Part shown: positions 1 to 64,000 of the stretch, in pieces | How positions within the stretch are numbered: position 1 is the stretch's first letter | Layout of the letters: each line of letters begins with the position of its first letter | Source: Pseudomonadales bacterium | GTDB taxonomy: Bacteria > Pseudomonadota > Gammaproteobacteria > Pseudomonadales > Pseudohongiellaceae | Length of the DNA: 64,000 nt | NCBI GenBank assembly: GCA_012103535.1 | Contig: WLWQ01000004.1 | Coordinates: forward strand, 124,001-188,000 | Reading direction: 5' to 3' | Program-made: the position numbers and the translations under genes | The notes under the pieces: generated by a model | Database searches by the model: none | Told to the model about the DNA's origin: nothing | Seen by the model: only the letters and a program-made list of their open reading frames with translations

Positions 1-2
1 AA

Positions 3-1151
3 ATGCTAGAAGAAATGCAGAGCAATCTTGAGAATGGTAGCAGTGCGTTTGTCGACACCGAGCTACATGAGCTTTTGCAGTATTCCTACACCCAGGGTAC
101 TGAGATGCTTGGTGCAGTACATTTCTCTCAATTGTTTTCACCATTAGAAGTTGAGATTGAAGTCGAAGAAGGCCTGGATGCAGTAGGACTAAGTAATGCC
201 GAATATTTGATTGCCCAACATCAGCGCGAAAATAGTGAATCCAGCATTACCGCTGATATGTATTTCGATGGTGATCGACAAGGTGTCATGGCCTGGCTCG
301 ATAATCCTGGACCAATGGGTTCCTTGGAATTTTTCTCTACCGACACTACATTCGCTGCTGCCGTATTGTTAAAAGAACCCAGTGCAATTCTGGAAGAATT
401 CGAACCACTGGAACTGCCTGATGATTTTGATGCCGATGCGGAACTCGAATTGTTCTATAGCGTTATATCAGTATTAGGAGGCGAAGTAGCATTTGGAATT
501 GATGGTCCGGCGCTACCCACGCCTTCGTGGAAAGTTGTCATCGAGGCCTATGATGAATCTCTGTTGCAAGAGAGTATCGAATGGTCTGTCGCCAGAATTA
601 GTGAACTCGCTGCCACTGAAGAAGTAGATGCGTCTATAGAACTAACGGAAGTAAATATTGGTGGATTCAGCGGTTATGAAGTAAATATGTCAGGGGAAGC
701 AGATATTGATGGCGGATTTGAACTTACTTCAGCATCGTTTAACTATGCCTATGTGGATGGATACCTAATCGCTGGTCCGGACGCCGCCGTCTTGGACCGT
801 GCCGTTAGTTATTACGAATCAGGCTCTGGTTTACAAACCGACAATGAATTTCAGGAATTGGTATCGCGGGATGGCTATCTTGATTTCTCTCTAGTTTCCT
901 TTAGTAGATTAGGTGAGTTAATGAGTGATGTTCTCGGAAACTTGCCATCTTCATTAACGGAAGAACAGCAAGCAGCGCTTTCCGCAATCGACACCGAAGT
1001 TGGGCCTTCAATTACTAGCGTTTTAGCGCTGTCTGATAGGATGCATTTTGCGCACAATGGTAATTCACAGCTTCCTGTACAAATACTTTCACAATTGGCT
1101 GCATTGGCACCATTAATTGAATCTGCGGCTGATCAAAACGCAGCACAATAG
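3..1151 (+). CDS. DUF3352-like envelope protein, 5' end cut by window edge
   Basis: The reading frame is open from the left edge, so the first ATG at base 3 is probably internal and an N-terminal export signal may be lost. The 382 visible residues are acidic and soluble with no membrane segment. A stretch near residues 240-275 (a 'GYLIAGPDAAVLDRAV' run followed by a target-like helix) resembles DUF3352-type proteins, in which a self-evaluation strand is followed by 'sL...F' helices. I have no functional prediction. It lies only 15 bp upstream of two ABC transporter pairs in the same direction, so it is probably co-transcribed and may be the substrate or a periplasmic accessory of that exporter. 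The family assignment is a guess by eye. Confidence 0.5.
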   Translation: MLEEMQSNLENGSSAFVDTELHELLQYSYTQGTEMLGAVHFSQLFSPLEVEIEVEEGLDAVGLSNAEYLIAQHQRENSESSITADMYFDGDRQGVMAWLDNPGPMGSLEFFSTDTTFAAAVLLKEPSAILEEFEPLELPDDFDADAELELFYSVISVLGGEVAFGIDGPALPTPSWKVVIEAYDESLLQESIEWSVARISELAATEEVDASIELTEVNIGGFSGYEVNMSGEADIDGGFELTSASFNYAYVDGYLIAGPDAAVLDRAVSYYESGSGLQTDNEFQELVSRDGYLDFSLVSFSRLGELMSDVLGNLPSSLTEEQQAALSAIDTEVGPSITSVLALSDRMHFAHNGNSQLPVQILSQLAALAPLIESAADQNAAQ

Positions 1152-1166
1152 TAAACTACGTACTCC

Positions 1167-2225
1167 ATGACTGAATCACTGGGTAGTGAAGAGAGATCCA
1201 CGGCAGCCTCTAGCGAGGCTGCCGCATCTGTTTTGCCCGGTGGAGAATCAACAGCAAGGTCGGCTAATACTCTCGATTCAAGCGCTGAGTCGACAGATTC
1301 AGCCCAACTGCAATCTTCAGTTATTGAGCTCGATTCTCTCTGCGTTAATTACGATAAGCCTGTCTTAGATTCTCTTTCCGCAGAAATGCGCGGTTCTTGT
1401 ATCGGTTTATTGGGTCCTAATGGCGCTGGCAAAACAACCTTACTGAACACACTGCTTGGATTTAAACGACCTTCATCCGGAAAGGCGAGCATTCTAGGAC
1501 ATGACCTTAAGAGTGGAAATCAGTGGGTGCGCAGCATGGTTGGTTATATGCCTGAGCGCGATGCATTCATTGCTGGTATGACCGGCATTCGCTTTGTAAG
1601 AATGATGGCCGAACTCTCGGGTCTTAGTTCAAAGGTTGCGCTAGAGCGCGCCCATGAAGTGTTCTTTTATGTTGGATTGGGCGAGGCAAGATATCGCAAC
1701 GTAGAATCCTATTCTCTAGGCATGAAACAGCTCGCGAAATTAGCGCAAGCCATCGTGCATGGTCCAAGACTTCTGTTTTTGGACGAGCCGACAAACGGAT
1801 TGGACCCGCCCGCTCGAGCGAGAATGTTGCAGCTTATACGAGAGATCAGAGACTCAGGTGATACGCATATCATCATTGCCTCTCATTTGTTGCAAGATAT
1901 CGAATCTTGCTGTGATGAAGTATTGGTATTAAAAGAGGGCAGGATCGCCAAATATTGTAATCTGGAAGAAGAGCGACGCAGTAATCGCCAATTTCTCCTT
2001 ATGCAAATAAGAGGAGACGAGATTGCCTTTGTCGAAGGCCTAAGAAATCTTGGTTGCGAAGTCGCGCTTCCAAATCGGCGTCGAATCAAAGCGATAATTC
2101 CAGAAGAGTTAGACATTAGCCAATTGTATGAGCTGGCAGAAAGTCTTTCGGTGCAAATTCGAAATCTCGATTACAAGCGAGATTCATTGGAAGATATATT
2201 TCTTCGTGCTATGGATGCAGACTAG
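1167..2225 (+). CDS. ABC transporter ATP-binding protein
   Basis: Cytoplasmic ABC ATPase of 352 residues. It shows Walker A 'GPNGAGKTT', a signature variant 'YSLGMKQ' and Walker B '[13 protein letters not shown]', followed by the H-loop region 'IIASH'. The first 50 or so residues are a Ser/Ala/Glu-rich low-complexity extension not usual in this family, so a later start is possible, but no better Shine-Dalgarno decides it. Its partner is the ABC-2 permease 13 bp downstream. The C-terminal 80 residues look like the regulatory tail typical of ABC-2-type exporters. Substrate unknown. Confidence 0.9.
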
Positions 2226-2238
2226 GAAAGAGTAGTTA

Positions 2239-3117
2239 ATGGCAATTTTTCTAAAAGCTTATCAGGGATATAGCGGACCAGTTTCAGCATCCTACGAGCG
2301 CATGTTGGTCATTTTTCGATATGCACTAGCCGACGTATTTCAGTCGCGCCTATTTATAGCCTTTTACTTTGTTTCTCTGTTGCTCCCCGTGGGCTTAATG
2401 TGTTTTCTCTATGTCTATCACAACCTGGAATTGCTATTAACATTTGAAGTTCCGCTCGATGATCTTCCCACTATCGACGGAACATTTTTTGCGGTTGCCA
2501 TGCAGATACCGCAAAACTCTTTATTGTTAATTTTGGTAATGGTGATTGGACCATCCATGATTTCGCCGGATTTGCGCAATAATGCGATGCCGTTGTATTT
2601 ATCCCGCCCCATTAGTTTAAGCAATTACATAGTTGGCAAATTGCTCGTTCTAGTATTTCTCGGCTCGATTATGACGTGGGTGCCGGGAACATTGTTATTT
2701 TTTCTGCAGGCTTTTCTGGGAGGCGAGGGGTGGTTAGGCGATAACCTGCATTTACTATTAGCGGCTGCAATATCATCGCTGCTCTGGATCATCTGTTTGT
2801 CACTGCTCGCCTTTGCAATTTCAGCCTATGTAAAATGGAAGGCGGTTGCTCGAATTTTTTTCTTTGGCGTGATTTTAATTGGATCGATATTAGGGCAGGT
2901 AATCGAAGAAACATTTGGTGGAGTTGGTGCGTACATCGTGAATTTGTTTGCGGCCCAAGAAGTGATACTGACTAATCTTTACCAGGCTGATCCTGATTTC
3001 CTTGGATTCGTCCCGAGTATGCCAATAGAAGTCGCGCTCGCGCAATTTTTTGTAGTCTCTGTAGTCGCCTTGATTCTCCTGGCCCGACGCATTAAGCAGT
3101 ATCAAGGTGTTGTATGA
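2239..3117 (+). CDS. ABC-2 type transporter permease
   Basis: Inner-membrane permease of 292 residues with about six hydrophobic segments. It contains the ABC-2 hallmark between segments 2 and 3 ('ISPDLRNNAMPLYLSRPIS'), where the coupling region meets the ATPase. A GGAAAGAG Shine-Dalgarno precedes the ATG. It sits between two ATPase genes and overlaps the next by 4 bp (ATGA), so translation is coupled. Role: membrane half of an exporter; substrate cannot be read from the sequence. Confidence 0.85.
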   Translation: MAIFLKAYQGYSGPVSASYERMLVIFRYALADVFQSRLFIAFYFVSLLLPVGLMCFLYVYHNLELLLTFEVPLDDLPTIDGTFFAVAMQIPQNSLLLILVMVIGPSMISPDLRNNAMPLYLSRPISLSNYIVGKLLVLVFLGSIMTWVPGTLLFFLQAFLGGEGWLGDNLHLLLAAAISSLLWIICLSLLAFAISAYVKWKAVARIFFFGVILIGSILGQVIEETFGGVGAYIVNLFAAQEVILTNLYQADPDFLGFVPSMPIEVALAQFFVVSVVALILLARRIKQYQGVV

Positions 3118-4085
3118 GTAATACTTCAGGAATTAACGGCGATAAGAGTAGCTGCAATATTTCATTGCGGGATATATCAAAATTTTACGGTGATATCCTG
3201 GGTGTTAACAGGATTGGTCTCGATATCGAGCCAGGAATAACTGGATTAGTCGGGCCTAATGGCGCCGGTAAGTCCACTCTGATGAACCTGATAGCAGGGC
3301 TGATACCTCCTACTCGAGGTTCTCTCGAAGTGTTAGGCGTGACCCCTTCCGACCCTGAAGTATTTTTTCGGCAGTTAGGTTATTGTACGCAGTACGACTC
3401 ATTTCCCGCCGGCATTAACGGTCATGATTTTATCTATAGCACTCTCCGGGTGCATGGCTACGATAAATCTCCGGCTCTAGAATTAACCCAGCAAGCCATA
3501 GAGCAAGTCAGTTTAAGCAAAGCTGCAAAGCAGACGGTAAGCTCTTACAGTAAAGGTATGCGACAGCGCATAAAATTGGTGCAAGCAATCAGTCATCAAC
3601 CCGAAGTGTTGATTTTGGACGAGCCGCTAAATGGATTGGATCCTATGGCTCGTGCTCAGGTAATCGCTTTGTTCCGAGAATTCGCAGATGCGGGTAAAAT
3701 TGTGTTGATATCCAGCCAGATTCTGCATGAAGTAGATCTGGTTTCTGATAGGGTCGTGCTAATTAACAGCGGTTATCTTGTAGCCGAAGGTGATCTGAAT
3801 AAGATTCAGAGTGAAACTGGCGAGCCGATGAAGATCTTTATTCGCAGTACCGATGCAACCACAATTGCAGCAAAGGTATTCGATTTGGAAAACGTGGTAG
3901 AAGCACAGCTTCATTACGATGGCGGTGGGCTTTTCATTCGAACCACCGATGCTGATTCATTCTTTTTGAGTATCAATAGAAAAGTAATTGAAGAGGGTTG
4001 GGCAATTGAATCTATGGGTCCAGCAGATGAGACTGCAGAAGCAGTCTACCAACATCTGATCGTAGAGCAGCAGGTGGCGACGTGA
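3114..4085 (+). CDS. ABC transporter ATP-binding protein (second copy)
   Basis: ABC ATPase of 323 residues with Walker A 'GPNGAGKST', signature 'SYSKGMRQ' and Walker B 'LILDEPLNGLDP', followed by 'LISSQILHE', where the usual H-loop His is replaced by Gln (SSQ instead of ASH). That substitution could lower or change ATP hydrolysis and suggests division of labour with the first ATPase. It overlaps the upstream permease (ATGA) and the downstream permease (GTGA), so the five genes form one translationally coupled unit. Confidence 0.9.
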   Translation: MSNTSGINGDKSSCNISLRDISKFYGDILGVNRIGLDIEPGITGLVGPNGAGKSTLMNLIAGLIPPTRGSLEVLGVTPSDPEVFFRQLGYCTQYDSFPAGINGHDFIYSTLRVHGYDKSPALELTQQAIEQVSLSKAAKQTVSSYSKGMRQRIKLVQAISHQPEVLILDEPLNGLDPMARAQVIALFREFADAGKIVLISSQILHEVDLVSDRVVLINSGYLVAEGDLNKIQSETGEPMKIFIRSTDATTIAAKVFDLENVVEAQLHYDGGGLFIRTTDADSFFLSINRKVIEEGWAIESMGPADETAEAVYQHLIVEQQVAT

Positions 4086-4957
4086 GTACAGGCGAACTTT
4101 CAATGAGTCCAGTTACTGCTCCTCAGCTAAAGTCTGGAATGAAACTGTGGCTAAATCAGTTAGTTGCAATTTTTCGTATTGAGTTTGGCAAGTCACTATT
4201 TTCACGACGTATGTTTGCCTGTTATGTGCTTGCTTTGTTGCCAGTATTAATTTTGGCCGCCGCATCATTCGAATCTTACACCGTGGGAGAGCCAGTATTT
4301 AATTCTATAGAGCGTGCTCGAGAAGTATTTGGCCAAATATTTACAGTATTTATTCTTGGCGGTGTGGTATTTCTCGGCTCGGCAGCAATTTTCACTACCT
4401 TGTTTCGCGGCGAAATTCTAGATCGCAGTATTCATTACTATGTTCTAACCCCAGTACGCAGAGAGGTTTTGGTTTGTGCCAAATACCTTGCTGGACTTTC
4501 AAGTGGCGTCATTCTTTTTGGATTGAGTACTCTGTTTAGTTTTTTGTTGCTGTATCTAAGCTTTGGCTTCGATGCCATAGTGACAGACATAACCAATGGA
4601 ATCGCGTTACAACAAACTGGTCAGTATCTAGGCATCATTTTTCTGGCCTGCATGGGTTACGGTTCATTATTCATGGCGGCCGGATTGTTGTTTCGAAATC
4701 CACTCATTCCGCTGGTAGTGATTGCAGGCTGGGAAACCATTCATTTCATTCTCCCTCCAGCTCTTAAGGTTTTCAGCGTGATTTTCTATCTTAAGGGTTT
4801 GCTTCCAATTCCTTTGGATGAAGGCCCGCTTGCAGTAATCGTGGCACCACCACCGGTGTGGGTATCTATTCTGGGCATGTTTGGCCTGTGTGCGGTTACC
4901 GTAACTATCTCCGTCCTGCTAATGAAAAACCTTGAGGTCAAGTACACTGACGAGTAG
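4082..4957 (+). CDS. ABC-2 type transporter permease (second copy)
   Basis: Inner-membrane protein of 291 residues starting at a GTG that overlaps the stop of the preceding ATPase. A cytoplasmic N-terminal helix is followed by about six membrane segments. The 'FRGEILDRSIHYYVLTPVRREVLVCAKYLAG' region is the ABC-2 coupling segment (given here only as a landmark). It ends the operon; 175 bp of A+T-rich spacer follow. With the other three transporter genes it could form one heterotetrameric exporter or two related ones. Confidence 0.85.
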   Translation: MSTGELSMSPVTAPQLKSGMKLWLNQLVAIFRIEFGKSLFSRRMFACYVLALLPVLILAAASFESYTVGEPVFNSIERAREVFGQIFTVFILGGVVFLGSAAIFTTLFRGEILDRSIHYYVLTPVRREVLVCAKYLAGLSSGVILFGLSTLFSFLLLYLSFGFDAIVTDITNGIALQQTGQYLGIIFLACMGYGSLFMAAGLLFRNPLIPLVVIAGWETIHFILPPALKVFSVIFYLKGLLPIPLDEGPLAVIVAPPPVWVSILGMFGLCAVTVTISVLLMKNLEVKYTDE

Positions 4958-5141
4958 ACGAATTGTGTCGTCAGTAAGTTAAACCTTTTATACTCCTCTC
5001 AACTCGACAGTAAGCAATACGATATAAATATTGTTATTCGTCGAATTTAAAACTATTTAGGAAATTACAACGATTCTATGGTATAGCAATCCGTTAATTA
5101 GCTGAGTTGTTGAAAATTCGAATAAAAAAGGGGTGAGTAAA

Positions 5142-6026
5142 ATGATGGGTCCGGCTGAGCTATTTTATCTCACGCTCCTGGTAACGGGAGTGTTGTACGC
5201 CAGCATGCTTGCTCACTTCAATGGCTCTCTAGGAACGAAGCGGGCCAATACCCAAATTTATTGGAATTCAGAAATCATCGTCTGGATCGTGCTGCTGGTA
5301 TTAGTGATGTCAGTGATATTCAGATTACTTGGACCTACTGCGTTAATCGTTGGCGCTGGCACCTGGTTTCTTATAGGTGCTGGTAATTTGATGGTGGTTT
5401 ATATCTATCTGGCTATTAAGCTCGCTCGTCACACTCTTCCTGCGAATGTCTTCTGGATAATTGTTGCGCTTTCTATTGTTGCAAATATTTATGCACTCAT
5501 TGTTGTATTTGTGGAGATTATTGCTGGCAGTTTAACTCCAACAGAATATGCAAATGCTTTAGAGTTGCTTTTGTTGTTAATGACATTAATTCTAGCTCTT
5601 GTTCTTTTGTTTAATCTGGTTCAATCATTGTGGAGTTCATTCTTAGTAGGCAGGAGTAGAGAAGCTCAGTCAACTGAGCGTCATACTGCAATTGGCGTTG
5701 CTATTGCAGCACAAATCGAGAGAACGCAATCGGGAAGTCATCAAGTGACCTTGGAGCCAACAAATTCGATTATTTATGATTTCGGTTTACGCCGAATCGA
5801 AGACCATGGCTACAAAGCAGATTTGCGCGTGATCCGTGCCAATAATGACCAATCTATTGTCGTTGAAGTCAGCAATGACAAAAATAGTTGGGAAGTTTGC
5901 TTCATAGACGAAATCATCCCTAGTGACTGGGATGTTCCTTATCTGAATAGCCCCTGGCGTTACGTTCGCATTACTAATAGCGGTAGCGCTGCAACAAGCA
6001 TCTCATCAGTTTTTGACCTGGATTGA
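5142..6026 (+). CDS. five-TM membrane protein with C-terminal F5/8-type (discoidin-like) domain
   Basis: About 294 residues. Five strongly hydrophobic segments fill the first 170 residues; the last 100 residues read like a jelly-roll F5/8 type C domain ('IYDFGLRRI... VEVSNDKNSWEV... WRYVRITNSG... SSVFDLD'), which in known proteins binds carbohydrate or lipid head groups. I chose ATG 5142 because AGGGG at 5129-5133 is 8 bases upstream; the GTG at 5133 overlaps that Shine-Dalgarno and is unlikely to be the start. No operon partner: the next gene is convergent. Function unknown; the domain call rests on pattern only. Confidence 0.65.
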   Translation: MMGPAELFYLTLLVTGVLYASMLAHFNGSLGTKRANTQIYWNSEIIVWIVLLVLVMSVIFRLLGPTALIVGAGTWFLIGAGNLMVVYIYLAIKLARHTLPANVFWIIVALSIVANIYALIVVFVEIIAGSLTPTEYANALELLLLLMTLILALVLLFNLVQSLWSSFLVGRSREAQSTERHTAIGVAIAAQIERTQSGSHQVTLEPTNSIIYDFGLRRIEDHGYKADLRVIRANNDQSIVVEVSNDKNSWEVCFIDEIIPSDWDVPYLNSPWRYVRITNSGSAATSISSVFDLD

Positions 6027-6047
6027 TGGTTTGTTGTGGTAGTGCTG

Positions 6048-7607
6048 CTATCGAGCAGGGATCTGCGACAAGATAAACTCTCGCGTGTCTTCTAGTAGTA
6101 GCACTCGCGAAGGCTCATTCACGTACATCATGTGCCCACCTTGATAAAATTCGTATCGAATTTGATCAGCGCGTATATCGTGTCGATTCAGGGTAAATTC
6201 CGCATCAAAAAATGGCGTTGTTAAATCGAAATAGCCTGAAGCAACAAAAACTTTTAGAGAAGGATTGATCCTTAGTGCCTGTGACAACTCATGGGCAGTA
6301 TTGACATAAGCTGGTTCCCAAGAAGTGCCATCTGGCACTGTACGCCAACGCCAATTTGGACCGAGATCGGGATCGGCGGGGGAGAGATAGCTCCGATCCC
6401 ATTCCACACCGAGATCGTTGCGCATGTAAGTCATTAAGGCGGCTTTGTAGGCGCTGGATATACCGTCGCTAGCTGGGTCACGGGAGTTTTCCGCGGCGAG
6501 ATCATCGATTTGATCCTGGGTGTAGCGGGAATCGGAGCGCCCAACCGCCAATCCCTGATCACGTAGCAATTCTTTCGCGAATCGGGTTCCCTGCACGCGT
6601 AAATTGGCGCGATCGATATACTCAGTGCTTAAGCCAGTAAAATGCGCCAAGCGATCTCTTACTGCGCGATATTCATCAGGCTCGATAGTGTTTCCTTTAA
6701 AGAGTGCAGGAAGATATTCATTCACTGCAAATTCTCGCGCCTGTTGTATAAAAACTTCCTGACTTTCTGGCGGAGGCTGCACCCGTCCGTGATAGAGCGC
6801 CGTTGCCGCCATGGTAGGAATATAAGTGATGTAAGAAACGATATTATCCCGCACGTAAGGTGTCGATCCCTGGTAATCCAATGCTTGGGAGATAAACAGA
6901 ATGCCATTGAGGCTTATGTCCATATCGCCTTCCATGCGCTGTGCTACTACTGCCGCACGGGTAGTACCAAAACTCTCACCCAGGAGAAATTTTGGTGAAT
7001 TCCAACGATTATGTTCGGTTACCCAGGTGCGAATGAATTCGGCCATAGAGTCGGCATCTTCGTTAAGCCCCCAGAATTCTTTTCCTTCATGCTCGCCAAG
7101 CGCTCTGGAAAATCCAGTGCCGACCGGATCGATAAAAACGAGATCGGTGACATCCAGAATTGTTTCCGGTGCTTCCAGAATGGGATAGGGAGGAAGACCT
7201 GCATGTTCACCGTCAGAAGGAACCACGATTCTTTTCGGACCGTAACTGCCCATGTGTAACCAGACCGAGGCAGAGCCCGGGCCGCCGTTCCAAACGAAAG
7301 TGACAGGACGTACTTCGCCGACCGCAAGATTGGTTTTCAGATAGGCGAAAGTGAAGATTGTTGCCTTTGGTTTACCGTCGATATCGAGCAGATAAGTCTC
7401 GCCCGCAATTGCCTGATAATCTATGCGGCTATCATTAAATCGATTCGAGTGTTCGCTTATAAATTGAGTTGGTTCAGGAATTTCTGCAACTTCGGTAGTT
7501 TCCTGTTCGGCGGCAAATCCTTGGCCTAAATTGCAAAGCATTGAAATTACTAGAAGCCATAACACTCTATTCATCTTCATTATTGATACCTGTTTGTTAT
7601 TACTCAT
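6048..7607 (-). CDS. secreted serine carboxypeptidase, peptidase family S10
   Basis: Periplasmic exopeptidase of 519 residues that would remove C-terminal amino acids from peptides. A Sec signal peptide ends near 'GFAAE'. The S10 hallmarks are present: oxyanion-hole 'WNGGPGSAS' (about 106-114), nucleophile Ser212 in 'GESFGT', catalytic Asp in 'SGYFDLTTP' and His in 'GGHMMY'. The start overlaps the stop of the upstream creatininase-like gene (TAATG), which points to coupled translation. An alternative ATG at 7580 with an AGGT Shine-Dalgarno would give a more usual, shorter signal peptide. S10 enzymes are common in eukaryotes and in a subset of bacteria. Confidence 0.9.
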   Translation of the reverse strand: MSNNKQVSIMKMNRVLWLLVISMLCNLGQGFAAEQETTEVAEIPEPTQFISEHSNRFNDSRIDYQAIAGETYLLDIDGKPKATIFTFAYLKTNLAVGEVRPVTFVWNGGPGSASVWLHMGSYGPKRIVVPSDGEHAGLPPYPILEAPETILDVTDLVFIDPVGTGFSRALGEHEGKEFWGLNEDADSMAEFIRTWVTEHNRWNSPKFLLGESFGTTRAAVVAQRMEGDMDISLNGILFISQALDYQGSTPYVRDNIVSYITYIPTMAATALYHGRVQPPPESQEVFIQQAREFAVNEYLPALFKGNTIEPDEYRAVRDRLAHFTGLSTEYIDRANLRVQGTRFAKELLRDQGLAVGRSDSRYTQDQIDDLAAENSRDPASDGISSAYKAALMTYMRNDLGVEWDRSYLSPADPDLGPNWRWRTVPDGTSWEPAYVNTAHELSQALRINPSLKVFVASGYFDLTTPFFDAEFTLNRHDIRADQIRYEFYQGGHMMYVNEPSRVLLLEDTREFILSQIPAR

Positions 7608-8488
7608 TACTCAATCGTATTTCTAATCGCATTCGCGGTAAATTCAGCTCGAAATTCGATCATTCGTCTTCCCAGTTCTATTGCATCCTCAAGCGGTGAA
7701 ATAGATACACCGTTGATAGAGGCAAGATCTGCTTCAAGCCGTTGTTCAAAGCGAACCTGCGCGGGATCCGTTACCATCATCATCGCCGTAACCCAGATGT
7801 CGTCGTGATAACCGTCATGATCAGATTCGGCAACACCGAGTTGCACTTCGGTAAATATTTCAGTTTCCTCCCAACCGGGATTGTAGAATTCTGCTACATA
7901 ATGAATCTGAGTATTTGTGTCAGACCATTTCTCTGAAAGTTCATTAGCAACATTAGCCATACCTCTCTGATTGCCGCCGCTGTCTCCTATCATCACGATG
8001 TCATCGAATCCTGACTGGCGCAGACTGGCGGCGATATCGGTTAACAGTGCTTCATAGGTGGCTGCGCTCAAACTAATAGTGCCAGGAAATTTCATCGAGC
8101 CAGTCGGAGGATCAATATTTCCTTCCGGTACGAATTTAACAATCGGTGCACACAGTGCATTTCCTAATTTTGCCGCGATTGCCGGACAGGTCGCTTCGAG
8201 AATCAAATTGTGTTTGCCAGTGGCGAGATAAGGCCCATTCTCTTCAATGCCACCGGTTGGGATAATCACTGTCGAAGTGCCGTTGGCAATCAAGTCTCTG
8301 ATTTCCATAAAGGTCAATTCTTCCAGCCAATAGGATTCGCCACGGCTAATGGGTCGCTCGGCATTCAGGAGTTCATCATCAGTAATACCGGGTTGTCCGA
8401 ATACCATTGGAACTTGCAATGACAGCAGAATTGCCGGGATTGCGAAGACGCTAAAATTAACTAAGTGCCTAAAACCGCCTAATTTCAA
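7607..8488 (-). CDS. secreted creatininase-superfamily amidohydrolase
   Basis: 293 residues with a Sec signal peptide ('VPMVFGQ' cleavage region). The core follows the creatininase fold: 'PTGGIEENGPYL', then 'CAPIVKFVPEGN', then 'DIVMIGDSGGN'. Classical creatininases bind metal through EQHG, TD and NGHGGN motifs; here these read EENG, GKHN and GDSGGN, so His and Asp ligands have moved or changed together. It therefore belongs to a divergent subfamily with an unknown substrate, perhaps an amide or peptide given the coupled S10 carboxypeptidase. TTG start with a GAGG Shine-Dalgarno about 9 bases upstream. First gene of a two-gene operon. Confidence 0.8.
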   Translation of the reverse strand: MKLGGFRHLVNFSVFAIPAILLSLQVPMVFGQPGITDDELLNAERPISRGESYWLEELTFMEIRDLIANGTSTVIIPTGGIEENGPYLATGKHNLILEATCPAIAAKLGNALCAPIVKFVPEGNIDPPTGSMKFPGTISLSAATYEALLTDIAASLRQSGFDDIVMIGDSGGNQRGMANVANELSEKWSDTNTQIHYVAEFYNPGWEETEIFTEVQLGVAESDHDGYHDDIWVTAMMMVTDPAQVRFEQRLEADLASINGVSISPLEDAIELGRRMIEFRAEFTANAIRNTIE

Positions 8489-8774
8489 TTGCCTATCCTC
8501 TACAGGTCTAGTTTCAAGTGATGCTACCGTAAATAGCCTCCAAACCTAAGCACTCCGATTAAAATGAGACAAATTCCATTGAAACCAGATTATGGCAGTC
8601 ATTCAAAGGGCTAGTGACCTTATAAGTGCTACTAATAAAAGAAAAGCTAATCTAGGATTGTTTCCGCGCTTTTAACTATTAACTGCGTTTTCACTATTAA
8701 AAGAAGAAGGGATTTCTGGCAGTATTCACCGCTGATTGGAAATTCCTCAGCAAAAAACCTATTGAGAGCCTGAA

Positions 8775-10058
8775 TTGACCCTGTCATTGCGCCGTTTCGT
8801 ATTATTGACTGTAGCCGCCCTTGTCTTGATGGCGGCGATAATCCTATTTAGCTCAGGCGGCGAGAATGGAGACGGTCCTATAGCCGACCATAATCTGACT
8901 AATAGCGAATTATTAGTTAGAGGTGAGTACTTAGTTGTAGCAGGAAATTGTGCCAGCTGTCATACGACCGCTGTTGGAGAATACATGGCAGGCGGTTTAG
9001 CATTCGAAACTGACTTTGGCACAATTTATTCAACAAATATCACGCCTGACCCCGAAACAGGAATCGGTAACTGGACTGATTGGGATTTCTTGAATTCCAT
9101 GCGCCACGGAATTCGACCAAACGGCGAACATTTATATCCGGCTTTCCCTTATCCAGCGTTTACTAAAGTGAGCAATGAAGATTTGGCGGCGATATTCGCT
9201 TATCTGAAAAGCATACCTGCCGTTCAACTGACACCACCGGAAAATGAACTTGGTTTTCCATATAATCAACGTAGCTTAATGGCGTTTTGGAAACTTCTTT
9301 ATTTCGACTCGGGAGAATTCGAAACCAATTCCGAACAATCGGCAGAATGGAATAGGGGAGCATACTTAGTTGAAGCGCTAACTCATTGCAGTGCCTGTCA
9401 CACTCCGAGAAATGGTTTGGGCGCAGAGCAGGAACATCTCTTTTTAAGCGGAGGGGCTTACCTGGATCGAGTTAAGAGTGGAGAACACCGCACCTGGATA
9501 GCGCCAAATTTAACTTCGAGTGCTCGCGGTCTTGGTTTATGGACACAAGAAAATGTTGAAGACTATTTAAAAACTGCCCGCAACGAATTTCTTGAATCGT
9601 TTGGCCCGATGAATGAAGTCATCATGAATAGTTCCCGTTTTCTCTCAGCGGAAGATGTTAAGGCGATGGCGACTTATCTAAAAAGCATTCCGGCTATAAA
9701 TGAAGCAGATGGAGTTACTCCTGATGCACAGATAATGGGCAATGGACGTACCATCTATAACCTGCATTGTGGAACCTGCCATTTACCTACCGGTGAAGGT
9801 GATCCAGAGATGGCGCCAAAATTGAATTCTGGGAGTCTGGTGGTACAGGCGGCAAATCCTGCCTCCATGCTTAACGCCATCTTGTATGGCCCGGAAATTC
9901 CCGGTGCTCCATTGGAGCCGCGCTGGCTTGATTCTATGGAAGAGTTCCAATTCTTGTTAAGCGATGCAGAAATTGCTGCTGTAGCCAGCTATATTCGTAA
10001 TTCATGGGATAATTCCGCTGGCTTGGTCACCCCCGAACAGGTGGCGGCCCAGCGATGA
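8775..10058 (+). CDS. triheme cytochrome c, alcohol/gluconate dehydrogenase cytochrome-subunit type
   Basis: 427 residues with an N-terminal membrane anchor or signal (residues 8-25) and three haem-binding CXXCH motifs: CASCH, CSACH and CGTCH. The first domain ('GGLAFETDFGTIYSTNITPDPETGIG') is the signature of the cytochrome subunit of membrane alcohol, gluconate and aldehyde dehydrogenases. It would pass electrons from a periplasmic dehydrogenase to the quinone pool or terminal oxidase. TTG start with GAGAG 6 bases upstream. It is the first gene of a five-gene operon whose next members are DUF1592 and DUF1552 proteins rather than the usual flavin or PQQ subunit. Confidence 0.9.
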   Translation: MTLSLRRFVLLTVAALVLMAAIILFSSGGENGDGPIADHNLTNSELLVRGEYLVVAGNCASCHTTAVGEYMAGGLAFETDFGTIYSTNITPDPETGIGNWTDWDFLNSMRHGIRPNGEHLYPAFPYPAFTKVSNEDLAAIFAYLKSIPAVQLTPPENELGFPYNQRSLMAFWKLLYFDSGEFETNSEQSAEWNRGAYLVEALTHCSACHTPRNGLGAEQEHLFLSGGAYLDRVKSGEHRTWIAPNLTSSARGLGLWTQENVEDYLKTARNEFLESFGPMNEVIMNSSRFLSAEDVKAMATYLKSIPAINEADGVTPDAQIMGNGRTIYNLHCGTCHLPTGEGDPEMAPKLNSGSLVVQAANPASMLNAILYGPEIPGAPLEPRWLDSMEEFQFLLSDAEIAAVASYIRNSWDNSAGLVTPEQVAAQR

Positions 10059-10065
10059 GTAATAA

Positions 10066-11931
10066 ATGAAGAAAGATTTGAGAGATCAATTGAACCCTTT
10101 ATTGCGGGGTATCATGGTATCTAGAGGGATTGGCCATTTAAAATTTCTCCTTTCGCCCGATAGTTTGTTTAAGATGTGGAATGTTAATAGAAGAAGAGAG
10201 TCAAGCTTGTCTATATTAAGTGACATCTATCTATTCCTGCGAACAGCGCTATGTATTACTTGTACTGCTGTTTTAGTTATAGCTTGTGGATCAGAAGTGA
10301 GTGAGCCGGCGGAACCGTTAGAGAGTGCATCAGCCCCTCGCACGCGCTTACTAACTGGCGAGCAATATTCGAACTCCATTGCGGCAGTATTCGGTGAAGA
10401 TATAGCGAACAGTGTGTTGCCACCGATTCCGCCAATGACTCGAACGGAAGGACTGCTTTCTTCTGGCGCAGCTTTTGTTGGTGTTACCTCCGATCAAATT
10501 TCCCAGATTCAACAATCAGCAGCATCGGTTTCCGCCAAAGTCGTAGATGAGAATCATCGGGATTTTCTTATTCCCTGTTCGCCAGAATCGGTTGAAGCAG
10601 CAGACGGCAACTGTGCCAGTCTTTTTCTGCAGTCGACGGGACGTTTACTCACTCGCCAGCCTTTGGACGAGCTGCGACTTGCAGAGTTAGTCGATATCGC
10701 TAATTACGCCGCAGAACAAACTGAAGATTTTTATGCAGGCTTAGCATTGGCACTGGAATCAGTCCTCATTAGTCCTGAATTCATATTCATTGTTGATCAG
10801 CAAGAATCTGATCCAGAACGACCTGGTTTCAATCGACTCGACAATTACTCAATCGCTGCAAGGCTGAGTTTCTTTCTGTGGAACGGGCCGCCGGATGATG
10901 CTCTATTGCTGGCAGCCGAGAGAGGTGATCTCCATAGCGAAGAAGGATTGCTGCGCGAAGTCGATCGTATGCTTTCCAGTGCCAGACTTGAAACGGGAAT
11001 GCGGGCGTTCTTCGATGACATGTTGGGATTCGATGAATTTAATAGTCTGGCGAAAGATCCAAGCGTTTATCCAATGGTCACGGGATCAACCTTAAGAGAT
11101 GCGCGAGAACAAACTCTGCGCACTATTGTCGATCACCTGGTAACTCAGAATGCCGACTATCGAGATTTGTTTGTCACGCGCAAAACATTTATGTCGCCAG
11201 CTCTCGGCGTGGTTTACGGAATTCCTACCGGCAATGGTTGGATTCCTTATGAGTTTCCAGCTGAGAGTCCTCGCATTGGATTGTTAACCCAAGTCAGTTT
11301 TCTTGCGGCAAATTCACATGCGGTGCGCAGCTCGCCAACACTTCGTGGCCAAGCATTACGGGAAAGATTTCTTTGCCAGTTAGTGCCAGACCCACCTCCA
11401 AATGTGGATTTTTCATTATTAGAAGAAGCGGAAGATGCGACAACAGCCAGAGAGCGGCTCAATGTGCATAACACCAACCCGTCCTGCGCCGGTTGCCACT
11501 TAATTACCGATCCCATGGGGCTCGCGCTGGAAAACTTCGATGGAGCGGGGCGTTTTCGAGAAACGGAGAATGGTGTCGAACTTGATATCAGCGGAGAACT
11601 GGATGGTGTGTCCTACAATAGTATCGAGGGTTTGGCCACGGCGGTGCGAGATCACCCGAAACTCCCGAATTGTCTGGTCAACCGGCTATTTGGCTATGGC
11701 ACTGGTGGGCCTGCGTCATTGCAATATGATCGGGACACAATAAATTGGCTAGAAAGTCGCTTTGTCGCAAATGAATACAAACTAACCGCTCTATTGCGGG
11801 ATTTAGCGGTAAGTAAGGCTTTTTCCACTGTGAGGACGGTGGATTCTCAGGGTAAAATGGGGGTTGGCGAAGCTGATGCCGTTCCTTATCGATTGGCAGA
11901 ACCCGATTTTAGCTCCCAATTACAGAGATGA
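10066..11931 (+). CDS. DUF1592/DUF1588/DUF1585 family protein
   Basis: 621 residues as the longest frame. A hydrophobic stretch ending in 'VLVIACGS' at about residue 74 looks like a lipoprotein signal, so the true start may be ATG 10174 rather than 10066. The DUF1592 part ('RLSFFLWNGPPDDALLLAAERGDL') is followed by DUF1588 ('GLLTQVSFLAANSHAVRSSP', then a CAGCH haem-like motif with 'TDPMGLALENFD') and a DUF1585 end ('VNRLFGYGTGG'). These domains are typical of planctomycete secreted proteins and of some marine gammaproteobacteria; biochemical role unknown, probably redox because of the haem-binding motif. The neighbouring triheme cytochrome supports this. Confidence 0.85.
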   Translation: MKKDLRDQLNPLLRGIMVSRGIGHLKFLLSPDSLFKMWNVNRRRESSLSILSDIYLFLRTALCITCTAVLVIACGSEVSEPAEPLESASAPRTRLLTGEQYSNSIAAVFGEDIANSVLPPIPPMTRTEGLLSSGAAFVGVTSDQISQIQQSAASVSAKVVDENHRDFLIPCSPESVEAADGNCASLFLQSTGRLLTRQPLDELRLAELVDIANYAAEQTEDFYAGLALALESVLISPEFIFIVDQQESDPERPGFNRLDNYSIAARLSFFLWNGPPDDALLLAAERGDLHSEEGLLREVDRMLSSARLETGMRAFFDDMLGFDEFNSLAKDPSVYPMVTGSTLRDAREQTLRTIVDHLVTQNADYRDLFVTRKTFMSPALGVVYGIPTGNGWIPYEFPAESPRIGLLTQVSFLAANSHAVRSSPTLRGQALRERFLCQLVPDPPPNVDFSLLEEAEDATTARERLNVHNTNPSCAGCHLITDPMGLALENFDGAGRFRETENGVELDISGELDGVSYNSIEGLATAVRDHPKLPNCLVNRLFGYGTGGPASLQYDRDTINWLESRFVANEYKLTALLRDLAVSKAFSTVRTVDSQGKMGVGEADAVPYRLAEPDFSSQLQR

Positions 11932-11935
11932 TCTT

Positions 11936-13270
11936 GTGAAGAAATTAAATCGTCGTAAGTTTCTAAAAGGCGCCCTTAATGGTGGTGCTATCACTGTTGG
12001 TTTGCCGTTATTGGATGTCTTTCTCAATGATAATGGCACGGCTTACGCGGATGGCACACCGATCCCATTGCGTTTTGGAACCTGGTCCTGGGGACTAGGC
12101 ATGAGCGAGTCCATCTTCGTACCGAAGCGAACCGGTCCGAATTTTGATTTGCCAGAAGAAATCGCCGCCTTAGCGCCCGTTCAAGATCACATAAATCTCT
12201 ACACAAATTTTCACGTCTTTAAAGACGATGCACCAAACTTATGTCATCACTCCGGTTGGGTGGTATTGCGCTCTGGTATTGCACCGATGAGCTCACAAAA
12301 CCAACCAGGGGAGACAATCGATGTCGCGGTGGCGCGTCAAATTGGTAATGCAACCCGCTTTCGAAGTTTGAGTGCAACAGCCACTGGCGATGTTCGTAAT
12401 AGTTTTAGTTATGAAGGTGGCAATTCCGTTAATACACCGGAATGGTCTCCATTGCGATTCTACCAACGACTGTTCGGTGAAGATTATCAAGATCCTAATG
12501 CAGATTCATTTACTCCTGATCCTAAAGTAATGGTGCGCAAGAGTGCGTTGTCGGCGGTGCAAGATGATGCGAAGAAGTTAGAACAATCATTAGGTGCGGA
12601 AGATCGAGCGCGACTGGATCAATACTTTACTGGATTGAGAGATCTCGAGCGTCGCTTTGATTTGCAAATGACTAAACCAGATCCACGAGAAGCTTGCGTG
12701 ATGCTGGAAGAACCTGAAAACCTGCCGACAGGCCTCGATGCAGATCTGGTTGCGAAACGCCATCGCATGATGACAGACCTTATGCTCATGGCTATCGCCT
12801 GTGATCAGACTCGTGTTTTTAACATGTTCTATGCGTCGGCATTCTCTGCAACCATCAGGCCCGGCTATGACAAACCCCATCACACAGCTACCCATGAAGA
12901 AGCTGTCGATTCCGAACTCGGTTATCAGCCAAATGTTTCCTGGTTTACGCGGCGGGCCATGGATGAATGGGCCTACTATGTGAATGCATTGGCTAATTTC
13001 AAAGAAGGTGATGGCACTTTATTAGATAACAGTCTTATCTATGCCACCACCGATCAGTCATTCGCGAAGTTACATGCCATTGATGGCATCCCAATGTTTA
13101 GTGCTGGTACCGCCGGTGGCAAAGTTAAAACCGGTTTGCATATCGACGGCGGTGGATCACCAGGATGTCGACTCGGCTATACCGCACAACGCCTGATGGG
13201 AGTCGATATCGATTCCTGGGGTGACAAGAGCAATACCACCTCGAGTGAGATTGGTGAAATTCTGGTTTAA
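11936..13270 (+). CDS. Tat-exported DUF1552 protein
   Basis: About 444 residues. I place the start at GTG 11936, four bases after the upstream stop, because it has a purine-rich GAGA site 8 bases upstream and because the protein then begins with a standard twin-arginine signal (KLNRRKFLKGA) followed by a hydrophobic stretch ending at 'AYADG'; a start at 11864 would put the Tat motif too far inside. The body ('FGTWSWGLG', 'HHSGWVVLRSG', 'LMAIACDQTRVFN', 'HHTATHEE') matches the DUF1552 family, which almost always lies beside a DUF1592 gene. Tat export implies folding, perhaps with a cofactor, before transport. Enzymatic function unknown. Confidence 0.88.
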   Translation: MKKLNRRKFLKGALNGGAITVGLPLLDVFLNDNGTAYADGTPIPLRFGTWSWGLGMSESIFVPKRTGPNFDLPEEIAALAPVQDHINLYTNFHVFKDDAPNLCHHSGWVVLRSGIAPMSSQNQPGETIDVAVARQIGNATRFRSLSATATGDVRNSFSYEGGNSVNTPEWSPLRFYQRLFGEDYQDPNADSFTPDPKVMVRKSALSAVQDDAKKLEQSLGAEDRARLDQYFTGLRDLERRFDLQMTKPDPREACVMLEEPENLPTGLDADLVAKRHRMMTDLMLMAIACDQTRVFNMFYASAFSATIRPGYDKPHHTATHEEAVDSELGYQPNVSWFTRRAMDEWAYYVNALANFKEGDGTLLDNSLIYATTDQSFAKLHAIDGIPMFSAGTAGGKVKTGLHIDGGGSPGCRLGYTAQRLMGVDIDSWGDKSNTTSSEIGEILV

Positions 13271-14615
13271 ATCATCTCCTGCATTTATTACTTGCCTGTT
13301 ATCCCTAACTGGCATGCTCTGGTCAGTTTCGAATTCCTTTGCTGCAGATCTTGAAGTCTATCGCGAGGTGCCTATGCCTCCCGGCTTTCAAGTTGTTGTT
13401 TCCGATCTGGAAGGTCCTGTATTTGCAACTGCTGCGGGTAAGACCCTGTATAAATGGCCTTTGCAAATTCTACGAAATGGTTACAGTGGCGAAACCCCGG
13501 GCATTCCAGCGTGTTACGAAGATGTCTTAACAGAAACTGCCGGGCTTATGAGCCCCTATCCAGCCGGGATTAAATTACCTGAACTCGATAAGCGGCAGAG
13601 TTGTGCTGATTTATGGCCGCCGGTAGTCGCTGACGAAGATGCAGAAACAATCGGTAAATGGACAACGATTGAACGCCGAGATGGAATCTTGCAGTGGGCC
13701 TTTGACGAACAACCTCTCTATACTTCGGTCCGCGACATGCAACCGGGTGACGTATTGGGCGGTACTACTCGAAACTCCAGGGGAGATTCGCCAGCCTATC
13801 GAGTGCCTTTAACACCACCACCCATGTTGCCCCCGGGCTTTGCAATCAAGCCTACTTCGATTGGGCGCATGCTAACTACTGACACGAATCAAGCAGTGTA
13901 CAGTTATGCTGCTGATACTGAATCCGACTCAGCCTGTAATGAAAGCTGTCCGTCCAGATGGGAGCCTGTGCTGGCGCCGGGATTAGCACGGGATCAAGGT
14001 GAGTGGACCTTATTAGAAAGATCACCCGGGGAACGGCAATGGGTTTTTCGTGGCAAGCCACTTTATACCCACGTTTTAGATACGGGATCGTGGAGTCAGG
14101 AAGGAAGTGATGTGCCGGGCTGGGATAATGTCTTTACTCAGCGTGCTCCTGAACTTCCAGAAAGTTTCAAGGTTCAACTAACCATCGCTGGAAATGTTTT
14201 GGCAGATGCAAATGGCAGAACTATCTATAGATACTTTTGTGGCGAAGATTCCCAAGATCAATTGAACTGCGATCATCCCGCAGAAACTCAAGTGTATCGC
14301 CTAGCTATGTGTGGCGCCGGCAGCCAGGAAAAGTGTCTGGAATATTGGCCCTATGTCGTTGCTGGCGCGGATGAATCAAGTCCGAACAGGACCTGGCAAA
14401 TAAAAACTATCGATCCAATGACTGGTCGCTATGTAGCTGCAGGAGAAGAAACAGCATTACGCGTTTGGACCTACCGCGATAGACCGGTATATCTGTTCGG
14501 GAGAGACAAAGCCCCTGGCGATGTTAATGGTGGAGGTACGGGAGAATGGCGCGGAAAGCGTAATGGTCTAAGAGCTTTCTGGTTACGGGATGATTTTATG
14601 AGCGGGATTCTATAA
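13254..14615 (+). CDS. secreted-repeat protein (Lipoprotein_15 / COG4315-like)
   Basis: About 453 residues. The probable start is GTG 13254, which overlaps the DUF1552 gene by 17 bp, has GAGTGAGA just upstream and gives a clean Sec signal peptide ending at 'SFAAD'. The mature protein contains at least three copies of a repeat with 'G(K/N/R)xLY(K/S)', a Cys-containing 'CxxxWPP(V/Y)' block, 'W(T/Q)..ER(R/S)' and a final 'Q(W)..(K/R)PLYT' block, the pattern of the secreted repeat of unknown function PF03640. Such proteins are often next to cytochromes and quinoproteins. Even Cys spacing suggests disulfides. Function unknown. Confidence 0.78.
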   Translation: MKFWFKSSPAFITCLLSLTGMLWSVSNSFAADLEVYREVPMPPGFQVVVSDLEGPVFATAAGKTLYKWPLQILRNGYSGETPGIPACYEDVLTETAGLMSPYPAGIKLPELDKRQSCADLWPPVVADEDAETIGKWTTIERRDGILQWAFDEQPLYTSVRDMQPGDVLGGTTRNSRGDSPAYRVPLTPPPMLPPGFAIKPTSIGRMLTTDTNQAVYSYAADTESDSACNESCPSRWEPVLAPGLARDQGEWTLLERSPGERQWVFRGKPLYTHVLDTGSWSQEGSDVPGWDNVFTQRAPELPESFKVQLTIAGNVLADANGRTIYRYFCGEDSQDQLNCDHPAETQVYRLAMCGAGSQEKCLEYWPYVVAGADESSPNRTWQIKTIDPMTGRYVAAGEETALRVWTYRDRPVYLFGRDKAPGDVNGGGTGEWRGKRNGLRAFWLRDDFMSGIL

Positions 14616-15646
14616 TGGGACGGGTATCAATCTTTATAGCTAATTTGTTAGTTGTATTGCTGTGCATCAGTAGCGCCTCAGCTCAAAATAGCAGGTTAAA
14701 AGACGGCGCAATTGGTTTTGTCATGACCGATTTGTTCTGGTCGGTATATCAAACACCTGCTGCAGAAGAATGTCCCAGAGGATTTAACGACGGACCAAGA
14801 GAACAATTTGAAAAACTGTTTCCTGCCCATGAATTTTTGTCAGTAGAAGAAACACAGCTAAAACAAGAAATAGAAACCTGGCATCCAAACACCGAACCTG
14901 ATGGATTTGAATTCCTGCAAGTAGAAGGAGATCTTTCCTGGGGTTTGAATTTAGATGGTGAAGTGGGGCCGAATGATTTCACTCATCCAGAGGGAGGAGA
15001 AGGAATTGACAACGAAGTTTATCGTGCGGTGGGTTGCATTATAGGTTTTCGTGGGCCGGATGGTGTCGAATATATATTTCAAAACAAGGCCATTCTGGAT
15101 CGTCGCTACAATAGGATGATGATAGAAATTACCGAGGTCGATGATTTAACTAATGATGATTCAGTTAAGGTTACCTGGTATCGAGGCATGGACCGGCTGC
15201 TCACTGATGCAACCGGGCAGAAAGTTATGCCCGGCGGAACACAGAGAGTCGATTATCGTTGGGGTCGGAGTCTAATTCGGGAAACGACTGGCAAGATTGT
15301 CGACTCAGTACTAACAACAGAACCAATTGGTGATCTGGTCGTGCCATGGATGAATTTAAGTGTTCCCTCTACTCACATCTTCCGAGATGCGCGCCTGCAA
15401 TTAAACCTTAGCGAAGAAAATGCCACAGGACTGTTAGCTGGCTATGCTGATGTCGATACTTTTTACTACCAACTAATTCGTAATGACTCCACCCACCACT
15501 TAAGCAATGGTCAAATTTCCGGTATCTCTCTGTACAAAGCCTTACGCCGACTCGCCGACGCGCACCCGGATTCGGAAACAGGTGAAAACATGGCGATATC
15601 CACTGCGCTGGATATCAAGATGACTCAGGTGTTTGTAAGGCAATAA
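14615..15646 (+). CDS. unknown secreted protein, last gene of the DUF1592/DUF1552 operon
   Basis: 343 residues with a Sec signal peptide cleaved near 'SASAQ'. Its ATG overlaps the preceding stop (TAATG), so it is translationally coupled to the secreted-repeat gene. I recognise no domain. The mature protein is rich in aromatic and acidic residues, has Cys residues at 'EECPRG' and 'VGCIIG', and looks like a globular beta-rich periplasmic protein. Its place in the operon suggests an accessory role in the same periplasmic electron-transfer or oxidation complex. Confidence 0.7.
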   Translation: MGRVSIFIANLLVVLLCISSASAQNSRLKDGAIGFVMTDLFWSVYQTPAAEECPRGFNDGPREQFEKLFPAHEFLSVEETQLKQEIETWHPNTEPDGFEFLQVEGDLSWGLNLDGEVGPNDFTHPEGGEGIDNEVYRAVGCIIGFRGPDGVEYIFQNKAILDRRYNRMMIEITEVDDLTNDDSVKVTWYRGMDRLLTDATGQKVMPGGTQRVDYRWGRSLIRETTGKIVDSVLTTEPIGDLVVPWMNLSVPSTHIFRDARLQLNLSEENATGLLAGYADVDTFYYQLIRNDSTHHLSNGQISGISLYKALRRLADAHPDSETGENMAISTALDIKMTQVFVRQ

Positions 15647-15721
15647 TTTAGCCTATGCTCTATCACAAGTCCTCGCTGTATTCATGATTGAGACGATAGA
15701 TCACGAGAAAGCCAGGCATCT

Positions 15722-16246
15722 ATGAATAACACCCCAAAGACGACTAATCCGGCGAGAGATTTTTCCTTTCTGCAGTGTTTTGAAACTGGATTTAAGCGCC
15801 ACCTCAGTGCGGCGGAAGCATGGAAACTATTTGTTGAAGCTCAGTCCTCGGCAGATTCATTCAGGCTTAATATTGATGAGTTGGAAAAATTTGATCAACT
15901 ACTGGCGTTTTGCGAACAGGTGGGCATTTCACTTAGTGATTTTTTAGAGGCTCATCCGTGGGTTAAAGACCAGAAATCAATCAATGTCAGCTGGGAGGCT
16001 TCTACTTGCTACCCATGGATGGATCGGGAGTTATCCGAAGAGGAACTCCGAATTTTTGTAAAGACGTTTCCAGAAATGGCACAGCAGCTAAAAGGCTATG
16101 CAATGGTTCTGATGGAGAATGCATTTATTCAGGAAATTGGGGATTGTTATGCTCATCCCCTTAGCAAACAATTTTTAACGTTTTTGCAACAAGTAGCTAA
16201 AAAGCTATTACCGGATGATTTCGATCCTAATGCTGTTTATGAGTAG
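15722..16246 (+). CDS. unknown cytoplasmic protein, 174 aa
   Basis: No recognised domain, no signal peptide and no membrane segment. Predicted mostly helical, with aromatic-rich stretches ('SWEASTCYPWMDRELSEEEL'). An AGG site lies 5 bases before the ATG. It is 75 bp downstream of the DUF1592/DUF1552 operon and convergent to the ROK-like gene, so its allegiance is unclear. Codon use and length look like a real gene. Confidence 0.6.
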   Translation: MNNTPKTTNPARDFSFLQCFETGFKRHLSAAEAWKLFVEAQSSADSFRLNIDELEKFDQLLAFCEQVGISLSDFLEAHPWVKDQKSINVSWEASTCYPWMDRELSEEELRIFVKTFPEMAQQLKGYAMVLMENAFIQEIGDCYAHPLSKQFLTFLQQVAKKLLPDDFDPNAVYE

Positions 16247-16280
16247 TTACGAGCTTATAAAAGTTCATTATTTTCAATTT

Positions 16281-16312
16281 AGCATATAAGTAAAATTTCT
16301 ACTTATTTTGAT
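16281..16312. terminator. weak A+T-rich inverted repeat between convergent genes
   Basis: ATAAGTA (16286-16292) and TACTTAT (16300-16306) form a perfect 7-bp stem with a 7-base loop, followed by TTTT on the plus strand. The stem is A+T-rich and overlaps the ROK-like stop codon, so termination would be inefficient. Confidence 0.35.
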
Positions 16313-17936
16313 AATCTTCTATCACCGCAAGTGCTGCTCCGCTTGCGCCACTAATACTAGCATCTGGAGTTGAAAGATAAATTTCAACATCGCTAAAGGC
16401 TTCACCATATTCGCTCACGAGTATCTCTTTTATCCTTGCGGAATTAGTTATCCCTGTCAGCGGGCCTCCAGCCCAGGCGACAGTGCAAATGTCGAGCATT
16501 TCAACAAAGTAGGCAGTAGCATCCGCTAGCAAAGTAAAAGTTAAATCTTCAACGGTTTTTTTGTTCTTGCCATCGTTCAATTGCTCAAATCGATCGACTT
16601 CCATGTCTGACGGCTTTTCGGTGTTGTCGCCAGCTCGAAGAATGTACATTTCTTCGTCTGATATTTTACCTAAAAAGGGTAGCGCGTTCATTGCCAGCTT
16701 TTTAATTCCATCACCACTAAAAAGCTTGTTAGGGTCTCCAGCTGGCCAATTACCACACGTTGGAAATGGGCAACCGATGTCTAACACAATTTTTCCAGAC
16801 TCGCTGAGAATATCTAAAATTTCATTTTGCGAAACCACACCCATTCCCAGACCAGTACCACAAACCAGAGCGATAAGATTAGAGCGCTTTAATTTTGTAG
16901 CAGCATCTAGAGCGTGGGCGTCGCCGTCGTTAATCATGCGCACCACGGGGCAAGCAAAAATCGATGCAAAAGCTTCGCGAAAGGGAAGGGCAAATATATC
17001 CTCGGCGCTAGTCACGCCAACCCAGCCAGAATAGCCCTTAAAGTAGCCCAACGTTGCGCTGCTTGCAGCAATACGCTCAGCAAAAGGCGAGCCAGTAACA
17101 GCGCCGGGATAAGTAATTCCTATGCGAACTATTTGATTAACAGAAACGTCGAGCTTTTTTAGTTGCGGAACATAATTGTCATGCAATTTTTGCGCAAAAT
17201 CTTTTGGAGAAGCATATTGAGGATTCTCATCCTTGCAATTCTCTTGTTGTTCCAACTTGGTTTTGACTGATTCGAATTCTTTGACGAGTTCCAGTTCGCC
17301 GTCGCTGATCTTATACAGTTGGCACTTAGTATTGGAACCACCCACATCAAAACTCAACACGAAGCTATCGTCTGTGGATACACTGTATGCACTGACAGGA
17401 GAGATGGGCTCAGCACTAGAAGTTTTGTCCCTGACAGCTGAAAAGGTTTCGCAATAAGTCGCAAACGTATCTTGGTTATTGAGATTTTCTGCCCATTCTT
17501 TTGTCTCAATCCAGGCATTAACAGATTCATTGGTGGCGGAATTAGAGCAGAGAGTGAATGATCCTACTCCTGAAGTCGTCCGGAGGTTGTTACTTTCAGA
17601 CGATACCAGGCGCGCTAAAATCAGTTTTGGATTTAGCCAGTTATCTTTGTTTGAGTTTGCTCCTTCTACAATATTTCCAAGCTCTTCAATTGAAGGGGCC
17701 AGCTCTGGAAGGAAAAAAGATGAATTCACATTTTTGCCTTGCTCAGTGGAGAAGCGATAGTTCTTGAAAAGACTATTAAACTCAGCTTGTTTCGAAAGGT
17801 CGCAGAGAACTCTCTTTACCAGAGGTATTGGTACAATTTTGAATCCATCAATTAAGCATTTGCGCGAATGAATAGACAAGCGACTGTCCACTTCTTTTCC
17901 AATTGCTGTGTAGAGGTTCTTATATTTGTTATCCAT
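16299..17936 (-). CDS. ROK-type kinase-like protein with a novel N-terminal domain
   Basis: 545 residues. Residues 190-540 follow the ASKHA/ROK plan: phosphate-1 loop 'FDVGGSNTK' (196-204), catalytic-Asp region 'NDGDAHALD' (336-344), phosphate-2 loop 'CGTGLGMG' (359-366), a 'CPFPTCGNW' block in place of the ROK zinc motif and adenosine motif 'AGGPLTG' (489-495). The canonical GExGH and CxCGxxGC residues are only partly kept, so the metal site is altered. Residues 1-170 are not part of ROK proteins and are homologous to the 185-residue protein encoded just upstream. Probably phosphorylates or binds a sugar-like ligand; could be a sensor. Last gene of the LysR-like operon. Confidence 0.75.
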   Translation of the reverse strand: MDNKYKNLYTAIGKEVDSRLSIHSRKCLIDGFKIVPIPLVKRVLCDLSKQAEFNSLFKNYRFSTEQGKNVNSSFFLPELAPSIEELGNIVEGANSNKDNWLNPKLILARLVSSESNNLRTTSGVGSFTLCSNSATNESVNAWIETKEWAENLNNQDTFATYCETFSAVRDKTSSAEPISPVSAYSVSTDDSFVLSFDVGGSNTKCQLYKISDGELELVKEFESVKTKLEQQENCKDENPQYASPKDFAQKLHDNYVPQLKKLDVSVNQIVRIGITYPGAVTGSPFAERIAASSATLGYFKGYSGWVGVTSAEDIFALPFREAFASIFACPVVRMINDGDAHALDAATKLKRSNLIALVCGTGLGMGVVSQNEILDILSESGKIVLDIGCPFPTCGNWPAGDPNKLFSGDGIKKLAMNALPFLGKISDEEMYILRAGDNTEKPSDMEVDRFEQLNDGKNKKTVEDLTFTLLADATAYFVEMLDICTVAWAGGPLTGITNSARIKEILVSEYGEAFSDVEIYLSTPDASISGASGAALAVIEDYQNK

Positions 17937-17983
17937 CAGTTGTTTCCATTTAATAGAAATAGCTAATATTTTGGCGTTGCAAA

Positions 17984-18541
17984 CTAGCGCCGAGTCTCTA
18001 GCAATTTTTCAAGGTCTGTATAAGTAATATTTCTTGCGACTTCCAAGTAATATTTTTGAGAGATCATATGGGCTGCTGCCATCCAGGATCGAATTGATTC
18101 TGGGTGAGCGGTTTCAGAAAAGGGAACGTAGTTTCCTTCGCTTTCCCATACTTGAAACTCCAGTTCCATGAAGGCAAGAAAACAGGCCAGTACAATTTCG
18201 GGTTCTAAACATTTGCTAGGGTCGGAGTCTGTCAACTTCAGTGTTTCAGAAAATGTTGAGAGATCTGGCGCGAGTTTAGGCAGGAAAAATCGAATCCAAA
18301 TTCCCTTGTAGTGAGAGCCGTAAAATTCGTACTTATCCAATAAATGGTGGTATTCAGCTCTTTTGTTGAGCTTCTCCATCATTTTTTGAATCATGTGGGT
18401 AGGTAGAAACTTATTCGAGGTGAAATCCACCGATCCGGAATAGGCGCCAATAATGCAATTCATTTCTTTATACAAAGTCAGGGTTTGCACATTTACGCCT
18501 TCAGCTTGCCAGATATCAGGAGTCTTCATTGGTTTCCCCAT
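17984..18541 (-). CDS. stand-alone copy of the ROK-associated N-terminal domain
   Basis: 185 residues, cytoplasmic, with no domain I can name. Residues about 60-153 align without gaps (offset 11) with residues 49-142 of the downstream ROK-like protein: AEY/AEF, FFLPKLAP/FFLPELAP, LEPEIVLA/LNPKLILA and ESIRSW/ESVNAW. The ATG follows directly on the stop of the LysR-like gene (TAGATG), so the two are translationally coupled. The ROK-like gene begins 47 bp downstream. A paired free and fused copy suggests hetero-oligomer formation or competition for the same partner. Confidence 0.75.
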   Translation of the reverse strand: MGKPMKTPDIWQAEGVNVQTLTLYKEMNCIIGAYSGSVDFTSNKFLPTHMIQKMMEKLNKRAEYHHLLDKYEFYGSHYKGIWIRFFLPKLAPDLSTFSETLKLTDSDPSKCLEPEIVLACFLAFMELEFQVWESEGNYVPFSETAHPESIRSWMAAAHMISQKYYLEVARNITYTDLEKLLETRR

Positions 18542-19438
18542 CTACAGATTCTGCCATTTAGCTGGATCGATAAAGAGTTTCAGCTTCTCGCGTTCCGATT
18601 TACGATAGATAGCCACCAGTGAATGTTGTTTTTGGTTGAAAGGAGCAGAGCAATAGAGAGTTTCATCGTTTTTGTCGACATAAATGTCGGGGATCGCCAT
18701 TCGAACTTCCAAGTTCCGACGAATGTGTTCTTTTCCAGCAAGAAAATTGGATGCGCGCTCTTTTGCGGGGATAAATTCTTCGCCCATTTCTTTCATATAC
18801 TTCTTGATTTCTTTGTTCAGGCGATTTCCAAAGCTGCCTCTGTCCCATTCTAATATTGGAAGCTTTGAACTGGATTTTTCTAGCTTGGCACTGCAAACTA
18901 GAACTGTGTTCCAAGGCACTAATTCCGTCTGCTCAAAACTACCAGGTAAATGTTCGAGTTTTTCGGCGGAAATGACTAAATCAATTTCACAAAATTGAAG
19001 TTTAGTTTCGTAATCTGCTGATCGAACTGAGGTTGCGATGGCGTTACTTTTCTTTTGGTATTTCCGAATAAATTCATGAATTAAAAGTCCGGAATATGCA
19101 CCCCCTGCACAAATTGGGTAATGATTCCCAAAATTCAGATCATCAATATATTGTTGCATTGCTACTTCAAATTTCCGGTGTGTCATTGCGGCTCTGGAAA
19201 CTCTTGCAGAAATCTTTCCATGCCTAAAAAACGGTATCTCATCCGGTTCAAGACCCAGTGACTCACTGACGGAATGCGTGATTTTGTTTATCTTGGTTCT
19301 GCCGTAGCCGAGTTTCTCTTCTGCATCCGTAAGGAATTTGGTTTCAGGATCTTCGATGTACTGAGCAATGTCAGAAAATTCCTTTAAATGGCGAATAGGT
19401 TCACTAAATTTTCTTTTCTTCACTTTAGCTGCTTCCAA
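18542..19438 (-). CDS. divergent LysR-like transcriptional regulator
   Basis: 298 residues. The N-terminal 65 residues fit a winged helix-turn-helix ('LTDAEEKLGYGRTKINKITHSVSESLGL' region, then 'FFRHGKISARVSRAA', which matches the LysR wing), followed by a linker helix and a periplasmic-binding-protein-like domain ('YPICAGGAYSGLL... CEIDLVISAEKLEHLPGSFEQTELV'). Similarity to LysR proteins is weak, so this is a structural guess. TTG start at 19438, or GTG 19423 with GGAAG 8 bases upstream. It is divergent from the sigma-54 activator, the usual LysR arrangement, with an operator-like palindrome between them at 19571-19589. First gene of a three-gene operon. Confidence 0.55.
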   Translation of the reverse strand: MEAAKVKKRKFSEPIRHLKEFSDIAQYIEDPETKFLTDAEEKLGYGRTKINKITHSVSESLGLEPDEIPFFRHGKISARVSRAAMTHRKFEVAMQQYIDDLNFGNHYPICAGGAYSGLLIHEFIRKYQKKSNAIATSVRSADYETKLQFCEIDLVISAEKLEHLPGSFEQTELVPWNTVLVCSAKLEKSSSKLPILEWDRGSFGNRLNKEIKKYMKEMGEEFIPAKERASNFLAGKEHIRRNLEVRMAIPDIYVDKNDETLYCSAPFNQKQHSLVAIYRKSEREKLKLFIDPAKWQNL

Positions 19439-19570
19439 TCTAGAAATTATTGACCACTGAGGAAGATAGTACTTAATGGGTCATTTCATTTCAAGAGTAA
19501 AACCTCAAAAAGCGCAATAAAGAGGCTAAAAAGTATAAGTATATTGATTTAGTACCTCATTATGACTGGT

Positions 19571-19589
19571 ATTTGCGGTAATCGCTAAT
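19571..19589. promoter_or_regulatory. operator-like imperfect palindrome in the divergent promoter region
   Basis: ATTTGCG-GTAAT-CGCTAAT, a 19-base dyad with 6 of 7 arm positions matching. It lies about 24 bases before the sigma-54 activator start and in the shared region with the LysR-like gene. This is the size and place of a LysR-family binding box, but the exact T-N11-A rule is not met. Confidence 0.4.
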
Positions 19590-19612
19590 TTGTAGGGTGC
19601 TGGTAGTAATTG

Positions 19613-20905
19613 ATGCGTCTAGAAACTTTCGAAATCTCGCGCTCTGCACGGCAACCACGCTACCGTGTGCTGGAGCTCGAAAGTGAAAAGGAGCTAAAAA
19701 GTTTGTGTGCAGACAATCCTGGGGTGCTTTATCTTATCAATGAAGATTGTCGCTCGGAGTTCACCGCTTTATGCCCAGAGGTAGACGATCGCGGAATGAA
19801 GAACACACATAATGGAATCAAAAAGAACCTTCCTATCGAAAAGGAGGATATGCATTCCAAAATATTCACTATGTTCGCAGAGTACAGTTCAACGTCAGGC
19901 CTGCTTTCTAATAGCAAAAATTTCATAATCAAACATGAAGAATTCGTGTGTCGGAACTTACTCTTTCTAGGCATTCCTGATTCGCAGTTTTTAGCATTAA
20001 AAGCAAAGCAGCAAACCGAAGAATTTGTATCCCTAGACAATTTACCGGAAGCATTGCATGCTGATGGTATACCTTTTGATTCGGCAAAATCTCTGTTGAA
20101 TTTGTTGCCCGACACAGATCAGAGTTGTGAAGAGGTTAAAACATTTTTGGGCAACGATGACAGAACCAAACTTAATCGGAAGCTGGCATTACGGCTACAA
20201 AATCTAGATCTACCTGTACTAATTATTGGGTCAAGTGGCACCGGAAAAGAATTACTTGCTCGTGCTATTGCTGCTGCAAAACCGCCGCTTGAGGCGGTTA
20301 ACTGTGCCGCCATACCTCCTAATCTTTTTGAAGCTAAAGTATTTGGTACCGAAAGAGGGGCTTTTACCGGTGCGCAAACGAAAAAAGGTCTGTTCGAATT
20401 GGCAGATGGTGGAACTTTGTTTCTGGATGAAATAGGTGATTTATCGCTGGATAATCAGGCGAAAATATTAAGAGCCATCCAGGAGCAAACAGTACGCAGA
20501 GTGGGTGGCACCGAAAATAGGCATGTAAAAGTAAGAATTGTTGCCGCTACTCATAAAGATTTACCCACACTTGTAGATAAAAATGAATTTCGGGATGACT
20601 TGTATTATCGCATCGCAGGCATGACGCTGTTTACAGAATCCCTGGCTCAACATCCAGAAAATATCCCTTACTTTGCCAACTATTTTTTGAAGAAGCATAT
20701 TGGCTCCGGCTGGGTATTTAGTCAGGAAGACTTGAATTTTATTTCTCTGCAAGCCTGGCCCGGAAATATAAGGCAGCTTGAACAATTTGTCCGGGTTTTA
20801 AGGGTAATAAACAGGAGCTCTATCGACACTGAAATGTCGAAGGTAATAGGTGTGCAAGAACTTTTTTTCAATCAATTCAGCTATGAACGAAGCGCTCTAC
20901 ATTAG
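19613..20905 (+). CDS. sigma-54 dependent transcriptional activator (enhancer-binding AAA+)
   Basis: About 430 residues; TTG 19610 is directly followed by ATG 19613. Residues 1-185 are an unrecognised sensory domain. The AAA+ core is complete: Walker A 'GSSGTGKE' (207-214), sigma-54 contact loop GAFTGA (250-255), Walker B 'TLFLDE' (269-274), 'FRDDLYYRI' arginine-finger region and closing 'WPGNIRQLE' (383-391). Only 40 residues follow and no Fis-type helix-turn-helix is visible, unlike most family members, so it may act from solution or through a DNA-binding partner. The obvious target is the sigma-54 promoter at 28591-28606 that drives the AAA/vWA operon. Confidence 0.85.
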   Translation: MRLETFEISRSARQPRYRVLELESEKELKSLCADNPGVLYLINEDCRSEFTALCPEVDDRGMKNTHNGIKKNLPIEKEDMHSKIFTMFAEYSSTSGLLSNSKNFIIKHEEFVCRNLLFLGIPDSQFLALKAKQQTEEFVSLDNLPEALHADGIPFDSAKSLLNLLPDTDQSCEEVKTFLGNDDRTKLNRKLALRLQNLDLPVLIIGSSGTGKELLARAIAAAKPPLEAVNCAAIPPNLFEAKVFGTERGAFTGAQTKKGLFELADGGTLFLDEIGDLSLDNQAKILRAIQEQTVRRVGGTENRHVKVRIVAATHKDLPTLVDKNEFRDDLYYRIAGMTLFTESLAQHPENIPYFANYFLKKHIGSGWVFSQEDLNFISLQAWPGNIRQLEQFVRVLRVINRSSIDTEMSKVIGVQELFFNQFSYERSALH

Positions 20906-20933
20906 GTCACAATGAAATTCAGGAATACAAGCT

Positions 20934-21878
20934 ATGACGATGACTCTTAGTCACTTTTCTCAAATTTCCCTAAAACAATCAACCGATGTTAACCTGGTTA
21001 TCCCCCGCGCCAATCAGATCGGTGAATCTTACGGGTACGTACGTTCTTCATTGCGAGCGCTTAAAGTTGTGGAGGAGGGTGATGTAAAAAAATCTCCACC
21101 ATTTAGAGATTACGATCCGGATCAAGTGCAAGTAGATGTTATTGAAGTAATACAGCAACACGTTAGAGAGCATACAATTTGTGTTGGAGCTCGTAATATC
21201 TTAAACGAGTTTGGCTATACGGCCAGAACCAATGGGAAATGGATCCGACGTCATGATCCTTCTCTGGATAGCAATTGGCCGGTACTTCAGTTTCGAGACA
21301 CTGGGTTGACATTCTGCAAGCAGCACGAGATAGACAGCGAGAGCGATGTGTTGACTGGTCTGCCTCTGGTCATAGATGGCGAAGCAGCAAGCAGGGAGTT
21401 TATCGTGGCGAATTGTAGCGATGTTGCCCATAGTTTCGAAGTCCACCCCTCCGGGCTTGTCGGGCCGCCACCTCCTGCCTGGCTTGAATTGGGAGATGCC
21501 TGGGAGCAAACGAAAATTGATCAGAAAACACAAGTACAAGCTTATAGCGAAATAATGGCGATTGCTGACAATCACGGGTGCGTTGAAAGCCGAGATCGTC
21601 TGCATTCACTAATATGCCAGAGCAAAGATGGAGCCTTTCATATCATCGCTTTAACGGGATCATTGACTTCGATTGCTATTAAGCTGGTTGAAATGGACAT
21701 GGATAACGGAATTATTTTGGATAATGGCGGAAGTACTGGGTTCTATTATTGTCGTGACAAAAAGTCGAAGCCAATCCAGATGCTTGCAGGTCCCAATTAC
21801 AGGCCAAAAGGAATTGCTTTTCTAGTTGCTCATGCAGTCGATTTCCCCCAACCGTTAAGCCATTCAGTCCTTGATTGA
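20934..21878 (+). CDS. NAGPA-like (phosphodiester glycosidase, DUF2233) protein
   Basis: 314 residues, no signal peptide. Residues 1-115 are unrecognised. The C-terminal part carries the pattern of the NAGPA/DUF2233 family: helix, then 'IILDNGGSTGFYY' (260-272; family consensus LDGGGST), then a closing 'RPKGIAFLVAHA' strand. NAGPA removes N-acetylglucosamine from phosphodiester-linked sugars in animals; bacterial relatives are mostly periplasmic, but this one looks cytoplasmic. Starts 28 bp after the sigma-54 activator with an AGGA site 9 bases upstream, so probably co-transcribed with it. The first Gly of the GGGS motif is Asn here (DNGGS), so activity is uncertain. Confidence 0.5.
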   Translation: MTMTLSHFSQISLKQSTDVNLVIPRANQIGESYGYVRSSLRALKVVEEGDVKKSPPFRDYDPDQVQVDVIEVIQQHVREHTICVGARNILNEFGYTARTNGKWIRRHDPSLDSNWPVLQFRDTGLTFCKQHEIDSESDVLTGLPLVIDGEAASREFIVANCSDVAHSFEVHPSGLVGPPPPAWLELGDAWEQTKIDQKTQVQAYSEIMAIADNHGCVESRDRLHSLICQSKDGAFHIIALTGSLTSIAIKLVEMDMDNGIILDNGGSTGFYYCRDKKSKPIQMLAGPNYRPKGIAFLVAHAVDFPQPLSHSVLD

Positions 21879-21978
21879 ATATCCTAATTAAACTACTTTT
21901 AAGCCCATCTTTAGCTATTTATACTTCCTGAAAGAGTGCTCAATTAGTTTTGCCGTTCTTATATGCTTTCCGCGCCAA

Positions 21979-22797
21979 TCAAGGCTTTAGGAGAATACTT
22001 TCGATGACATGTTGAGAGACTTTTTCCAATCTATCTCGACGTTTACATAGCTGCTCAGATTGCACAATGTTATCGGCAACCATATCAAGTCGAAAATAAT
22101 TACCAAGTACGCGCTTAAACAGCGGTTCTTCTCTGCCACCTTCCGCCCAGGAAACAGGTGTTTGCAAATAGTTTAAAAATGCCTTTGCCAGCAACTGTTT
22201 CAAATTTTTTGTTCTTTTTGGGAGAAGCATTAATTGATTGCCGTCTTGATCGAGGGTTTGGGTGATAAATGAATAGATAGGCTTGTGTGGATATACTTCA
22301 TGGAAAAATCGCCGGATGTCTTCATCGACCGCTCCCCTTAAATCACATAAATCTGCAGTGAGAGTTAAATACAATAACTCGGCAGCCTCACGGAAATGAG
22401 AAATTCTGAAACCGGGGAGGTCAGACATTGCCATTCCGAGATTTTGGTCGTCGTGCCAGGCAGACTGAAATATATTTCGACCAACTTTCAGGAGTAATCT
22501 GTCCACCTCGCGGGAAGTTGGCGTCTGCTCAGAAGAATTGCTCAACATATTTTCGGTTGCGCAGCGAAATTGAGAAAGACGAATCGAGAATACTTCTTTG
22601 CCATAATCCATCAGCTTGAGAAAACGTGGCTCGCCTGACATGTAATCCGGGCTTGCATAAATATCCTCAATCACCATTGGGAAATTGTCAGAGTAGTCTG
22701 AATGTTTACGGTAAAGATAGAAAGTTGCCATCAGGGTAAATTGCTCCCTCACATCCAATTCCAGGTCGGATGAAAGTTCTCTCAGAGCAAAGGACAA
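21979..22797 (-). CDS. unknown protein, last gene of the AAA/vWA operon (possible continuation of the 82-aa ORF)
   Basis: 272 residues from a TTG that has no Shine-Dalgarno. Mostly helical and cytoplasmic, with no recognised domain. It is in the same reading frame as the 82-residue ORF upstream: only one TAA (22858-22860) and 20 sense codons separate them. The real protein may therefore be a single chain of about 375 residues split by a recent stop, or a separate gene starting at TTG 22797 or ATG 22731 (AGGGAG 12 bases upstream). The last gene of the minus-strand operon; it ends 100 bp from the convergent NAGPA-like gene. Confidence 0.55.
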   Translation of the reverse strand: MSFALRELSSDLELDVREQFTLMATFYLYRKHSDYSDNFPMVIEDIYASPDYMSGEPRFLKLMDYGKEVFSIRLSQFRCATENMLSNSSEQTPTSREVDRLLLKVGRNIFQSAWHDDQNLGMAMSDLPGFRISHFREAAELLYLTLTADLCDLRGAVDEDIRRFFHEVYPHKPIYSFITQTLDQDGNQLMLLPKRTKNLKQLLAKAFLNYLQTPVSWAEGGREEPLFKRVLGNYFRLDMVADNIVQSEQLCKRRDRLEKVSQHVIESILLKP

Positions 22798-22857
22798 ATC
22801 AGAATAATCGCTAAACGAAAACTCTCTGTCTGCTGAAAAAGATTCGATTGAAAACTT

Positions 22858-23106
22858 TTACTTTAATAAGTTGACTGTATCTCTAAATCTGATGAGGGAG
22901 CCGCCGGATTGTTCGAAGACCTGGCGCCGGGTATCGTAACTGTCGAGCAAACAGATTGCATTCTTGAGTGCCTTTCTGATATCCACATTCCGGTTTCGGT
23001 AGGAACCGTAGTGGCCATTATTGTAGCCATAATCGTGTTCATACCAATATTCATCATCATGTACCGAGTCAAGGTTAAGGACTGCATTAGGTCTTGAATT
23101 GCTCAT
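22858..23106 (-). CDS. small Tyr/Asn-rich protein, 82 aa, of the AAA/vWA operon
   Basis: No known domain. The N-terminal part is rich in Tyr, His and Asn ('DDEYWYEHDYGYNNGHYGSYRNRN'-type composition), the C-terminal half is an amphipathic helix. An excellent AAGGAG Shine-Dalgarno overlaps the end of the vWA gene and only 3 bp separate the two genes, so it is certainly translated. It may be the N-terminus of a larger protein interrupted by TAA (see the following gene). Confidence 0.6.
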   Translation of the reverse strand: MSNSRPNAVLNLDSVHDDEYWYEHDYGYNNGHYGSYRNRNVDIRKALKNAICLLDSYDTRRQVFEQSGGSLIRFRDTVNLLK

Positions 23107-23109
23107 ATG

Positions 23110-25209
23110 TTACTCCTTTCTTAAATACTTTGATCGCTCCCGGATGCAGCTAGCTACATAGAGGCCAATTTTTTCTGCGACGGCGGCCGGATCAGTGAGA
23201 TCGTCGCTAGTTACGGCAATGGTCTTGTCTACAACCCCATCCATTTCAGCATTGGCCGGGCGACCAAGAGAAACGAGTGTGCTATGGAAACGACTGCCGA
23301 GCTGAGATTTAGCAGATTCAAAAGTTGCTTTGACTTCATCCAACGATGTCATATTGGAAGCATGGAAACTTTTGTTCCACATTGTGTCTGTTATCAAGAT
23401 CAGGTAGATCATGGAATTCATGGCGATTGCAGCGCCATCTGAAATAATGAAGGACAGTGCCTTGGCATCTTCTTGCGAACCGTATCCGCCGGAGTTGGGT
23501 AGTGATGCTATGGCATCCAGCGAATGGGCAAGACTGTTTTCAGTTTTGTTCGGGTGGCAAATCCACTGTACGACTTGCCCGCCGAGTCCGCGTCTGACAT
23601 TGCCGGAGGTAAAAATTGCGGCGGCCACTTTGGCGCTACTCTGTTTTGTTGCCCGCAACCATCCAGCAGTGAGGGTTTTCGAAAGTTCCATTTGCGGTTG
23701 GTTTAACGAACTACTGCCGTCTACCGCGATGAGAATGAGTGGACTTCCTCGTCGATCGGCAGCTTCTTCAATGCGAAAGCGTTTATAGATAGCGTCGGAC
23801 ATTTTCGCCAGTGGTAGTCGATTGCCATCGAATGAACCACTGGTGCGAATGCGCTCAACTATTGAGGCAGGTTGTACATTGGGGTGAAAATTTCGTTTTA
23901 GCGCTTGCGAAATTTCATCAGAATCTTGAATCAGTTTCTCCACAGCATCTGGATCACTTTTCGTCTCCAGAGGTCGGTCAAAAATTTCGCCCGAAAACTC
24001 GTTTTCCCCCACTTTTAAGGTCACTTCACTGCCGTCGGTAGGAATGCCTTCCAGTGGGCCAGAATTGAAGGGCCGGCCTCTTGTTGCGGCTGCTACCTTG
24101 TCCGAACGCATATCTTCCCAGTTACCTTTCTGGCTGCTTGCTGCCTCTAGAGTCGCAGCAATATCTTTCAGAATCTCGGCTTTTGGATCAGGGATGGATT
24201 TTAGTTTCCCATCTGCGTCTTTCACCTGTCTTGGGGGCCGGGATTCCTTTGCAATTCTTTCCGCCGCTGTATTCGGTTCGAAAAGCATTGGACGGGTGGG
24301 TTTTAACAGTGGTGGGATCTTGTCAGATATTTCACCTCTCACGGCAAAACCATCATTGAAGTAGTGTTCGTCATCATCTTCCTGCAAAGAATAAGGCGCA
24401 TAGGAAAACGGATAGGGAAGATGGTGTTGCAGTGACTGGCAAAGCTCCCTCGCCCATTCACAGCAAAGGGAAATTTTGTCCTCTGGTGCTGTGTCTGCCA
24501 ATGAATCCAGGTATTCATAACTTAGTTCATTGGTCTTTCGATAAAGCTTTTCTGAAAACGGATGCATGTTCAGCAATTCTGGGGGAGGAATAATGTCGCC
24601 AACAGTCGTAGCAATACGAACAATTTCTGGCAGACTTTCAAATTTCAGGGTCTCCATCGCCGCGCTGTACAAGCGGTAGATTTCAGCCTGAGGAATATTG
24701 CAAGTGGACGTTAGCTCGTTAAATTTAATGCGAGTGCCTACCCACTCAGTGCAAACTTCTGCCATTTTACGATAGGTTTCAGAATCACAGAGAACGTCAT
24801 CGTGTTCGGCAGGATTGGATAGATAATCTGCTCTCAATATTCTCAATACTTCATCCGGCGAACGTGTTTTGAATTCCAGGAAGGCGGTTAAGCCAACTGC
24901 CGCAGCAGTTGCCTGAATAGTTGGGTAAGAAGAAAAAATTGGACTCAGCTGTTGTTTTGCTTTGGCCTTACGCTCTTCATGATTGGAGACACCGAGCGCA
25001 GTAACAATTTTTTTAGTAGCGGTATTTACATCGCGGGTTAGTTGCCGCTTCGCGCTTTGACGTACCGAGTAATCCAGGTTGGCACGATAGGCATCGCTTG
25101 AACTTATTCCGGCCCAAAAGACTTTATTTCTGCGCTGACTACTGCGACCAAATCGATTTGAACCTGAATACGAGGTGCTGTAGGAATTGTTAATTTTGAT
25201 CGTTGCCAT
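23110..25209 (-). CDS. von Willebrand factor A domain protein
   Basis: 699 residues from ATG 25209, which has AGGA 7 bases upstream (the longer frame from 25266 lacks this and overlaps the previous stop). Residues 1-485 are a large, mainly helical region with no recognised domain. The vWA domain occupies about 490-699: strand 'LILIAVDGSSS' supplies the intact MIDAS motif DxSxS (Asp497, Ser499, Ser501), followed by 'ISDGAA' and 'LILITDTMW' (third metal-site loop). MoxR ATPases commonly act on or with vWA proteins encoded next door, to load metal or assemble complexes. The MoxR-like gene lies 56 bp upstream. Confidence 0.85.
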   Translation of the reverse strand: MATIKINNSYSTSYSGSNRFGRSSQRRNKVFWAGISSSDAYRANLDYSVRQSAKRQLTRDVNTATKKIVTALGVSNHEERKAKAKQQLSPIFSSYPTIQATAAAVGLTAFLEFKTRSPDEVLRILRADYLSNPAEHDDVLCDSETYRKMAEVCTEWVGTRIKFNELTSTCNIPQAEIYRLYSAAMETLKFESLPEIVRIATTVGDIIPPPELLNMHPFSEKLYRKTNELSYEYLDSLADTAPEDKISLCCEWARELCQSLQHHLPYPFSYAPYSLQEDDDEHYFNDGFAVRGEISDKIPPLLKPTRPMLFEPNTAAERIAKESRPPRQVKDADGKLKSIPDPKAEILKDIAATLEAASSQKGNWEDMRSDKVAAATRGRPFNSGPLEGIPTDGSEVTLKVGENEFSGEIFDRPLETKSDPDAVEKLIQDSDEISQALKRNFHPNVQPASIVERIRTSGSFDGNRLPLAKMSDAIYKRFRIEEAADRRGSPLILIAVDGSSSLNQPQMELSKTLTAGWLRATKQSSAKVAAAIFTSGNVRRGLGGQVVQWICHPNKTENSLAHSLDAIASLPNSGGYGSQEDAKALSFIISDGAAIAMNSMIYLILITDTMWNKSFHASNMTSLDEVKATFESAKSQLGSRFHSTLVSLGRPANAEMDGVVDKTIAVTSDDLTDPAAVAEKIGLYVASCIRERSKYLRKE

Positions 25210-25265
25210 GGTTGGTCCTTTTGGAATATTCATTACATGCTGATGTTTAGCTAAAAGAGGTAGCA

Positions 25266-26288
25266 CTAAATTGTGCTACCACCTGTTTCTTCCACTTCCT
25301 CATCTTCAAAATCTGCCAATCCGAATACCTCGTTGCAGATGGATGAAGCTTGGGCTTTTTCGGCATTGCAGATATTTCCCAGCAGGGTGACATTGGCAAC
25401 TTGCTCACCTTCTAAGTAAGGAAAACAGCGGGAATAGTTAATAAAGGAGATATAACCCTGGATGGTTGGAGGAACGGCAGACAGGATATTTCCTTCTTCC
25501 CGCTCCTTACGAATGCGATGTCCGAGTTTTACTGCGCTTATGCAAAGTTCACGATGCTCGGTACCTTTACCTTTTTGTTTTCTTGTGATTCTGTCGACAA
25601 TTTCAATTTCCTCTTCCAGCGACAAATAGTTCATCGTGAGATTAACAGGGTAGCGCCTCTTGAGGGCGTCATCCTGAACACTTAAAGTGTGCACCATCTC
25701 TCCCTCGGAGGCCTGGTAATTGCTATCAGTTATCCAGCGTATTCCCTTTCCGCTTAATCGTGTGCCATCACGGAGTTCTATAATGCCGGCGCTCATCAAA
25801 TTCAGTAGACTTCCCTGAATAGTGCTGCTAAGGGTTCTTCCCATTTCCTTGCAATGGATAACGCAGTAATAATCATCAACAAGATCCTGGGCTTCTGATA
25901 GTGCTTTTACTATTGGGCTGAACTCATCGAATGTACCTTTGTCATCAAAACCCCGCCTGAAATGTACTTCGGCTGGTGATTCAAAGGTCGACATTTCCAC
26001 CGGAAAATATTTGATTGGCTTGTGGACACAGCCGAGCGCTTTACACAATCTCTTAAAATTTTCAGGCTGATAGGCGAAGCTCTCGATGGTGTCGCTTTTT
26101 GCAACGCCAGTTGGACCACTGACATGAATGTTTTCGTCTTCCACGATGGCATAAGTGAGGGTGTCCAGAACGATGCGAGGCAAAAACAGGGCGTGGGAAC
26201 CATCAACAGGAATAGTTTCGATCAGGTCATCGCTACCGGCTTTTTGATAATCGCTGGTGCGTTTAAGGCTGTATATTTTCTTTCTCAT
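25266..26288 (-). CDS. MoxR-like AAA+ ATPase with altered Walker B
   Basis: 340 residues, cytoplasmic. Walker A reads 'GPTGVAKS' (58-65, with Ala in the place of the last Gly). The Walker B position reads 'YCVIHCKEMGR' (141-151), so the Mg-binding Asp of hhhhDE is replaced by Lys, with Glu148 kept. Sensor 1 Asn190 ('ITDSN') and the arginine region 'ALKRRYP' (209-214) are present. It may bind ATP and hydrolyse slowly or act as a partner of the ClpB-like protein encoded 12 bp upstream. AGGA Shine-Dalgarno at 8 bases. MoxR plus vWA is a well-known pair in metal insertion, stress and conflict systems. Confidence 0.8.
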   Translation of the reverse strand: MRKKIYSLKRTSDYQKAGSDDLIETIPVDGSHALFLPRIVLDTLTYAIVEDENIHVSGPTGVAKSDTIESFAYQPENFKRLCKALGCVHKPIKYFPVEMSTFESPAEVHFRRGFDDKGTFDEFSPIVKALSEAQDLVDDYYCVIHCKEMGRTLSSTIQGSLLNLMSAGIIELRDGTRLSGKGIRWITDSNYQASEGEMVHTLSVQDDALKRRYPVNLTMNYLSLEEEIEIVDRITRKQKGKGTEHRELCISAVKLGHRIRKEREEGNILSAVPPTIQGYISFINYSRCFPYLEGEQVANVTLLGNICNAEKAQASSICNEVFGLADFEDEEVEETGGSTI

Positions 26289-26300
26289 TACGTTGTCCTC

Positions 26301-28544
26301 TTAATTGACAGGTGTGATATTAATTTGACCTTTGGCATTTGCTGCGATGAGCAAATTGGATTTTTTTTCTAATGGATATTGCTGAACCCATTCAGAGACA
26401 GCATTGACTGCCAGTGAGCGGCCGGTTTCATTTAGCAGCCGTGCTCCCATCGTTCTCGTATTGGCAGGTAATTGCTGATTAATACGGATGCCTGTCATCG
26501 CATCTACGGCAATGTTGATTGATGGGAATCCGAGTCGCGCTAATGCTGTTGATGCCGCTCGCTGAATAACTCGATTAATTATTTCTCCAACTGCATTGTC
26601 AGTGAGAGAACTGAATAGAATCGGAGAACCCACCCGACTGACAAATGCCGAGGACAGCATGTTCTTGATTTCCTCATTGACCCGGGACTTAATTTCTTCC
26701 GGGTCCGAGCTTGAAGCAAAGCCGATGGATTTATGGACGCCTTCATCCATGCCGTTAGGTAAATTCAAAGTAAAGGCGAAGATTAAGTTGGTGCAGGAAA
26801 AATTTGAGCCGATTGCGCTTTGCGCGTTACCCGTGTCCATAACCTGCAGAAACAAATCAGCAAGGGCCGCTCGCACATTTGCATTGGCATGATCGAGATC
26901 GCTTACCTCAACAACGGCACCGGTTTCTATTTTGCCGACCTGCTCCAATTTACCGGCTTTATGGGACATCACCAATCCCCGACCCGAACCAAGAAGTTGA
27001 CTGGCAGCTGTGTGATAGTCGGGCATACTGGCCGCATCAATATTGATGTAGGGAATGTTCAAGAGCTGTGCCAGGATGACGGCAGATTCTGACTTTCCGA
27101 CTCCTGGAACACCCTGGGTGCAAAATCGCAGAGGTTGATCTAATGGTCGGGAAAGTGCTTCAGTTCTGAGTCGATTACACAATTCATTCAGAGCGCGATC
27201 CTGCGCCAACAGCTCTCGCTGGAAATGCGACAACAAATCTGGATCACTTAATGTGGCAGAAAAATTTTTCTGAACATCAGGATTTCTACAGTGAATGGAT
27301 AAGGCGGTCAGTCCTGATAGCGTTTTATTAGTACTTGCCAATGTTTCAGAAAATAAATTTTCAGCCTGTGAGACTGCAGCATGATTTTTTAGCCAGCGGT
27401 TTAGTGTGCTTTTAACAATCGCTGGAAGAATCGATTTCGCTTTATCTTCTGGAATGCCTTTCAGTTGCTTTTTGACCCGTTTTTGTAGGATTTCCAGTTC
27501 GTGTCTGGCGACTCCACCGATCTCAAGGGTGCCGCGATGAACACTAAATTGCAGCAGCTTGTTAAGTGAAACAGCTGGTACTGTTTTCACTACCGGTCGC
27601 AGTGGGTCCGGCTGATCTCCCTGGCCACCGGCAAACACAGATTGCAGTTGATCATAACTGCCGGTGAAAACTACCGGTTTAGAGGAATCTGAAATTGCTG
27701 CAAGCAAAGACTGCATTTCACTGCCGATTGAATAGGGATTGGAAGCGAGACTCAGTTTGATCGATTGAACAACAATTGGTCCTGGTGCTTTGCTCGTTAA
27801 CGCGATCAGGGTATTTGCATTTATTGCATGCTTGGTGAAATTCCCGAGGAGAATACCTTGTGGCATGCACTTGCTAGCTATACAGGCGAGTGCGTAGTCA
27901 ATAACTGCAGGCCATTTACAGGAAATTGCCAGGTTGCAGCCTGCTTCCAGGTAATCTATGCAGGATTCTGACCATTCTCCCATGGAGTCAGGAGCAGCCT
28001 GATCAGCACCGAGCAAGGGTACTGGTTCCAGTACATCGTTCAGTTCTTTAAATTTTTCCTTTGCCTGACTTTCGTCGTCAATGCTGGGAAGCTCCTCTTT
28101 AATTTCAGTAGCGAGCTTATCGACACTCCTCAATTCGGCGACAAAGGTATTAGTGCGCGTCGCTGTCAGTGGCTGAGCTTTGATGGTGAGGCCAACTGCA
28201 TAACTGGTCTGGCCATCATTAAGCTCTTGAGGAGCCAGAAGACTGACCTTCGGCCCCAAATGGGACAGCTTTTCGAATATGGCGGCAAGTGAAGCACGCA
28301 TGTTGCTGCTCGCATTGAGCAGTTCCATACGTAAATTAATCAGCTCATCTTCGATCTTGCCTTCGATCGCAATCACTCCGATGGGTGATTGAGCCGGATC
28401 AGATTTGGTTGAGAAGCTTGTGTTGGTTGAGTTGAGTTGAATTGAGAAGCCCAACGTCTGGGAGCAAAGACTAGCGACTTGAACCAGGGCTTTTTCAGCC
28501 AATTGCCCCTGATTCAGAGTGTTTTGAGAGGGTATGCTTTGCAT
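26301..28544 (-). CDS. large ClpB-like AAA+ protein with degenerate N-terminal half
   Basis: 747 residues. Residues 445-745 follow the second ATPase domain of Clp/Hsp100 proteins: 'LLAQDRAL' lead-in, Walker A 'GVPGVGKS' (478-485), sensor-1 Asn594 and a C-terminal small domain. The Walker B stretch reads 'AVVEVSDLDHANANV' where Clp proteins have 'VVLLDEIEKAHPDV', so the Asp-Glu pair is Ser-Asp. Residues 200-345 look like an AAA module that lost its Walker A ('VVFTGSYDQLQSVF' resembles a sensor strand). The first gene of the operon; GGGGA Shine-Dalgarno 7-8 bases before ATG, 36 bases below a sigma-54 promoter. Probably a remodelling chaperone or scaffold. Confidence 0.75.
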   Translation of the reverse strand: MQSIPSQNTLNQGQLAEKALVQVASLCSQTLGFSIQLNSTNTSFSTKSDPAQSPIGVIAIEGKIEDELINLRMELLNASSNMRASLAAIFEKLSHLGPKVSLLAPQELNDGQTSYAVGLTIKAQPLTATRTNTFVAELRSVDKLATEIKEELPSIDDESQAKEKFKELNDVLEPVPLLGADQAAPDSMGEWSESCIDYLEAGCNLAISCKWPAVIDYALACIASKCMPQGILLGNFTKHAINANTLIALTSKAPGPIVVQSIKLSLASNPYSIGSEMQSLLAAISDSSKPVVFTGSYDQLQSVFAGGQGDQPDPLRPVVKTVPAVSLNKLLQFSVHRGTLEIGGVARHELEILQKRVKKQLKGIPEDKAKSILPAIVKSTLNRWLKNHAAVSQAENLFSETLASTNKTLSGLTALSIHCRNPDVQKNFSATLSDPDLLSHFQRELLAQDRALNELCNRLRTEALSRPLDQPLRFCTQGVPGVGKSESAVILAQLLNIPYINIDAASMPDYHTAASQLLGSGRGLVMSHKAGKLEQVGKIETGAVVEVSDLDHANANVRAALADLFLQVMDTGNAQSAIGSNFSCTNLIFAFTLNLPNGMDEGVHKSIGFASSSDPEEIKSRVNEEIKNMLSSAFVSRVGSPILFSSLTDNAVGEIINRVIQRAASTALARLGFPSINIAVDAMTGIRINQQLPANTRTMGARLLNETGRSLAVNAVSEWVQQYPLEKKSNLLIAANAKGQINITPVN

Positions 28545-28590
28545 TTGTTGATTTCCCCAGATAAAGAAAAATTGGAATCAACAATGACAT

Positions 28591-28606
28591 CGCAAAAATT
28601 GGGCCA
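28591..28606 (-). promoter_or_regulatory. sigma-54 (-24/-12) promoter of the AAA/vWA operon
   Basis: On the minus strand the sequence reads TGGCCCA-ATTT-TTGCG, against the consensus TGGCACG-N4-TTGCW. The invariant GG (28604-28605) and GC (28592-28593) are exactly 10 bases apart. Transcription would start near 28580, leaving a leader of about 36 bases that holds the GGGGA ribosome site of the ClpB-like gene. Confidence 0.75.
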
Positions 28607-28639
28607 GAATGTTCCGGCTGCAAGATGGGTCGCTTGAAA

Positions 28640-28661
28640 TTCAATCAAGGGATAGATTGAA
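28640..28661. promoter_or_regulatory. inverted repeat upstream of the sigma-54 promoter (candidate enhancer site)
   Basis: TTCAATC-AAGGGATA-GATTGAA: perfect 7-bp arms, 8-base spacer, centre about 46 bases upstream of the -24 element. The position suits an activator or integration-factor site. A second overlapping dyad, CTTGA (28634-28638) with TCAAG (28645-28649), shares the left arm. Which protein binds is unknown, since the nearby activator shows no DNA-binding domain. Confidence 0.4.
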
Positions 28662-28830
28662 AACAGGATCTACAACTATTTGTGAACAGTCAGAAGAATG
28701 CTTTTTAGTGTTGGCGAGTAGTTAAATATGAAACGGGGAGATCACTTAATAATTCTTAAAAAAGATTTTATGCGTGTGACATGTTACTCTTGGTTAGAGT
28801 GTCAGAGCTGTCTCGGAACGATATCAATCG

Positions 28831-29685
28831 CTAAGTCCTAAGTTCAGTTACCAGAGCAGTGTAGTGGTTTACGAGTTCTGAATTTTCTCTTTTTCGAGCT
28901 CCTTTAATCAAAATATTGCATTTTCTAAGCAGTGCATTTCGCGTTGCTTCCTTCAAGCAAGGGTCTAGATTTTCAATATTCATCATTTTGTTTAATGCCT
29001 GCACTCTAAATCTATCCATCCCCCAGTATTTTCTGGAAAGTTGATCTTCATGGCCACCGTATTTTGTTAATAACGGAGTTTCGAGAAACAGCACTGCCTG
29101 TTGTGCACAAATGCGTAACCATAGATCGTAGTCTTCACAGGCAGGTAATGATTCATCGAATCCGCCAACCTGTTCAAACAATTCCTTAGATAGAAGAACG
29201 GAAGAAGGAGAAATTACGCAGAGCTTCAGGCAATCAAGATAGATGTCACCGCCTCGCTTCTTGTGTTTGTTCATTTGATTAACCCGCACACCATTTCTAA
29301 TCCAGATTTCTTCGGTATGGCAGAGTTGATACTCAGGATTTTCTTGTAATGCGCTAATTTGCAATTCGAGTTTTTTCGGCAGCCAGGTGTCATCGTTATC
29401 CAGGAATGCTATCCAGTTGCCAGAAGCAGCTTCTACTCCGCGATTGCGAGAGTAACTGACTCCCCGGTTGGCATGGTACAGGTACCTGGTATCGGGATAA
29501 TTCGCTTTAATAGTCTCTTCGGTGCCATCATCAGAACCGTCGTCGACGACGATAATTTCATGCGCTGTATGTGTCTGTTCAAGCACAGAATCTATTGCCT
29601 GGCAGAGAGTTTCCTTACGATTATAAGTGGGAATTACCACACTTACTGAAATCGGATCAGCGCAAGTTGGCTTTGTATCGCTCAT
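28831..29685 (-). CDS. family 2 glycosyltransferase
   Basis: 284 residues, cytoplasmic or peripheral membrane. The GT-A fold motifs are plain: 'SVVIPTYNRKETL', 'EIIVVDDGSDDGT', 'NRGVSYSRNRGVEAASGNWIAF' landmarks and the nucleotide-sugar/metal motif 'LDNDDTW', then 'CEDYDLWLR' as the catalytic-base region. It would transfer a sugar to a polysaccharide or lipid acceptor; the donor cannot be read. It stands alone: upstream is the promoter region of an opposite-strand gene and downstream (on its strand) lies the AAA/vWA operon with its own promoter. No Shine-Dalgarno is evident at the ATG. Confidence 0.92.
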   Translation of the reverse strand: MSDTKPTCADPISVSVVIPTYNRKETLCQAIDSVLEQTHTAHEIIVVDDGSDDGTEETIKANYPDTRYLYHANRGVSYSRNRGVEAASGNWIAFLDNDDTWLPKKLELQISALQENPEYQLCHTEEIWIRNGVRVNQMNKHKKRGGDIYLDCLKLCVISPSSVLLSKELFEQVGGFDESLPACEDYDLWLRICAQQAVLFLETPLLTKYGGHEDQLSRKYWGMDRFRVQALNKMMNIENLDPCLKEATRNALLRKCNILIKGARKRENSELVNHYTALVTELRT

Positions 29686-29860
29686 GTTGGCTATATAACG
29701 TACGCTAAGTAAATTTATTAAACAGATGAAAGCATAGCAATCGACAGCTATGTGTCAAAAATCTTGGGTGGAATGAACATACGCTATAGAATGATGTGAT
29801 TGCCATCCCTATACTGAGAATATTAGGCTAATCCGCAGCATCCCTCTCCAGGAGGTTAGA

Positions 29861-30880
29861 ATGAAAACAATTACTGTTGCACTACTAATATCGATTCCTG
29901 CGTTTTTGCTACCTTTGCAGGTTAATTCCCAGGAAGACTATCCGCGCGCTGCTTCAGGCAAGCCAGACTTCAATGGCCACTTTGACATTTCCACTCTGAC
30001 GCCGTTCGAGCGACCGACTTCTTATGGAGATCGCCGTGCATTGAATGCAGAAGAAGTGCAGGCGTTAAGAGATAGGGAAATGGGCATACGAGCGCAGGAT
30101 GCTGTAGCAAGTGACCCTGACCGGGAAGCACCAGAAGAAGGTGGCAATATTGGCTCCTACAATGATTTCTGGTTCGATCGCGGCAATGACGGCTTCGTTA
30201 TCGAAGGGGAATACCGTACCTCAATTCTGACTTACCCGGAAAATGGTCGAATGCCAGCAAGAACTCGCGAAGGACAAGCCAAAGCAGATGCCGCGCCAAA
30301 ATTTGCCTGGCCGGAACGGGACGGCGCCTGGTGGTTAGAAACGGGTGAACAACCTTACGATGGTCCTGAAAATCAGACGCTCGCAGTGCGCTGTATTTAC
30401 CATCAGCCTGCAACCATCCCAATTACACCTCGCGTATACAACAATTTGAAGACTATCGTGCAAACTGATGAGTACTTAATGTTGTATATCGAATGGATGC
30501 ATTGGGCGCGGATTATCCGCATCGATGATGAACATAACTCAGATGTGCTAGCAACATTTGATGGCGATTCTATTGGTTGGTGGGATGGCGATACGCTGGT
30601 GGTAGAGACTACAAATTTTATGGATCAACCTTATCAGCCAGGGAATCGCAAAGTCATAGAAAGATTTTCACCTGAACCTGGTGGCGGTTTGATTTATGCC
30701 TTCGAAGTTGAAGATGAAGATTACTCAGATCGATATGCTGGCGAAATGGTATGGCCAAGATCTGATCAGATCCCCTACGAATATGCCTGCCATGAGGGCA
30801 ACTATGCAATGTCTGCGACCCTGAGGGGTGCGCGCGTACGAGAGAAAGAGCATAGAGAGCAGCATGGATCGGAAGATTAG
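29861..30880 (+). CDS. secreted protein, 'SGKPDFNG' family, subtype A copy 1
   Basis: 339 residues with a Sec signal peptide ending at 'VNSQE' and a strong GGAGG site. I know no function. Landmarks: 'SGKPDFNGHFDISTLTPFERP', 'SYNDFWFDRGNDG', 'RTSILTYPENGRMP', 'WARIIRIDDEHN', 'GWWDGDTLVVETTNF' and the C-terminal 'YEYACHEGNYAMSATLRGAR'. Four paralogues occur in the window (also at 32763, 37417 and 52909); this one and that at 37417 are very close to each other. The conserved Cys-His-Glu near the C-terminus and conserved Trp/Asp clusters suggest a periplasmic enzyme or ligand-binding protein. Such genes are usually multi-copy in marine gammaproteobacteria. Confidence 0.8.
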   Translation: MKTITVALLISIPAFLLPLQVNSQEDYPRAASGKPDFNGHFDISTLTPFERPTSYGDRRALNAEEVQALRDREMGIRAQDAVASDPDREAPEEGGNIGSYNDFWFDRGNDGFVIEGEYRTSILTYPENGRMPARTREGQAKADAAPKFAWPERDGAWWLETGEQPYDGPENQTLAVRCIYHQPATIPITPRVYNNLKTIVQTDEYLMLYIEWMHWARIIRIDDEHNSDVLATFDGDSIGWWDGDTLVVETTNFMDQPYQPGNRKVIERFSPEPGGGLIYAFEVEDEDYSDRYAGEMVWPRSDQIPYEYACHEGNYAMSATLRGARVREKEHREQHGSED

Positions 30881-30945
30881 TTTTTAACTTAACTTTCATT
30901 GTGTAAAAATTTTTTTAGAGCTTTCTGTCTTAGGAAGAGCCAGGT

Positions 30946-31506
30946 ATGTCAAGAAAATTCAGAGAAAGAGTTCGCGAGCTCATCAAAGAAGGTGAAGGGT
31001 GTGTTTCCCATATGTATTTGGACACGGTCGGCAAAGTGACTGTTGGCGTGGGCAACATGTTAAAGAAACCATCAAGCGCTGCCTCTCTTCCATTTATAGT
31101 TGAAGCTTCTGGTGAGAAAGCTCCGGAGGAAGCAATTGAAGAAGAATTCGAGCAAGTCAGTAGTCAGGAGTCTGCTCGACCTGCAAAGTACTACAAGCAA
31201 TTCACCCAACTGGTACTTAGCGATTACGAGATTAATCAGCTTCTGGATATGCGTCTCGACAAATTTGAAATCAAATTAAAATCCGATTTCCCTAAATACG
31301 ATGATTATCCTGAAGATGCGAGACTTGCACTGATCGATATGGCATACGATCTTGGTAATAAAGGATTAGTAAAAAAATTTCCGACCTTTACTAATGCCGC
31401 TCGCAAAGCCGATTGGTTAACTTGTGCGAATGAATGCAAGCGCAAACAAATTCAGGATTCCAGGAACGACACTGTCAAATCTCTATTTTTAAATTGTGCA
31501 AGTTAG
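30946..31506 (+). CDS. lysozyme-like protein (GH24/phage-type)
   Basis: 186 residues without a signal peptide. The N-terminus 'IKEGEGC...MYLDTVGKVTVGVGNML' matches the catalytic Glu and the following 'Y.D..G..T.G.G' of T4-like muramidases, and 'ALIDMAYDLGNKGLVKKFPTF' matches their helical lobe. A charged 60-residue insertion (residues 45-90) separates the lobes. It would cleave peptidoglycan if exported, but no holin, spanin or other phage gene is near, so a domesticated phage gene or an effector/toxin is possible. It follows the subtype A gene by 65 bp. Confidence 0.7.
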   Translation: MSRKFRERVRELIKEGEGCVSHMYLDTVGKVTVGVGNMLKKPSSAASLPFIVEASGEKAPEEAIEEEFEQVSSQESARPAKYYKQFTQLVLSDYEINQLLDMRLDKFEIKLKSDFPKYDDYPEDARLALIDMAYDLGNKGLVKKFPTFTNAARKADWLTCANECKRKQIQDSRNDTVKSLFLNCAS

Positions 31507-31540
31507 ATTAATTCTCTTAGTAAGTAACAAACGCAAGGAA

Positions 31541-31675
31541 GTGATGACCATCGTCGTCCTGCATGCTTCTGGCGATCCTTATGTAACCCGTGGAACTGGA
31601 GCTGAGTTTGTGGCGGTGGATGCCGAAGGCAATATGTTTGGGGGTGAGCCGGTAGCTCGAAACTTGCAACAATAG
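31541..31675 (+). pseudogene. 3' remnant of an NHL-repeat gene
   Basis: Forty-four codons ending in TAG encode '...GTGAEFVAVDAEGNMFGGEPVARNLQ', which is the last blade of NHL/amidating-lyase proteins (compare 'GEGVAVDAGGNVYAAEGPNSL' near the end of the intact gene at 43822). Nothing upstream continues the family, so this is a broken remnant. Confidence 0.55.
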
Positions 31676-31849
31676 TTGAAAGCTAGATAAGTCAGTTCAC
31701 TCTGGGACAACAGGAAAATTGTTCTCAGTCCCTTTTTGTTGTCTTTGGTTCAAATCACTCCATTTCAATCTATTATTAAGATATTGGCTTAGCAATCAAA
31801 TCCTAGCACTAGGAAAAATCCTACGTGATTGCTTGCATAGCTCGTTTCT
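31676..31849. other. non-coding spacer in the remnant-rich region 31507-31980
   Basis: The 474-bp gap between the lysozyme and PilZ genes holds two decayed coding fragments (31541-31675 and 31850-31975). The part between them shows no convincing coding frame, hairpin or promoter. Confidence 0.4.
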
Positions 31850-31975
31850 ATGACTAAAATCACCACTCGGAAAGATTTATTCGATGCACAAAGCGTGATC
31901 TCGGTCGATAAAGAAGGGATACTCACTGGAGTTGTATAGGACACTGAGGAGATAATTGCGGAAGCAGTTGCTTAG
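31850..31975 (+). pseudogene. short ORF with in-frame TAG, probable gene remnant
   Basis: ATG 31850 opens 29 codons ('MTKITTRKDLFDAQS...'), meets TAG at 31937-31939, and the same frame continues with 'DTEEIIAEAVA' to a second TAG at 31975. Smooth composition across the first stop suggests a nonsense mutation in a decayed gene. Family not recognised. Confidence 0.3.
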
Positions 31976-31980
31976 GATAC

Positions 31981-32736
31981 ATGATGGAAAACGACGATCT
32001 AAATTCTCTTAACATCGCCGATGGGGACATAATCCATCGACAAAAAATTGTACAACTTCTCAATTTGGGGATCGCACAACAGTGGTCATTCTCTTATGTG
32101 AAGAAAATAAAGAGCCGTATCATTAATAATTCTATCGTGCTTCAGTCAGTTCATGCGGAAGAGGGCATTTTTTCTTTTAGAGCTGAGTCTGCTGAATCTG
32201 AGATCAATCCCGGTGAAACTTTAATGTTTCGTGGTCAGAGTGGGGGGCTATCATTTGTCTTTCAATCGAAAATGGCTGAGCTAGACGGTGGAGAAGAGGA
32301 GTTGAAATCTTCTCCAAGATTACACTTCCAGTTGCCTTACAAAATTGCCTGCACTCAGTTGCGCAAAACTCTTCGGATCAATTTGGATTCAATAATGCAG
32401 GTGCCGGTTACGCTTTATATGGTAAATGGAGCGATTGTTGAAGCTACGGTCATGGATGTGTCGTCATTAGGCGCAAAATTTCGTGCCGAACAGAACCTGG
32501 AAACAGAACTTCGAAATCCGGAAATGATCGATGCCTGTAAGATAGATTTTTCTAAAGATTTTGAATTACAGGCAGGAATTCAATTGATCGGCATGATTAA
32601 TGACAAAGACGCAGGAATTTCATTTCTCCGCTGTCAATTCATTCATATGAATACAGAAGACGAAGACCGTCTCGAAAGTTTTATCGATCAAGCGCTGCAG
32701 CAAATCGATAATACACAATCTGCCAATGTTGAATAA
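31981..32736 (+). CDS. PilZ-domain c-di-GMP receptor, YcgR-like
   Basis: 251 residues, cytoplasmic. An N-terminal YcgR-type beta domain (residues 15-115) is followed by a PilZ domain with both c-di-GMP motifs: RxxxR ('RKTLR', near residue 128) and DxSxxG ('DVSSLG', near 159). Proteins with this layout slow flagellar rotation or control surface attachment when c-di-GMP is high. No flagellar genes are in the window. Two adjacent ATGs (31981, 31984) are both possible starts. Confidence 0.88.
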   Translation: MMENDDLNSLNIADGDIIHRQKIVQLLNLGIAQQWSFSYVKKIKSRIINNSIVLQSVHAEEGIFSFRAESAESEINPGETLMFRGQSGGLSFVFQSKMAELDGGEEELKSSPRLHFQLPYKIACTQLRKTLRINLDSIMQVPVTLYMVNGAIVEATVMDVSSLGAKFRAEQNLETELRNPEMIDACKIDFSKDFELQAGIQLIGMINDKDAGISFLRCQFIHMNTEDEDRLESFIDQALQQIDNTQSANVE

Positions 32737-32762
32737 TGCAGCTTTTTCTCTAACTATTTACT

Positions 32763-33734
32763 TCACTCTACGAATTCTTCCTGAACCCTTGCTCCTCTAA
32801 GAATGTTCGCCATGGAATAATTTCCTTCATGGCAGGCATATTCGTAGATAGGCTGAGGTTCAAGATCCATAATAAATTCTCGAGTGTACCGTGCTGTGTA
32901 GGTGTCGGGTTTGTCTACAGTTAATTGATAAAGGAGCTGGGATTCATTAAGGCGCGTGAATCTCTCAGTATTTTTCAATGACCTATTATGTTCGAAAGTG
33001 CTCTTGCCCGAAAAATTTGTTGTTTCAACCACTAATGTGTCACCGTCAAAATAACCGCGGGAGTCTCCGTGCCACAATGTAATCTTTTCATTTAGTTCTG
33101 GTTTTTCAATTAGTGGAACTATTCTTGCGTCATGCATCATTTCTTGAACGATGACGACGTGATTCTTGGATTGCACTATCTGCCAATAACTGTTGTAACC
33201 TGAATTCAAGTACGGTGCACCATAACTAATACAGCGATCATCAACAGTCAGGTCAGTCCAAGAGGCTGGGCTGGTAATGCCTCGTTGCGGTCGGTTAAAT
33301 GTTAAGCCATCAGATCCTTCTACTTTATGAGGAAACTTACCATTGGGTGGATCTACAATTTGAGACGTTCTATTGTGAACTGACCGTTCTACCAGCCAAG
33401 ACTGGTCATAATTTCCTGTAGAAGGATCATAAGATCTGACGTCGCCGGAAAATGCTGCTTCAAATACACCATCGCCAAACAACGCATCGCCATCTTCCTC
33501 TGCTATTTCCCGAATGCGACGCTCGAGTAAAATTTGTTCTTCATCGGTAAGGTATTGACGCTCACCAAATCTATCCGGTCTTTCAACAGGGGTAATGGTA
33601 TTGTTTCCCCACACTCCCTGTAAGTTTGGGTGACCATCTTCAGTGTGCACGTTCCAACTGACATCTTGGGCAGTCACCGTGATGGAAGCCAGGCTACTAA
33701 CGATTAGAAGTAAGGAAATAGGATTGAATCTCAC
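32763..33734 (-). CDS. secreted protein, 'GHPNLQGVW' family, subtype B copy 1
   Basis: 323 residues with a Sec signal peptide ending at 'TVTAQD'. Landmarks: 'DGHPNLQGVWGNNTITPVERPDRFG', 'GNYDQSWLVERSVHNRTSQIVDPPNGKFP', 'YLNSGYNSYWQIVQSKNHVVI', 'YFDGDTLVVETTNFSG' and C-terminal 'YEYACHEGNYSM'. Same overall family as the two subtype A proteins but closer to the gene at 52909. Lies convergent to the PilZ gene with 26 bp between them. Periplasmic role unknown. Confidence 0.8.
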   Translation of the reverse strand: MRFNPISLLLIVSSLASITVTAQDVSWNVHTEDGHPNLQGVWGNNTITPVERPDRFGERQYLTDEEQILLERRIREIAEEDGDALFGDGVFEAAFSGDVRSYDPSTGNYDQSWLVERSVHNRTSQIVDPPNGKFPHKVEGSDGLTFNRPQRGITSPASWTDLTVDDRCISYGAPYLNSGYNSYWQIVQSKNHVVIVQEMMHDARIVPLIEKPELNEKITLWHGDSRGYFDGDTLVVETTNFSGKSTFEHNRSLKNTERFTRLNESQLLYQLTVDKPDTYTARYTREFIMDLEPQPIYEYACHEGNYSMANILRGARVQEEFVE

Positions 33735-33849
33735 GGTGAATTCCGGCTAACTAGTTCATAGTTATTTAGCATTCAATAACTTTACTCGCTGCGACTGGGA
33801 AACATCAAGATTATTTTGAAAGGGAAAAGATCACTGCTTGCCCAGGCTC

Positions 33850-34764
33850 CTAGCTTTCACTAGTTGATTCACAGCTTACTTGATCGTTCGCGCGATACTT
33901 ATCATTGAGCGCATAAAGGATCGCTGCGGTTTCTGTGTCCAATTGCCCGCTGTAGTTTGAAGGGCGGAAATGTAGCTGAAAAGCTCGAAAAGCGAATTGG
34001 CTTTGCAGATCGTGCACGCCAGAATTCTCGATTGGATAGCCATAGCTGGAGAGAGCACATTGCAAATTCAGAATACTTGGCGGATGCCGCCCTAACTCGT
34101 TTGCATAACGTACAACCGTTTCCGGATCATACCAGGCGCCAATACCACGATCGTGAAGTTGCTTCCAGGGAAATTCAGGGCCCGGATCAGATTTTCGAGA
34201 TGGTGCAATGTCGGCGTGACCAACAACATCTATAGGATCAATCCCTGGATGCCGCTCCAGTACCTCAACGATTAACTCCACCAGGAGATCGATTTGCGCT
34301 TGGGGATAAATTGGAAAACTGCATTCCATGACTTCTACAGATGTTACGCCAGTAAGGTCTTCGAATTCTTCACACTTAAAAGTGTTAACCACTTCAATGC
34401 CAACTGAGCGATTATTCAAGGACTGCTCCGGTCCCCATTGACTGACACCGGCGTGCCAGGCCCGCCTACTTTCATCCACCAGGCGATAGACCCTGAGATC
34501 GTCCCTTGAATAGGTAGGATCTTCCAGGAAGGGGACTAGATAGTGCGCACTAACTGGGCCGCGATTTCGGGTACTCAATAAGCGTAGCGATTCAGCAAAA
34601 TTTTCCGAAGTCGCATGCAGGACTAAATAGTTGATTCGACTGTTCTGATTCGTCGAGGAAACGTCGACATAATTCAGGCCAGAACAAGACGCCAGGAACA
34701 ATCCTGCAGCCAATACAAGACAGATACCTGTTGTTCTGATTTTTATAAACTGAGAGCCAAGCAT
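33850..34764 (-). CDS. N-acetylmuramoyl-L-alanine amidase, AmiD-like lipoprotein
   Basis: 304 residues. Lipoprotein signal with lipobox 'LASC' near residue 27. Amidase_2 domain: 'INYLVLHATSENF' with the first zinc His, 'SAHYLV', 'RAWHAGVSQW', 'SVGIEVVN' and the second zinc His in 'VVGHADIAPSRKSDPGPEFPW'. The last 80 residues are a peptidoglycan-binding helical domain ('LNLQCALSSYGYPI... QSQFAFRAFQLHFRP'). It would cleave the lactyl-peptide amide of anhydro-muropeptides in the periplasm for cell-wall recycling. The layout matches AmiD of enterobacteria. Confidence 0.92.
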   Translation of the reverse strand: MLGSQFIKIRTTGICLVLAAGLFLASCSGLNYVDVSSTNQNSRINYLVLHATSENFAESLRLLSTRNRGPVSAHYLVPFLEDPTYSRDDLRVYRLVDESRRAWHAGVSQWGPEQSLNNRSVGIEVVNTFKCEEFEDLTGVTSVEVMECSFPIYPQAQIDLLVELIVEVLERHPGIDPIDVVGHADIAPSRKSDPGPEFPWKQLHDRGIGAWYDPETVVRYANELGRHPPSILNLQCALSSYGYPIENSGVHDLQSQFAFRAFQLHFRPSNYSGQLDTETAAILYALNDKYRANDQVSCESTSES

Positions 34765-34832
34765 GTTTTGTACAATATCGGAAAAAATAGCTGGTGCAAG
34801 TTAAAACAGAAACTGCGTTCTAAACAGTGGTG

Positions 34833-36764
34833 TCATTTAGCTAATTCTACCCGATTTCTGAACTCATCCAGAGCCTCTGGATTTGCCAGGGCTTCGGTGT
34901 TCATTACCGGCCGATTACTAATGACATCTCTGACTGCCAGCTCGGTTATTTTGCCGCTTCGAGTTCTGGGTATATCACTTACTTGCAGAATTATTGCCGG
35001 GACGTGTCTTGGACTTGCATGGGTGCGGACAGACTGCTTGATCTCTTTTTGCAGTGACTCTGTTAATTGCTCCTCCTGTTTTAGAACAACAAATAGCACA
35101 ATGCGCACATCGCCTTTCCACTCCTGGCCAACGGCAATAGATTCAATGACCGCCGGAATGCGTTCAACCTGTCGATAGATTTCTGCCGTTCCTATTCTTA
35201 CTCCTCCTGGATTGAGAACGGCATCACTGCGACCAGTTATTATCAAGCCGTTATTGTCGGTAAGTTCAGCCCAATCGCCATGACACCAGACGTTCTCAAA
35301 ACGCTCGAAATAGGCCTTGTGATACTTAGCACCATCGAGATCATTCCAGAAATAGATTGGTTTAGAAGGGAACGGTTTGGTACATACTAATTCGCCAGCT
35401 TCGTTTCTCACTGCTTCACCATTAGCATTCCAAACATTCACTGCCATGCCTAATCCTCGGCATTGTAATTCGCCACGGTATACAGGCAGTGCTGGGCATC
35501 CCAGGACAAAGCAAGAAACTATGTCTGTTCCGCCGGATATGGAACAGAGCTGAACCGTGGATTTAACCTCTTCATAAACATAGTCAAATGATTCAGGTAC
35601 CAGTGGTGAACCTGTGGAAAGTATTGTTCTAAGTTTTGGGAAAGAGAGCTTTTCAATCGGTTTTACTTCTTCATTCTGCAGCGCAGAAAGATACTTTGCC
35701 GATGTGCCAAAAACTGTGACGCCTTCATCCTCAGCGATCTGCATTAGCGCATCTGAGCTCGGAAAGAATGGATTGCCGTCGAATAAAAGCAGCGTGCAGC
35801 CTGAGGCAAGTCCTGACACTAGCCAATTCCACATCATCCATCCACAAGTAGTGAAATAGAAAAACACATCATCGCGAGAGATATCGGTATGTAATCTATG
35901 TTCTTTGACGTGCTGCAGCAATGTGCCGCCAATGCCGTGCACGATACATTTGGGTTTGCCGGTAGTGCCCGATGAAAACAAAATGTAAACCGGGTCATTA
36001 AAGGCTAATTGTTCAAAATCAGGTGTAGGTCCTGCACTGTTGCTGAAGTTTGACCAAGGGATTGAACTTTCCACATCGCCACAGTTTTGCCAGTTAACCA
36101 AAACACAACGACAATCCAGTTTGGTTTTTATTGCTGTGACCTTTTCGCAAATAGTGTGAGTCTTTCCTTTGAACTGATAGCCATCGATGGCGATAAGCAA
36201 CTTTGGTTGTATTTGCTCAAAACGTTCCAAAATGCCGTCTGCGCCGAAATCTGGAGAGCAACTTGACCAGATAGCACCAAGCCACGTGGTAGCCAGCATG
36301 GCAATAATTGTTTCAGGTCGATTAGGCATGATGGCGGCAACGCGATCGCCGACACCAATTCCAAGATTTTGCAGTTCGCGTGCTACATTGGCGGTAGTGT
36401 CGAAAAGTTGTTGGTAGCTTATAACTTCCCTTGAGCCATCTTCTCCGTGAAATATGATGGCTGCTTTTTCATCGCGATAGCACAATAGGTTTTCTGCAAA
36501 ATTAAGTCGCGCATCGGGAAACCAGCTATCTTTTTCAAACGAGCCTGCTTGCGCAAGTGTTTGACTGGGCTGAACGCTGGCAATTAGCCCGGCTTGTTGC
36601 CACCAGAATTCCCAAAACCGCTCAACGTCTTCAGTAGACCATTCCCACAGTGATTGATAATCAGTGAGCTGAATTCCGAAATGAGAATTAGCTTCTTTGA
36701 AAAACTGGCTCAATGCAGAGTCTTTGTTAGGTGGAGGATTCCACAACGGTTCCATAACAGTCAT
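34833..36764 (-). CDS. acetoacetyl-CoA synthetase
   Basis: 643 residues, cytoplasmic, acyl-adenylate-forming enzyme. It activates acetoacetate with ATP and CoA. The family's N-terminus ('LWNPPPNKDSALSQF', 'WFPDARLNFAENLL'), the AMP-binding motif 'ILFSSGTTGKPKCIVHG', 'SGGTDI' and the C-terminal 'GRSDAVLNPGGVRIG' and 'RTRSGKITE' (catalytic Lys near residue 610) are all present. Length is standard for acetoacetyl-CoA synthetase rather than acetyl-CoA synthetase. Role in ketone-body or polyhydroxybutyrate use. The GlcG-like gene lies 45 bp upstream on the same strand. Confidence 0.93.
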   Translation of the reverse strand: MTVMEPLWNPPPNKDSALSQFFKEANSHFGIQLTDYQSLWEWSTEDVERFWEFWWQQAGLIASVQPSQTLAQAGSFEKDSWFPDARLNFAENLLCYRDEKAAIIFHGEDGSREVISYQQLFDTTANVARELQNLGIGVGDRVAAIMPNRPETIIAMLATTWLGAIWSSCSPDFGADGILERFEQIQPKLLIAIDGYQFKGKTHTICEKVTAIKTKLDCRCVLVNWQNCGDVESSIPWSNFSNSAGPTPDFEQLAFNDPVYILFSSGTTGKPKCIVHGIGGTLLQHVKEHRLHTDISRDDVFFYFTTCGWMMWNWLVSGLASGCTLLLFDGNPFFPSSDALMQIAEDEGVTVFGTSAKYLSALQNEEVKPIEKLSFPKLRTILSTGSPLVPESFDYVYEEVKSTVQLCSISGGTDIVSCFVLGCPALPVYRGELQCRGLGMAVNVWNANGEAVRNEAGELVCTKPFPSKPIYFWNDLDGAKYHKAYFERFENVWCHGDWAELTDNNGLIITGRSDAVLNPGGVRIGTAEIYRQVERIPAVIESIAVGQEWKGDVRIVLFVVLKQEEQLTESLQKEIKQSVRTHASPRHVPAIILQVSDIPRTRSGKITELAVRDVISNRPVMNTEALANPEALDEFRNRVELAK

Positions 36765-36809
36765 TCTTAGGAAACTAGATTAACAGCAAAAGTATTTACG
36801 CAAACTGAT

Positions 36810-37232
36810 TCAGAGCGATGTGAGAAAATGATCCAGTCCAGCTTGAGATACATCCATATCTTGTTGGGGTGATCCGGAACTGGCTCCGATCCCACCTAGG
36901 CATTCGCCGCCTACGAGTACAGGTAGACCACCGCCGACCGTACTTATATGACCACCAGCCTCAGTGTGTATACCGAAGGCTAAATTTCCCGGCGTATTAA
37001 CTGCATTATATTCATGAGTTGCTTTACGTGCGGCGCCAGCTGTAAACGCTTTGTCCTGGGCCACCAGGATACTATGGGCTTTGCCACCATTCATGCGTTC
37101 AAAGGCAATCATATTTCCTGAATCGTCGGTTACAGCGATACACATTGGAACGCCGATTTCATCTGCTTTCGCCCGTGCTCCTTCAATCAATGTGCGTGCA
37201 TCTTCAATACTTAGTCGATTAACGGAAATCAT
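36810..37232 (-). CDS. GlcG/HbpS-family protein
   Basis: 140 residues from ATG 37232, which has AGGAG 9 bases upstream; the longer frame begins at GTG 37265 and lacks a site. Motifs: 'SIEDARTLIEGARAKADEIGVPM', 'DDSGNMIAFERM', 'KAFTAGAARK', 'GGLPVLVGGECLGGIGASSGSP', which define GlcG/HbpS proteins. Some relatives bind haem or support adenosylcobalamin-linked enzymes; many sit beside catabolic operons with no assigned role. It may be co-transcribed with the acetoacetyl-CoA synthetase gene. Confidence 0.9.
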   Translation of the reverse strand: MISVNRLSIEDARTLIEGARAKADEIGVPMCIAVTDDSGNMIAFERMNGGKAHSILVAQDKAFTAGAARKATHEYNAVNTPGNLAFGIHTEAGGHISTVGGGLPVLVGGECLGGIGASSGSPQQDMDVSQAGLDHFLTSL

Positions 37233-37416
37233 TACCTCTTGCTCCTGGTTGGCAAACGAGGCCACAGTTTACTGAATTCGATATTGCTGGAACAGCCAAA
37301 ATCTTGCTTTAGCTCGTTTGGCCCTATGCTAAACTCAGAGACTTAGAACGATTTATTTCATAGCAGCACTCAGTTTTTCCACATGCAGGTTTTAATCCTT
37401 CCCCAAGGAGGAGAAT

Positions 37417-38439
37417 ATGAAAACTACAATTAGACTACTAATTACTGCAATCTCATTGTTACTAGCGCCGTCTTTCCTTTCCGCTCAAGACAGCTTTCCG
37501 CGAACCCCGTCAGGCAAGCCGGATTTTAATGGGAATTATGACATTTCAAGCCTTACTCCTTTTCAAAGACCGACGGAGTATGGTGATCGTCTGTTCCTGT
37601 CCGAAGAAGAAGTACAGGCCTTGCGGGATAGGGAGATGGGAATCAGAGAAAGCGACGCAGATCCCAGTGATCCAGAACGTGGCGCGCCTGAAGCTGGCGG
37701 TAATATTGGATCCTACAACGATTTCTGGTTCGATCGCGGCAACGATGGATTTACTATCGATGGTCAATACCGCACTTCGATATTGACCTATCCAGAGAAT
37801 GGCCGCATGCCAGCGAGAACGCCGGCAGGGCAGGCAAAAGCTGCTGTTGCACCGAAGTTTGCCTGGCCTGAACGGGATGGTGCCTGGTGGTTAGAAACCG
37901 GAGAGCAGCCCTATGATGGCCCTGAAAATCAAACACTGGGAGTACGCTGTATTTATCAAGGTTCGGCGTCTATTCCGATTAGGCCATTGGTGTACAACAA
38001 TCTAAAGACTGTTGTTCAAACCGACGATTACATGATGATTTATATCGAGTGGATGCACTGGGCTCGCATCATTCGTATCGATGATGAGCACAATTCAGAA
38101 GATCTAGCGACATTCGACGGCGATTCCATTGGCTGGTGGGAAGGGGATACCCTGGTAGTCGAAACCACAAATTTTCTAGATCAGCCTTTGCAACCCGCTG
38201 AACGCAAAGTCACAGAGCGATTTAGCCCGATTAGTGAAGGGGGCTTGCTGTACAGTTTTTTGGTGGAAGATGCAGATTACAGCGATTCCTGGGGTGGCGA
38301 ATTTGCCTGGCCAAAATCGGAACATGTGCCTTATGAGTACGCCTGTCACGAAGGCAATTACGCCATGAGTGCAACCTTGAGGGGTGCTCGGTTTCGGGAA
38401 AAAGAGCATAGAGAAGCCCAGGGTTCCGGCAATGATTAG
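37417..38439 (+). CDS. secreted protein, 'SGKPDFNG' family, subtype A copy 2
   Basis: 340 residues with a Sec signal peptide ending at 'LSAQD' and a very strong AAGGAGG site. Most residues are identical to the copy at 29861, including 'SYNDFWFDRGNDG', 'WWLETGEQPYDGPENQT', 'WMHWARIIRIDDEHN', 'DGDSIGWW' and 'YEYACHEGNYAMSATLRGAR'. A rho-independent terminator follows. Single-gene transcription unit. The near-identity of the two copies points to a recent duplication. Function unknown. Confidence 0.82.
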   Translation: MKTTIRLLITAISLLLAPSFLSAQDSFPRTPSGKPDFNGNYDISSLTPFQRPTEYGDRLFLSEEEVQALRDREMGIRESDADPSDPERGAPEAGGNIGSYNDFWFDRGNDGFTIDGQYRTSILTYPENGRMPARTPAGQAKAAVAPKFAWPERDGAWWLETGEQPYDGPENQTLGVRCIYQGSASIPIRPLVYNNLKTVVQTDDYMMIYIEWMHWARIIRIDDEHNSEDLATFDGDSIGWWEGDTLVVETTNFLDQPLQPAERKVTERFSPISEGGLLYSFLVEDADYSDSWGGEFAWPKSEHVPYEYACHEGNYAMSATLRGARFREKEHREAQGSGND

Positions 38440-38472
38440 ATTGCGTGGATGCCAACTCCCTTAGGGAACAAA

Positions 38473-38500
38473 AAGCCCAGCAAATGCTGGGCTTATTTAT
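38473..38500 (+). terminator. rho-independent terminator after the subtype A copy 2 gene
   Basis: AAGCCCAGCA (38473-38482) pairs with TGCTGGGCTT (38485-38494), followed by ATTTAT. G+C-rich stem, short T tract; good terminator. Confidence 0.8.
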
Positions 38501-38530
38501 GTTAAAGCGTCGAAAAAACTAGTCGAGAAC

Positions 38531-38582
38531 CTGCTTAAGGGCTTTGTAAGGGTAGTCTAGAGGAGTAGACTACTGCTTAAGG
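38531..38582. repeat. 10-bp direct repeat flanking an 8-bp inverted repeat
   Basis: CTGCTTAAGG occurs at 38531-38540 and again at 38573-38582. Between them GTAGTCTA (38552-38559) and TAGACTAC (38566-38573) form a perfect dyad around GAGGAG. The structure lies in the 290-bp intergenic region before the DUF2189 gene and may be a regulatory or mobile-element remnant. Confidence 0.45.
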
Positions 38583-38731
38583 ATAGATTTCGTCTTATTG
38601 CTCTGCCTGTGTGGGGAAAGGACTTCAAATCTGCCATTTAGTATTTGCTTCTTGTTTTGCAAATATGCAGATATCTCAAGAAGCATAAGTGAGCGGCCAT
38701 ACTGCAGACCTATCTAGGAGGTAGTATCGGC

Positions 38732-39538
38732 ATGGTTGAATTAACTCATCATGATGAACCTTCATTCGAAGACATCGCGGTTTCAGCGAAAGAAATTTCA
38801 GTTCGAAAAATAAAACTTGAAGATCTTTGGCAATCTCTTCGCGAAGGTTACGCAGACTATGGAGCCAAGCCTAGCTCCATTCCTTTGATAATTCTATTTT
38901 ATGCATTGTTTGCACTTCTCTTTACTCTGTTTGCTTTTGGGCAGGATTTAAGATATCTGGCTTTTCCAGTGGTGGCCGGATTTACTTTAATTGGCCCGAT
39001 CATTGCGATCGCATTTTTTGAAATGAGCAGGCGCAGAGAAAAAGGATTGCAAATGCGCTGGCGTTCGTCTTTTCGCTTTATCCATACTTCGTCATTCGCG
39101 CCAATTCTGGCTTTATCGATGGTTATGATGATTCTCTACGTTGCCTGGCTTTACATGGCAGAAGCAATTTTCTTTGGTTTATTTGGCGGCACCTATCCAG
39201 AATCTATGTCTGCTTTTATAAACGAAGTGTTTACCACAAGGCACGGTGGTGCGCTGATGGCTTACGGCAACTTTGTTGGATTTCTATTTGCGTTTGCGGC
39301 AATGGCTATCTCAGTCGTTGCTTTTCCATTGGTGCTGGACAAACCTGTTACTTCGATAACTGCTATTACAGTTTCGATCAAGGCATTCACGGCAAATTTT
39401 TATGTGCTGGCAGTATGGGGAATTGTAGTAGTCACACTATTGACTTTGGGTGCCGCACTTTTTCTGGTTGGTCTTGCATTCGCATTACCTGTACTAGGAC
39501 ATGCCACCTGGCACCTTTATCGAAAATTAATCGAATAG
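38732..39538 (+). CDS. DUF2189 integral membrane protein
   Basis: 268 residues. A soluble 45-residue N-terminus ('SVRKIKLEDLWQSLREGYADY') is followed by about six membrane segments in the DUF2189/COG5473 arrangement ('FTLIGPIIAIAFFEMSRRREKG' after the second segment). These inner-membrane proteins occur widely in proteobacteria, often near cytochrome oxidase genes; no biochemical role is known. GGAGG ribosome site about 8 bases upstream. No operon partner here; the next gene is convergent. Confidence 0.85.
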   Translation: MVELTHHDEPSFEDIAVSAKEISVRKIKLEDLWQSLREGYADYGAKPSSIPLIILFYALFALLFTLFAFGQDLRYLAFPVVAGFTLIGPIIAIAFFEMSRRREKGLQMRWRSSFRFIHTSSFAPILALSMVMMILYVAWLYMAEAIFFGLFGGTYPESMSAFINEVFTTRHGGALMAYGNFVGFLFAFAAMAISVVAFPLVLDKPVTSITAITVSIKAFTANFYVLAVWGIVVVTLLTLGAALFLVGLAFALPVLGHATWHLYRKLIE

Positions 39539-39549
39539 TCTAAGCACGG

Positions 39550-40083
39550 CTAATTAAAGCGCGGATCTGGTTTCAGTTCGCGCTTAAAACGCTTAAAGCG
39601 CTGAACATAATGTTCGGCGCTTTGTACCAATCCAGCTTGTTGTTTTGGCGTAAGTTCTTTTACGACTTTCGCGGGTGCTCCCATTACTAAAGAACCGTCT
39701 GGAATTTCTTTATTTTCAGTTACAAGTGCATTCGCACCTATCAGGCAGTTTTTTCCAATTTTTGCGCCATTCAACACGACCGCGTTGATACCAACCAGTG
39801 AATTGTCACCGATGGTGCAGCCATGCAGCATAGCCTGATGGCCAACAGTTACGTTTTTGCCGACGGTGCAGGGCACACCAGGGTCTGTGTGCAATACTGC
39901 ACATTCTTGGATATTGGAATTTTCGCCAACTGTAATTAACTCGTTATCGCCACGCAGCACTGCTCCAAACCAAACACTGGCATTGTTTTCCAATTTCACT
40001 TTACCCAGCACGGTTGCGCTTTCTGCCACGAAAAAGTCTTCGCCAGCAATTTCAACTTCATCTTCGCCTAATAAATAAATCAT
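39550..40083 (-). CDS. gamma-carbonic anhydrase-like protein (YrdA/PaaY family)
   Basis: 177 residues made of left-handed beta-helix hexapeptides ('[10 protein letters not shown]', '[15 protein letters not shown]', '[30 protein letters not shown]'). The three zinc His positions (in 'VLHTD', 'VGHQAMLHG') are kept. Family members trimerise and bind metal; some hydrate CO2 while PaaY relatives hydrolyse CoA thioesters. AAGG ribosome site. It begins just after the quinoprotein gene ends (13 bp), same direction, so probably co-transcribed with it. Confidence 0.92.
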
Positions 40084-40096
40084 GTTTTACCTTTTA

Positions 40097-41863
40097 TCAG
40101 GGCAGTTTAAAAACGAATAGCATATTGCCGCCACTACGCTGTCTGATCTCCGGCGTGAGCGTGCGATGGTTAACGCCACCACCTGCTGCAATTGCCAGGT
40201 ACTGCACACCGTCGACGCTATAAGTGGTGGGAAAGCCTCCGGCAGATGAGTTCAGGATTTGCTCCCATAATATTTCCCCGCTATCTACATCGAAGGCGCG
40301 GAAGCGCCGTGCGTCATCGGTTACGAATGCAAGCCCACCGCCAGTGGTTAAGACTGAGCCGGTAATGGCTGCTCGTTGCTGATAGGTCCACAAGGATTCA
40401 CCGGTAGCAACGTCTATTGCCGTGAATATTCCGATCTGCCCGTCGCCTTCGGGTACCGAAACCTTTATTGAAGTCGCAGAGCTATGGTAGCCACCTACGA
40501 CAGGATTCACCGGATTTAGGTAATAGTCCATGCAGGTGTTATTGGTAGGCGCGTAGAGAGCGTTGGTCTGTGGGCTATAACCGACAGAGTTCCAGTTAAT
40601 GCCACCGGTAGTAGTGGGGCATACTAATTTTCTCTGCCGAATTTCCGTGATATCGATTTTTGGATTGGTAATGCCTTTTTGATTTTCGATGTCGACACCA
40701 ATAATCACATTCTGAAAGTTAGTTTCTTTCGCCCATAGAAATTCGCCTGTTTCTGCATCCATAGTCCAAATGATGCCAGGTTTACCGGGAATTCCGGTCA
40801 CTAGTTTGCGTCGTGCCGAAGATTGAATGTTCGGGTTTATCCAGGACACAGCATCAGCGTTGGGAGTAACTTCCGATTCAACTACGATGCGTTCAAAAGG
40901 ATGGTCCTGATCCCAGTTACCTCCTGGAATATGTTGGAAGTACCATTCTATTTCTCCAGTATCGGCATCCAGAGCGATGGTCGAATTGGTATAGAGCACA
41001 TCGCCGCCGCGGGTATCTCGTTGAATAGATCCCCAGGGTATCGGTACCGCAATACCTTGATAGATCAGGTCGTGTTCCGGATCGTAGCTGGCAGGCATCC
41101 AGGCCGAACCGCCACGGCGTTGTTCATTTGGTACATCGCCCCAGGACTCCCCACCGGGTTCACCAATTCGCGGTACAGTATTAGTACGCCAAAGCTCTTC
41201 ACCGGTGTCTGGATCATGGGCGGTGATCCAACAACCCGTATTGATGTAATAGCAACCAGACATACCGGCAATTATCTTGCCGTCTAATACTTGGGGCCCT
41301 CCGGAATAATGCTGTCCTATTGTCCAATCACCTACCTGATGTTCCCAGGTTACTTCCCCGGTAATTGCGTTTAGGGATACCAAGTAAGCATCCCGAGTCG
41401 CGATGATTAACTGATCCTTATAAAGAGTGGCATTGCGATTAGCGCAAGCGAGAGAGGCGATATGGTCTACTGGAGTTCGCCGGTATTCCCAGAGCAAAGT
41501 TCCGTCGGTGGCGTCGATGGCTTCGATAAAATCACAGGCTTGAGGCAGAAACATTACTCCGTCTCGAACCAGGGCCGTTGTTTCCTGGAGTCCCGGTTCC
41601 ATGGTCCAGGCGAAAGCCAGGCGCAATGAAGACACATTGTCTTTGTTAATCTGCGCGAGTGGGCTATAGCCCCAATGGTTCGATGTGCGTCGCCACATCA
41701 ACCAATCTTCCTCGGGAGGATTGGCAAGTTCTTCCAGGCTTACATTCTGAAAATTATCCAGAGCGGATTGGGCAAGGGTCAGTTGGCCAGTAAGCGCCAC
41801 AATTACAACAAGGAATGAATAGCGAGCCATACCGGCTAATGGGCTCGGGATTAACTTTATCAT
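40097..41863 (-). CDS. PQQ-dependent dehydrogenase, quinoprotein alcohol dehydrogenase type
   Basis: 588 residues with an N-terminal Sec signal ('LTLAQS'). The eight-bladed propeller shows repeated tryptophan-docking motifs ('DATDGTLLWEYRR', 'ITGEVTWEHQVG', 'PDTGEELWRTNT', 'ADTGEIEWYFQH', 'AETGEFLWAKE', 'VATGESLWTYQQ', 'VDSGEILWEQ'). It lacks a C-terminal cytochrome domain (no CXXCH). It would oxidise an alcohol or aldehyde in the periplasm and hand electrons to a separate cytochrome c, such as the triheme protein at 8775. Closely similar in layout to the truncated gene at 62244. Confidence 0.92.
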   Translation of the reverse strand: MIKLIPSPLAGMARYSFLVVIVALTGQLTLAQSALDNFQNVSLEELANPPEEDWLMWRRTSNHWGYSPLAQINKDNVSSLRLAFAWTMEPGLQETTALVRDGVMFLPQACDFIEAIDATDGTLLWEYRRTPVDHIASLACANRNATLYKDQLIIATRDAYLVSLNAITGEVTWEHQVGDWTIGQHYSGGPQVLDGKIIAGMSGCYYINTGCWITAHDPDTGEELWRTNTVPRIGEPGGESWGDVPNEQRRGGSAWMPASYDPEHDLIYQGIAVPIPWGSIQRDTRGGDVLYTNSTIALDADTGEIEWYFQHIPGGNWDQDHPFERIVVESEVTPNADAVSWINPNIQSSARRKLVTGIPGKPGIIWTMDAETGEFLWAKETNFQNVIIGVDIENQKGITNPKIDITEIRQRKLVCPTTTGGINWNSVGYSPQTNALYAPTNNTCMDYYLNPVNPVVGGYHSSATSIKVSVPEGDGQIGIFTAIDVATGESLWTYQQRAAITGSVLTTGGGLAFVTDDARRFRAFDVDSGEILWEQILNSSAGGFPTTYSVDGVQYLAIAAGGGVNHRTLTPEIRQRSGGNMLFVFKLP

Positions 41864-41959
41864 TTGCTTTCTCTGTTAGTTGTTTTTGTTCAAATAGAGA
41901 TTGTTAATCTAAGTGCGCTATTTTACAGAGTCTCAGCAGTTAGCAAAGCTTAGTTGAGA

Positions 41960-42670
41960 TCAGGATTCCTCAGGAAGTATTGAGGTCACTGCAATACTTC
42001 CATTGTTTACGGCCCACTTTATATTCAGGTTATACAGAGTCATCCCGTATTGTTTTTCATCATTGTCTTTCACCCGCCAGGCTGGTCTGGGATCTTGAGT
42101 GAGAACCTGAGTAATAAGTTCTCTAAGTTCGGGGTAAATCGAATTGAGTTCGTCTATTTGTACTTGGGCTGCGTCAGTGAAAATAACGCTCAACCCTGAA
42201 TTGGGTGCTGCCTCCGCATAACCTCCTACTGCGGATTCAATAGAATCGGCGTAGGGGATATAGGGCTTAATATCGAGAACCGGTGTGCCATCGAGTAAGT
42301 CGATGCCCTTTACTTCCAGAGTCGATTTACTGTTCACTCGCTGGTGTGAACTATATTCCACTGCAGAAATACCAATTGGATTGGGGCGAAAAGGAGAACG
42401 ACTGGCGAAGACGCCAACCTTGTCCTGACCGCCGAGTCTGGGCGGCTGCACAGTTGGGGACCATCCCTGCTCAGCAGTTCCGTGGAATAAAAAGATGATC
42501 CACAAATGAGAAAATTGTTCGATCTCTCTTAAACAATTGATGTCTCCAAATTCTGTATAGAGTTCAATAGTTGCTGTTCCAGCAGAGACCAAATTCGGTT
42601 GCCGTGGAATAGCGAACTTTTGCTTATAAGGGCTGTGTACAATACCGATGGGTTCTATTTTTTGATTCAT
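41960..42670 (-). CDS. trmO: tRNA-t6A37 methyltransferase TrmO
   Basis: About 236 residues. It would methylate N6 of threonylcarbamoyladenosine at position 37 of tRNA-Thr using SAM. Family motifs: 'IEPIGIVHSPYKQKFAIPRQP', 'FSHLWIIFLFH', 'QDKVGVFASRSPFRPNPIGIS', 'LDIKPYIPYAD' and 'YPELRELITQVLTQDPRPAW'. I chose ATG 42670 because the protein then begins as other TrmO proteins do; a start at 42814 would overlap the divergent thioesterase gene, and no Shine-Dalgarno settles it. Confidence 0.9.
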   Translation of the reverse strand: MNQKIEPIGIVHSPYKQKFAIPRQPNLVSAGTATIELYTEFGDINCLREIEQFSHLWIIFLFHGTAEQGWSPTVQPPRLGGQDKVGVFASRSPFRPNPIGISAVEYSSHQRVNSKSTLEVKGIDLLDGTPVLDIKPYIPYADSIESAVGGYAEAAPNSGLSVIFTDAAQVQIDELNSIYPELRELITQVLTQDPRPAWRVKDNDEKQYGMTLYNLNIKWAVNNGSIAVTSILPEES

Positions 42671-42746
42671 TGTTTTAACGATTGTGATTGAGTAGTAAGC
42701 AAGAGATTTCTTAATATTCATTCCGTATTCTTCAAGGTTATCTATT

Positions 42747-43199
42747 ATGGATGATTTCAGATGGGATAGAACAAATCCTTTTGTTATTGATGTAATCGTA
42801 GGCAGCGATCGCATCGACGGATACGGTCACGTATCGAACCATTTTTATATCGCCTGGATGACTGACTGCATGTTCGAGCATTCGGCTGCTGTTGGCTTGC
42901 CAGATTCGATTTGTGTCGAATTGGAAAGAGGCATGGCGGTTAAACAAATCAGGGCCGATTTGCTAGGTTCTGCCTATGAAGATGACAAGCTCAAAGTAGC
43001 AAACTGGATAATTTCAAACGATGGCAAATTAAGAGCATCACGGGCATTTCAATTAATTAACAGTGAAAACGGTAAGACTCTAGTGCGGGCAGAAATGGAT
43101 TTTGTTTGTACCAATCTGGGTAATGGCAGGCCGGTAAAAATGCCGGATATTTTTAAAGAGAAATATTGCGTAGAGAGCGCGAAGACAGAGCCAGAATAG
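42747..43199 (+). CDS. acyl-CoA thioesterase, 4HBT/YbgC-like hotdog
   Basis: 150 residues. 'DRIDGYGHVSNHFYIAWMTDCMFEHS' matches the active-site helix of 4-hydroxybenzoyl-CoA/YbgC thioesterases (Asp replaced by Asn-adjacent His context), then the strand 'AVKQIRADLLGSAYEDDKL'. It would hydrolyse an acyl-CoA; chain specificity unknown. Cytoplasmic. Divergent from trmO with a 76-bp shared promoter region. Confidence 0.85.
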   Translation: MDDFRWDRTNPFVIDVIVGSDRIDGYGHVSNHFYIAWMTDCMFEHSAAVGLPDSICVELERGMAVKQIRADLLGSAYEDDKLKVANWIISNDGKLRASRAFQLINSENGKTLVRAEMDFVCTNLGNGRPVKMPDIFKEKYCVESAKTEPE

Positions 43200-43232
43200 T
43201 AAGGCGAACCAAGTTTAAGTTTGCAGCAAAAC

Positions 43233-43649
43233 TTAAGTTTTCTTGGGTGGAATGGAATAAGTACCCACGGCGTGGGCGACGGGTTCGTCTACACCTTCCG
43301 AATAGATTGAGACCTCCCCAATAGCAAGTGATTTGCCTAACTTGAGTAACTGGCAAGTTGCAACAATGTCTCTTCCTGCTTGTGGTTTTCTTAGAAAGTT
43401 AATGTTGAAGCTAGTTGTGACTGCCAGGGCAACGAGCCCGATCTCCCGCAATATTGCTACATAGATCGCGCAATCCGCCAATGCCATCATTGTGGGTCCG
43501 GAAACCGTTCCTCCTGGTCGCAGGTTGGAATCATCGACTCGTTGTTTAACAGTTATTAAGTCTTCTCCAAATTCCACCAGGTCAAATGAGCCTTGTGGAA
43601 ACTCTTCGGTAAAAAATGTCTCCATTTCCTCTTTTGATACCACTGCCAC
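43233..43649 (-). CDS. PaaI-family hotdog thioesterase
   Basis: 138 residues starting at GTG 43649, possibly at an internal ATG eight codons later. The core 'GGTVSGPTMMALADCAIYVAIL' is the PaaI/DUF4442 active-site helix and 'SFNINFLRKPQAGRDIVATCQLL' the next strand. It would hydrolyse small aryl- or acyl-CoA esters. Convergent to the 4HBT-type gene, 33 bp apart; two unrelated-subfamily hotdog thioesterases side by side. Confidence 0.88.
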   Translation of the reverse strand: MAVVSKEEMETFFTEEFPQGSFDLVEFGEDLITVKQRVDDSNLRPGGTVSGPTMMALADCAIYVAILREIGLVALAVTTSFNINFLRKPQAGRDIVATCQLLKLGKSLAIGEVSIYSEGVDEPVAHAVGTYSIPPKKT

Positions 43650-43821
43650 TGCGCTGTCACTCCCTCGCTAGCTTAAAATTGGCGCCATTTTGCCTTATTC
43701 GAATTCCAAAAACACGATAAAAGGTCGGCATTAGCGGCCTAAGCTGCCAAGACTCTGTATTTTTACCCTAGGCCCAATTATGCTTGTCCGATTCCAATAA
43801 TAAATAGAGTGAGGAGTGGAC

Positions 43822-44940
43822 ATGTTATCCAAGAAAGTGATTCTGGCTGCAGTTTTGCCAGCCCTGGCTTCCGGGATAGTTTCAGCGCAATCTGGAAACG
43901 CAATTTCGGGAACAGGAATATCTAATCCGAATCCAATCGTGACCCAGAACTGGGGAGACCTCCCAGCTGGTCGAGAATGGGGTTCAACTGCCGGTGTGGA
44001 TATCGACCCTAACGATGGTCATGTCTGGGCCTATGAGCGCTGCGGAGCAAGTAGTTTTGGTGGCGGAGCTCCTATCAATTGTGACACCAACCCGGTAGAT
44101 CCTATTTTTAAATTCGATCGCGATACAGGGGAGGTACTGGCGAATTTTGGCGGTGGCTTAATGCAAACCCCTCACGGTATCCATGCTGATAGTGATGGCA
44201 ATGTGTGGGTGACAGACTTCGCTGCTAATGCCGATGGTACAAAGGGTCATCAGGTTCATAAGTTTAGCTCTAGTGGTCAATTACTAATGAGTCTTGGAAC
44301 CCCCGGCCAAGCTGGAACCGATTCTGCGCATTTCAATCAACCCAACGACGTTATTGTAGGCCCCGATGGCAGTATCTATGTTTCCGATGGTCACAATGGT
44401 CAGGGCATGACCAGTACTGCGGCCATGGAAGAAGGGCGAGCTAGCGGAAATACCGCGCGAATCATGAAGTTTGCGCCCGACGGCACATTCATCAAGCAAT
44501 GGGGGGAGATCGGAGTACGCCACGGCGAATTTAGAACTCCACACGCTATGGAATTCGATTCCAAAGGGCGTCTCTGGGTTGCAGACCGGGGTAACCATCG
44601 TCTAGAACTATTCGATCAAGACGGAAATTATCTCGAGTCTCGTTATGCCTACGGGCGAATTAGCGGGATCTTTATTACCGATAATGATCTGGTTTACGCC
44701 ATCGATTCAGAATCCAGCCCTACTAACCACGTAGGTTGGCGTAATGGCATTCGCATCGGGCATATCGATGAAGACAGAATTACCGGTTTCATACCGCCAT
44801 TTGAAAGGCCGGATCGCGTCTATCAAGGTACCGCGGGTGAAGGCGTTGCAGTAGATGCAGGCGGTAATGTCTATGCGGCAGAAGGTCCTAACTCCCTGAG
44901 TTGGGCTGGTGGTGCATTTACTAAATATTCTGTTCGTTAA
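43822..44940 (+). CDS. secreted NHL-repeat protein, peptidyl-alpha-hydroxyglycine amidating-lyase type
   Basis: About 372 residues. ATG 43822 has GAGGAG (43811-43816) 5 bases upstream; the GTG at 43816 lies within that site and is not the start. Sec signal ends at 'VSAQS'. Six NHL blades: 'GVDIDPNDGHVWAYERC', 'GIHADSDGNVWVTDF', 'DVIVGPDGSIYVSDG', 'AMEFDSKGRLWVADRGNHR' and a final 'GVAVDAGGNVYAAEG'. Bacterial relatives are annotated as amidating lyases, but many just bind ligands; a catalytic Zn site is not obvious. Strong terminator follows. Confidence 0.85.
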   Translation: MLSKKVILAAVLPALASGIVSAQSGNAISGTGISNPNPIVTQNWGDLPAGREWGSTAGVDIDPNDGHVWAYERCGASSFGGGAPINCDTNPVDPIFKFDRDTGEVLANFGGGLMQTPHGIHADSDGNVWVTDFAANADGTKGHQVHKFSSSGQLLMSLGTPGQAGTDSAHFNQPNDVIVGPDGSIYVSDGHNGQGMTSTAAMEEGRASGNTARIMKFAPDGTFIKQWGEIGVRHGEFRTPHAMEFDSKGRLWVADRGNHRLELFDQDGNYLESRYAYGRISGIFITDNDLVYAIDSESSPTNHVGWRNGIRIGHIDEDRITGFIPPFERPDRVYQGTAGEGVAVDAGGNVYAAEGPNSLSWAGGAFTKYSVR

Positions 44941-44959
44941 AAGTTAGTAGATAGTCGAA

Positions 44960-45001
44960 ATGAAGTAGCGCTACTTGGTAGTACTACTTCATTTTTTTTT
45001 G
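44960..45001 (+). terminator. rho-independent terminator after the NHL gene
   Basis: ATGAAGTAG (44960-44968) pairs with CTACTTCAT (44984-44992); inner bases can extend the stem; a run of nine or more T follows. Confidence 0.85.
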
Positions 45002-45031
45002 TCCATCGAAAATTATTGAGAACGATCAGCC

Positions 45032-45406
45032 ATGCAAAACGAATTGCAAATCGTAAACTGGGATGAAGTTGAGTTGGAAACTGTTAATGACAATATGCGA
45101 CGGCGCATAGTCACCGGAGAGAAAATGACGGTTGCCAGAATATACTTCGATGATGGATTTGTTGTACCCATGCACGAACATCACAACGAGCAAATCACCC
45201 AGGTTGTAAAAGGACAAATGCGATTTGTTTTTGCAGGAGCTGATCCGAAAGAGATGCTATTGAATCCTGGAGATGTTGTGGTTATCCCGGCCCATGTGCC
45301 TCACCAGGCAACTTGTATAGGAGAGGTGGAAGAAATCGACATGTGGGCGCCGCGTCGTGACGATTGGTTGGACGGCACCGATGACTATCTAAGAAAGGAT
45401 TCTTAG
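45032..45406 (+). CDS. cupin-domain protein
   Basis: 124 residues, cytoplasmic. A single cupin: 'VPMHEHHNEQITQVVKGQMRF' (G-x5-HxH-x-x-E-type motif 1) and 'LNPGDVVVIPAHVPHQA' (motif 2 with the last metal His). It would bind a divalent metal and act as a small dioxygenase, isomerase or sensor; no substrate can be named. Its last 4 bases overlap the 3' end of the convergent CmcJ-like gene. Confidence 0.85.
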   Translation: MQNELQIVNWDEVELETVNDNMRRRIVTGEKMTVARIYFDDGFVVPMHEHHNEQITQVVKGQMRFVFAGADPKEMLLNPGDVVVIPAHVPHQATCIGEVEEIDMWAPRRDDWLDGTDDYLRKDS

Positions 45407-46218
45407 AAAAACACCAACATCCTTGATTCCATGCTTTCTCTTGCTTCTGCATCTTCCGCTGCAAGAGGGTTTTCGAATGCAGTATGTACAGATCTTGTTG
45501 CTCTACCGTCGCTCGCTGAATCAAAGGTCTTAATCAGCAGTACTTCGCCCTTGTTCATTTCCGGATAGTAGTACCATCTATGCCCGGGATTGTTGCTTAC
45601 TAATTCCAGTTCGCCGATTCTATCTTTCGCTCTCCGCTCACTAGCAAACACATTTTCTTCTGTAACTGATTGCGCATCGCAACAAGTTAAAGGTGAATTA
45701 ATCGCAGGACCTGCGATAGTGCGCCAGACATTGACAATGATGAATCGACTATTAAGTTTATTTTCGGCTTCTTTCTTATCTAGCAAATCTCTAACTCTCT
45801 TGTGAGCCGAAGCATGAGTGTAATCATTGTGCACAATGGCAGCTGCCTCTCTTATATTGTGAGCTGCTCTGACTTCGGCTGAGTCTGATCTAAGCGTGTG
45901 ATCGAAAACGTATAGGGAATTGCCGCCAACTAGCGGTAGTACTAATTCTGCAAGTTCTGCTTCGTATTCAGATTTTTGATTCTCAATAGCGTAAAAATCC
46001 GAGAGATTGCTTTTGTGGCTGTGTAACTCGAATCCTTCTTTATCCAAACTGGCTGCTGGATTCAAACAACGCGCATCGTGTATCGCAACTTCAACGTCTT
46101 CAAATTCAGCATTAATGCTCAGCTGTGCTTCGGCCCCTCCCTGAGAGGCAAAGTAGACAGGTTTTTCCTCGCCTGGAATCAGGTAGCGCACTTTGGCATG
46201 AGTTGATAAGTCGTGCAT
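45403..46218 (-). CDS. CmcJ/NvfI-family oxidoreductase-like protein
   Basis: 271 residues. Motifs 'AAIVHNDYTHASAHKRV', 'IVNVWRTIAGPAINSPLTCCDA', 'WYYYPEMNKGEVLLIKTFDSASDGRA' and 'HTAFENP' define the CmcJ/NvfI/AsaB-like family, which includes fungal hydroxylases and desaturases and the beta-lactam gene cmcJ. The His-x-Asp of 'HNDYT' and the later His ('HTAFE') form the likely iron site. It would hydroxylate or desaturate a small molecule, target unknown. No biosynthetic cluster is beside it. 283 bp of spacer without clear signals separate it from the next gene. Confidence 0.85.
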   Translation of the reverse strand: MHDLSTHAKVRYLIPGEEKPVYFASQGGAEAQLSINAEFEDVEVAIHDARCLNPAASLDKEGFELHSHKSNLSDFYAIENQKSEYEAELAELVLPLVGGNSLYVFDHTLRSDSAEVRAAHNIREAAAIVHNDYTHASAHKRVRDLLDKKEAENKLNSRFIIVNVWRTIAGPAINSPLTCCDAQSVTEENVFASERRAKDRIGELELVSNNPGHRWYYYPEMNKGEVLLIKTFDSASDGRATRSVHTAFENPLAAEDAEARESMESRMLVFF

Positions 46219-46501
46219 GAACGAACTCGTGGATTAAATCAGGCTTCGGAGTCTACTGCGTCTTCGATCGAAGTTGTTAGTCCTATCTAAGCGGCTCTTG
46301 TTTCCGGCATGGATATTACCAGTCACGGTTTGTAATAAATGCTTGAAATACCTCTAGAATCGCTTGACTGGTAAGGGGATTCGCTAATACTCTTTTTGTA
46401 GTTAGTTTTTTTTAGACCGTAGTCAAACATTAAGCAATTCTCGGCACTGTTCGAATGCTGTACTTAGCGCAGAGAGTCGATTGTTAGCAGGAGGTTGCCA
46501 A

Positions 46502-47783
46502 ATGACAATAATGAAAAAAGCAGCGGTTTTATTTAGGAGTTGTACTCGCTCCTACGGCGATTGCCCAACAATCAGCCGATCCTACCTTTGCCGATCATGT
46601 AGCACCGATCATTTACGAAAACTGTGTTGAATGTCATCGTCCCGGTTCGATTGCACCGATGACTTTGATCGACTATGAAACGGTTCGTGCCTGGGCTCCA
46701 GTGATAAAGGACCGAGTAGAGAATCGTAAGATGCCTCCGTACTTTATCGATAAGACGGTAGGGGTGCAGTCTTTTGAAGATGATCGCTCTCTTACGAACG
46801 AAGAAATCGCTACGATTGCTGCCTGGGTAGATGCTGGATCACCACAAGGTGATATGAGCAATATGCCTGCGGTTCCTGAATTTGAAGACAGCGTCGCATG
46901 GACGCTGGAAGATGAGATGGGGCGGCCACCTGATCTAATTATTCCGATTCCAGAACCTTTTACGGTTCCAGCGGATGGCCCGAATTGGTGGATGACTTTT
47001 TACAGTGACACCGGTTTGACTGAAGACCGTTGGATTAAAGCGTTCGAAACCAAGCCCTCTGCAGAAGGCTTTCCTGTGGTGCATCACGCGGTTACTTCAA
47101 TGGAGTTCCCCGAAGGTGGTGGCGGCTTTCTAAGCGAATATGCCTTAGGCAAGACAGCTGATATTAACCCTCCTGGCACTGGCCAGCTGATCAAGGCAGG
47201 TACACGCTTAAATTGGAATGTTCACTATGCGTCTAGTCCAGACGGTCTCGATCGAACCGACCGCACCCGTCTCGGTTTATGGTTTCTACCTGAAGGTGAA
47301 GAGCCGGAACATGAGTTAGTGCGATCTCACATGGCAGACAATGAAGACTTGGATTTGCCTGGTGGAGAAGCAGCAATTCGCACTGATGGATATGAATTCC
47401 TTGACAAGAACATTCGAATTACAACTTTTCAGCCGCATTTGCACAATCTAGGAACTCGGCAATGCATTGAGGTAATTTATCAGGACAATCGCCGTCAAAC
47501 ACTGAGTTGCGCCGATTGGGATTTCGGTTGGCACATTGCCTACAACTACGCTGACGATGTACAACCACTTATTCCTAAAGGCTCAATGCTGCACGTTACG
47601 AGCTGGTACAACAATTCGCAAAGTAATCCCTGGGCCGGCGATTCAAGAAACTGGGTCGGATTCGGACAGAGGTCTACCGACGATATGTCTTTCTCCTGGA
47701 TCAGCTACTACGAGCTCACCGATGAAGAATATGAGGCCGCTGTGACGGAAAGACTCGGCCAAACTAATCCAGGGAGTGATTAA
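46502..47783 (+). pseudogene. haem/copper (PHM-like) monooxygenase gene, frameshifted in its signal peptide
   Basis: ATG 46502 has a perfect AGGAGG site 7 bases upstream and begins a signal peptide ('MKKAAVLF'). At 46531-46536 the frame shifts: the other frame continues with 'LGVVLAPTAIAQ', a signal-peptide end, then haem motif CVECH and the whole protein to 47783. The mature part carries 'VVHHAV', 'WNVHYAS' and 'QPHLHNLG', the His motifs of copper type II monooxygenases (PHM-like), fused to a monohaem domain. A one-base gain or two-base loss breaks the gene unless it is a sequencing error or slippage at T-TTA-TTT. Confidence 0.75.
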
Positions 47784-47817
47784 GAACAAAAAAATAAGCT
47801 ATAGGAGTCGTCGGACG

Positions 47818-48798
47818 ATGTTAGTTCGGAAACCGAAATCTAAATTTCAAGTTCTCGGCAGCGCTATTCTGGCGCTGCTTATTCTGTTTAGCTCGCCACT
47901 AATTTCAGCGCAAACTTTGCATAGATTTGGTCAAAGTATTCAGCCGATTTATGAAGGATTTGAACGCAATGAAGATGGCAGTTTCACCATGTGGTTCGGT
48001 TATTTAAATCGTAACTACGATGAAACTCCTGTCATAACAGTTGGTGATAAAAACGCATTCTATGCAGCGGACGGAGTCAATACCGCTGGGCCAGTGGATG
48101 AAAATCTAATTTTGAATTCTCCGGGCCCAATGGATAGAGGCCAACCTACTTATTTTTATCCACGACGCCAGCAATTTGTTTTCGAAGTCGTTCTGCCAGC
48201 AGATTTCGTTGGCAACGAATTAATCTGGTCGATTACTCATAACGGTGAAACCAGAACCGCAGTTGGGACACTAGAAAGGGAAAATATCTGGGCCGTTGAT
48301 GAAGGTGTCTGGAGCGCAAATAGAGGTCGCGGTACGGGCGGTCGAACCGAAGTGGAATATGCAAACGCACCTCCTAGTCTGCGACTGGTTGGAATCGAAA
48401 GCACTGTTTCAACTCGAGTTGGTCAAGCTTTAAACCTACGCGCGTTCGCCGCCGATGATGGCGTTCCCGGTCCCTATGAAAGAAATAGACGAGAGCGTAT
48501 GGATCAGCTGCCAAATTTACTGCCTGAAGTCGGTGGAGGAATCGGTAGAAATTCGCCGAAAGAGCAGGGGGTCGTGAACTATGTAGCCGCAGACGAAACA
48601 GGCCTAGCCATAACCTGGATTAAATATCGAGGCCCTGGCGAGGTGTTCTTCGAAAATGCGATCGCTCATCTCGATCCATCTGGAGAAGATTCTGTTGCTA
48701 CGGTAACTTTTAGTCAGAATGGAACTTATGTGTTAAGAGCTTATGCAGATGATTCTACCTATACGACATATTCTGAAGTGACAGTGGAAGTTCGGTGA
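47818..48798 (+). CDS. unknown secreted protein paired with the PHM-like gene
   Basis: About 326 residues from ATG 47818, which has AGGAG 10 bases upstream; the GTG at 47776 has none and overlaps the previous gene. Sec signal ends at 'LISAQ'. The mature protein appears beta-rich ('YEGFERNEDGSFTMWFGYLNRNYDE', 'FPRRQQFVFEVVLPADF' landmarks) with no recognised domain and no Cys. Its C-terminal 60 residues resemble an immunoglobulin-like or PKD fold ('SVATVTFSQNGTYVLRAYADD'). Same direction as the monooxygenase-like gene 34 bp upstream; a dedicated partner is likely. Confidence 0.75.
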   Translation: MLVRKPKSKFQVLGSAILALLILFSSPLISAQTLHRFGQSIQPIYEGFERNEDGSFTMWFGYLNRNYDETPVITVGDKNAFYAADGVNTAGPVDENLILNSPGPMDRGQPTYFYPRRQQFVFEVVLPADFVGNELIWSITHNGETRTAVGTLERENIWAVDEGVWSANRGRGTGGRTEVEYANAPPSLRLVGIESTVSTRVGQALNLRAFAADDGVPGPYERNRRERMDQLPNLLPEVGGGIGRNSPKEQGVVNYVAADETGLAITWIKYRGPGEVFFENAIAHLDPSGEDSVATVTFSQNGTYVLRAYADDSTYTTYSEVTVEVR

Positions 48799-48830
48799 AC
48801 AATAGCAGTTCGTAGTATATTTTTATTAGC

Positions 48831-48863
48831 AAAAAGGCTTCGATTATCTATCGAAGCCTTTTT
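48831..48863. terminator. bidirectional rho-independent terminator
   Basis: AAAAAGGCTTCGAT (48831-48844), loop TATCT, ATCGAAGCCTTTTT (48850-48863). A perfect 14-bp stem with U runs in both directions, serving the gene ending at 48798 and the convergent arginase-family gene. Confidence 0.9.
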
Positions 48864-48873
48864 TAGCTTTACA

Positions 48874-50088
48874 CTAGGGGTCAGGTATCTCATCTTCTAC
48901 CGTCAACGGATTCAAATATCCACCATCAGTGATCCCAGTTTTACGCATCGCAATTCCGGTTAAACATTCTTGCACGGCACGATTGGCATTCATCACTGTT
49001 GTGTAGCCTGGATCTACTAGTGGATTCAATTCAACTAATTCGAATCCCACCATATTGTTTTCGGTACACAAGGCGCGAATTAGTGGAAACAATTCTCTAG
49101 TAGTGAGACCGCCAGGTTCGGGTGTGCCAGTACCGGAGGCGTAAGCCGGATCGAGTACATCGATATCGAGTGATATGTATAAATGCTCTGGGCCGTCATT
49201 GGCTTCTGCTATTACTTTCTCCATTACCATATCCCAGCCATCCCGTTCAATTTCTGCCATGGTGTGATAACGGAAATTATGTTCCCGCATCCATTCGAAA
49301 CCGTCTTCGCCTGGCCAATATCCACGCAATCCCACCTGAATATAGTTTTGTCCTAAAACATGACCTTCCTCTATGAGTCGCGCGATCGGTTGAGCATGAG
49401 AAATTAAGTGACCACTGTATCCTTCTGTTGCCGCATCGTAGTGAGCATCAAAATGAATTACGCCGACGTTTTCCTTTCCGTAGATGTCAGCAACACCTGC
49501 CACGTCCGGATACTCCAGTGAATGATCGCCACCCACGATCAACGGTATGGCGCCAGTCGATGCAATTTCTCGAACGAGTTCCCGTACCGGTAACATGCTG
49601 CGTTCAACACTAAAGCGATCGATAGGTGAATTACCGTAATCGACTACCTTGAGCTCACGCTTCCAGGATACGCCAGTATGCATATGTGGCAGTCCACCAC
49701 CGCCGCCAACACCGAGACTTTCCCTCAAAGAGCCAGGACCATATGCGGCGCCGCGCATGCCCACGCCCATGTCGATGGGTGCGCCAAGGATCGCCACATC
49801 GACTTCACCGGCAGTTAGATCTTCCGCATTTATAGCTATAGGCAGGCCGAAAAAAGTGAGTACGCCGGCATTACGCAGTCGCCCAGGATAGAACGGGCCG
49901 GGTTCGCGGTCAGGGTCATTTTCCGGGTCTCGCAATTGATTCCATGGATCGAAGCTGGGATCACTGGTATTGAGTGGGATTAATCCATCTTCCCGGTCGA
50001 ATACGCTGGGCGTAAAGTCTTGTCCTACGACTATCCAGATTGGAATTAGAGCGCATAGCAGAACGATAAAATTTCTAAAGTTAGTCAT
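48874..50088 (-). CDS. secreted arginase/agmatinase-superfamily protein
   Basis: About 404 residues from ATG 50088 with GAGAG 7 bases upstream. An N-terminal hydrophobic segment ('FIVLLCALIPIWIVVGQ') is a Sec signal, which is unusual since most ureohydrolases are cytoplasmic. All Mn ligands are visible: 'GGDHSLEY', 'FDAHYDAA' and 'SLDIDVLDPAYASGT'. It would remove urea or release an amidine group from an arginine, agmatine or guanidino compound in the periplasm. The guanidine-binding loop ('GHLISHAQPIARLIEEG') fits the agmatinase/guanidinobutyrase branch. Confidence 0.88.
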   Translation of the reverse strand: MTNFRNFIVLLCALIPIWIVVGQDFTPSVFDREDGLIPLNTSDPSFDPWNQLRDPENDPDREPGPFYPGRLRNAGVLTFFGLPIAINAEDLTAGEVDVAILGAPIDMGVGMRGAAYGPGSLRESLGVGGGGGLPHMHTGVSWKRELKVVDYGNSPIDRFSVERSMLPVRELVREIASTGAIPLIVGGDHSLEYPDVAGVADIYGKENVGVIHFDAHYDAATEGYSGHLISHAQPIARLIEEGHVLGQNYIQVGLRGYWPGEDGFEWMREHNFRYHTMAEIERDGWDMVMEKVIAEANDGPEHLYISLDIDVLDPAYASGTGTPEPGGLTTRELFPLIRALCTENNMVGFELVELNPLVDPGYTTVMNANRAVQECLTGIAMRKTGITDGGYLNPLTVEDEIPDP

Positions 50089-50344
50089 CTGGTCTCTCAA
50101 CAGGTGGGCGTGGAATTAAGATTTGCGAAACCAGTGTATTACGGGCATCTGGACTGGTCCAGCTCAGTATTTTATGCACAATGAACCTAGTTAAATTGAA
50201 GGATATTCTGTTTTGATCGCGTTTCATCCTAGTTACAGCGTCAATTATCCGAGTATGGTAGTTTGCGCTCCACAATTTGACATCAGAAGGTACAATGCAG
50301 AGTTCTGGTAATAGGGGTAGGGAAACCGTCACGGAGAATTATTT

Positions 50345-52846
50345 ATGAAATCTATGTATACAAAAATTGCGTCTTGTTCGCTAATCATACTGGCAGCACT
50401 AGTTGCTTCCCAAAGTTTTGCACAAGTGCCCATTATTCAACCCGGGGCTCCAGGCCAGCCCGGACGTATTATTACGGCCGAGCAAGCATCCGATCTGGCG
50501 AGTATTCAATATTCGGCGGGAGACGTCATGTTCCTGCAAGGCATGATCTCGCATCATGCTCAAGCAATGGAAATGTCAGCTTTGGTTGAATCACGTTCCA
50601 ATAGAGAGGCAATGGATTTATTGGCGCAACGCATTTCGCTTTCGCAAGAAGATGAAATATCCATGATGCAAGATTGGTTGCGTGATCATGACCTCGAGGC
50701 ACCAGGGATGGATGCTCATCATTCTGATGATTTCAACTTAATGCCAGGCATGCTAAGCGAAGACGATATGGCGCAGCTCGAGGCAGCAGACGGAGATGAA
50801 TTCGACCGCCTGTTTCTGGAATTTATGATCGAACATCACGAAGGCGCATTGGAAATGGTAGAGAATCTATTGGATCAAAGGGGCGCTGCTCAGGATCCGG
50901 TGCTTTATGCCTTTACTTCCGATGTGACTTCCGATCAAAGTTCTGAAATCGATAGAATGGACCTGATGCTGGCGGGATTCTCTCCCGATCCTCGAGTCAA
51001 TCTGGAGCCTGGATTCCGTGACGCCGGTGAAGCAGCATTAAACTTGCAATTAGTAGCCTCCTTACCCAAGCCTGATGGATTTTTCGATCCAGAAAATCCT
51101 TCTGGTTTACCTAATCGCCCAGAACCCGAAGAAACACTAGAGCCTGATACAGATGGAGCGGACGCAGAGGAAGAAGAGGTTGCCAACGAAGAATCTGCCA
51201 GTGCTCTGGCAGAAACACCTGCGGATGAAGAAGAGGAAGAAGACGAGAATGCCGATCCACGTCCTTCCCTTTTAAGCTTCTCCAATACAGATTTACTCTT
51301 CAGTGGCGATTATCTGGTCGCTGGCAACTATCATGGTTTCAATACCTATGACATTCGCAATCCTCGCTCGCCGCAATTACTGAGCTCAGTAGTTTGTCCA
51401 GGTGGTCAGGGAGATGTCTCCTTAGTGGGTAACCTGCTCATTATGTCTGTGCAGGAAACTCGCGGCCGACTCGATTGTGGTTTACAGGGTGTACCAGAAC
51501 CAAACAGCCAGGAACGAATTCGTGGCATTCGAATTTTCGACGTAAGTGATTTCAGCATGCCACTGCAAGTCGGAGCAGTACAAACCTGTCGCGGTTCACA
51601 CACCCATACCGTCGTAAGCCAGCCTGATAACGACAATATGGCTTATGTCTACGTTTCAGGAACATCAGGCGTGCGCGATGATGATGAGCTAGCGGGTTGC
51701 TCAGATGATTCGCCATTTGAAAATCCTGAATCCGCATTGTTTCGTATCGAAGTCATCGAAATTCCAATGGATCGTCCACAAGATGCGCGTATCGTAAATC
51801 GACCATTCATATTTTCCGATCCTGATAGCGGTATATTGGCAGGACTCTGGGAAGGTGGCGATCATGGCGATGACACGCAAGACACCCGTGAGACGAATCA
51901 GTGTCACGACATAACCACTTTTCCTGAAGTCGGATTAGCCGCTGGTGCTTGTTCAGGCAACGGCATCTTGCTGGATATTTCTGATCCTGCGAATCCGGAA
52001 CGAATCGATCAAGTAATCGATCCTGGATTTGCCTACTGGCATTCGGCCACATTCAATAACGACGGTACCAAGGTAATTTTTACTGATGAGTGGGGCGGCG
52101 GTGGCCGGCCTCGTTGTCGCGCGTCTGATCCAATAACTTGGGGCGCCGATGCTTTTTACGACATTGTCGATGGGCAATTGGAATTCAGATCTCATTACAA
52201 ATTGTCTGCACCGCAGACTGACACTGAGAATTGTGTCGCACACAACGGCTCACTCATTCCAGTGCCCGGGCGAGACATTTTTGTACAGGCTTGGTATCAG
52301 GGTGGAGTCTCAGTGATTGATTTTACCGATTCGACTAATCCTGTTGAGATTGCCTACTTCGATCGTGGACCACTCGATGAAGAAGAGCTGATTACCGCTG
52401 GCTATTGGTCTACTTATTGGTACGGTGGCCATATTTATGGCACAGAAATAGCGCGCGGGCTCGATGTGTTTGCCCTTGAGCCCAGCGATTTTATTACTGC
52501 AAACGAAATCGCAGCTGCATCTTTAAAGGATGAAAACCTTACGGTAAACGCTCAAACACAGGAGCGGGTAGACTGGCCTGATGTGCCCGTTGTTGCTAGA
52601 GCCTATATCGATCAATTGCTGCGTAGTAATGTGATGGCAGATAGATACTATCTGCAGTTGAACGCAGCCTTGGAGCAAGCAGAAGGAATTCTTTCTAGTA
52701 ATTCCAACAACCGAGGTCTCGCAGACGAGCTGGTTGAGTTGGCCGAGTCAATGGAAGATGAAGGTAATGACAGGAACGGTCGAAGCCGTGCCAGGTATCT
52801 TTCATTAGCATCGACTCTTGAAGGAATCGCCAGTCAGATTCGATGA
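50345..52846 (+). CDS. DUF305 - acidic linker - LVIVD-type propeller fusion
   Basis: 833 residues, Sec signal ending at 'SFAQ'. Residues 55-225 are two DUF305 units with 'SHHAQAMEM' and 'EHHEGALEM', motifs of copper-resistance-type helical proteins. Then an acidic Glu/Asp linker (about 255-300), then a propeller of LVIVD type ('YDIRNPRSPQLLS', 'FDVSDFSMPLQVG', 'LDISDPANPERI', 'IDFTDSTNPVEIA' repeats) with several Cys. The last 90 residues are helical. DUF305 domains bind metals; the repeats may form an outer-surface scaffold. GGAG ribosome site. Single-gene unit with a strong terminator. Confidence 0.82.
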   Translation: MKSMYTKIASCSLIILAALVASQSFAQVPIIQPGAPGQPGRIITAEQASDLASIQYSAGDVMFLQGMISHHAQAMEMSALVESRSNREAMDLLAQRISLSQEDEISMMQDWLRDHDLEAPGMDAHHSDDFNLMPGMLSEDDMAQLEAADGDEFDRLFLEFMIEHHEGALEMVENLLDQRGAAQDPVLYAFTSDVTSDQSSEIDRMDLMLAGFSPDPRVNLEPGFRDAGEAALNLQLVASLPKPDGFFDPENPSGLPNRPEPEETLEPDTDGADAEEEEVANEESASALAETPADEEEEEDENADPRPSLLSFSNTDLLFSGDYLVAGNYHGFNTYDIRNPRSPQLLSSVVCPGGQGDVSLVGNLLIMSVQETRGRLDCGLQGVPEPNSQERIRGIRIFDVSDFSMPLQVGAVQTCRGSHTHTVVSQPDNDNMAYVYVSGTSGVRDDDELAGCSDDSPFENPESALFRIEVIEIPMDRPQDARIVNRPFIFSDPDSGILAGLWEGGDHGDDTQDTRETNQCHDITTFPEVGLAAGACSGNGILLDISDPANPERIDQVIDPGFAYWHSATFNNDGTKVIFTDEWGGGGRPRCRASDPITWGADAFYDIVDGQLEFRSHYKLSAPQTDTENCVAHNGSLIPVPGRDIFVQAWYQGGVSVIDFTDSTNPVEIAYFDRGPLDEEELITAGYWSTYWYGGHIYGTEIARGLDVFALEPSDFITANEIAAASLKDENLTVNAQTQERVDWPDVPVVARAYIDQLLRSNVMADRYYLQLNAALEQAEGILSSNSNNRGLADELVELAESMEDEGNDRNGRSRARYLSLASTLEGIASQIR

Positions 52847-52861
52847 TTTAAATTGGTGAAT

Positions 52862-52893
52862 AAAAAAGGGTCGCATATGCGACCCTTTTTTTT
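52862..52893. terminator. palindromic terminator
   Basis: AAAAAAGGGTCGCAT (52862-52876) pairs with ATGCGACCCTTTTTT (52877-52891): a perfect palindrome with T and A runs, serving both convergent genes. Confidence 0.9.
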
Positions 52894-52908
52894 ATTTATA
52901 GCGATTTA

Positions 52909-53910
52909 CTAGTCATTGGCACTTGCTTCTGCTGCCAATCTTTCCTCGACACGGTGGCCAGACAGAATGTTATACATGCCGTAGTTGCCTTCGTGACATG
53001 CATACTCATAAATTTTGTCAGGAGATCCGTCAAAAATTATTTCTCGTGTGTAAGATGCAGAAAAATTACCAGGATCGTTTGAAGAAAACTGATATTGCAA
53101 AGCATTGTCACCAATGCGTGTCAGTCTTTCGACATTAACCTTCTCTACGGTACGTGGACTGCTACTGCTTGCTTCAGAGTAATTCGTAGTTTCGACAACC
53201 AGTGTGTCACCTTCCCACCAGCCTCGCGAATCTCCATGCCAGAGTTTCACACTTTCGTTTAAGTGTGGTTTATCTACTATAGGGATGATGCGAACGTCGT
53301 GCGCCATTTCCTGAATAATGGCAACGGTTTCTTTCGATTGCACTATTTGCCAGTAGCTATTGTAACCAGAACTCAGGCGTGGAGCACCAAAACTAAGGCA
53401 GCGTTCACCTAAGGGTCGATCTTCCCAAGTGTCGGCGGGATGTAAGCGGCGGTGTTCGGCCAAGTCACGGGAAGCGGCAATGGCTTCTTCAGTGCGTGGA
53501 GGAAATTTGCCTGTGGGAGGATCGGTAATCTGGGAAGTACGTCGATGGATGGTACGTTCAGCCATCCACTGCGAGTCGTAATTGCCAGTCGATGGATCGT
53601 AAGAATTAATTTCGCCTTCAAAAATCGCTGAAATCACACCTTCACCGAACAAGGCATCTGCTCCTGCGTCTTCAATATCTTGTAATCCGGCGCGCAAAAA
53701 GGTGATGTCATCATCGGTTAAAAATTCTTTGTCGCCAAACACATCAGGTCTTTCTACTGGAGTAATCGTGTTATTTTCCCAAACTCCCTGCAGATTAGGG
53801 TGGCCATCGACGGTTCTGGGTACTTCATAATCCCCGTTCTGTGCATGTAAAGGCGCAATAAGGAAAAGGCTAGCGAGGAAGACGCTGCAAACTCTTGCTG
53901 TTGTTTTCAT
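52909..53910 (-). CDS. secreted protein, 'GHPNLQGVW' family, subtype B copy 2
   Basis: 333 residues with Sec signal ending at 'LHAQN'. Same landmarks as the copy at 32763: 'DGHPNLQGVWENNTITPVERPDVFG', 'SYDPSTGNYDSQWMAERTIHRRTSQI', 'LSSGYNSYWQIVQSK', 'HLNESVKLWHGDSRGWW', 'YEYACHEGNYGMYN'. It is longer in the middle (an extra 'AASRDLAEHRRLHPADTW'). The two subtype B genes lie about 20 kb apart on the same strand. Unknown function; periplasmic. 196 bp upstream no clear promoter. Confidence 0.8.
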   Translation of the reverse strand: MKTTARVCSVFLASLFLIAPLHAQNGDYEVPRTVDGHPNLQGVWENNTITPVERPDVFGDKEFLTDDDITFLRAGLQDIEDAGADALFGEGVISAIFEGEINSYDPSTGNYDSQWMAERTIHRRTSQITDPPTGKFPPRTEEAIAASRDLAEHRRLHPADTWEDRPLGERCLSFGAPRLSSGYNSYWQIVQSKETVAIIQEMAHDVRIIPIVDKPHLNESVKLWHGDSRGWWEGDTLVVETTNYSEASSSSPRTVEKVNVERLTRIGDNALQYQFSSNDPGNFSASYTREIIFDGSPDKIYEYACHEGNYGMYNILSGHRVEERLAAEASAND

Positions 53911-54106
53911 GAAGCGTTACCTATTAAGGTGGATGTGATATTCGTTTGTTTCAACTCGACCGAAGTTTACCAAAGAATCAACGTGTTAGCCTCGTCCGTT
54001 CGTCGGGTTTGAATTTATTTTTGCTTCTACTCATTGTGTAATACACTGTTCAACCTTAGAGTAATATTTAGAATTTATTTTTAATAAAAACAAAGGCTTA
54101 CTTACT

Positions 54107-55138
54107 ATGAATGCGATTCTTAAGCGGTCCATTTCTACGCTCGGCATACTGATTTTAGGAATTCTTAGCAGCACAGCGATTGCGGCTGATCGATGGCCAG
54201 CTGAACCGCCAACAGAACCTCCTGCGGATTGGGGACCAGTTTCAGCTAATTTTGAAGAAATTGACTATCCCTATCCGGTGAATTTCTTAAAACTTCGCCG
54301 CTTCGATCAAGACATGAACCTGGCTTACATGGATGTAGCACCCACCGGGCGATCCAATGGCCAGACTATATTCTGGCAACACGGCATGAATTTCTATTCC
54401 GAAGCGTATACGCCTACGCTTAAGGCGCTGGCAGCGGAAGGTTTTCGAATTATTGCCGTTGATCGTATTGGCTATGGCAAGTCTTCCAAGCCTGTAATCC
54501 CCTATAACTTTAATTTCGTCGCCGCCAATATGAAGGCGCTTTTAGACGAATTAAATGTCGATGAAGTAGCTCTTGTGGGCCATTCCATGGGAGGCATGGT
54601 AGTTAGCCGATTTGCCATGCTCTATCCAGATATTACCTCCCACGTGGTCATGGTGAACCAAATTGGTTTGACCGATCAACGGCAAGGGCGACCCTGGAAC
54701 GATCCTTATGGCGCAGATTTGGCACCAGCAAGTTATCGAGGAATTCTGGCAGGGCATCGACGCTATTTTCCTGAAGCCTGGCCACCAGCACATTTAGAGT
54801 TTGTGCGCCGGCAATATGGACAAACACTTAGTGGCGAATGGCCGCGGCTAACGATGGTTAGAAGACTTCAGGGCGGCATGCTCTATAACGATCCGGTGGT
54901 TTATGACTGGCAACACATTGATTCCAAGGCACTAGTGTTGGGTGGCGAAGAAGATGGATTGGTAGCAGATTTTCCTACTCTGGCTCATAACGTCGCAGAT
55001 CAATTGCAGAATTCAGCCATTTTGCTTTATCCAGGTATTGGACATGCACCGCAAATTGAAATTCCAGATCAGTTTCACACTGATCTTGTGCGATTTTTAA
55101 GGTCTGATCCAGACGAGCCGGCGAGTGATTGGAAGTAG
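54107..55138 (+). CDS. secreted alpha/beta hydrolase
   Basis: 343 residues with Sec signal ending at 'AIAAD'. Alpha/beta fold with oxyanion 'WQHGMNFYS', nucleophile Ser in 'GHSMGG' (near residue 162), acid in 'LGGEEDGLV' and His in 'GIGHAPQIE'. Related to epoxide hydrolase and haloperoxidase-type esterases; no specific substrate. A quinoprotein dehydrogenase gene follows after 35 bp, in the same direction, so the two may act in one periplasmic degradation step (hydrolysis then oxidation of an alcohol). Confidence 0.88.
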   Translation: MNAILKRSISTLGILILGILSSTAIAADRWPAEPPTEPPADWGPVSANFEEIDYPYPVNFLKLRRFDQDMNLAYMDVAPTGRSNGQTIFWQHGMNFYSEAYTPTLKALAAEGFRIIAVDRIGYGKSSKPVIPYNFNFVAANMKALLDELNVDEVALVGHSMGGMVVSRFAMLYPDITSHVVMVNQIGLTDQRQGRPWNDPYGADLAPASYRGILAGHRRYFPEAWPPAHLEFVRRQYGQTLSGEWPRLTMVRRLQGGMLYNDPVVYDWQHIDSKALVLGGEEDGLVADFPTLAHNVADQLQNSAILLYPGIGHAPQIEIPDQFHTDLVRFLRSDPDEPASDWK

Positions 55139-55173
55139 CTGAATAATTAAAAACCTCTAAAGAGGGCTCTCAA

Positions 55174-57315
55174 ATGAAGCCAATGCAAGGTCGAGAAATA
55201 TTCAAGCTTGGGCTGGTAACGGTAGCGTTGTTGTTAAGCAATGTACTGCAGGCACAAGTTACCCAAGGCACTGAAAATGGTGAGTGGCGCTACATCGGCG
55301 GAACTATTGGTCACATCAAATATTCACCCCTGAACCAGATCAATCGCGATAATTTTAATGATTTGGAACAGGCCTGGGTTTGGCGCACGGACAATTTCGG
55401 TCCCAATCCGGATTACTTTTCCCGTTCCACGCCAATCTACGTAGACGGTATTTTATATACCGTGGCGACCCCAAGGCGTCAGGTTATTGCGCTTGATCCG
55501 GCAACCGGAGAAACACTCTGGACCTTTAGAGAACCAGAAACCATTCGTCATCAAAGATCGCCCCGCCAGGCCTATGGCAAGGGAGTCACCTATGGCGAGA
55601 TAGATGGAAAAGGAGTGATCTATATAACCACACCTGGGTTCTTTCTCTGGGCATTGGATGCCAAAACTGGAAGACCGCTAGAGAATTGGGGTGGTGCGTT
55701 TCCGGTAGGTGGATTTCCCGAGACTGGTGTTATCGATCTAATCCCTTACCTGGTTGATGACTGGGGACCCTGGCAGGATTATGTTGTAGGCGGTGGAGAA
55801 TACGATCCTGATTACGGAATTCCCCGTGAGCTGGGAATGGTTACCGCTTCCGCGCCTCCCATCATTGTTAATGGTGTCTTAGTTGTATTAGTTGGTCACC
55901 AACCAAGCTATGGCCAAACTAGAATTGAAAATGTCCCAGGTGACATTATGGGATTCGATATGGCCACCGGTGAAAGGTTGTGGAAATTCCATGTCATACC
56001 CCGCCCTGGCGAAGTAGGACATGAAACCTGGCACAACGATGCCTGGCGATTCTCCGGTGATATGTCTACATGGGCTCCAGCCTCTGCTGATCCAGAACTA
56101 GGATTAGTGTATCTGGTTACCAATGCTTCCACCGTGCAGTCTTATGCCGGGCATAGACCAGGAGATAATTTATTTGGTGGAAGTTTGCTGGCACTCGATG
56201 TGCAGACGGGCGAACGCCGCTGGCACTTTCAAATTCATCGCAGTGATCAATGGAATTATGATTTACCGACGCCTCCATTACTGATGGACCTGACGATTGA
56301 TGGTCAACAAATTCCAGCAGCTATTCAAAACACCAAGCAAGGATTAGTCTTCGCTTTTAATCGGGCCACAGGTGAACCTATCTGGCCGATTGAAGATAGG
56401 CCGGTCATACAAACAGAAGTTCCTGGCAACTATACCTCGCCAACTCAGCCTTTCCCCACCTGGCCTGAGCCAGTCGATACGATAATTGTCGATGGTCTAA
56501 CGGAAGATTATCTTATTGATTACACGCCGGAACTCAGGGAACAAGCTTCAACCATTCTGAACGGTTATCGTACCGGTGGACTCTATGTACCAGCTTTACC
56601 AAACACCTATGAAGGTGAATTCGTTAACAATGCTGGTTGCCTCGGAGGCGGAAACATAATTTCTCACCCACCAGCCGCTGATCCTACTATGGGGATTATG
56701 TACAACTCTCACCGTCGCAATTGTTTTGCGCCAGGCTTCATGCGCCCAACGAATGGTGTCGATCGTGATAATCCAAATTATCCCGAGCCAGGTGAAGGCG
56801 GGGCGACTCCCAACAGCACGCCAACCACTGGCACAACGGTAGTTGGTTGGTTGCCTGGCGGAGGTGGTGGACTCGGAACCATCGATGGATTGCCTATTTA
56901 TAAACGGATGAATAATCAGCTTACGGCCTACCAGATGAATTCAGGCGATAAAATGTTCTCTGTACCAGTGGGACAAACTCCAGCTGAATATGATAACCAC
57001 CCTCTGTTGCAGAATATCGATGTGCCCAATGTCGGTGGCGTCGGTTGGTCAATTCAAATCGTTGCCGGAGATCTGTTAGTGCAAACACGAGCTTTGAGCG
57101 AAGGCATGGCACAAATGGAGCCAGATGCACCACTTACCCTCAATGCCAGAGACAAAATGTCTGGAGAAGTGGTAGGTTCGGTTCCATTACCAGCGCCTGG
57201 ACAATACGGCATGATGACTTATATGCATCGCGATAAGCAGTATATCGTCGTGCAAATAGGCAGCTCACGAGTCGATTATCCTGGAGCGCTGGTTGCTTAC
57301 CGATTGCCAAATTAG
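55174..57315 (+). CDS. PQQ-dependent dehydrogenase, quinoprotein glucose dehydrogenase-like
   Basis: 713 residues, Sec signal ending at 'VLQAQ'. Propeller blades: 'IALDPATGETLWTF', 'LWALDAKTGRPLENWGGAF', 'GFDMATGERLWKFH', 'LALDVQTGERRWHFQIH', 'AFNRATGEPIWPIED'. The 'SRSTPIYVDGILYTVATPRRQ' and 'KGVTYGEIDGKGVIYITTP' blocks follow the membrane/soluble glucose dehydrogenase type, although no membrane domain is present. No CXXCH haem motif. Acceptor would be a separate cytochrome. Terminator downstream. Confidence 0.9.
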   Translation: MKPMQGREIFKLGLVTVALLLSNVLQAQVTQGTENGEWRYIGGTIGHIKYSPLNQINRDNFNDLEQAWVWRTDNFGPNPDYFSRSTPIYVDGILYTVATPRRQVIALDPATGETLWTFREPETIRHQRSPRQAYGKGVTYGEIDGKGVIYITTPGFFLWALDAKTGRPLENWGGAFPVGGFPETGVIDLIPYLVDDWGPWQDYVVGGGEYDPDYGIPRELGMVTASAPPIIVNGVLVVLVGHQPSYGQTRIENVPGDIMGFDMATGERLWKFHVIPRPGEVGHETWHNDAWRFSGDMSTWAPASADPELGLVYLVTNASTVQSYAGHRPGDNLFGGSLLALDVQTGERRWHFQIHRSDQWNYDLPTPPLLMDLTIDGQQIPAAIQNTKQGLVFAFNRATGEPIWPIEDRPVIQTEVPGNYTSPTQPFPTWPEPVDTIIVDGLTEDYLIDYTPELREQASTILNGYRTGGLYVPALPNTYEGEFVNNAGCLGGGNIISHPPAADPTMGIMYNSHRRNCFAPGFMRPTNGVDRDNPNYPEPGEGGATPNSTPTTGTTVVGWLPGGGGGLGTIDGLPIYKRMNNQLTAYQMNSGDKMFSVPVGQTPAEYDNHPLLQNIDVPNVGGVGWSIQIVAGDLLVQTRALSEGMAQMEPDAPLTLNARDKMSGEVVGSVPLPAPGQYGMMTYMHRDKQYIVVQIGSSRVDYPGALVAYRLPN

Positions 57316-57332
57316 TACTACTTGAAAGCAAT

Positions 57333-57361
57333 AAGGGTCCAAAATTGGACCCTTTTTTATT
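57333..57361 (+). terminator. rho-independent terminator after the quinoprotein gene
   Basis: AAGGGTCCAA (57333-57342) pairs with TTGGACCCTT (57345-57354) followed by TTTTAT. Confidence 0.85.
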
Positions 57362-57412
57362 GCCTGCCGATAACAGAAACTGAAGAAAGTTAGAAGTTCT
57401 TAAGGAACATCC

Positions 57413-58039
57413 ATGGATAATATTGCAGCTGTATTTGAATTTGTAATCCAGTCCATCTTTGCTGAAGCATTCGCAATGACTTTTCTTTTGGGTTTTGTTC
57501 TGTTCCTGGTAGGAGTATTGCTTTTCGGATTGTTTGTCTTATCGAGGGTGCTTGGGGAAAGAATACAAGGAAAAGTAGCAGGTGCTGTTATACATAAAAG
57601 AGTTAAGACTAAAACCATTGACGGCGAGCGGAAAGAAGTCATTAAGGAAACGCTCTATCCAGTTTTCGAATATCAGAGATCCGATGGAACCTTGCATAAA
57701 GAAAGGGCAAGTGAAGGGGGAACGTCTACCTTAAAGTATAAAACTGGACAGGATGTCAATCTGATCTTGCGTGAAGACGATGGCTATGACGCCGATAACT
57801 ATGGTGCGCTGTATCTGGGACTAATTTTTCTGGCGATAGGCTTGGTATTCATGGTTCAAGTCGGCAGTATGGCTTCCGCATTTGGCATGGGAATTCTCTC
57901 ACTTGTTTTGGTAATCATAGCCAGAATAGCTGTTGCGTTTCAGTCGAAGGCGCGTAGAAACAAGAAAGCAGAGAAAAAGAAATACACTAAAGAATTTGAT
58001 CTTGCCGATTTAAAACCTATCGAAGAATTTCAAGTCTAA
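57413..58039 (+). CDS. DUF3592-like membrane protein
   Basis: 208 residues. Two N-terminal hydrophobic segments (residues 5-45) flank a small beta-rich domain ('RKEVIKETLYPVFEYQRSDGTLHKERASEG... YKTGQDVNLILREDDG'), as in DUF3592 proteins, followed by two more segments and a basic, charged tail. AAGGA ribosome site 6 bases upstream. The next gene starts 16 bp later. Function unknown. Confidence 0.75.
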   Translation: MDNIAAVFEFVIQSIFAEAFAMTFLLGFVLFLVGVLLFGLFVLSRVLGERIQGKVAGAVIHKRVKTKTIDGERKEVIKETLYPVFEYQRSDGTLHKERASEGGTSTLKYKTGQDVNLILREDDGYDADNYGALYLGLIFLAIGLVFMVQVGSMASAFGMGILSLVLVIIARIAVAFQSKARRNKKAEKKKYTKEFDLADLKPIEEFQV

Positions 58040-58055
58040 TTTTTAAGATATAAAA

Positions 58056-58790
58056 ATGGCGAAACCGTTTCTAATTATTCAATTACGTCCCGAAGATGAG
58101 ACTGCTGACAATGAGTTTGCGTCCATAAAGCATTATGGGGGATTGAAAGACAGTGAAGTAAGAAGAGTGAGAGCTGAGAAATCCGGACTTCCAGTAATAT
58201 CCTTAAACGAATACTCAGGAATAATCGTTGGAGGTAGTCCTTTCAATGTTAGTACGCCCCAAGGGGAAAAATCGGAAATTCAAAAGAAAGTAGAGGATGA
58301 TTTTCATCGCTTGTTCGATGATGTCGTACAGGATGATTTTCCTTTTCTTGGTTGTTGTTCCGGCAATGGTCTTTTAGGAAGCTATTGCGGATCAGCGATT
58401 TCAACGAAATTCGGGGAACCTGTGGGCGCAACAAACATCGATATAACCGAAGTCGGAAAAACTGATCCGTTATTGCTTGGATTCCCTGAATCTATTCGAG
58501 TGTTACTAGGACACAAAGAAGCTTGCGATAAACTTCCTCCCGGTTGTGAATTGCTGGCCACCAACGCCAGTTGTCCTGTGCAAATGTTTCGTTTAAAAAA
58601 CAACATATATGCAACTCAGTTTCATCCCGAGGGAGACGCGGAAGGGTTTATCGTTCGCATCCACGTCTACAAAGATTATGGATATTTTCCTCCGGAATCG
58701 GCGCAGGATTTAATTTCTGCGGTGGAGCATGAACATACTCCGGAAGCGCAGTCTATTCTCAAGCGTTTCGTCGATCGGTTTAGAATTTAA
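58056..58790 (+). CDS. class I glutamine amidotransferase
   Basis: 244 residues, cytoplasmic. Cysteine nucleophile in 'FLGCCSGNGLLG' (near residue 104) and His-Glu of the triad in 'QFHPEGD' match GuaA-like class I amidotransferases. Stand-alone proteins of this kind (GMP-synthase-like) may hydrolyse gamma-glutamyl compounds or pass ammonia to a partner. It probably shares a transcript with the DUF3592-like gene. The 290 bp that follow hold only an AGCTAT...ATAGCT hairpin near 58937 and no gene. Confidence 0.85.
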   Translation: MAKPFLIIQLRPEDETADNEFASIKHYGGLKDSEVRRVRAEKSGLPVISLNEYSGIIVGGSPFNVSTPQGEKSEIQKKVEDDFHRLFDDVVQDDFPFLGCCSGNGLLGSYCGSAISTKFGEPVGATNIDITEVGKTDPLLLGFPESIRVLLGHKEACDKLPPGCELLATNASCPVQMFRLKNNIYATQFHPEGDAEGFIVRIHVYKDYGYFPPESAQDLISAVEHEHTPEAQSILKRFVDRFRI

Positions 58791-59080
58791 CTAGTTGTTG
58801 GAGTAAATCTTTCCCGCTATACCAAATAAATTCTCTTTGTGTTTGTCGTTTGCTTCAAAATCGTCCGGGAGTAGTCTGAGCTACTAGAAATTGAATTTGC
58901 AAAAAGAATAAAACATTAAAAAACAACAGGTTAAAGCTATTTCAGATAGCTCTATTCCTTGTTTTCTTAAGTGCTGAATGCCTACCCCATAACGCACAGA
59001 TTGGTGAAATTCTATATTCAAATTTTAGATATAGGTCTATATTACTAAAAGGATTTTTGAAAATTTAAAGTGTTCTTTCT

Positions 59081-60577
59081 ATGTATGGTTCCTTCTTTTT
59101 GATGTCAGTGTTTGATTTGATCATCGTTTCAACGGTGATATTCGCCTGCGTCAAACTGTACCAAGACAGATCTAAACTGCAGGTAGCCCGGCGCGGGGTC
59201 TATTTACTGTCTCTTGGATTATTATTGTTTGGGGGAGTCTACTTATTTGATTTGTTTCTGATGTGGATAGCACCAAGCATCATCACGATGCAAGTGGCAA
59301 TGAGCTGGATGGATCAACTGCATTTGGAATTCCATTGGATCGTTTCGCTTATAGCAGTTTTATGCATAGCCAGTGGCACTGGGATTATTGTTAATTCGCT
59401 TCTACATGTTGAGGAAAAACTTAGGACTGAGATTGAAGAGCGGCAGATATCAGAAGGGGAAAAGCAGACGTTGGTAGCGCAGCTATATCACAATCAGAAA
59501 ATAGAAGCCTTAGGAACATTGGCAGGAGGTATCGCCCACGACTTTAACAACATTATCACCGTCATACTAAACAATGCGGAGATGATGAAAATTAAGAAAG
59601 AACAAAATATTGATACTGAAGATTCTATTAACAATATTATTAAAAGCAGTGAAAGGGCGGCAGGTCTGGTAAAACAGATATTGACCTACAGTCGCATGGA
59701 GTCGGTGGCGTTACAGCCTATTAACCTGAGCAAAGAAGTTAAAGCGGCGCTGGCAATGGTACGGGCAAGCATTCCTAAGAATGTGAATATTACTACAGAT
59801 CTTGATGAGGATATTCCTCTGATTTCTGGTGATGCAACGCAGATTTCCCAGATAGTCATCAATCTCTGCACTAATGCGAATCACGCAATCGGGGAGCATG
59901 CAGGAGAAATCAAGGTAAAAGTTAAGCCTCTGAATTCAGGAAGTTCGGAATTCGTTCTTCTGACTATAGAAGATGATGGTTGCGGTATTGATGCCGAATG
60001 TTTGGGTCGTATCTTTGATCCATTCTTCACTACAAAAGAAGTTGACAAAGGTACAGGCTTGGGGCTCTCAGCAGTTCATGGAATTGTAGAGAATCATAAT
60101 GCAAACATATCGGTGAAGAGTGACCTCGATAAAGGATCTGAGTTTTCGATCAAGTTTCCGCTTTCTGAAAACATGCAGTCAGTAGCGCCCGTAATTGCAA
60201 TTCCAGATGTAAGAAAAAATGGAAACATACTTTTAGTAGAGGACGACACCGAGATTGGAGACCTCTACAAGCAGCATCTCCTGAGTAAAGGTCATCAAGT
60301 CACCTACTGCGTCAGTGGCGACGCCGCGTTAGAAACCTTTGCGTCAAAACCTGGTGCTTACGACCTGGTAATTACCAATCAGGCGATGCCGGCTTTAACT
60401 GGTAAACAGCTTGCCGAAAAAGTACTGAGTCTCAGGCCTGAAATACCTATAATTCTGATGACTGGATACAGTGATGATATTACTGAGGAAGGTGCGGAAG
60501 AATTGGGCATCAAAAATTTTCTGTTCAAGCCGGTGGGATTTAAAGAGTTAGACGCAAGCGTTGCTCGTTGTCTTTAG
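59081..60577 (+). CDS. hybrid sensor histidine kinase with a receiver lacking the phospho-Asp
   Basis: 498 residues. Four hydrophobic segments occupy residues 8-107. Kinase core: His153 in 'GGIAHDFNN', N-box 'NLCTNANHA' (261-269), G1 'EDDGCGID' (297-304), F-box 'FDPFFTTK' and G2 'GTGLGLS' (324-330), so it should autophosphorylate. The C-terminal receiver keeps 'LLVEDD' (384-389), Thr461 and Lys483, but the acceptor position reads Asn433 ('LVITNQAMP', normally LVITDQ). Phosphotransfer to its own receiver is thus unlikely; the two regulators on the opposite strand are natural partners. Confidence 0.9.
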   Translation: MYGSFFLMSVFDLIIVSTVIFACVKLYQDRSKLQVARRGVYLLSLGLLLFGGVYLFDLFLMWIAPSIITMQVAMSWMDQLHLEFHWIVSLIAVLCIASGTGIIVNSLLHVEEKLRTEIEERQISEGEKQTLVAQLYHNQKIEALGTLAGGIAHDFNNIITVILNNAEMMKIKKEQNIDTEDSINNIIKSSERAAGLVKQILTYSRMESVALQPINLSKEVKAALAMVRASIPKNVNITTDLDEDIPLISGDATQISQIVINLCTNANHAIGEHAGEIKVKVKPLNSGSSEFVLLTIEDDGCGIDAECLGRIFDPFFTTKEVDKGTGLGLSAVHGIVENHNANISVKSDLDKGSEFSIKFPLSENMQSVAPVIAIPDVRKNGNILLVEDDTEIGDLYKQHLLSKGHQVTYCVSGDAALETFASKPGAYDLVITNQAMPALTGKQLAEKVLSLRPEIPIILMTGYSDDITEEGAEELGIKNFLFKPVGFKELDASVARCL

Positions 60578-60589
60578 AGAACAAGAGCG

Positions 60590-61021
60590 CTAATACTCAG
60601 CACTCTTAGCGAATAAATCACTCAACTCCTCTCTTTGTTTCAAGAAATTCAAATATTCATTTGAGATTGGCTTTGTAGTTATATCTAGAATGGCTGGATG
60701 ATTTTTCGCCCTTTCTATATCGTCCACTGTGTTAGTAGCAGACAGTAAAACAATAACAGGCGAGGGTGTGTACTTTTCCATGATAGGTGCGATTGCATCC
60801 AGAAATTCCCAGCCTGACATCTCAGGCATATGAATATCTAGAAGAATCAAATCGGGGAGATTAGGAGAAGGAGCGACAATCAAATCCTGCAAATAGGAAA
60901 GGGCGTCCCTGCCATTACTTTTTCCAATAAACTCGGAGCAGAATTGTACGTCTTCAAGATGTGCCCTCATCAATATTTGACTTGAGCGATCATCATCAAT
61001 TGCTAACACAATTGGACCCAT
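60590..61021 (-). CDS. CheY-like response regulator
   Basis: 143 residues from ATG 61021 (or TTG 61084, which adds 21 residues). Receiver domain: 'VLAIDDDRSS', phospho-Asp in 'LILLDIHMPEMSGW', Thr/Ser switch 'VLLSATN' and Lys in 'ITTKPIS'. No output domain, so it acts by protein contact. It is convergent to the histidine kinase (12 bp), which may phosphorylate it. No Shine-Dalgarno supports either start. Confidence 0.85.
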   Translation of the reverse strand: MGPIVLAIDDDRSSQILMRAHLEDVQFCSEFIGKSNGRDALSYLQDLIVAPSPNLPDLILLDIHMPEMSGWEFLDAIAPIMEKYTPSPVIVLLSATNTVDDIERAKNHPAILDITTKPISNEYLNFLKQREELSDLFAKSAEY

Positions 61022-61206
61022 AGCACAGACCAGAAATTTATAGGCCTTTTTGTCCAGACCCTTATTAATTGAAATAGGGAACAACTATCTACTCGTCAAT
61101 TGCTCCCATAATCTGCGGGGGATTGTAGGTTGAATTCCTACAGAAAACTTTGAACTACTTCTCGGTTTGGGAAGGGTGCTAAAAAAGGCAATAAGTCCTG
61201 CTGAGA

Positions 61207-61863
61207 CTAACTAGCTTGGGCGCCACCACGATAAATGGCGATCAAATCAGCAAGAGATTTGGCATGCAGCTTACTCATTAGATTGGCTCTATGAAACTCC
61301 ACTGTGCTTACGACGATTGAAAGCTCTTTCGAGATCATCTTGTTGGTAAAACCTAGACTGAGTAATTCGAGAACTTGCTTTTCTCTTGCTGTCAGAGCGC
61401 CAATACGGTCATCTCGCTCTTTCTGGCGTTCGACCTCTTGAGAAACAACCTTGTTTTCTTCAATCGCTGCATTGATGCTTTGATAAAGTTCAGAAGAACT
61501 AAAGGGTTTTTGCAGAAACTCGTGAGCACCAGATTTCATTGCTTTTACTACATGGCGGAATTCACTGTCGCCACTCATAAAGACAATAGGAATATGAGCA
61601 TCGCGGCGAGCCAGTTCTTCTTGCACATCTAATCCCGACATACCGCCAGGCATGTGATTATCCAGGAGTACACAGGATTGATCAGAAAAATTAGGGAGTT
61701 CTAGGAATCGTTCGCCTGACTCATAAATCACTGTGTCAAATCCTTCGCGCGCAAGTAATTTAGTCGTAACTTCGGCTTGTTCGAGGTTATCGTCGACTAT
61801 GTAGACCAGAGGTTTTTTTGGCATTAGATTACTGACGCTAGCTGAGTATATTTCAGAATTCAT
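61207..61863 (-). CDS. FixJ/NarL-type response regulator (receiver + LuxR HTH)
   Basis: 218 residues from ATG 61863, preceded by AAGGA at 7 bases; the longer frame from TTG 61884 has no site. Receiver: 'VYIVDDNLEQ', phospho-Asp in 'CVLLDNHMPGG', 'VFMSGDSEF' and Lys in 'FLQKPFS'. LuxR-type helix-turn-helix: 'LTAREKQVLELLSLGFTNKMISKELSIVVSTVEFHRANLMSKL'-type region (landmarks only). It should bind DNA when phosphorylated. It lies 359 bp upstream of the opposite-facing quinoprotein gene at 62244, a likely target together with its own gene. Confidence 0.9.
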   Translation of the reverse strand: MNSEIYSASVSNLMPKKPLVYIVDDNLEQAEVTTKLLAREGFDTVIYESGERFLELPNFSDQSCVLLDNHMPGGMSGLDVQEELARRDAHIPIVFMSGDSEFRHVVKAMKSGAHEFLQKPFSSSELYQSINAAIEENKVVSQEVERQKERDDRIGALTAREKQVLELLSLGFTNKMISKELSIVVSTVEFHRANLMSKLHAKSLADLIAIYRGGAQAS

Positions 61864-62243
61864 TTGGCGATCCTTGCAAATCAAAAATACACAGTTGGAG
61901 GGATTCTACAGATTGTAGTTGCTCTGGATACTGCGGTTGATCAACAGGTATTTTCTGTGATCTTTTGCCTTGTCCAAATCCAGCTATGTAATTGTATTTA
62001 TTACTTAATTTTGCTCTCAAACCGATGATCCGATATCGGCTTACCTAGTAATAAGACTAGCTCAGGATAAACGGCAATTCTCACAAAATATCGATTAATT
62101 ACGTGCATAGTCTCTAATCCTGTATTTACGTGCTGCTATTTAGCGTAAATCTTCGATAGCTCTGTTAAATATCTTTGAGTTTTTAGCCGTAGTGCCGCAA
62201 CATCGGCGCTGAATCGTGGCAATTTTATTGGAGAGGGGGAGAA
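61864..62243. promoter_or_regulatory. divergent intergenic region with repeated TTACGTGC
   Basis: This 380-bp gap between the FixJ-type regulator and the quinoprotein gene contains TTACGTGC at 62099-62106 and again at 62126-62133 (27 bp apart), and the dyad ATTTA-GCG-TAAAT at 62138-62150. Spacing near 2.5 helical turns is only suggestive of an operator; no gene or RNA is visible. Confidence 0.4.
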
Positions 62244-64000
62244 ATGAAGCAAAAATCCAGGGTAGAGCGAATTCGTCAATTTTCAATCGCCTGTTTCTTG
62301 ATACTTGGAACTTTTAGCTCCATTAGCCATGGACAATCCTCCGATGAAATCTTGCGGAGTTTGAGTGAAGTCACCAACGCTATGCTGGAAAACCCACCCG
62401 CGCAAGACTGGCTGATATGGAGAAGAAACTATGCCAGTTATGGCCACAGTCCATTAAATCAAATCACGTCTTCCAATATAGGAGATTTATCTCTCGCTTG
62501 GGATGTTGAATTAGAAACTGGTCCCAATACTCCTACGCCGCTGGTCCATGACGGCGTGATGTACTTATTAAGTACACGAGACACTCTGCTAGCAATGGAT
62601 GCACGCAATGGCAATGAGCTGTGGCGCTATCAACATGAATCATCGGCCGCGGCGAGTTCCAAGATTGGTATAGCGCTGCATGGCAATAAGGTCTTAATGC
62701 CTACGGCGGATCTGCATGTAGTGGCCCTTGATAGTAAAACAGGCGCAGTCTTGTGGGATACGGGAATTGAAGCTACCCAGGCGGGACCGCTTCCGTATGC
62801 GTTGCGTGGAGCGCCGGTGGTGGCCGGGGATACTCTTATTCAAGGCGTAACAGCCACAATGGTTCCTGGTGGCGGATTTATCGTCGGTATCGATTTAGAG
62901 AGCGGTGATGAGAGTTGGCGATTTAATACGGTTGCAAGACCGGGTGAGCCAGGCGGCAATACCTGGAATGATATTCCACTGGAGCAGCGCAGTGGAGGCT
63001 CGGTTTGGGTTCCCGGTTCCTACGATGCAGAATTAGATTTGGTTTATTTTGGTCTAGCTCCAACCTATAACACCGAACCATTGCTGCGACCAGTGAACTT
63101 GAATGGAGTTTCTAATGATGCGCTGTATACCAATTCCACGATTGCTTTGCGGCCGGGCACGGGCGAATTGGTTTGGTATTTTCAGCATATCGCTAATGAT
63201 CAATGGGATCTGGATTGGGTTTACGAGAGACAACTGATTGAACTTGATATCGGTGGAGTAGAGCGAAAAATCGTTCTAACTGCTGGCAAAATGGCCCTTT
63301 ATGATGCCCTGGACGCCGCGACCGGAGAATATCTTTTTTCCATTGATCTGGGCCTGCAAAACATAGTAACTGCGATCGATCCGGAAACGGGAGCAAAGAC
63401 CATTAGTCCCGCAGCCACGCCGAATGCGGAAGATACCCATCTGCTCTGCCCGTTTGCCAATGGTGGTCGAAATTGGCAATCCGCTAGCTACAATCCTCAG
63501 AGTAAGATTCTTTTTCTTCCGATTGCTGAAATATGTATGGATGGTGGACCTACTGGTCAAGGCGGAATTCTCTCAACCGGAGCGGCGATGCGACCAATGC
63601 CGAGCCCGCTGGCTGGCAGTGACGGCAGATTCGGTCGTTGGCAAGCAGTTAACGTAGAAACTCAAAAACTTGTCTGGAGCCACCGCGAAGTCGTACCTCC
63701 CACCAGCGCCGCGCTTTCTACAGCTGGTGGCGTCGTTTTCATTGGTGCCTTGGATGAGTCGTTTAAGGCGTTGGATGAGGCAACCGGAGTAGTCTTATGG
63801 GAAACCGACCTTGGTGATATTCCTGCTTCGTTTCCCATTACCTTCCAGGTCGGAGAAACTCAATATGTGGCAGTGGCAATAGGCACACCTACCATTAATG
63901 CTAATGTATGGATTGGCGTCGTGAATGGATTTCTTGGTGGAGATGATAATGTGATTCGCAATCTGTCTCGCAATGGCCCGGCGCTCAAAGTTTTCGCTCT
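62244..64000 (+). CDS. PQQ-dependent dehydrogenase, 3' end beyond window
   Basis: At least 585 codons, open to the window end. GAGGGGGAGA lies just before ATG 62244. Sec signal ends at 'ISHGQ'. Quinoprotein motifs: 'WLIWRRNYASYGHSPLNQI', 'DARNGNELWRYQHE', 'DSKTGAVLWDTG', 'DLESGDESWRFN', 'RPGTGELVWYFQH', 'VETQKLVWSHR', 'DEATGVVLWETDLG'. It has the same plan as the gene at 40097 (methanol/alcohol-dehydrogenase-like propeller) and no CXXCH in the visible part. The divergent response regulator upstream is a plausible controller. Confidence 0.92.
   Translation, partial: MKQKSRVERIRQFSIACFLILGTFSSISHGQSSDEILRSLSEVTNAMLENPPAQDWLIWRRNYASYGHSPLNQITSSNIGDLSLAWDVELETGPNTPTPLVHDGVMYLLSTRDTLLAMDARNGNELWRYQHESSAAASSKIGIALHGNKVLMPTADLHVVALDSKTGAVLWDTGIEATQAGPLPYALRGAPVVAGDTLIQGVTATMVPGGGFIVGIDLESGDESWRFNTVARPGEPGGNTWNDIPLEQRSGGSVWVPGSYDAELDLVYFGLAPTYNTEPLLRPVNLNGVSNDALYTNSTIALRPGTGELVWYFQHIANDQWDLDWVYERQLIELDIGGVERKIVLTAGKMALYDALDAATGEYLFSIDLGLQNIVTAIDPETGAKTISPAATPNAEDTHLLCPFANGGRNWQSASYNPQSKILFLPIAEICMDGGPTGQGGILSTGAAMRPMPSPLAGSDGRFGRWQAVNVETQKLVWSHREVVPPTSAALSTAGGVVFIGALDESFKALDEATGVVLWETDLGDIPASFPITFQVGETQYVAVAIGTPTINANVWIGVVNGFLGGDDNVIRNLSRNGPALKVFA

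What the first reader, a model, noticed from the sequence alone, without database searches (positions are those of the whole stretch)
16299..18541. A new domain present both alone and fused to a ROK-like kinase
Residues 60-153 of the 185-aa protein align without gaps with residues 49-142 of the ROK-like protein (FFLPxLAP, LxPxxxLA, ExxxxW). The pair is unusual and may form a regulated complex.
Basis: seen in the sequence. Interest (0 to 1): 0.75.

Follow-up and report, generated by a model that had tools for sequence, protein, structure and literature searches.

The report
Shared orphan domain beside ROK kinase
Two neighbouring genes really do share a previously undescribed protein domain, once on its own and once fused to an unusual ROK-type (sugar-kinase-fold) protein, and both sit on a 14-kb inserted gene island that looks like a distant relative of bacterial conflict (defence) systems, although nothing about its function has been tested.

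Summary
The 185-aa protein and the first ~145 residues of the 545-aa protein are homologous: 62 bits, E=4e-16, and none of 1,000 shuffles comes near. The C-terminal half passes Pfam's ROK cut-off. It keeps the phosphate loops and the catalytic Asp position but has lost the canonical ROK His-Cys zinc/sugar site.

The shared domain matches no Pfam, NCBIfam, PHROG or PADLOC model. I found no relatives outside this genome, so fusions elsewhere could not be tested.

Both genes lie in an operon with a divergent LysR-type regulator, on a 14.2-kb segment that three congeners lack: there its two flanking genes are about 130 bp apart. The segment also carries a Clp-type AAA+, a MoxR-like and a vWA-like gene in one tight block. 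This resembles the MoxR-vWA ternary conflict systems of Kaur et al. 2020 (PMC7159879).

My reading is that the domain is a helical coupling adaptor, working like their effector-associated domains, that links the small protein to the ROK module. This is inference; both AlphaFold models failed. The 'regulated complex' idea is plausible and untested.

The parts
16299..17936 (-). 545-aa protein: N-terminal shared domain (residues ~1-145), linker, then a divergent ROK domain (~190-545)
   Evidence: Pfam ROK 8.4e-7, 29.2 bits against cut-off 22.9; motif mapping against 27 canonical ROKs of relatives
17511..17924 (-). shared domain, fused copy (residues 5-142 of the 545-aa protein)
   Evidence: BLASTP to the 185-aa protein, E=4e-16; shuffles
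17984..18541 (-). 185-aa protein: shared domain, standalone copy (residues ~6-154) plus a short C-terminal tail
   Evidence: no library match at E up to 10
18542..19438 (-). 298-aa divergent LysR-type regulator (winged HTH plus part of the ligand-binding domain), first gene of the operon; its stop abuts the start of the 185-aa gene
   Evidence: hhalign score 32.2 to four LysR proteins of the same genome, against 9.6-16.5 for ten shuffles and 12.5-17.8 for nine other island proteins; not detected by Pfam LysR_substrate
19610..20905 (+). 431-aa sigma-54-activator-type AAA+ with GAFTGA loop, divergent from the operon; ends after the AAA lid, with no C-terminal HTH
   Evidence: Pfam Sigma54_activat 2e-56; PADLOC RtcR_PspF2 8e-74 covering model positions 129-408 of 481; GAFTGA at residue 250
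20934..21878 (+). 314-aa protein, weak phosphodiester-glycosidase (NAGPA) resemblance around DNGGST
   Evidence: Pfam NAGPA E=0.014, below cut-off
23110..25266 (-). 718-aa protein with a C-terminal vWA-like stretch (DGSSS, MIDAS-type) and a long N-terminal region
   Evidence: motif at residue 513; no Pfam vWA match
25266..26288 (-). 340-aa MoxR-like AAA+, Walker A GPTGVAKS
   Evidence: best Pfam matches bpMoxR E=0.01 and AAA_5 E=0.11, both below cut-off
26301..28544 (-). 747-aa protein with a C-terminal Clp-type AAA+ domain
   Evidence: Pfam AAA_2 6e-10; NCBIfam ClpA 2e-19, far below its cut-off
15647..29860 (.). inserted 14.2-kb segment (genomic island) carrying all of the above
   Evidence: the flanking genes 14615-15646 and 29861-30880 are about 130 bp apart in relatives G1164, G1142 and G1166

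Best explanation
The shared ~145-residue, predicted mostly helical domain is a non-enzymatic coupling adaptor. The 185-aa protein carries it alone and the 545-aa protein carries it in front of a divergent ROK (ASKHA-fold) module, so contacts between the two copies can hold the small protein on the ROK protein or place several ROK modules in one assembly. The ROK module probably still binds ATP and may phosphorylate a small, possibly non-sugar, substrate. The operon is governed by a divergent LysR-type regulator and belongs to an inserted island whose AAA+/MoxR/vWA block resembles MoxR-vWA ternary conflict systems; the ROK protein would be an effector or signalling arm, analogous to proteins recruited there by effector-associated domains. 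Shown: homology of the two domains, ROK membership by Pfam, gene order, insertion relative to three congeners. Inferred: helical adaptor role, homotypic contact, link to the MoxR/vWA block, conflict role.
For: Homology is strong. The genes are tightly linked: regulator stop abuts the 185-aa start, and 47 bp separate the 185-aa stop from the ROK start. The ROK phosphate motif DVGGSNTK, PG, catalytic Asp position (NDGDA) and GTGLG are kept. All island genes lie in one segment that three relatives lack. The MoxR-like protein's best Pfam match is bpMoxR, the MoxR of MoxR-vWA-beta-propeller systems, and its P-loop GPTGVAKS resembles the GXXXTAKS variant reported for those systems. Kaur et al. describe small, mostly helical domains duplicated in adjacent genes of these systems and propose that they couple effectors by homotypic contact (PMC7159879).
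Against: No copy of the domain is fused to a core (MoxR, vWA or AAA+) protein, which the effector-associated domains require. At ~145 residues it may be larger than those domains. The MoxR match is below its cut-off and the vWA assignment rests on a motif. Both AlphaFold models have low confidence (pLDDT 50 and 33) and Foldseek found nothing, so helicity is a weak prediction. With no relatives outside this genome, conserved linkage cannot be shown.
Confidence: 0.4

Rival explanations
1. The 185-aa gene is a leftover of a tandem duplication of the ROK gene that lost its kinase half; it is a decaying paralogue, or at most a passive competitor for whatever the ROK N-domain binds.
For: The two copies are adjacent, same strand and same order, and no third copy exists in the genome.
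Against: At about 25% identity the duplication is old, yet the 185-aa frame is open with normal codon usage and keeps the same motifs, which argues for retained function. No remnant of a ROK half follows it.
Confidence: 0.2
2. The N-domain is a ligand- or DNA-binding regulatory domain and the 545-aa protein is a ROK-type transcriptional repressor or sensor, analogous to NagC or Mlc, with the 185-aa protein as a co-regulator.
For: ROK repressors are built as an N-terminal domain plus ROK (general knowledge of the family), and here the gene is in one run with a LysR-type regulator.
Against: The N-terminal 190 residues match no HTH or any other Pfam model even at E=10; the domain is about twice the length of a typical ROK winged HTH; the canonical ROK zinc motif is also missing.
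Confidence: 0.15
3. The pair is an ordinary small-molecule kinase with a regulatory subunit, unconnected with the MoxR/vWA block that happens to lie on the same island.
For: ROK motifs for ATP and catalysis are largely kept; the NAGPA-like 314-aa protein and a family-2 glycosyltransferase on the island would fit sugar chemistry; the MoxR/vWA block is a separate transcription unit.
Against: The sugar-binding ExGH and the zinc cysteines characteristic of canonical ROK sugar kinases are altered; no transport or catabolic gene was recognised in the segment.
Confidence: 0.2

Closest known systems
ROK family (Pfam PF00480: sugar kinases and ROK repressors)
   Same: Pfam score above the gathering cut-off; DxGGSN, PG, ND and GTGxG motifs in order
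   Different: ExGH has become ESGK, the CxCGxxGC zinc motif is not kept, and a 145-residue domain sits at the N-terminus with no HTH; the genome's ordinary ROK kinase is a separate gene on another contig
Effector-associated domains (EADs) of MoxR-vWA and GTPase conflict systems (Kaur et al. 2020, PMC7159879)
   Same: small domain without recognised enzymatic features, duplicated in adjacent genes, one copy fused to an enzyme domain, in a MoxR/vWA-bearing locus
   Different: no copy on a core component; matches no Pfam model, and so none of any EAD models Pfam may hold; possibly longer; the free copy is a standalone protein
FtsH- and beta-propeller-type MoxR-vWA ternary systems (Kaur et al. 2020, PMC7159879)
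   Same: adjacent AAA+, MoxR-like and vWA-like genes; MoxR best match is bpMoxR; AKS-type P-loop; vWA-like stretch preceded by a long N-terminal region; extra orphan proteins linked
   Different: the third protein carries a Clp-type, not FtsH-type, AAA+; no beta-propeller, Ubl or caspase match found; all assignments are weak; ROK, LysR and sigma-54 are not mentioned in that paper

Membership tests
ROK family (PF00480) | profile match above the curated cut-off | tested here: met
   29.2 bits against 22.9
ROK family (PF00480) | ATP-binding and catalytic motifs (DxGG[TS], catalytic ND, GTGxG) | tested here: met
   D197-VGGSN, N336-D337 and G360-TG; ND and GTG aligned to canonical ROKs, DVGGSN read from the sequence
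ROK family (PF00480), canonical sugar kinases and repressors | ExGH sugar/zinc His and CxCGxxGC zinc motif | tested here: not met
   ESGK and C389-x4-C394-G, third Cys absent (and sequence)
ROK transcriptional repressors | N-terminal winged HTH | tested here: not met
   no HTH model at E up to 10 in residues 1-190; structure unknown
Effector-associated domains (Kaur et al. [quoted passage not shown]
   profile search of all window ORFs finds only the two copies
Effector-associated domains (Kaur et al. 2020) | second copy in an adjacent gene fused to an effector or signalling domain | tested here: met
   185-aa and ROK-fused copies in adjacent genes
Effector-associated domains (Kaur et al. 2020) | small, mostly all-helical fold | tested here: inconclusive
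   AlphaFold model mostly helical but pLDDT 50
MoxR-vWA ternary systems | MoxR AAA+ component | tested here: inconclusive
   bpMoxR E=0.01 and AAA_5 E=0.11, below cut-offs; Walker A GPTGVAKS
MoxR-vWA ternary systems | vWA component | tested here: inconclusive
   DGSSS motif only; no Pfam vWA match
MoxR-vWA ternary systems, FtsH type | third protein with two FtsH-type AAA+ domains, the first inactive | tested here: inconclusive
   one Clp-type AAA+ at the C-terminus; N-half matches AAA_30 at E=0.01 and does not align to the C-half above shuffles
LysR-type regulators | winged HTH plus ligand-binding domain | tested here: inconclusive
   colinear hhalign match well above controls, but no Pfam match

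The most novel reading that the evidence does not exclude
The island is a new class of MoxR-vWA conflict system in which a ROK (ASKHA-fold) protein is the effector or signal-making arm, coupled through a new homotypic adaptor domain and regulated by a LysR-type protein and an HTH-less sigma-54-type AAA+.
Probability: 0.25. Interest if true: 0.75.

Novelty: new variant of a known kind. Interest (0 to 1): 0.48.

Why it matters
If the reading is right, it adds a ROK/ASKHA enzyme to the parts list of MoxR-vWA conflict systems and gives a new adaptor domain whose partner is encoded next door, so the homotypic-coupling idea could be tested with two small proteins. If only the domain homology survives, it is still an undescribed domain fused to a ROK module that has lost its canonical zinc/sugar site.

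Tried and rejected
Relatives: tblastn in plasmids and phages, seeded scans of IMG/VR and of 84,980 GTDB genomes (twice, the second time with degenerate motif patterns made from synthetic rows), and whole-genome searches of relatives, order, phylum, class and a second class found none. The seeded scans depend on short conserved peptides, so they are weak negatives; one search had no positive control. A 0.009 hit in G638 is 43 residues with a stop codon, and a 0.003 hit in G935 covers only the ROK part of a 308-residue frame: both rejected.

Divergent ROK hits in relatives (G053, G045, G011) look by eye like Glk-type glucokinases and lack the N-domain. AlphaFold on both proteins and Foldseek were uninformative. 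Other copies of the domain among island proteins: none. A sigma-54 promoter in the divergent intergenic region: none with the strict pattern. Boundary repeats: only an 8-bp inverted match, within chance.

A defence hotspot at the same site in other congeners: their neighbourhoods differ, with no comparable island seen among ORFs read by eye. The lysozyme-like gene at 30946 was considered as a sign of a prophage and rejected, because it is conserved at the same place in an island-free relative.

Full report
Observation. The window holds a minus-strand run of three genes: 298 aa (19438-18542), 185 aa (18541-17984) and 545 aa (17936-16299). The 185-aa protein and the N-terminus of the 545-aa protein align over residues 6-154 and 4-143 at 23% identity, 62.4 bits, E=4e-16. 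Against 1,000 shuffles the local score is 144 compared with a maximum of 66, and the best ungapped diagonal scores 142 compared with 25 for the next. A profile of the two copies finds no third copy among the window's ORFs, and a whole-genome search finds only these two. The similarity is real and is not shared with any Pfam, NCBIfam, PHROG or PADLOC model.

The ROK part. Residues 242-491 match Pfam ROK at 8.4e-7, above the curated cut-off. Aligned to 27 ordinary ROK kinases from relatives, it keeps the PG turn, the ND of the catalytic aspartate and GTGLG; the DVGGSN phosphate loop is read directly from the sequence. It has ESGK where ROKs have ExGH, and it lacks the CxCGxxGC zinc motif, retaining only C-x4-CG (and sequence). 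ATP binding is likely and sugar-kinase activity uncertain. The genome has a separate, ordinary ROK kinase on another contig, of a kind found across the genus.

Distribution. No relative of the pair turned up in plasmids, phages, IMG/VR or two seeded scans of GTDB genomes, nor in whole genomes of 58 relatives, 392 of the order, 399 of the phylum, 369 of the class and 78 of a second class, overlapping samples. The second GTDB scan used synthetic rows only to make its search patterns tolerant. Rarity is therefore likely but not proven: the seeded scans need short conserved peptides, and most species were not searched whole.

Setting. The gene just left of the locus (14615-15646) is conserved in about 40 congeners. 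In three of them (G1164, G1142, G1166) it is followed about 130 bp later by the homologue of window gene 29861-30880, whereas here 14.2 kb lie between. So 15647-29860 was inserted in this lineage or lost in the others; rarity favours insertion. The segment is slightly lower in GC (0.439 against 0.460). There is no tRNA and no significant boundary repeat, and I recognised no integrase among its genes.

Neighbours. The 298-aa protein is a divergent LysR-type regulator: hhalign to four LysR proteins of the same genome scores 32 against 10-18 for shuffles and other island proteins, colinear over the HTH and part of the ligand domain, although Pfam does not detect it. Divergently transcribed lie a sigma-54-type AAA+ with GAFTGA but no C-terminal HTH and a protein with weak NAGPA similarity. 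Beyond them is a tight minus-strand block: a protein with a Clp-type AAA+ domain, a MoxR-like AAA+ and a vWA-like protein, with a 12-bp gap and a 1-bp overlap between them. The MoxR-like protein's best Pfam match is bpMoxR, E=0.01, below cut-off, and its P-loop is GPTGVAKS. The vWA call rests on a DGSSS motif. The MoxR-like and vWA-like proteins have no relatives in the congeners searched, and none in the plasmid, phage or viral collections where they were sought.

Comparison with what is known. Kaur et al. 2020 (PMC7159879) describe MoxR-vWA ternary conflict systems, some with a third AAA+ protein and with a GXXXTAKS P-loop in MoxR, and effector-associated domains: small, mostly helical, duplicated in adjacent genes, and proposed to couple effectors by homotypic contact. 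The pair here has the duplicated-in-adjacent-genes pattern, but no copy on a core protein, so it is not filed as such a domain; it may work like one. The ternary-system resemblance is suggestive and each component test is weak or inconclusive. That paper does not mention ROK or LysR.

Mechanism. I favour an adaptor reading: the free copy binds the fused copy and so regulates or gathers the ROK module (confidence 0.4). Rivals are a decaying tandem duplicate (0.2), an ordinary kinase with a regulatory subunit (0.2) and a regulatory DNA- or ligand-binding domain (0.15). Structure prediction could not decide: pLDDT 50 and 33, and no Foldseek match better than E=0.19.

Verdict. Observation confirmed; interpretation partly supported. 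The domain is undescribed as far as these libraries go, but it is known from two paralogues in one genome. The larger finding is the orphan island around it.

Noticed in passing
window 23110-28544 (-): Tight three-gene block with a Clp-type AAA+, a MoxR-like AAA+ (GPTGVAKS) and a vWA-like protein, all very divergent; the MoxR-like and vWA-like genes are absent from the congeners searched. Possibly a new MoxR-vWA system in its own right.
   Followed up: partly
window 19610-20905 (+): Sigma-54-activator-type AAA+ with an intact GAFTGA loop but ending after the AAA lid, so without a DNA-binding HTH.
   Followed up: partly
window 20934-21878 (+): 314-aa protein with weak NAGPA (phosphodiester glycosidase) similarity around DNGGST, no relatives in plasmids.
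   Followed up: no
window 21979-22797 (-): 272-aa orphan protein with no Pfam match at E up to 10.
   Followed up: no
window 28831-29685 (-): Family-2 glycosyltransferase inside the inserted segment, next to the AAA+ block.
   Followed up: no
window 15648 and about 29821: 8-bp inverted match TTAGCCTA/TAGGCTAA lying at both edges of the inserted segment; not more than chance by count, but positioned at the junctions.
   Followed up: partly
window 30946-31506 (+): Protein that looks by eye like a phage-type (GH24) lysozyme; conserved at the same chromosomal place in relative G1164 (79.6% identity), so not part of the island.
   Followed up: partly
window 8775-14615 (+): Run of cytochrome c, DUF1592/1588/1585/1595, DUF1552 and secreted-repeat (Lipoprotein_15) genes, a combination I know best from planctomycetes (own knowledge).
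   Followed up: no
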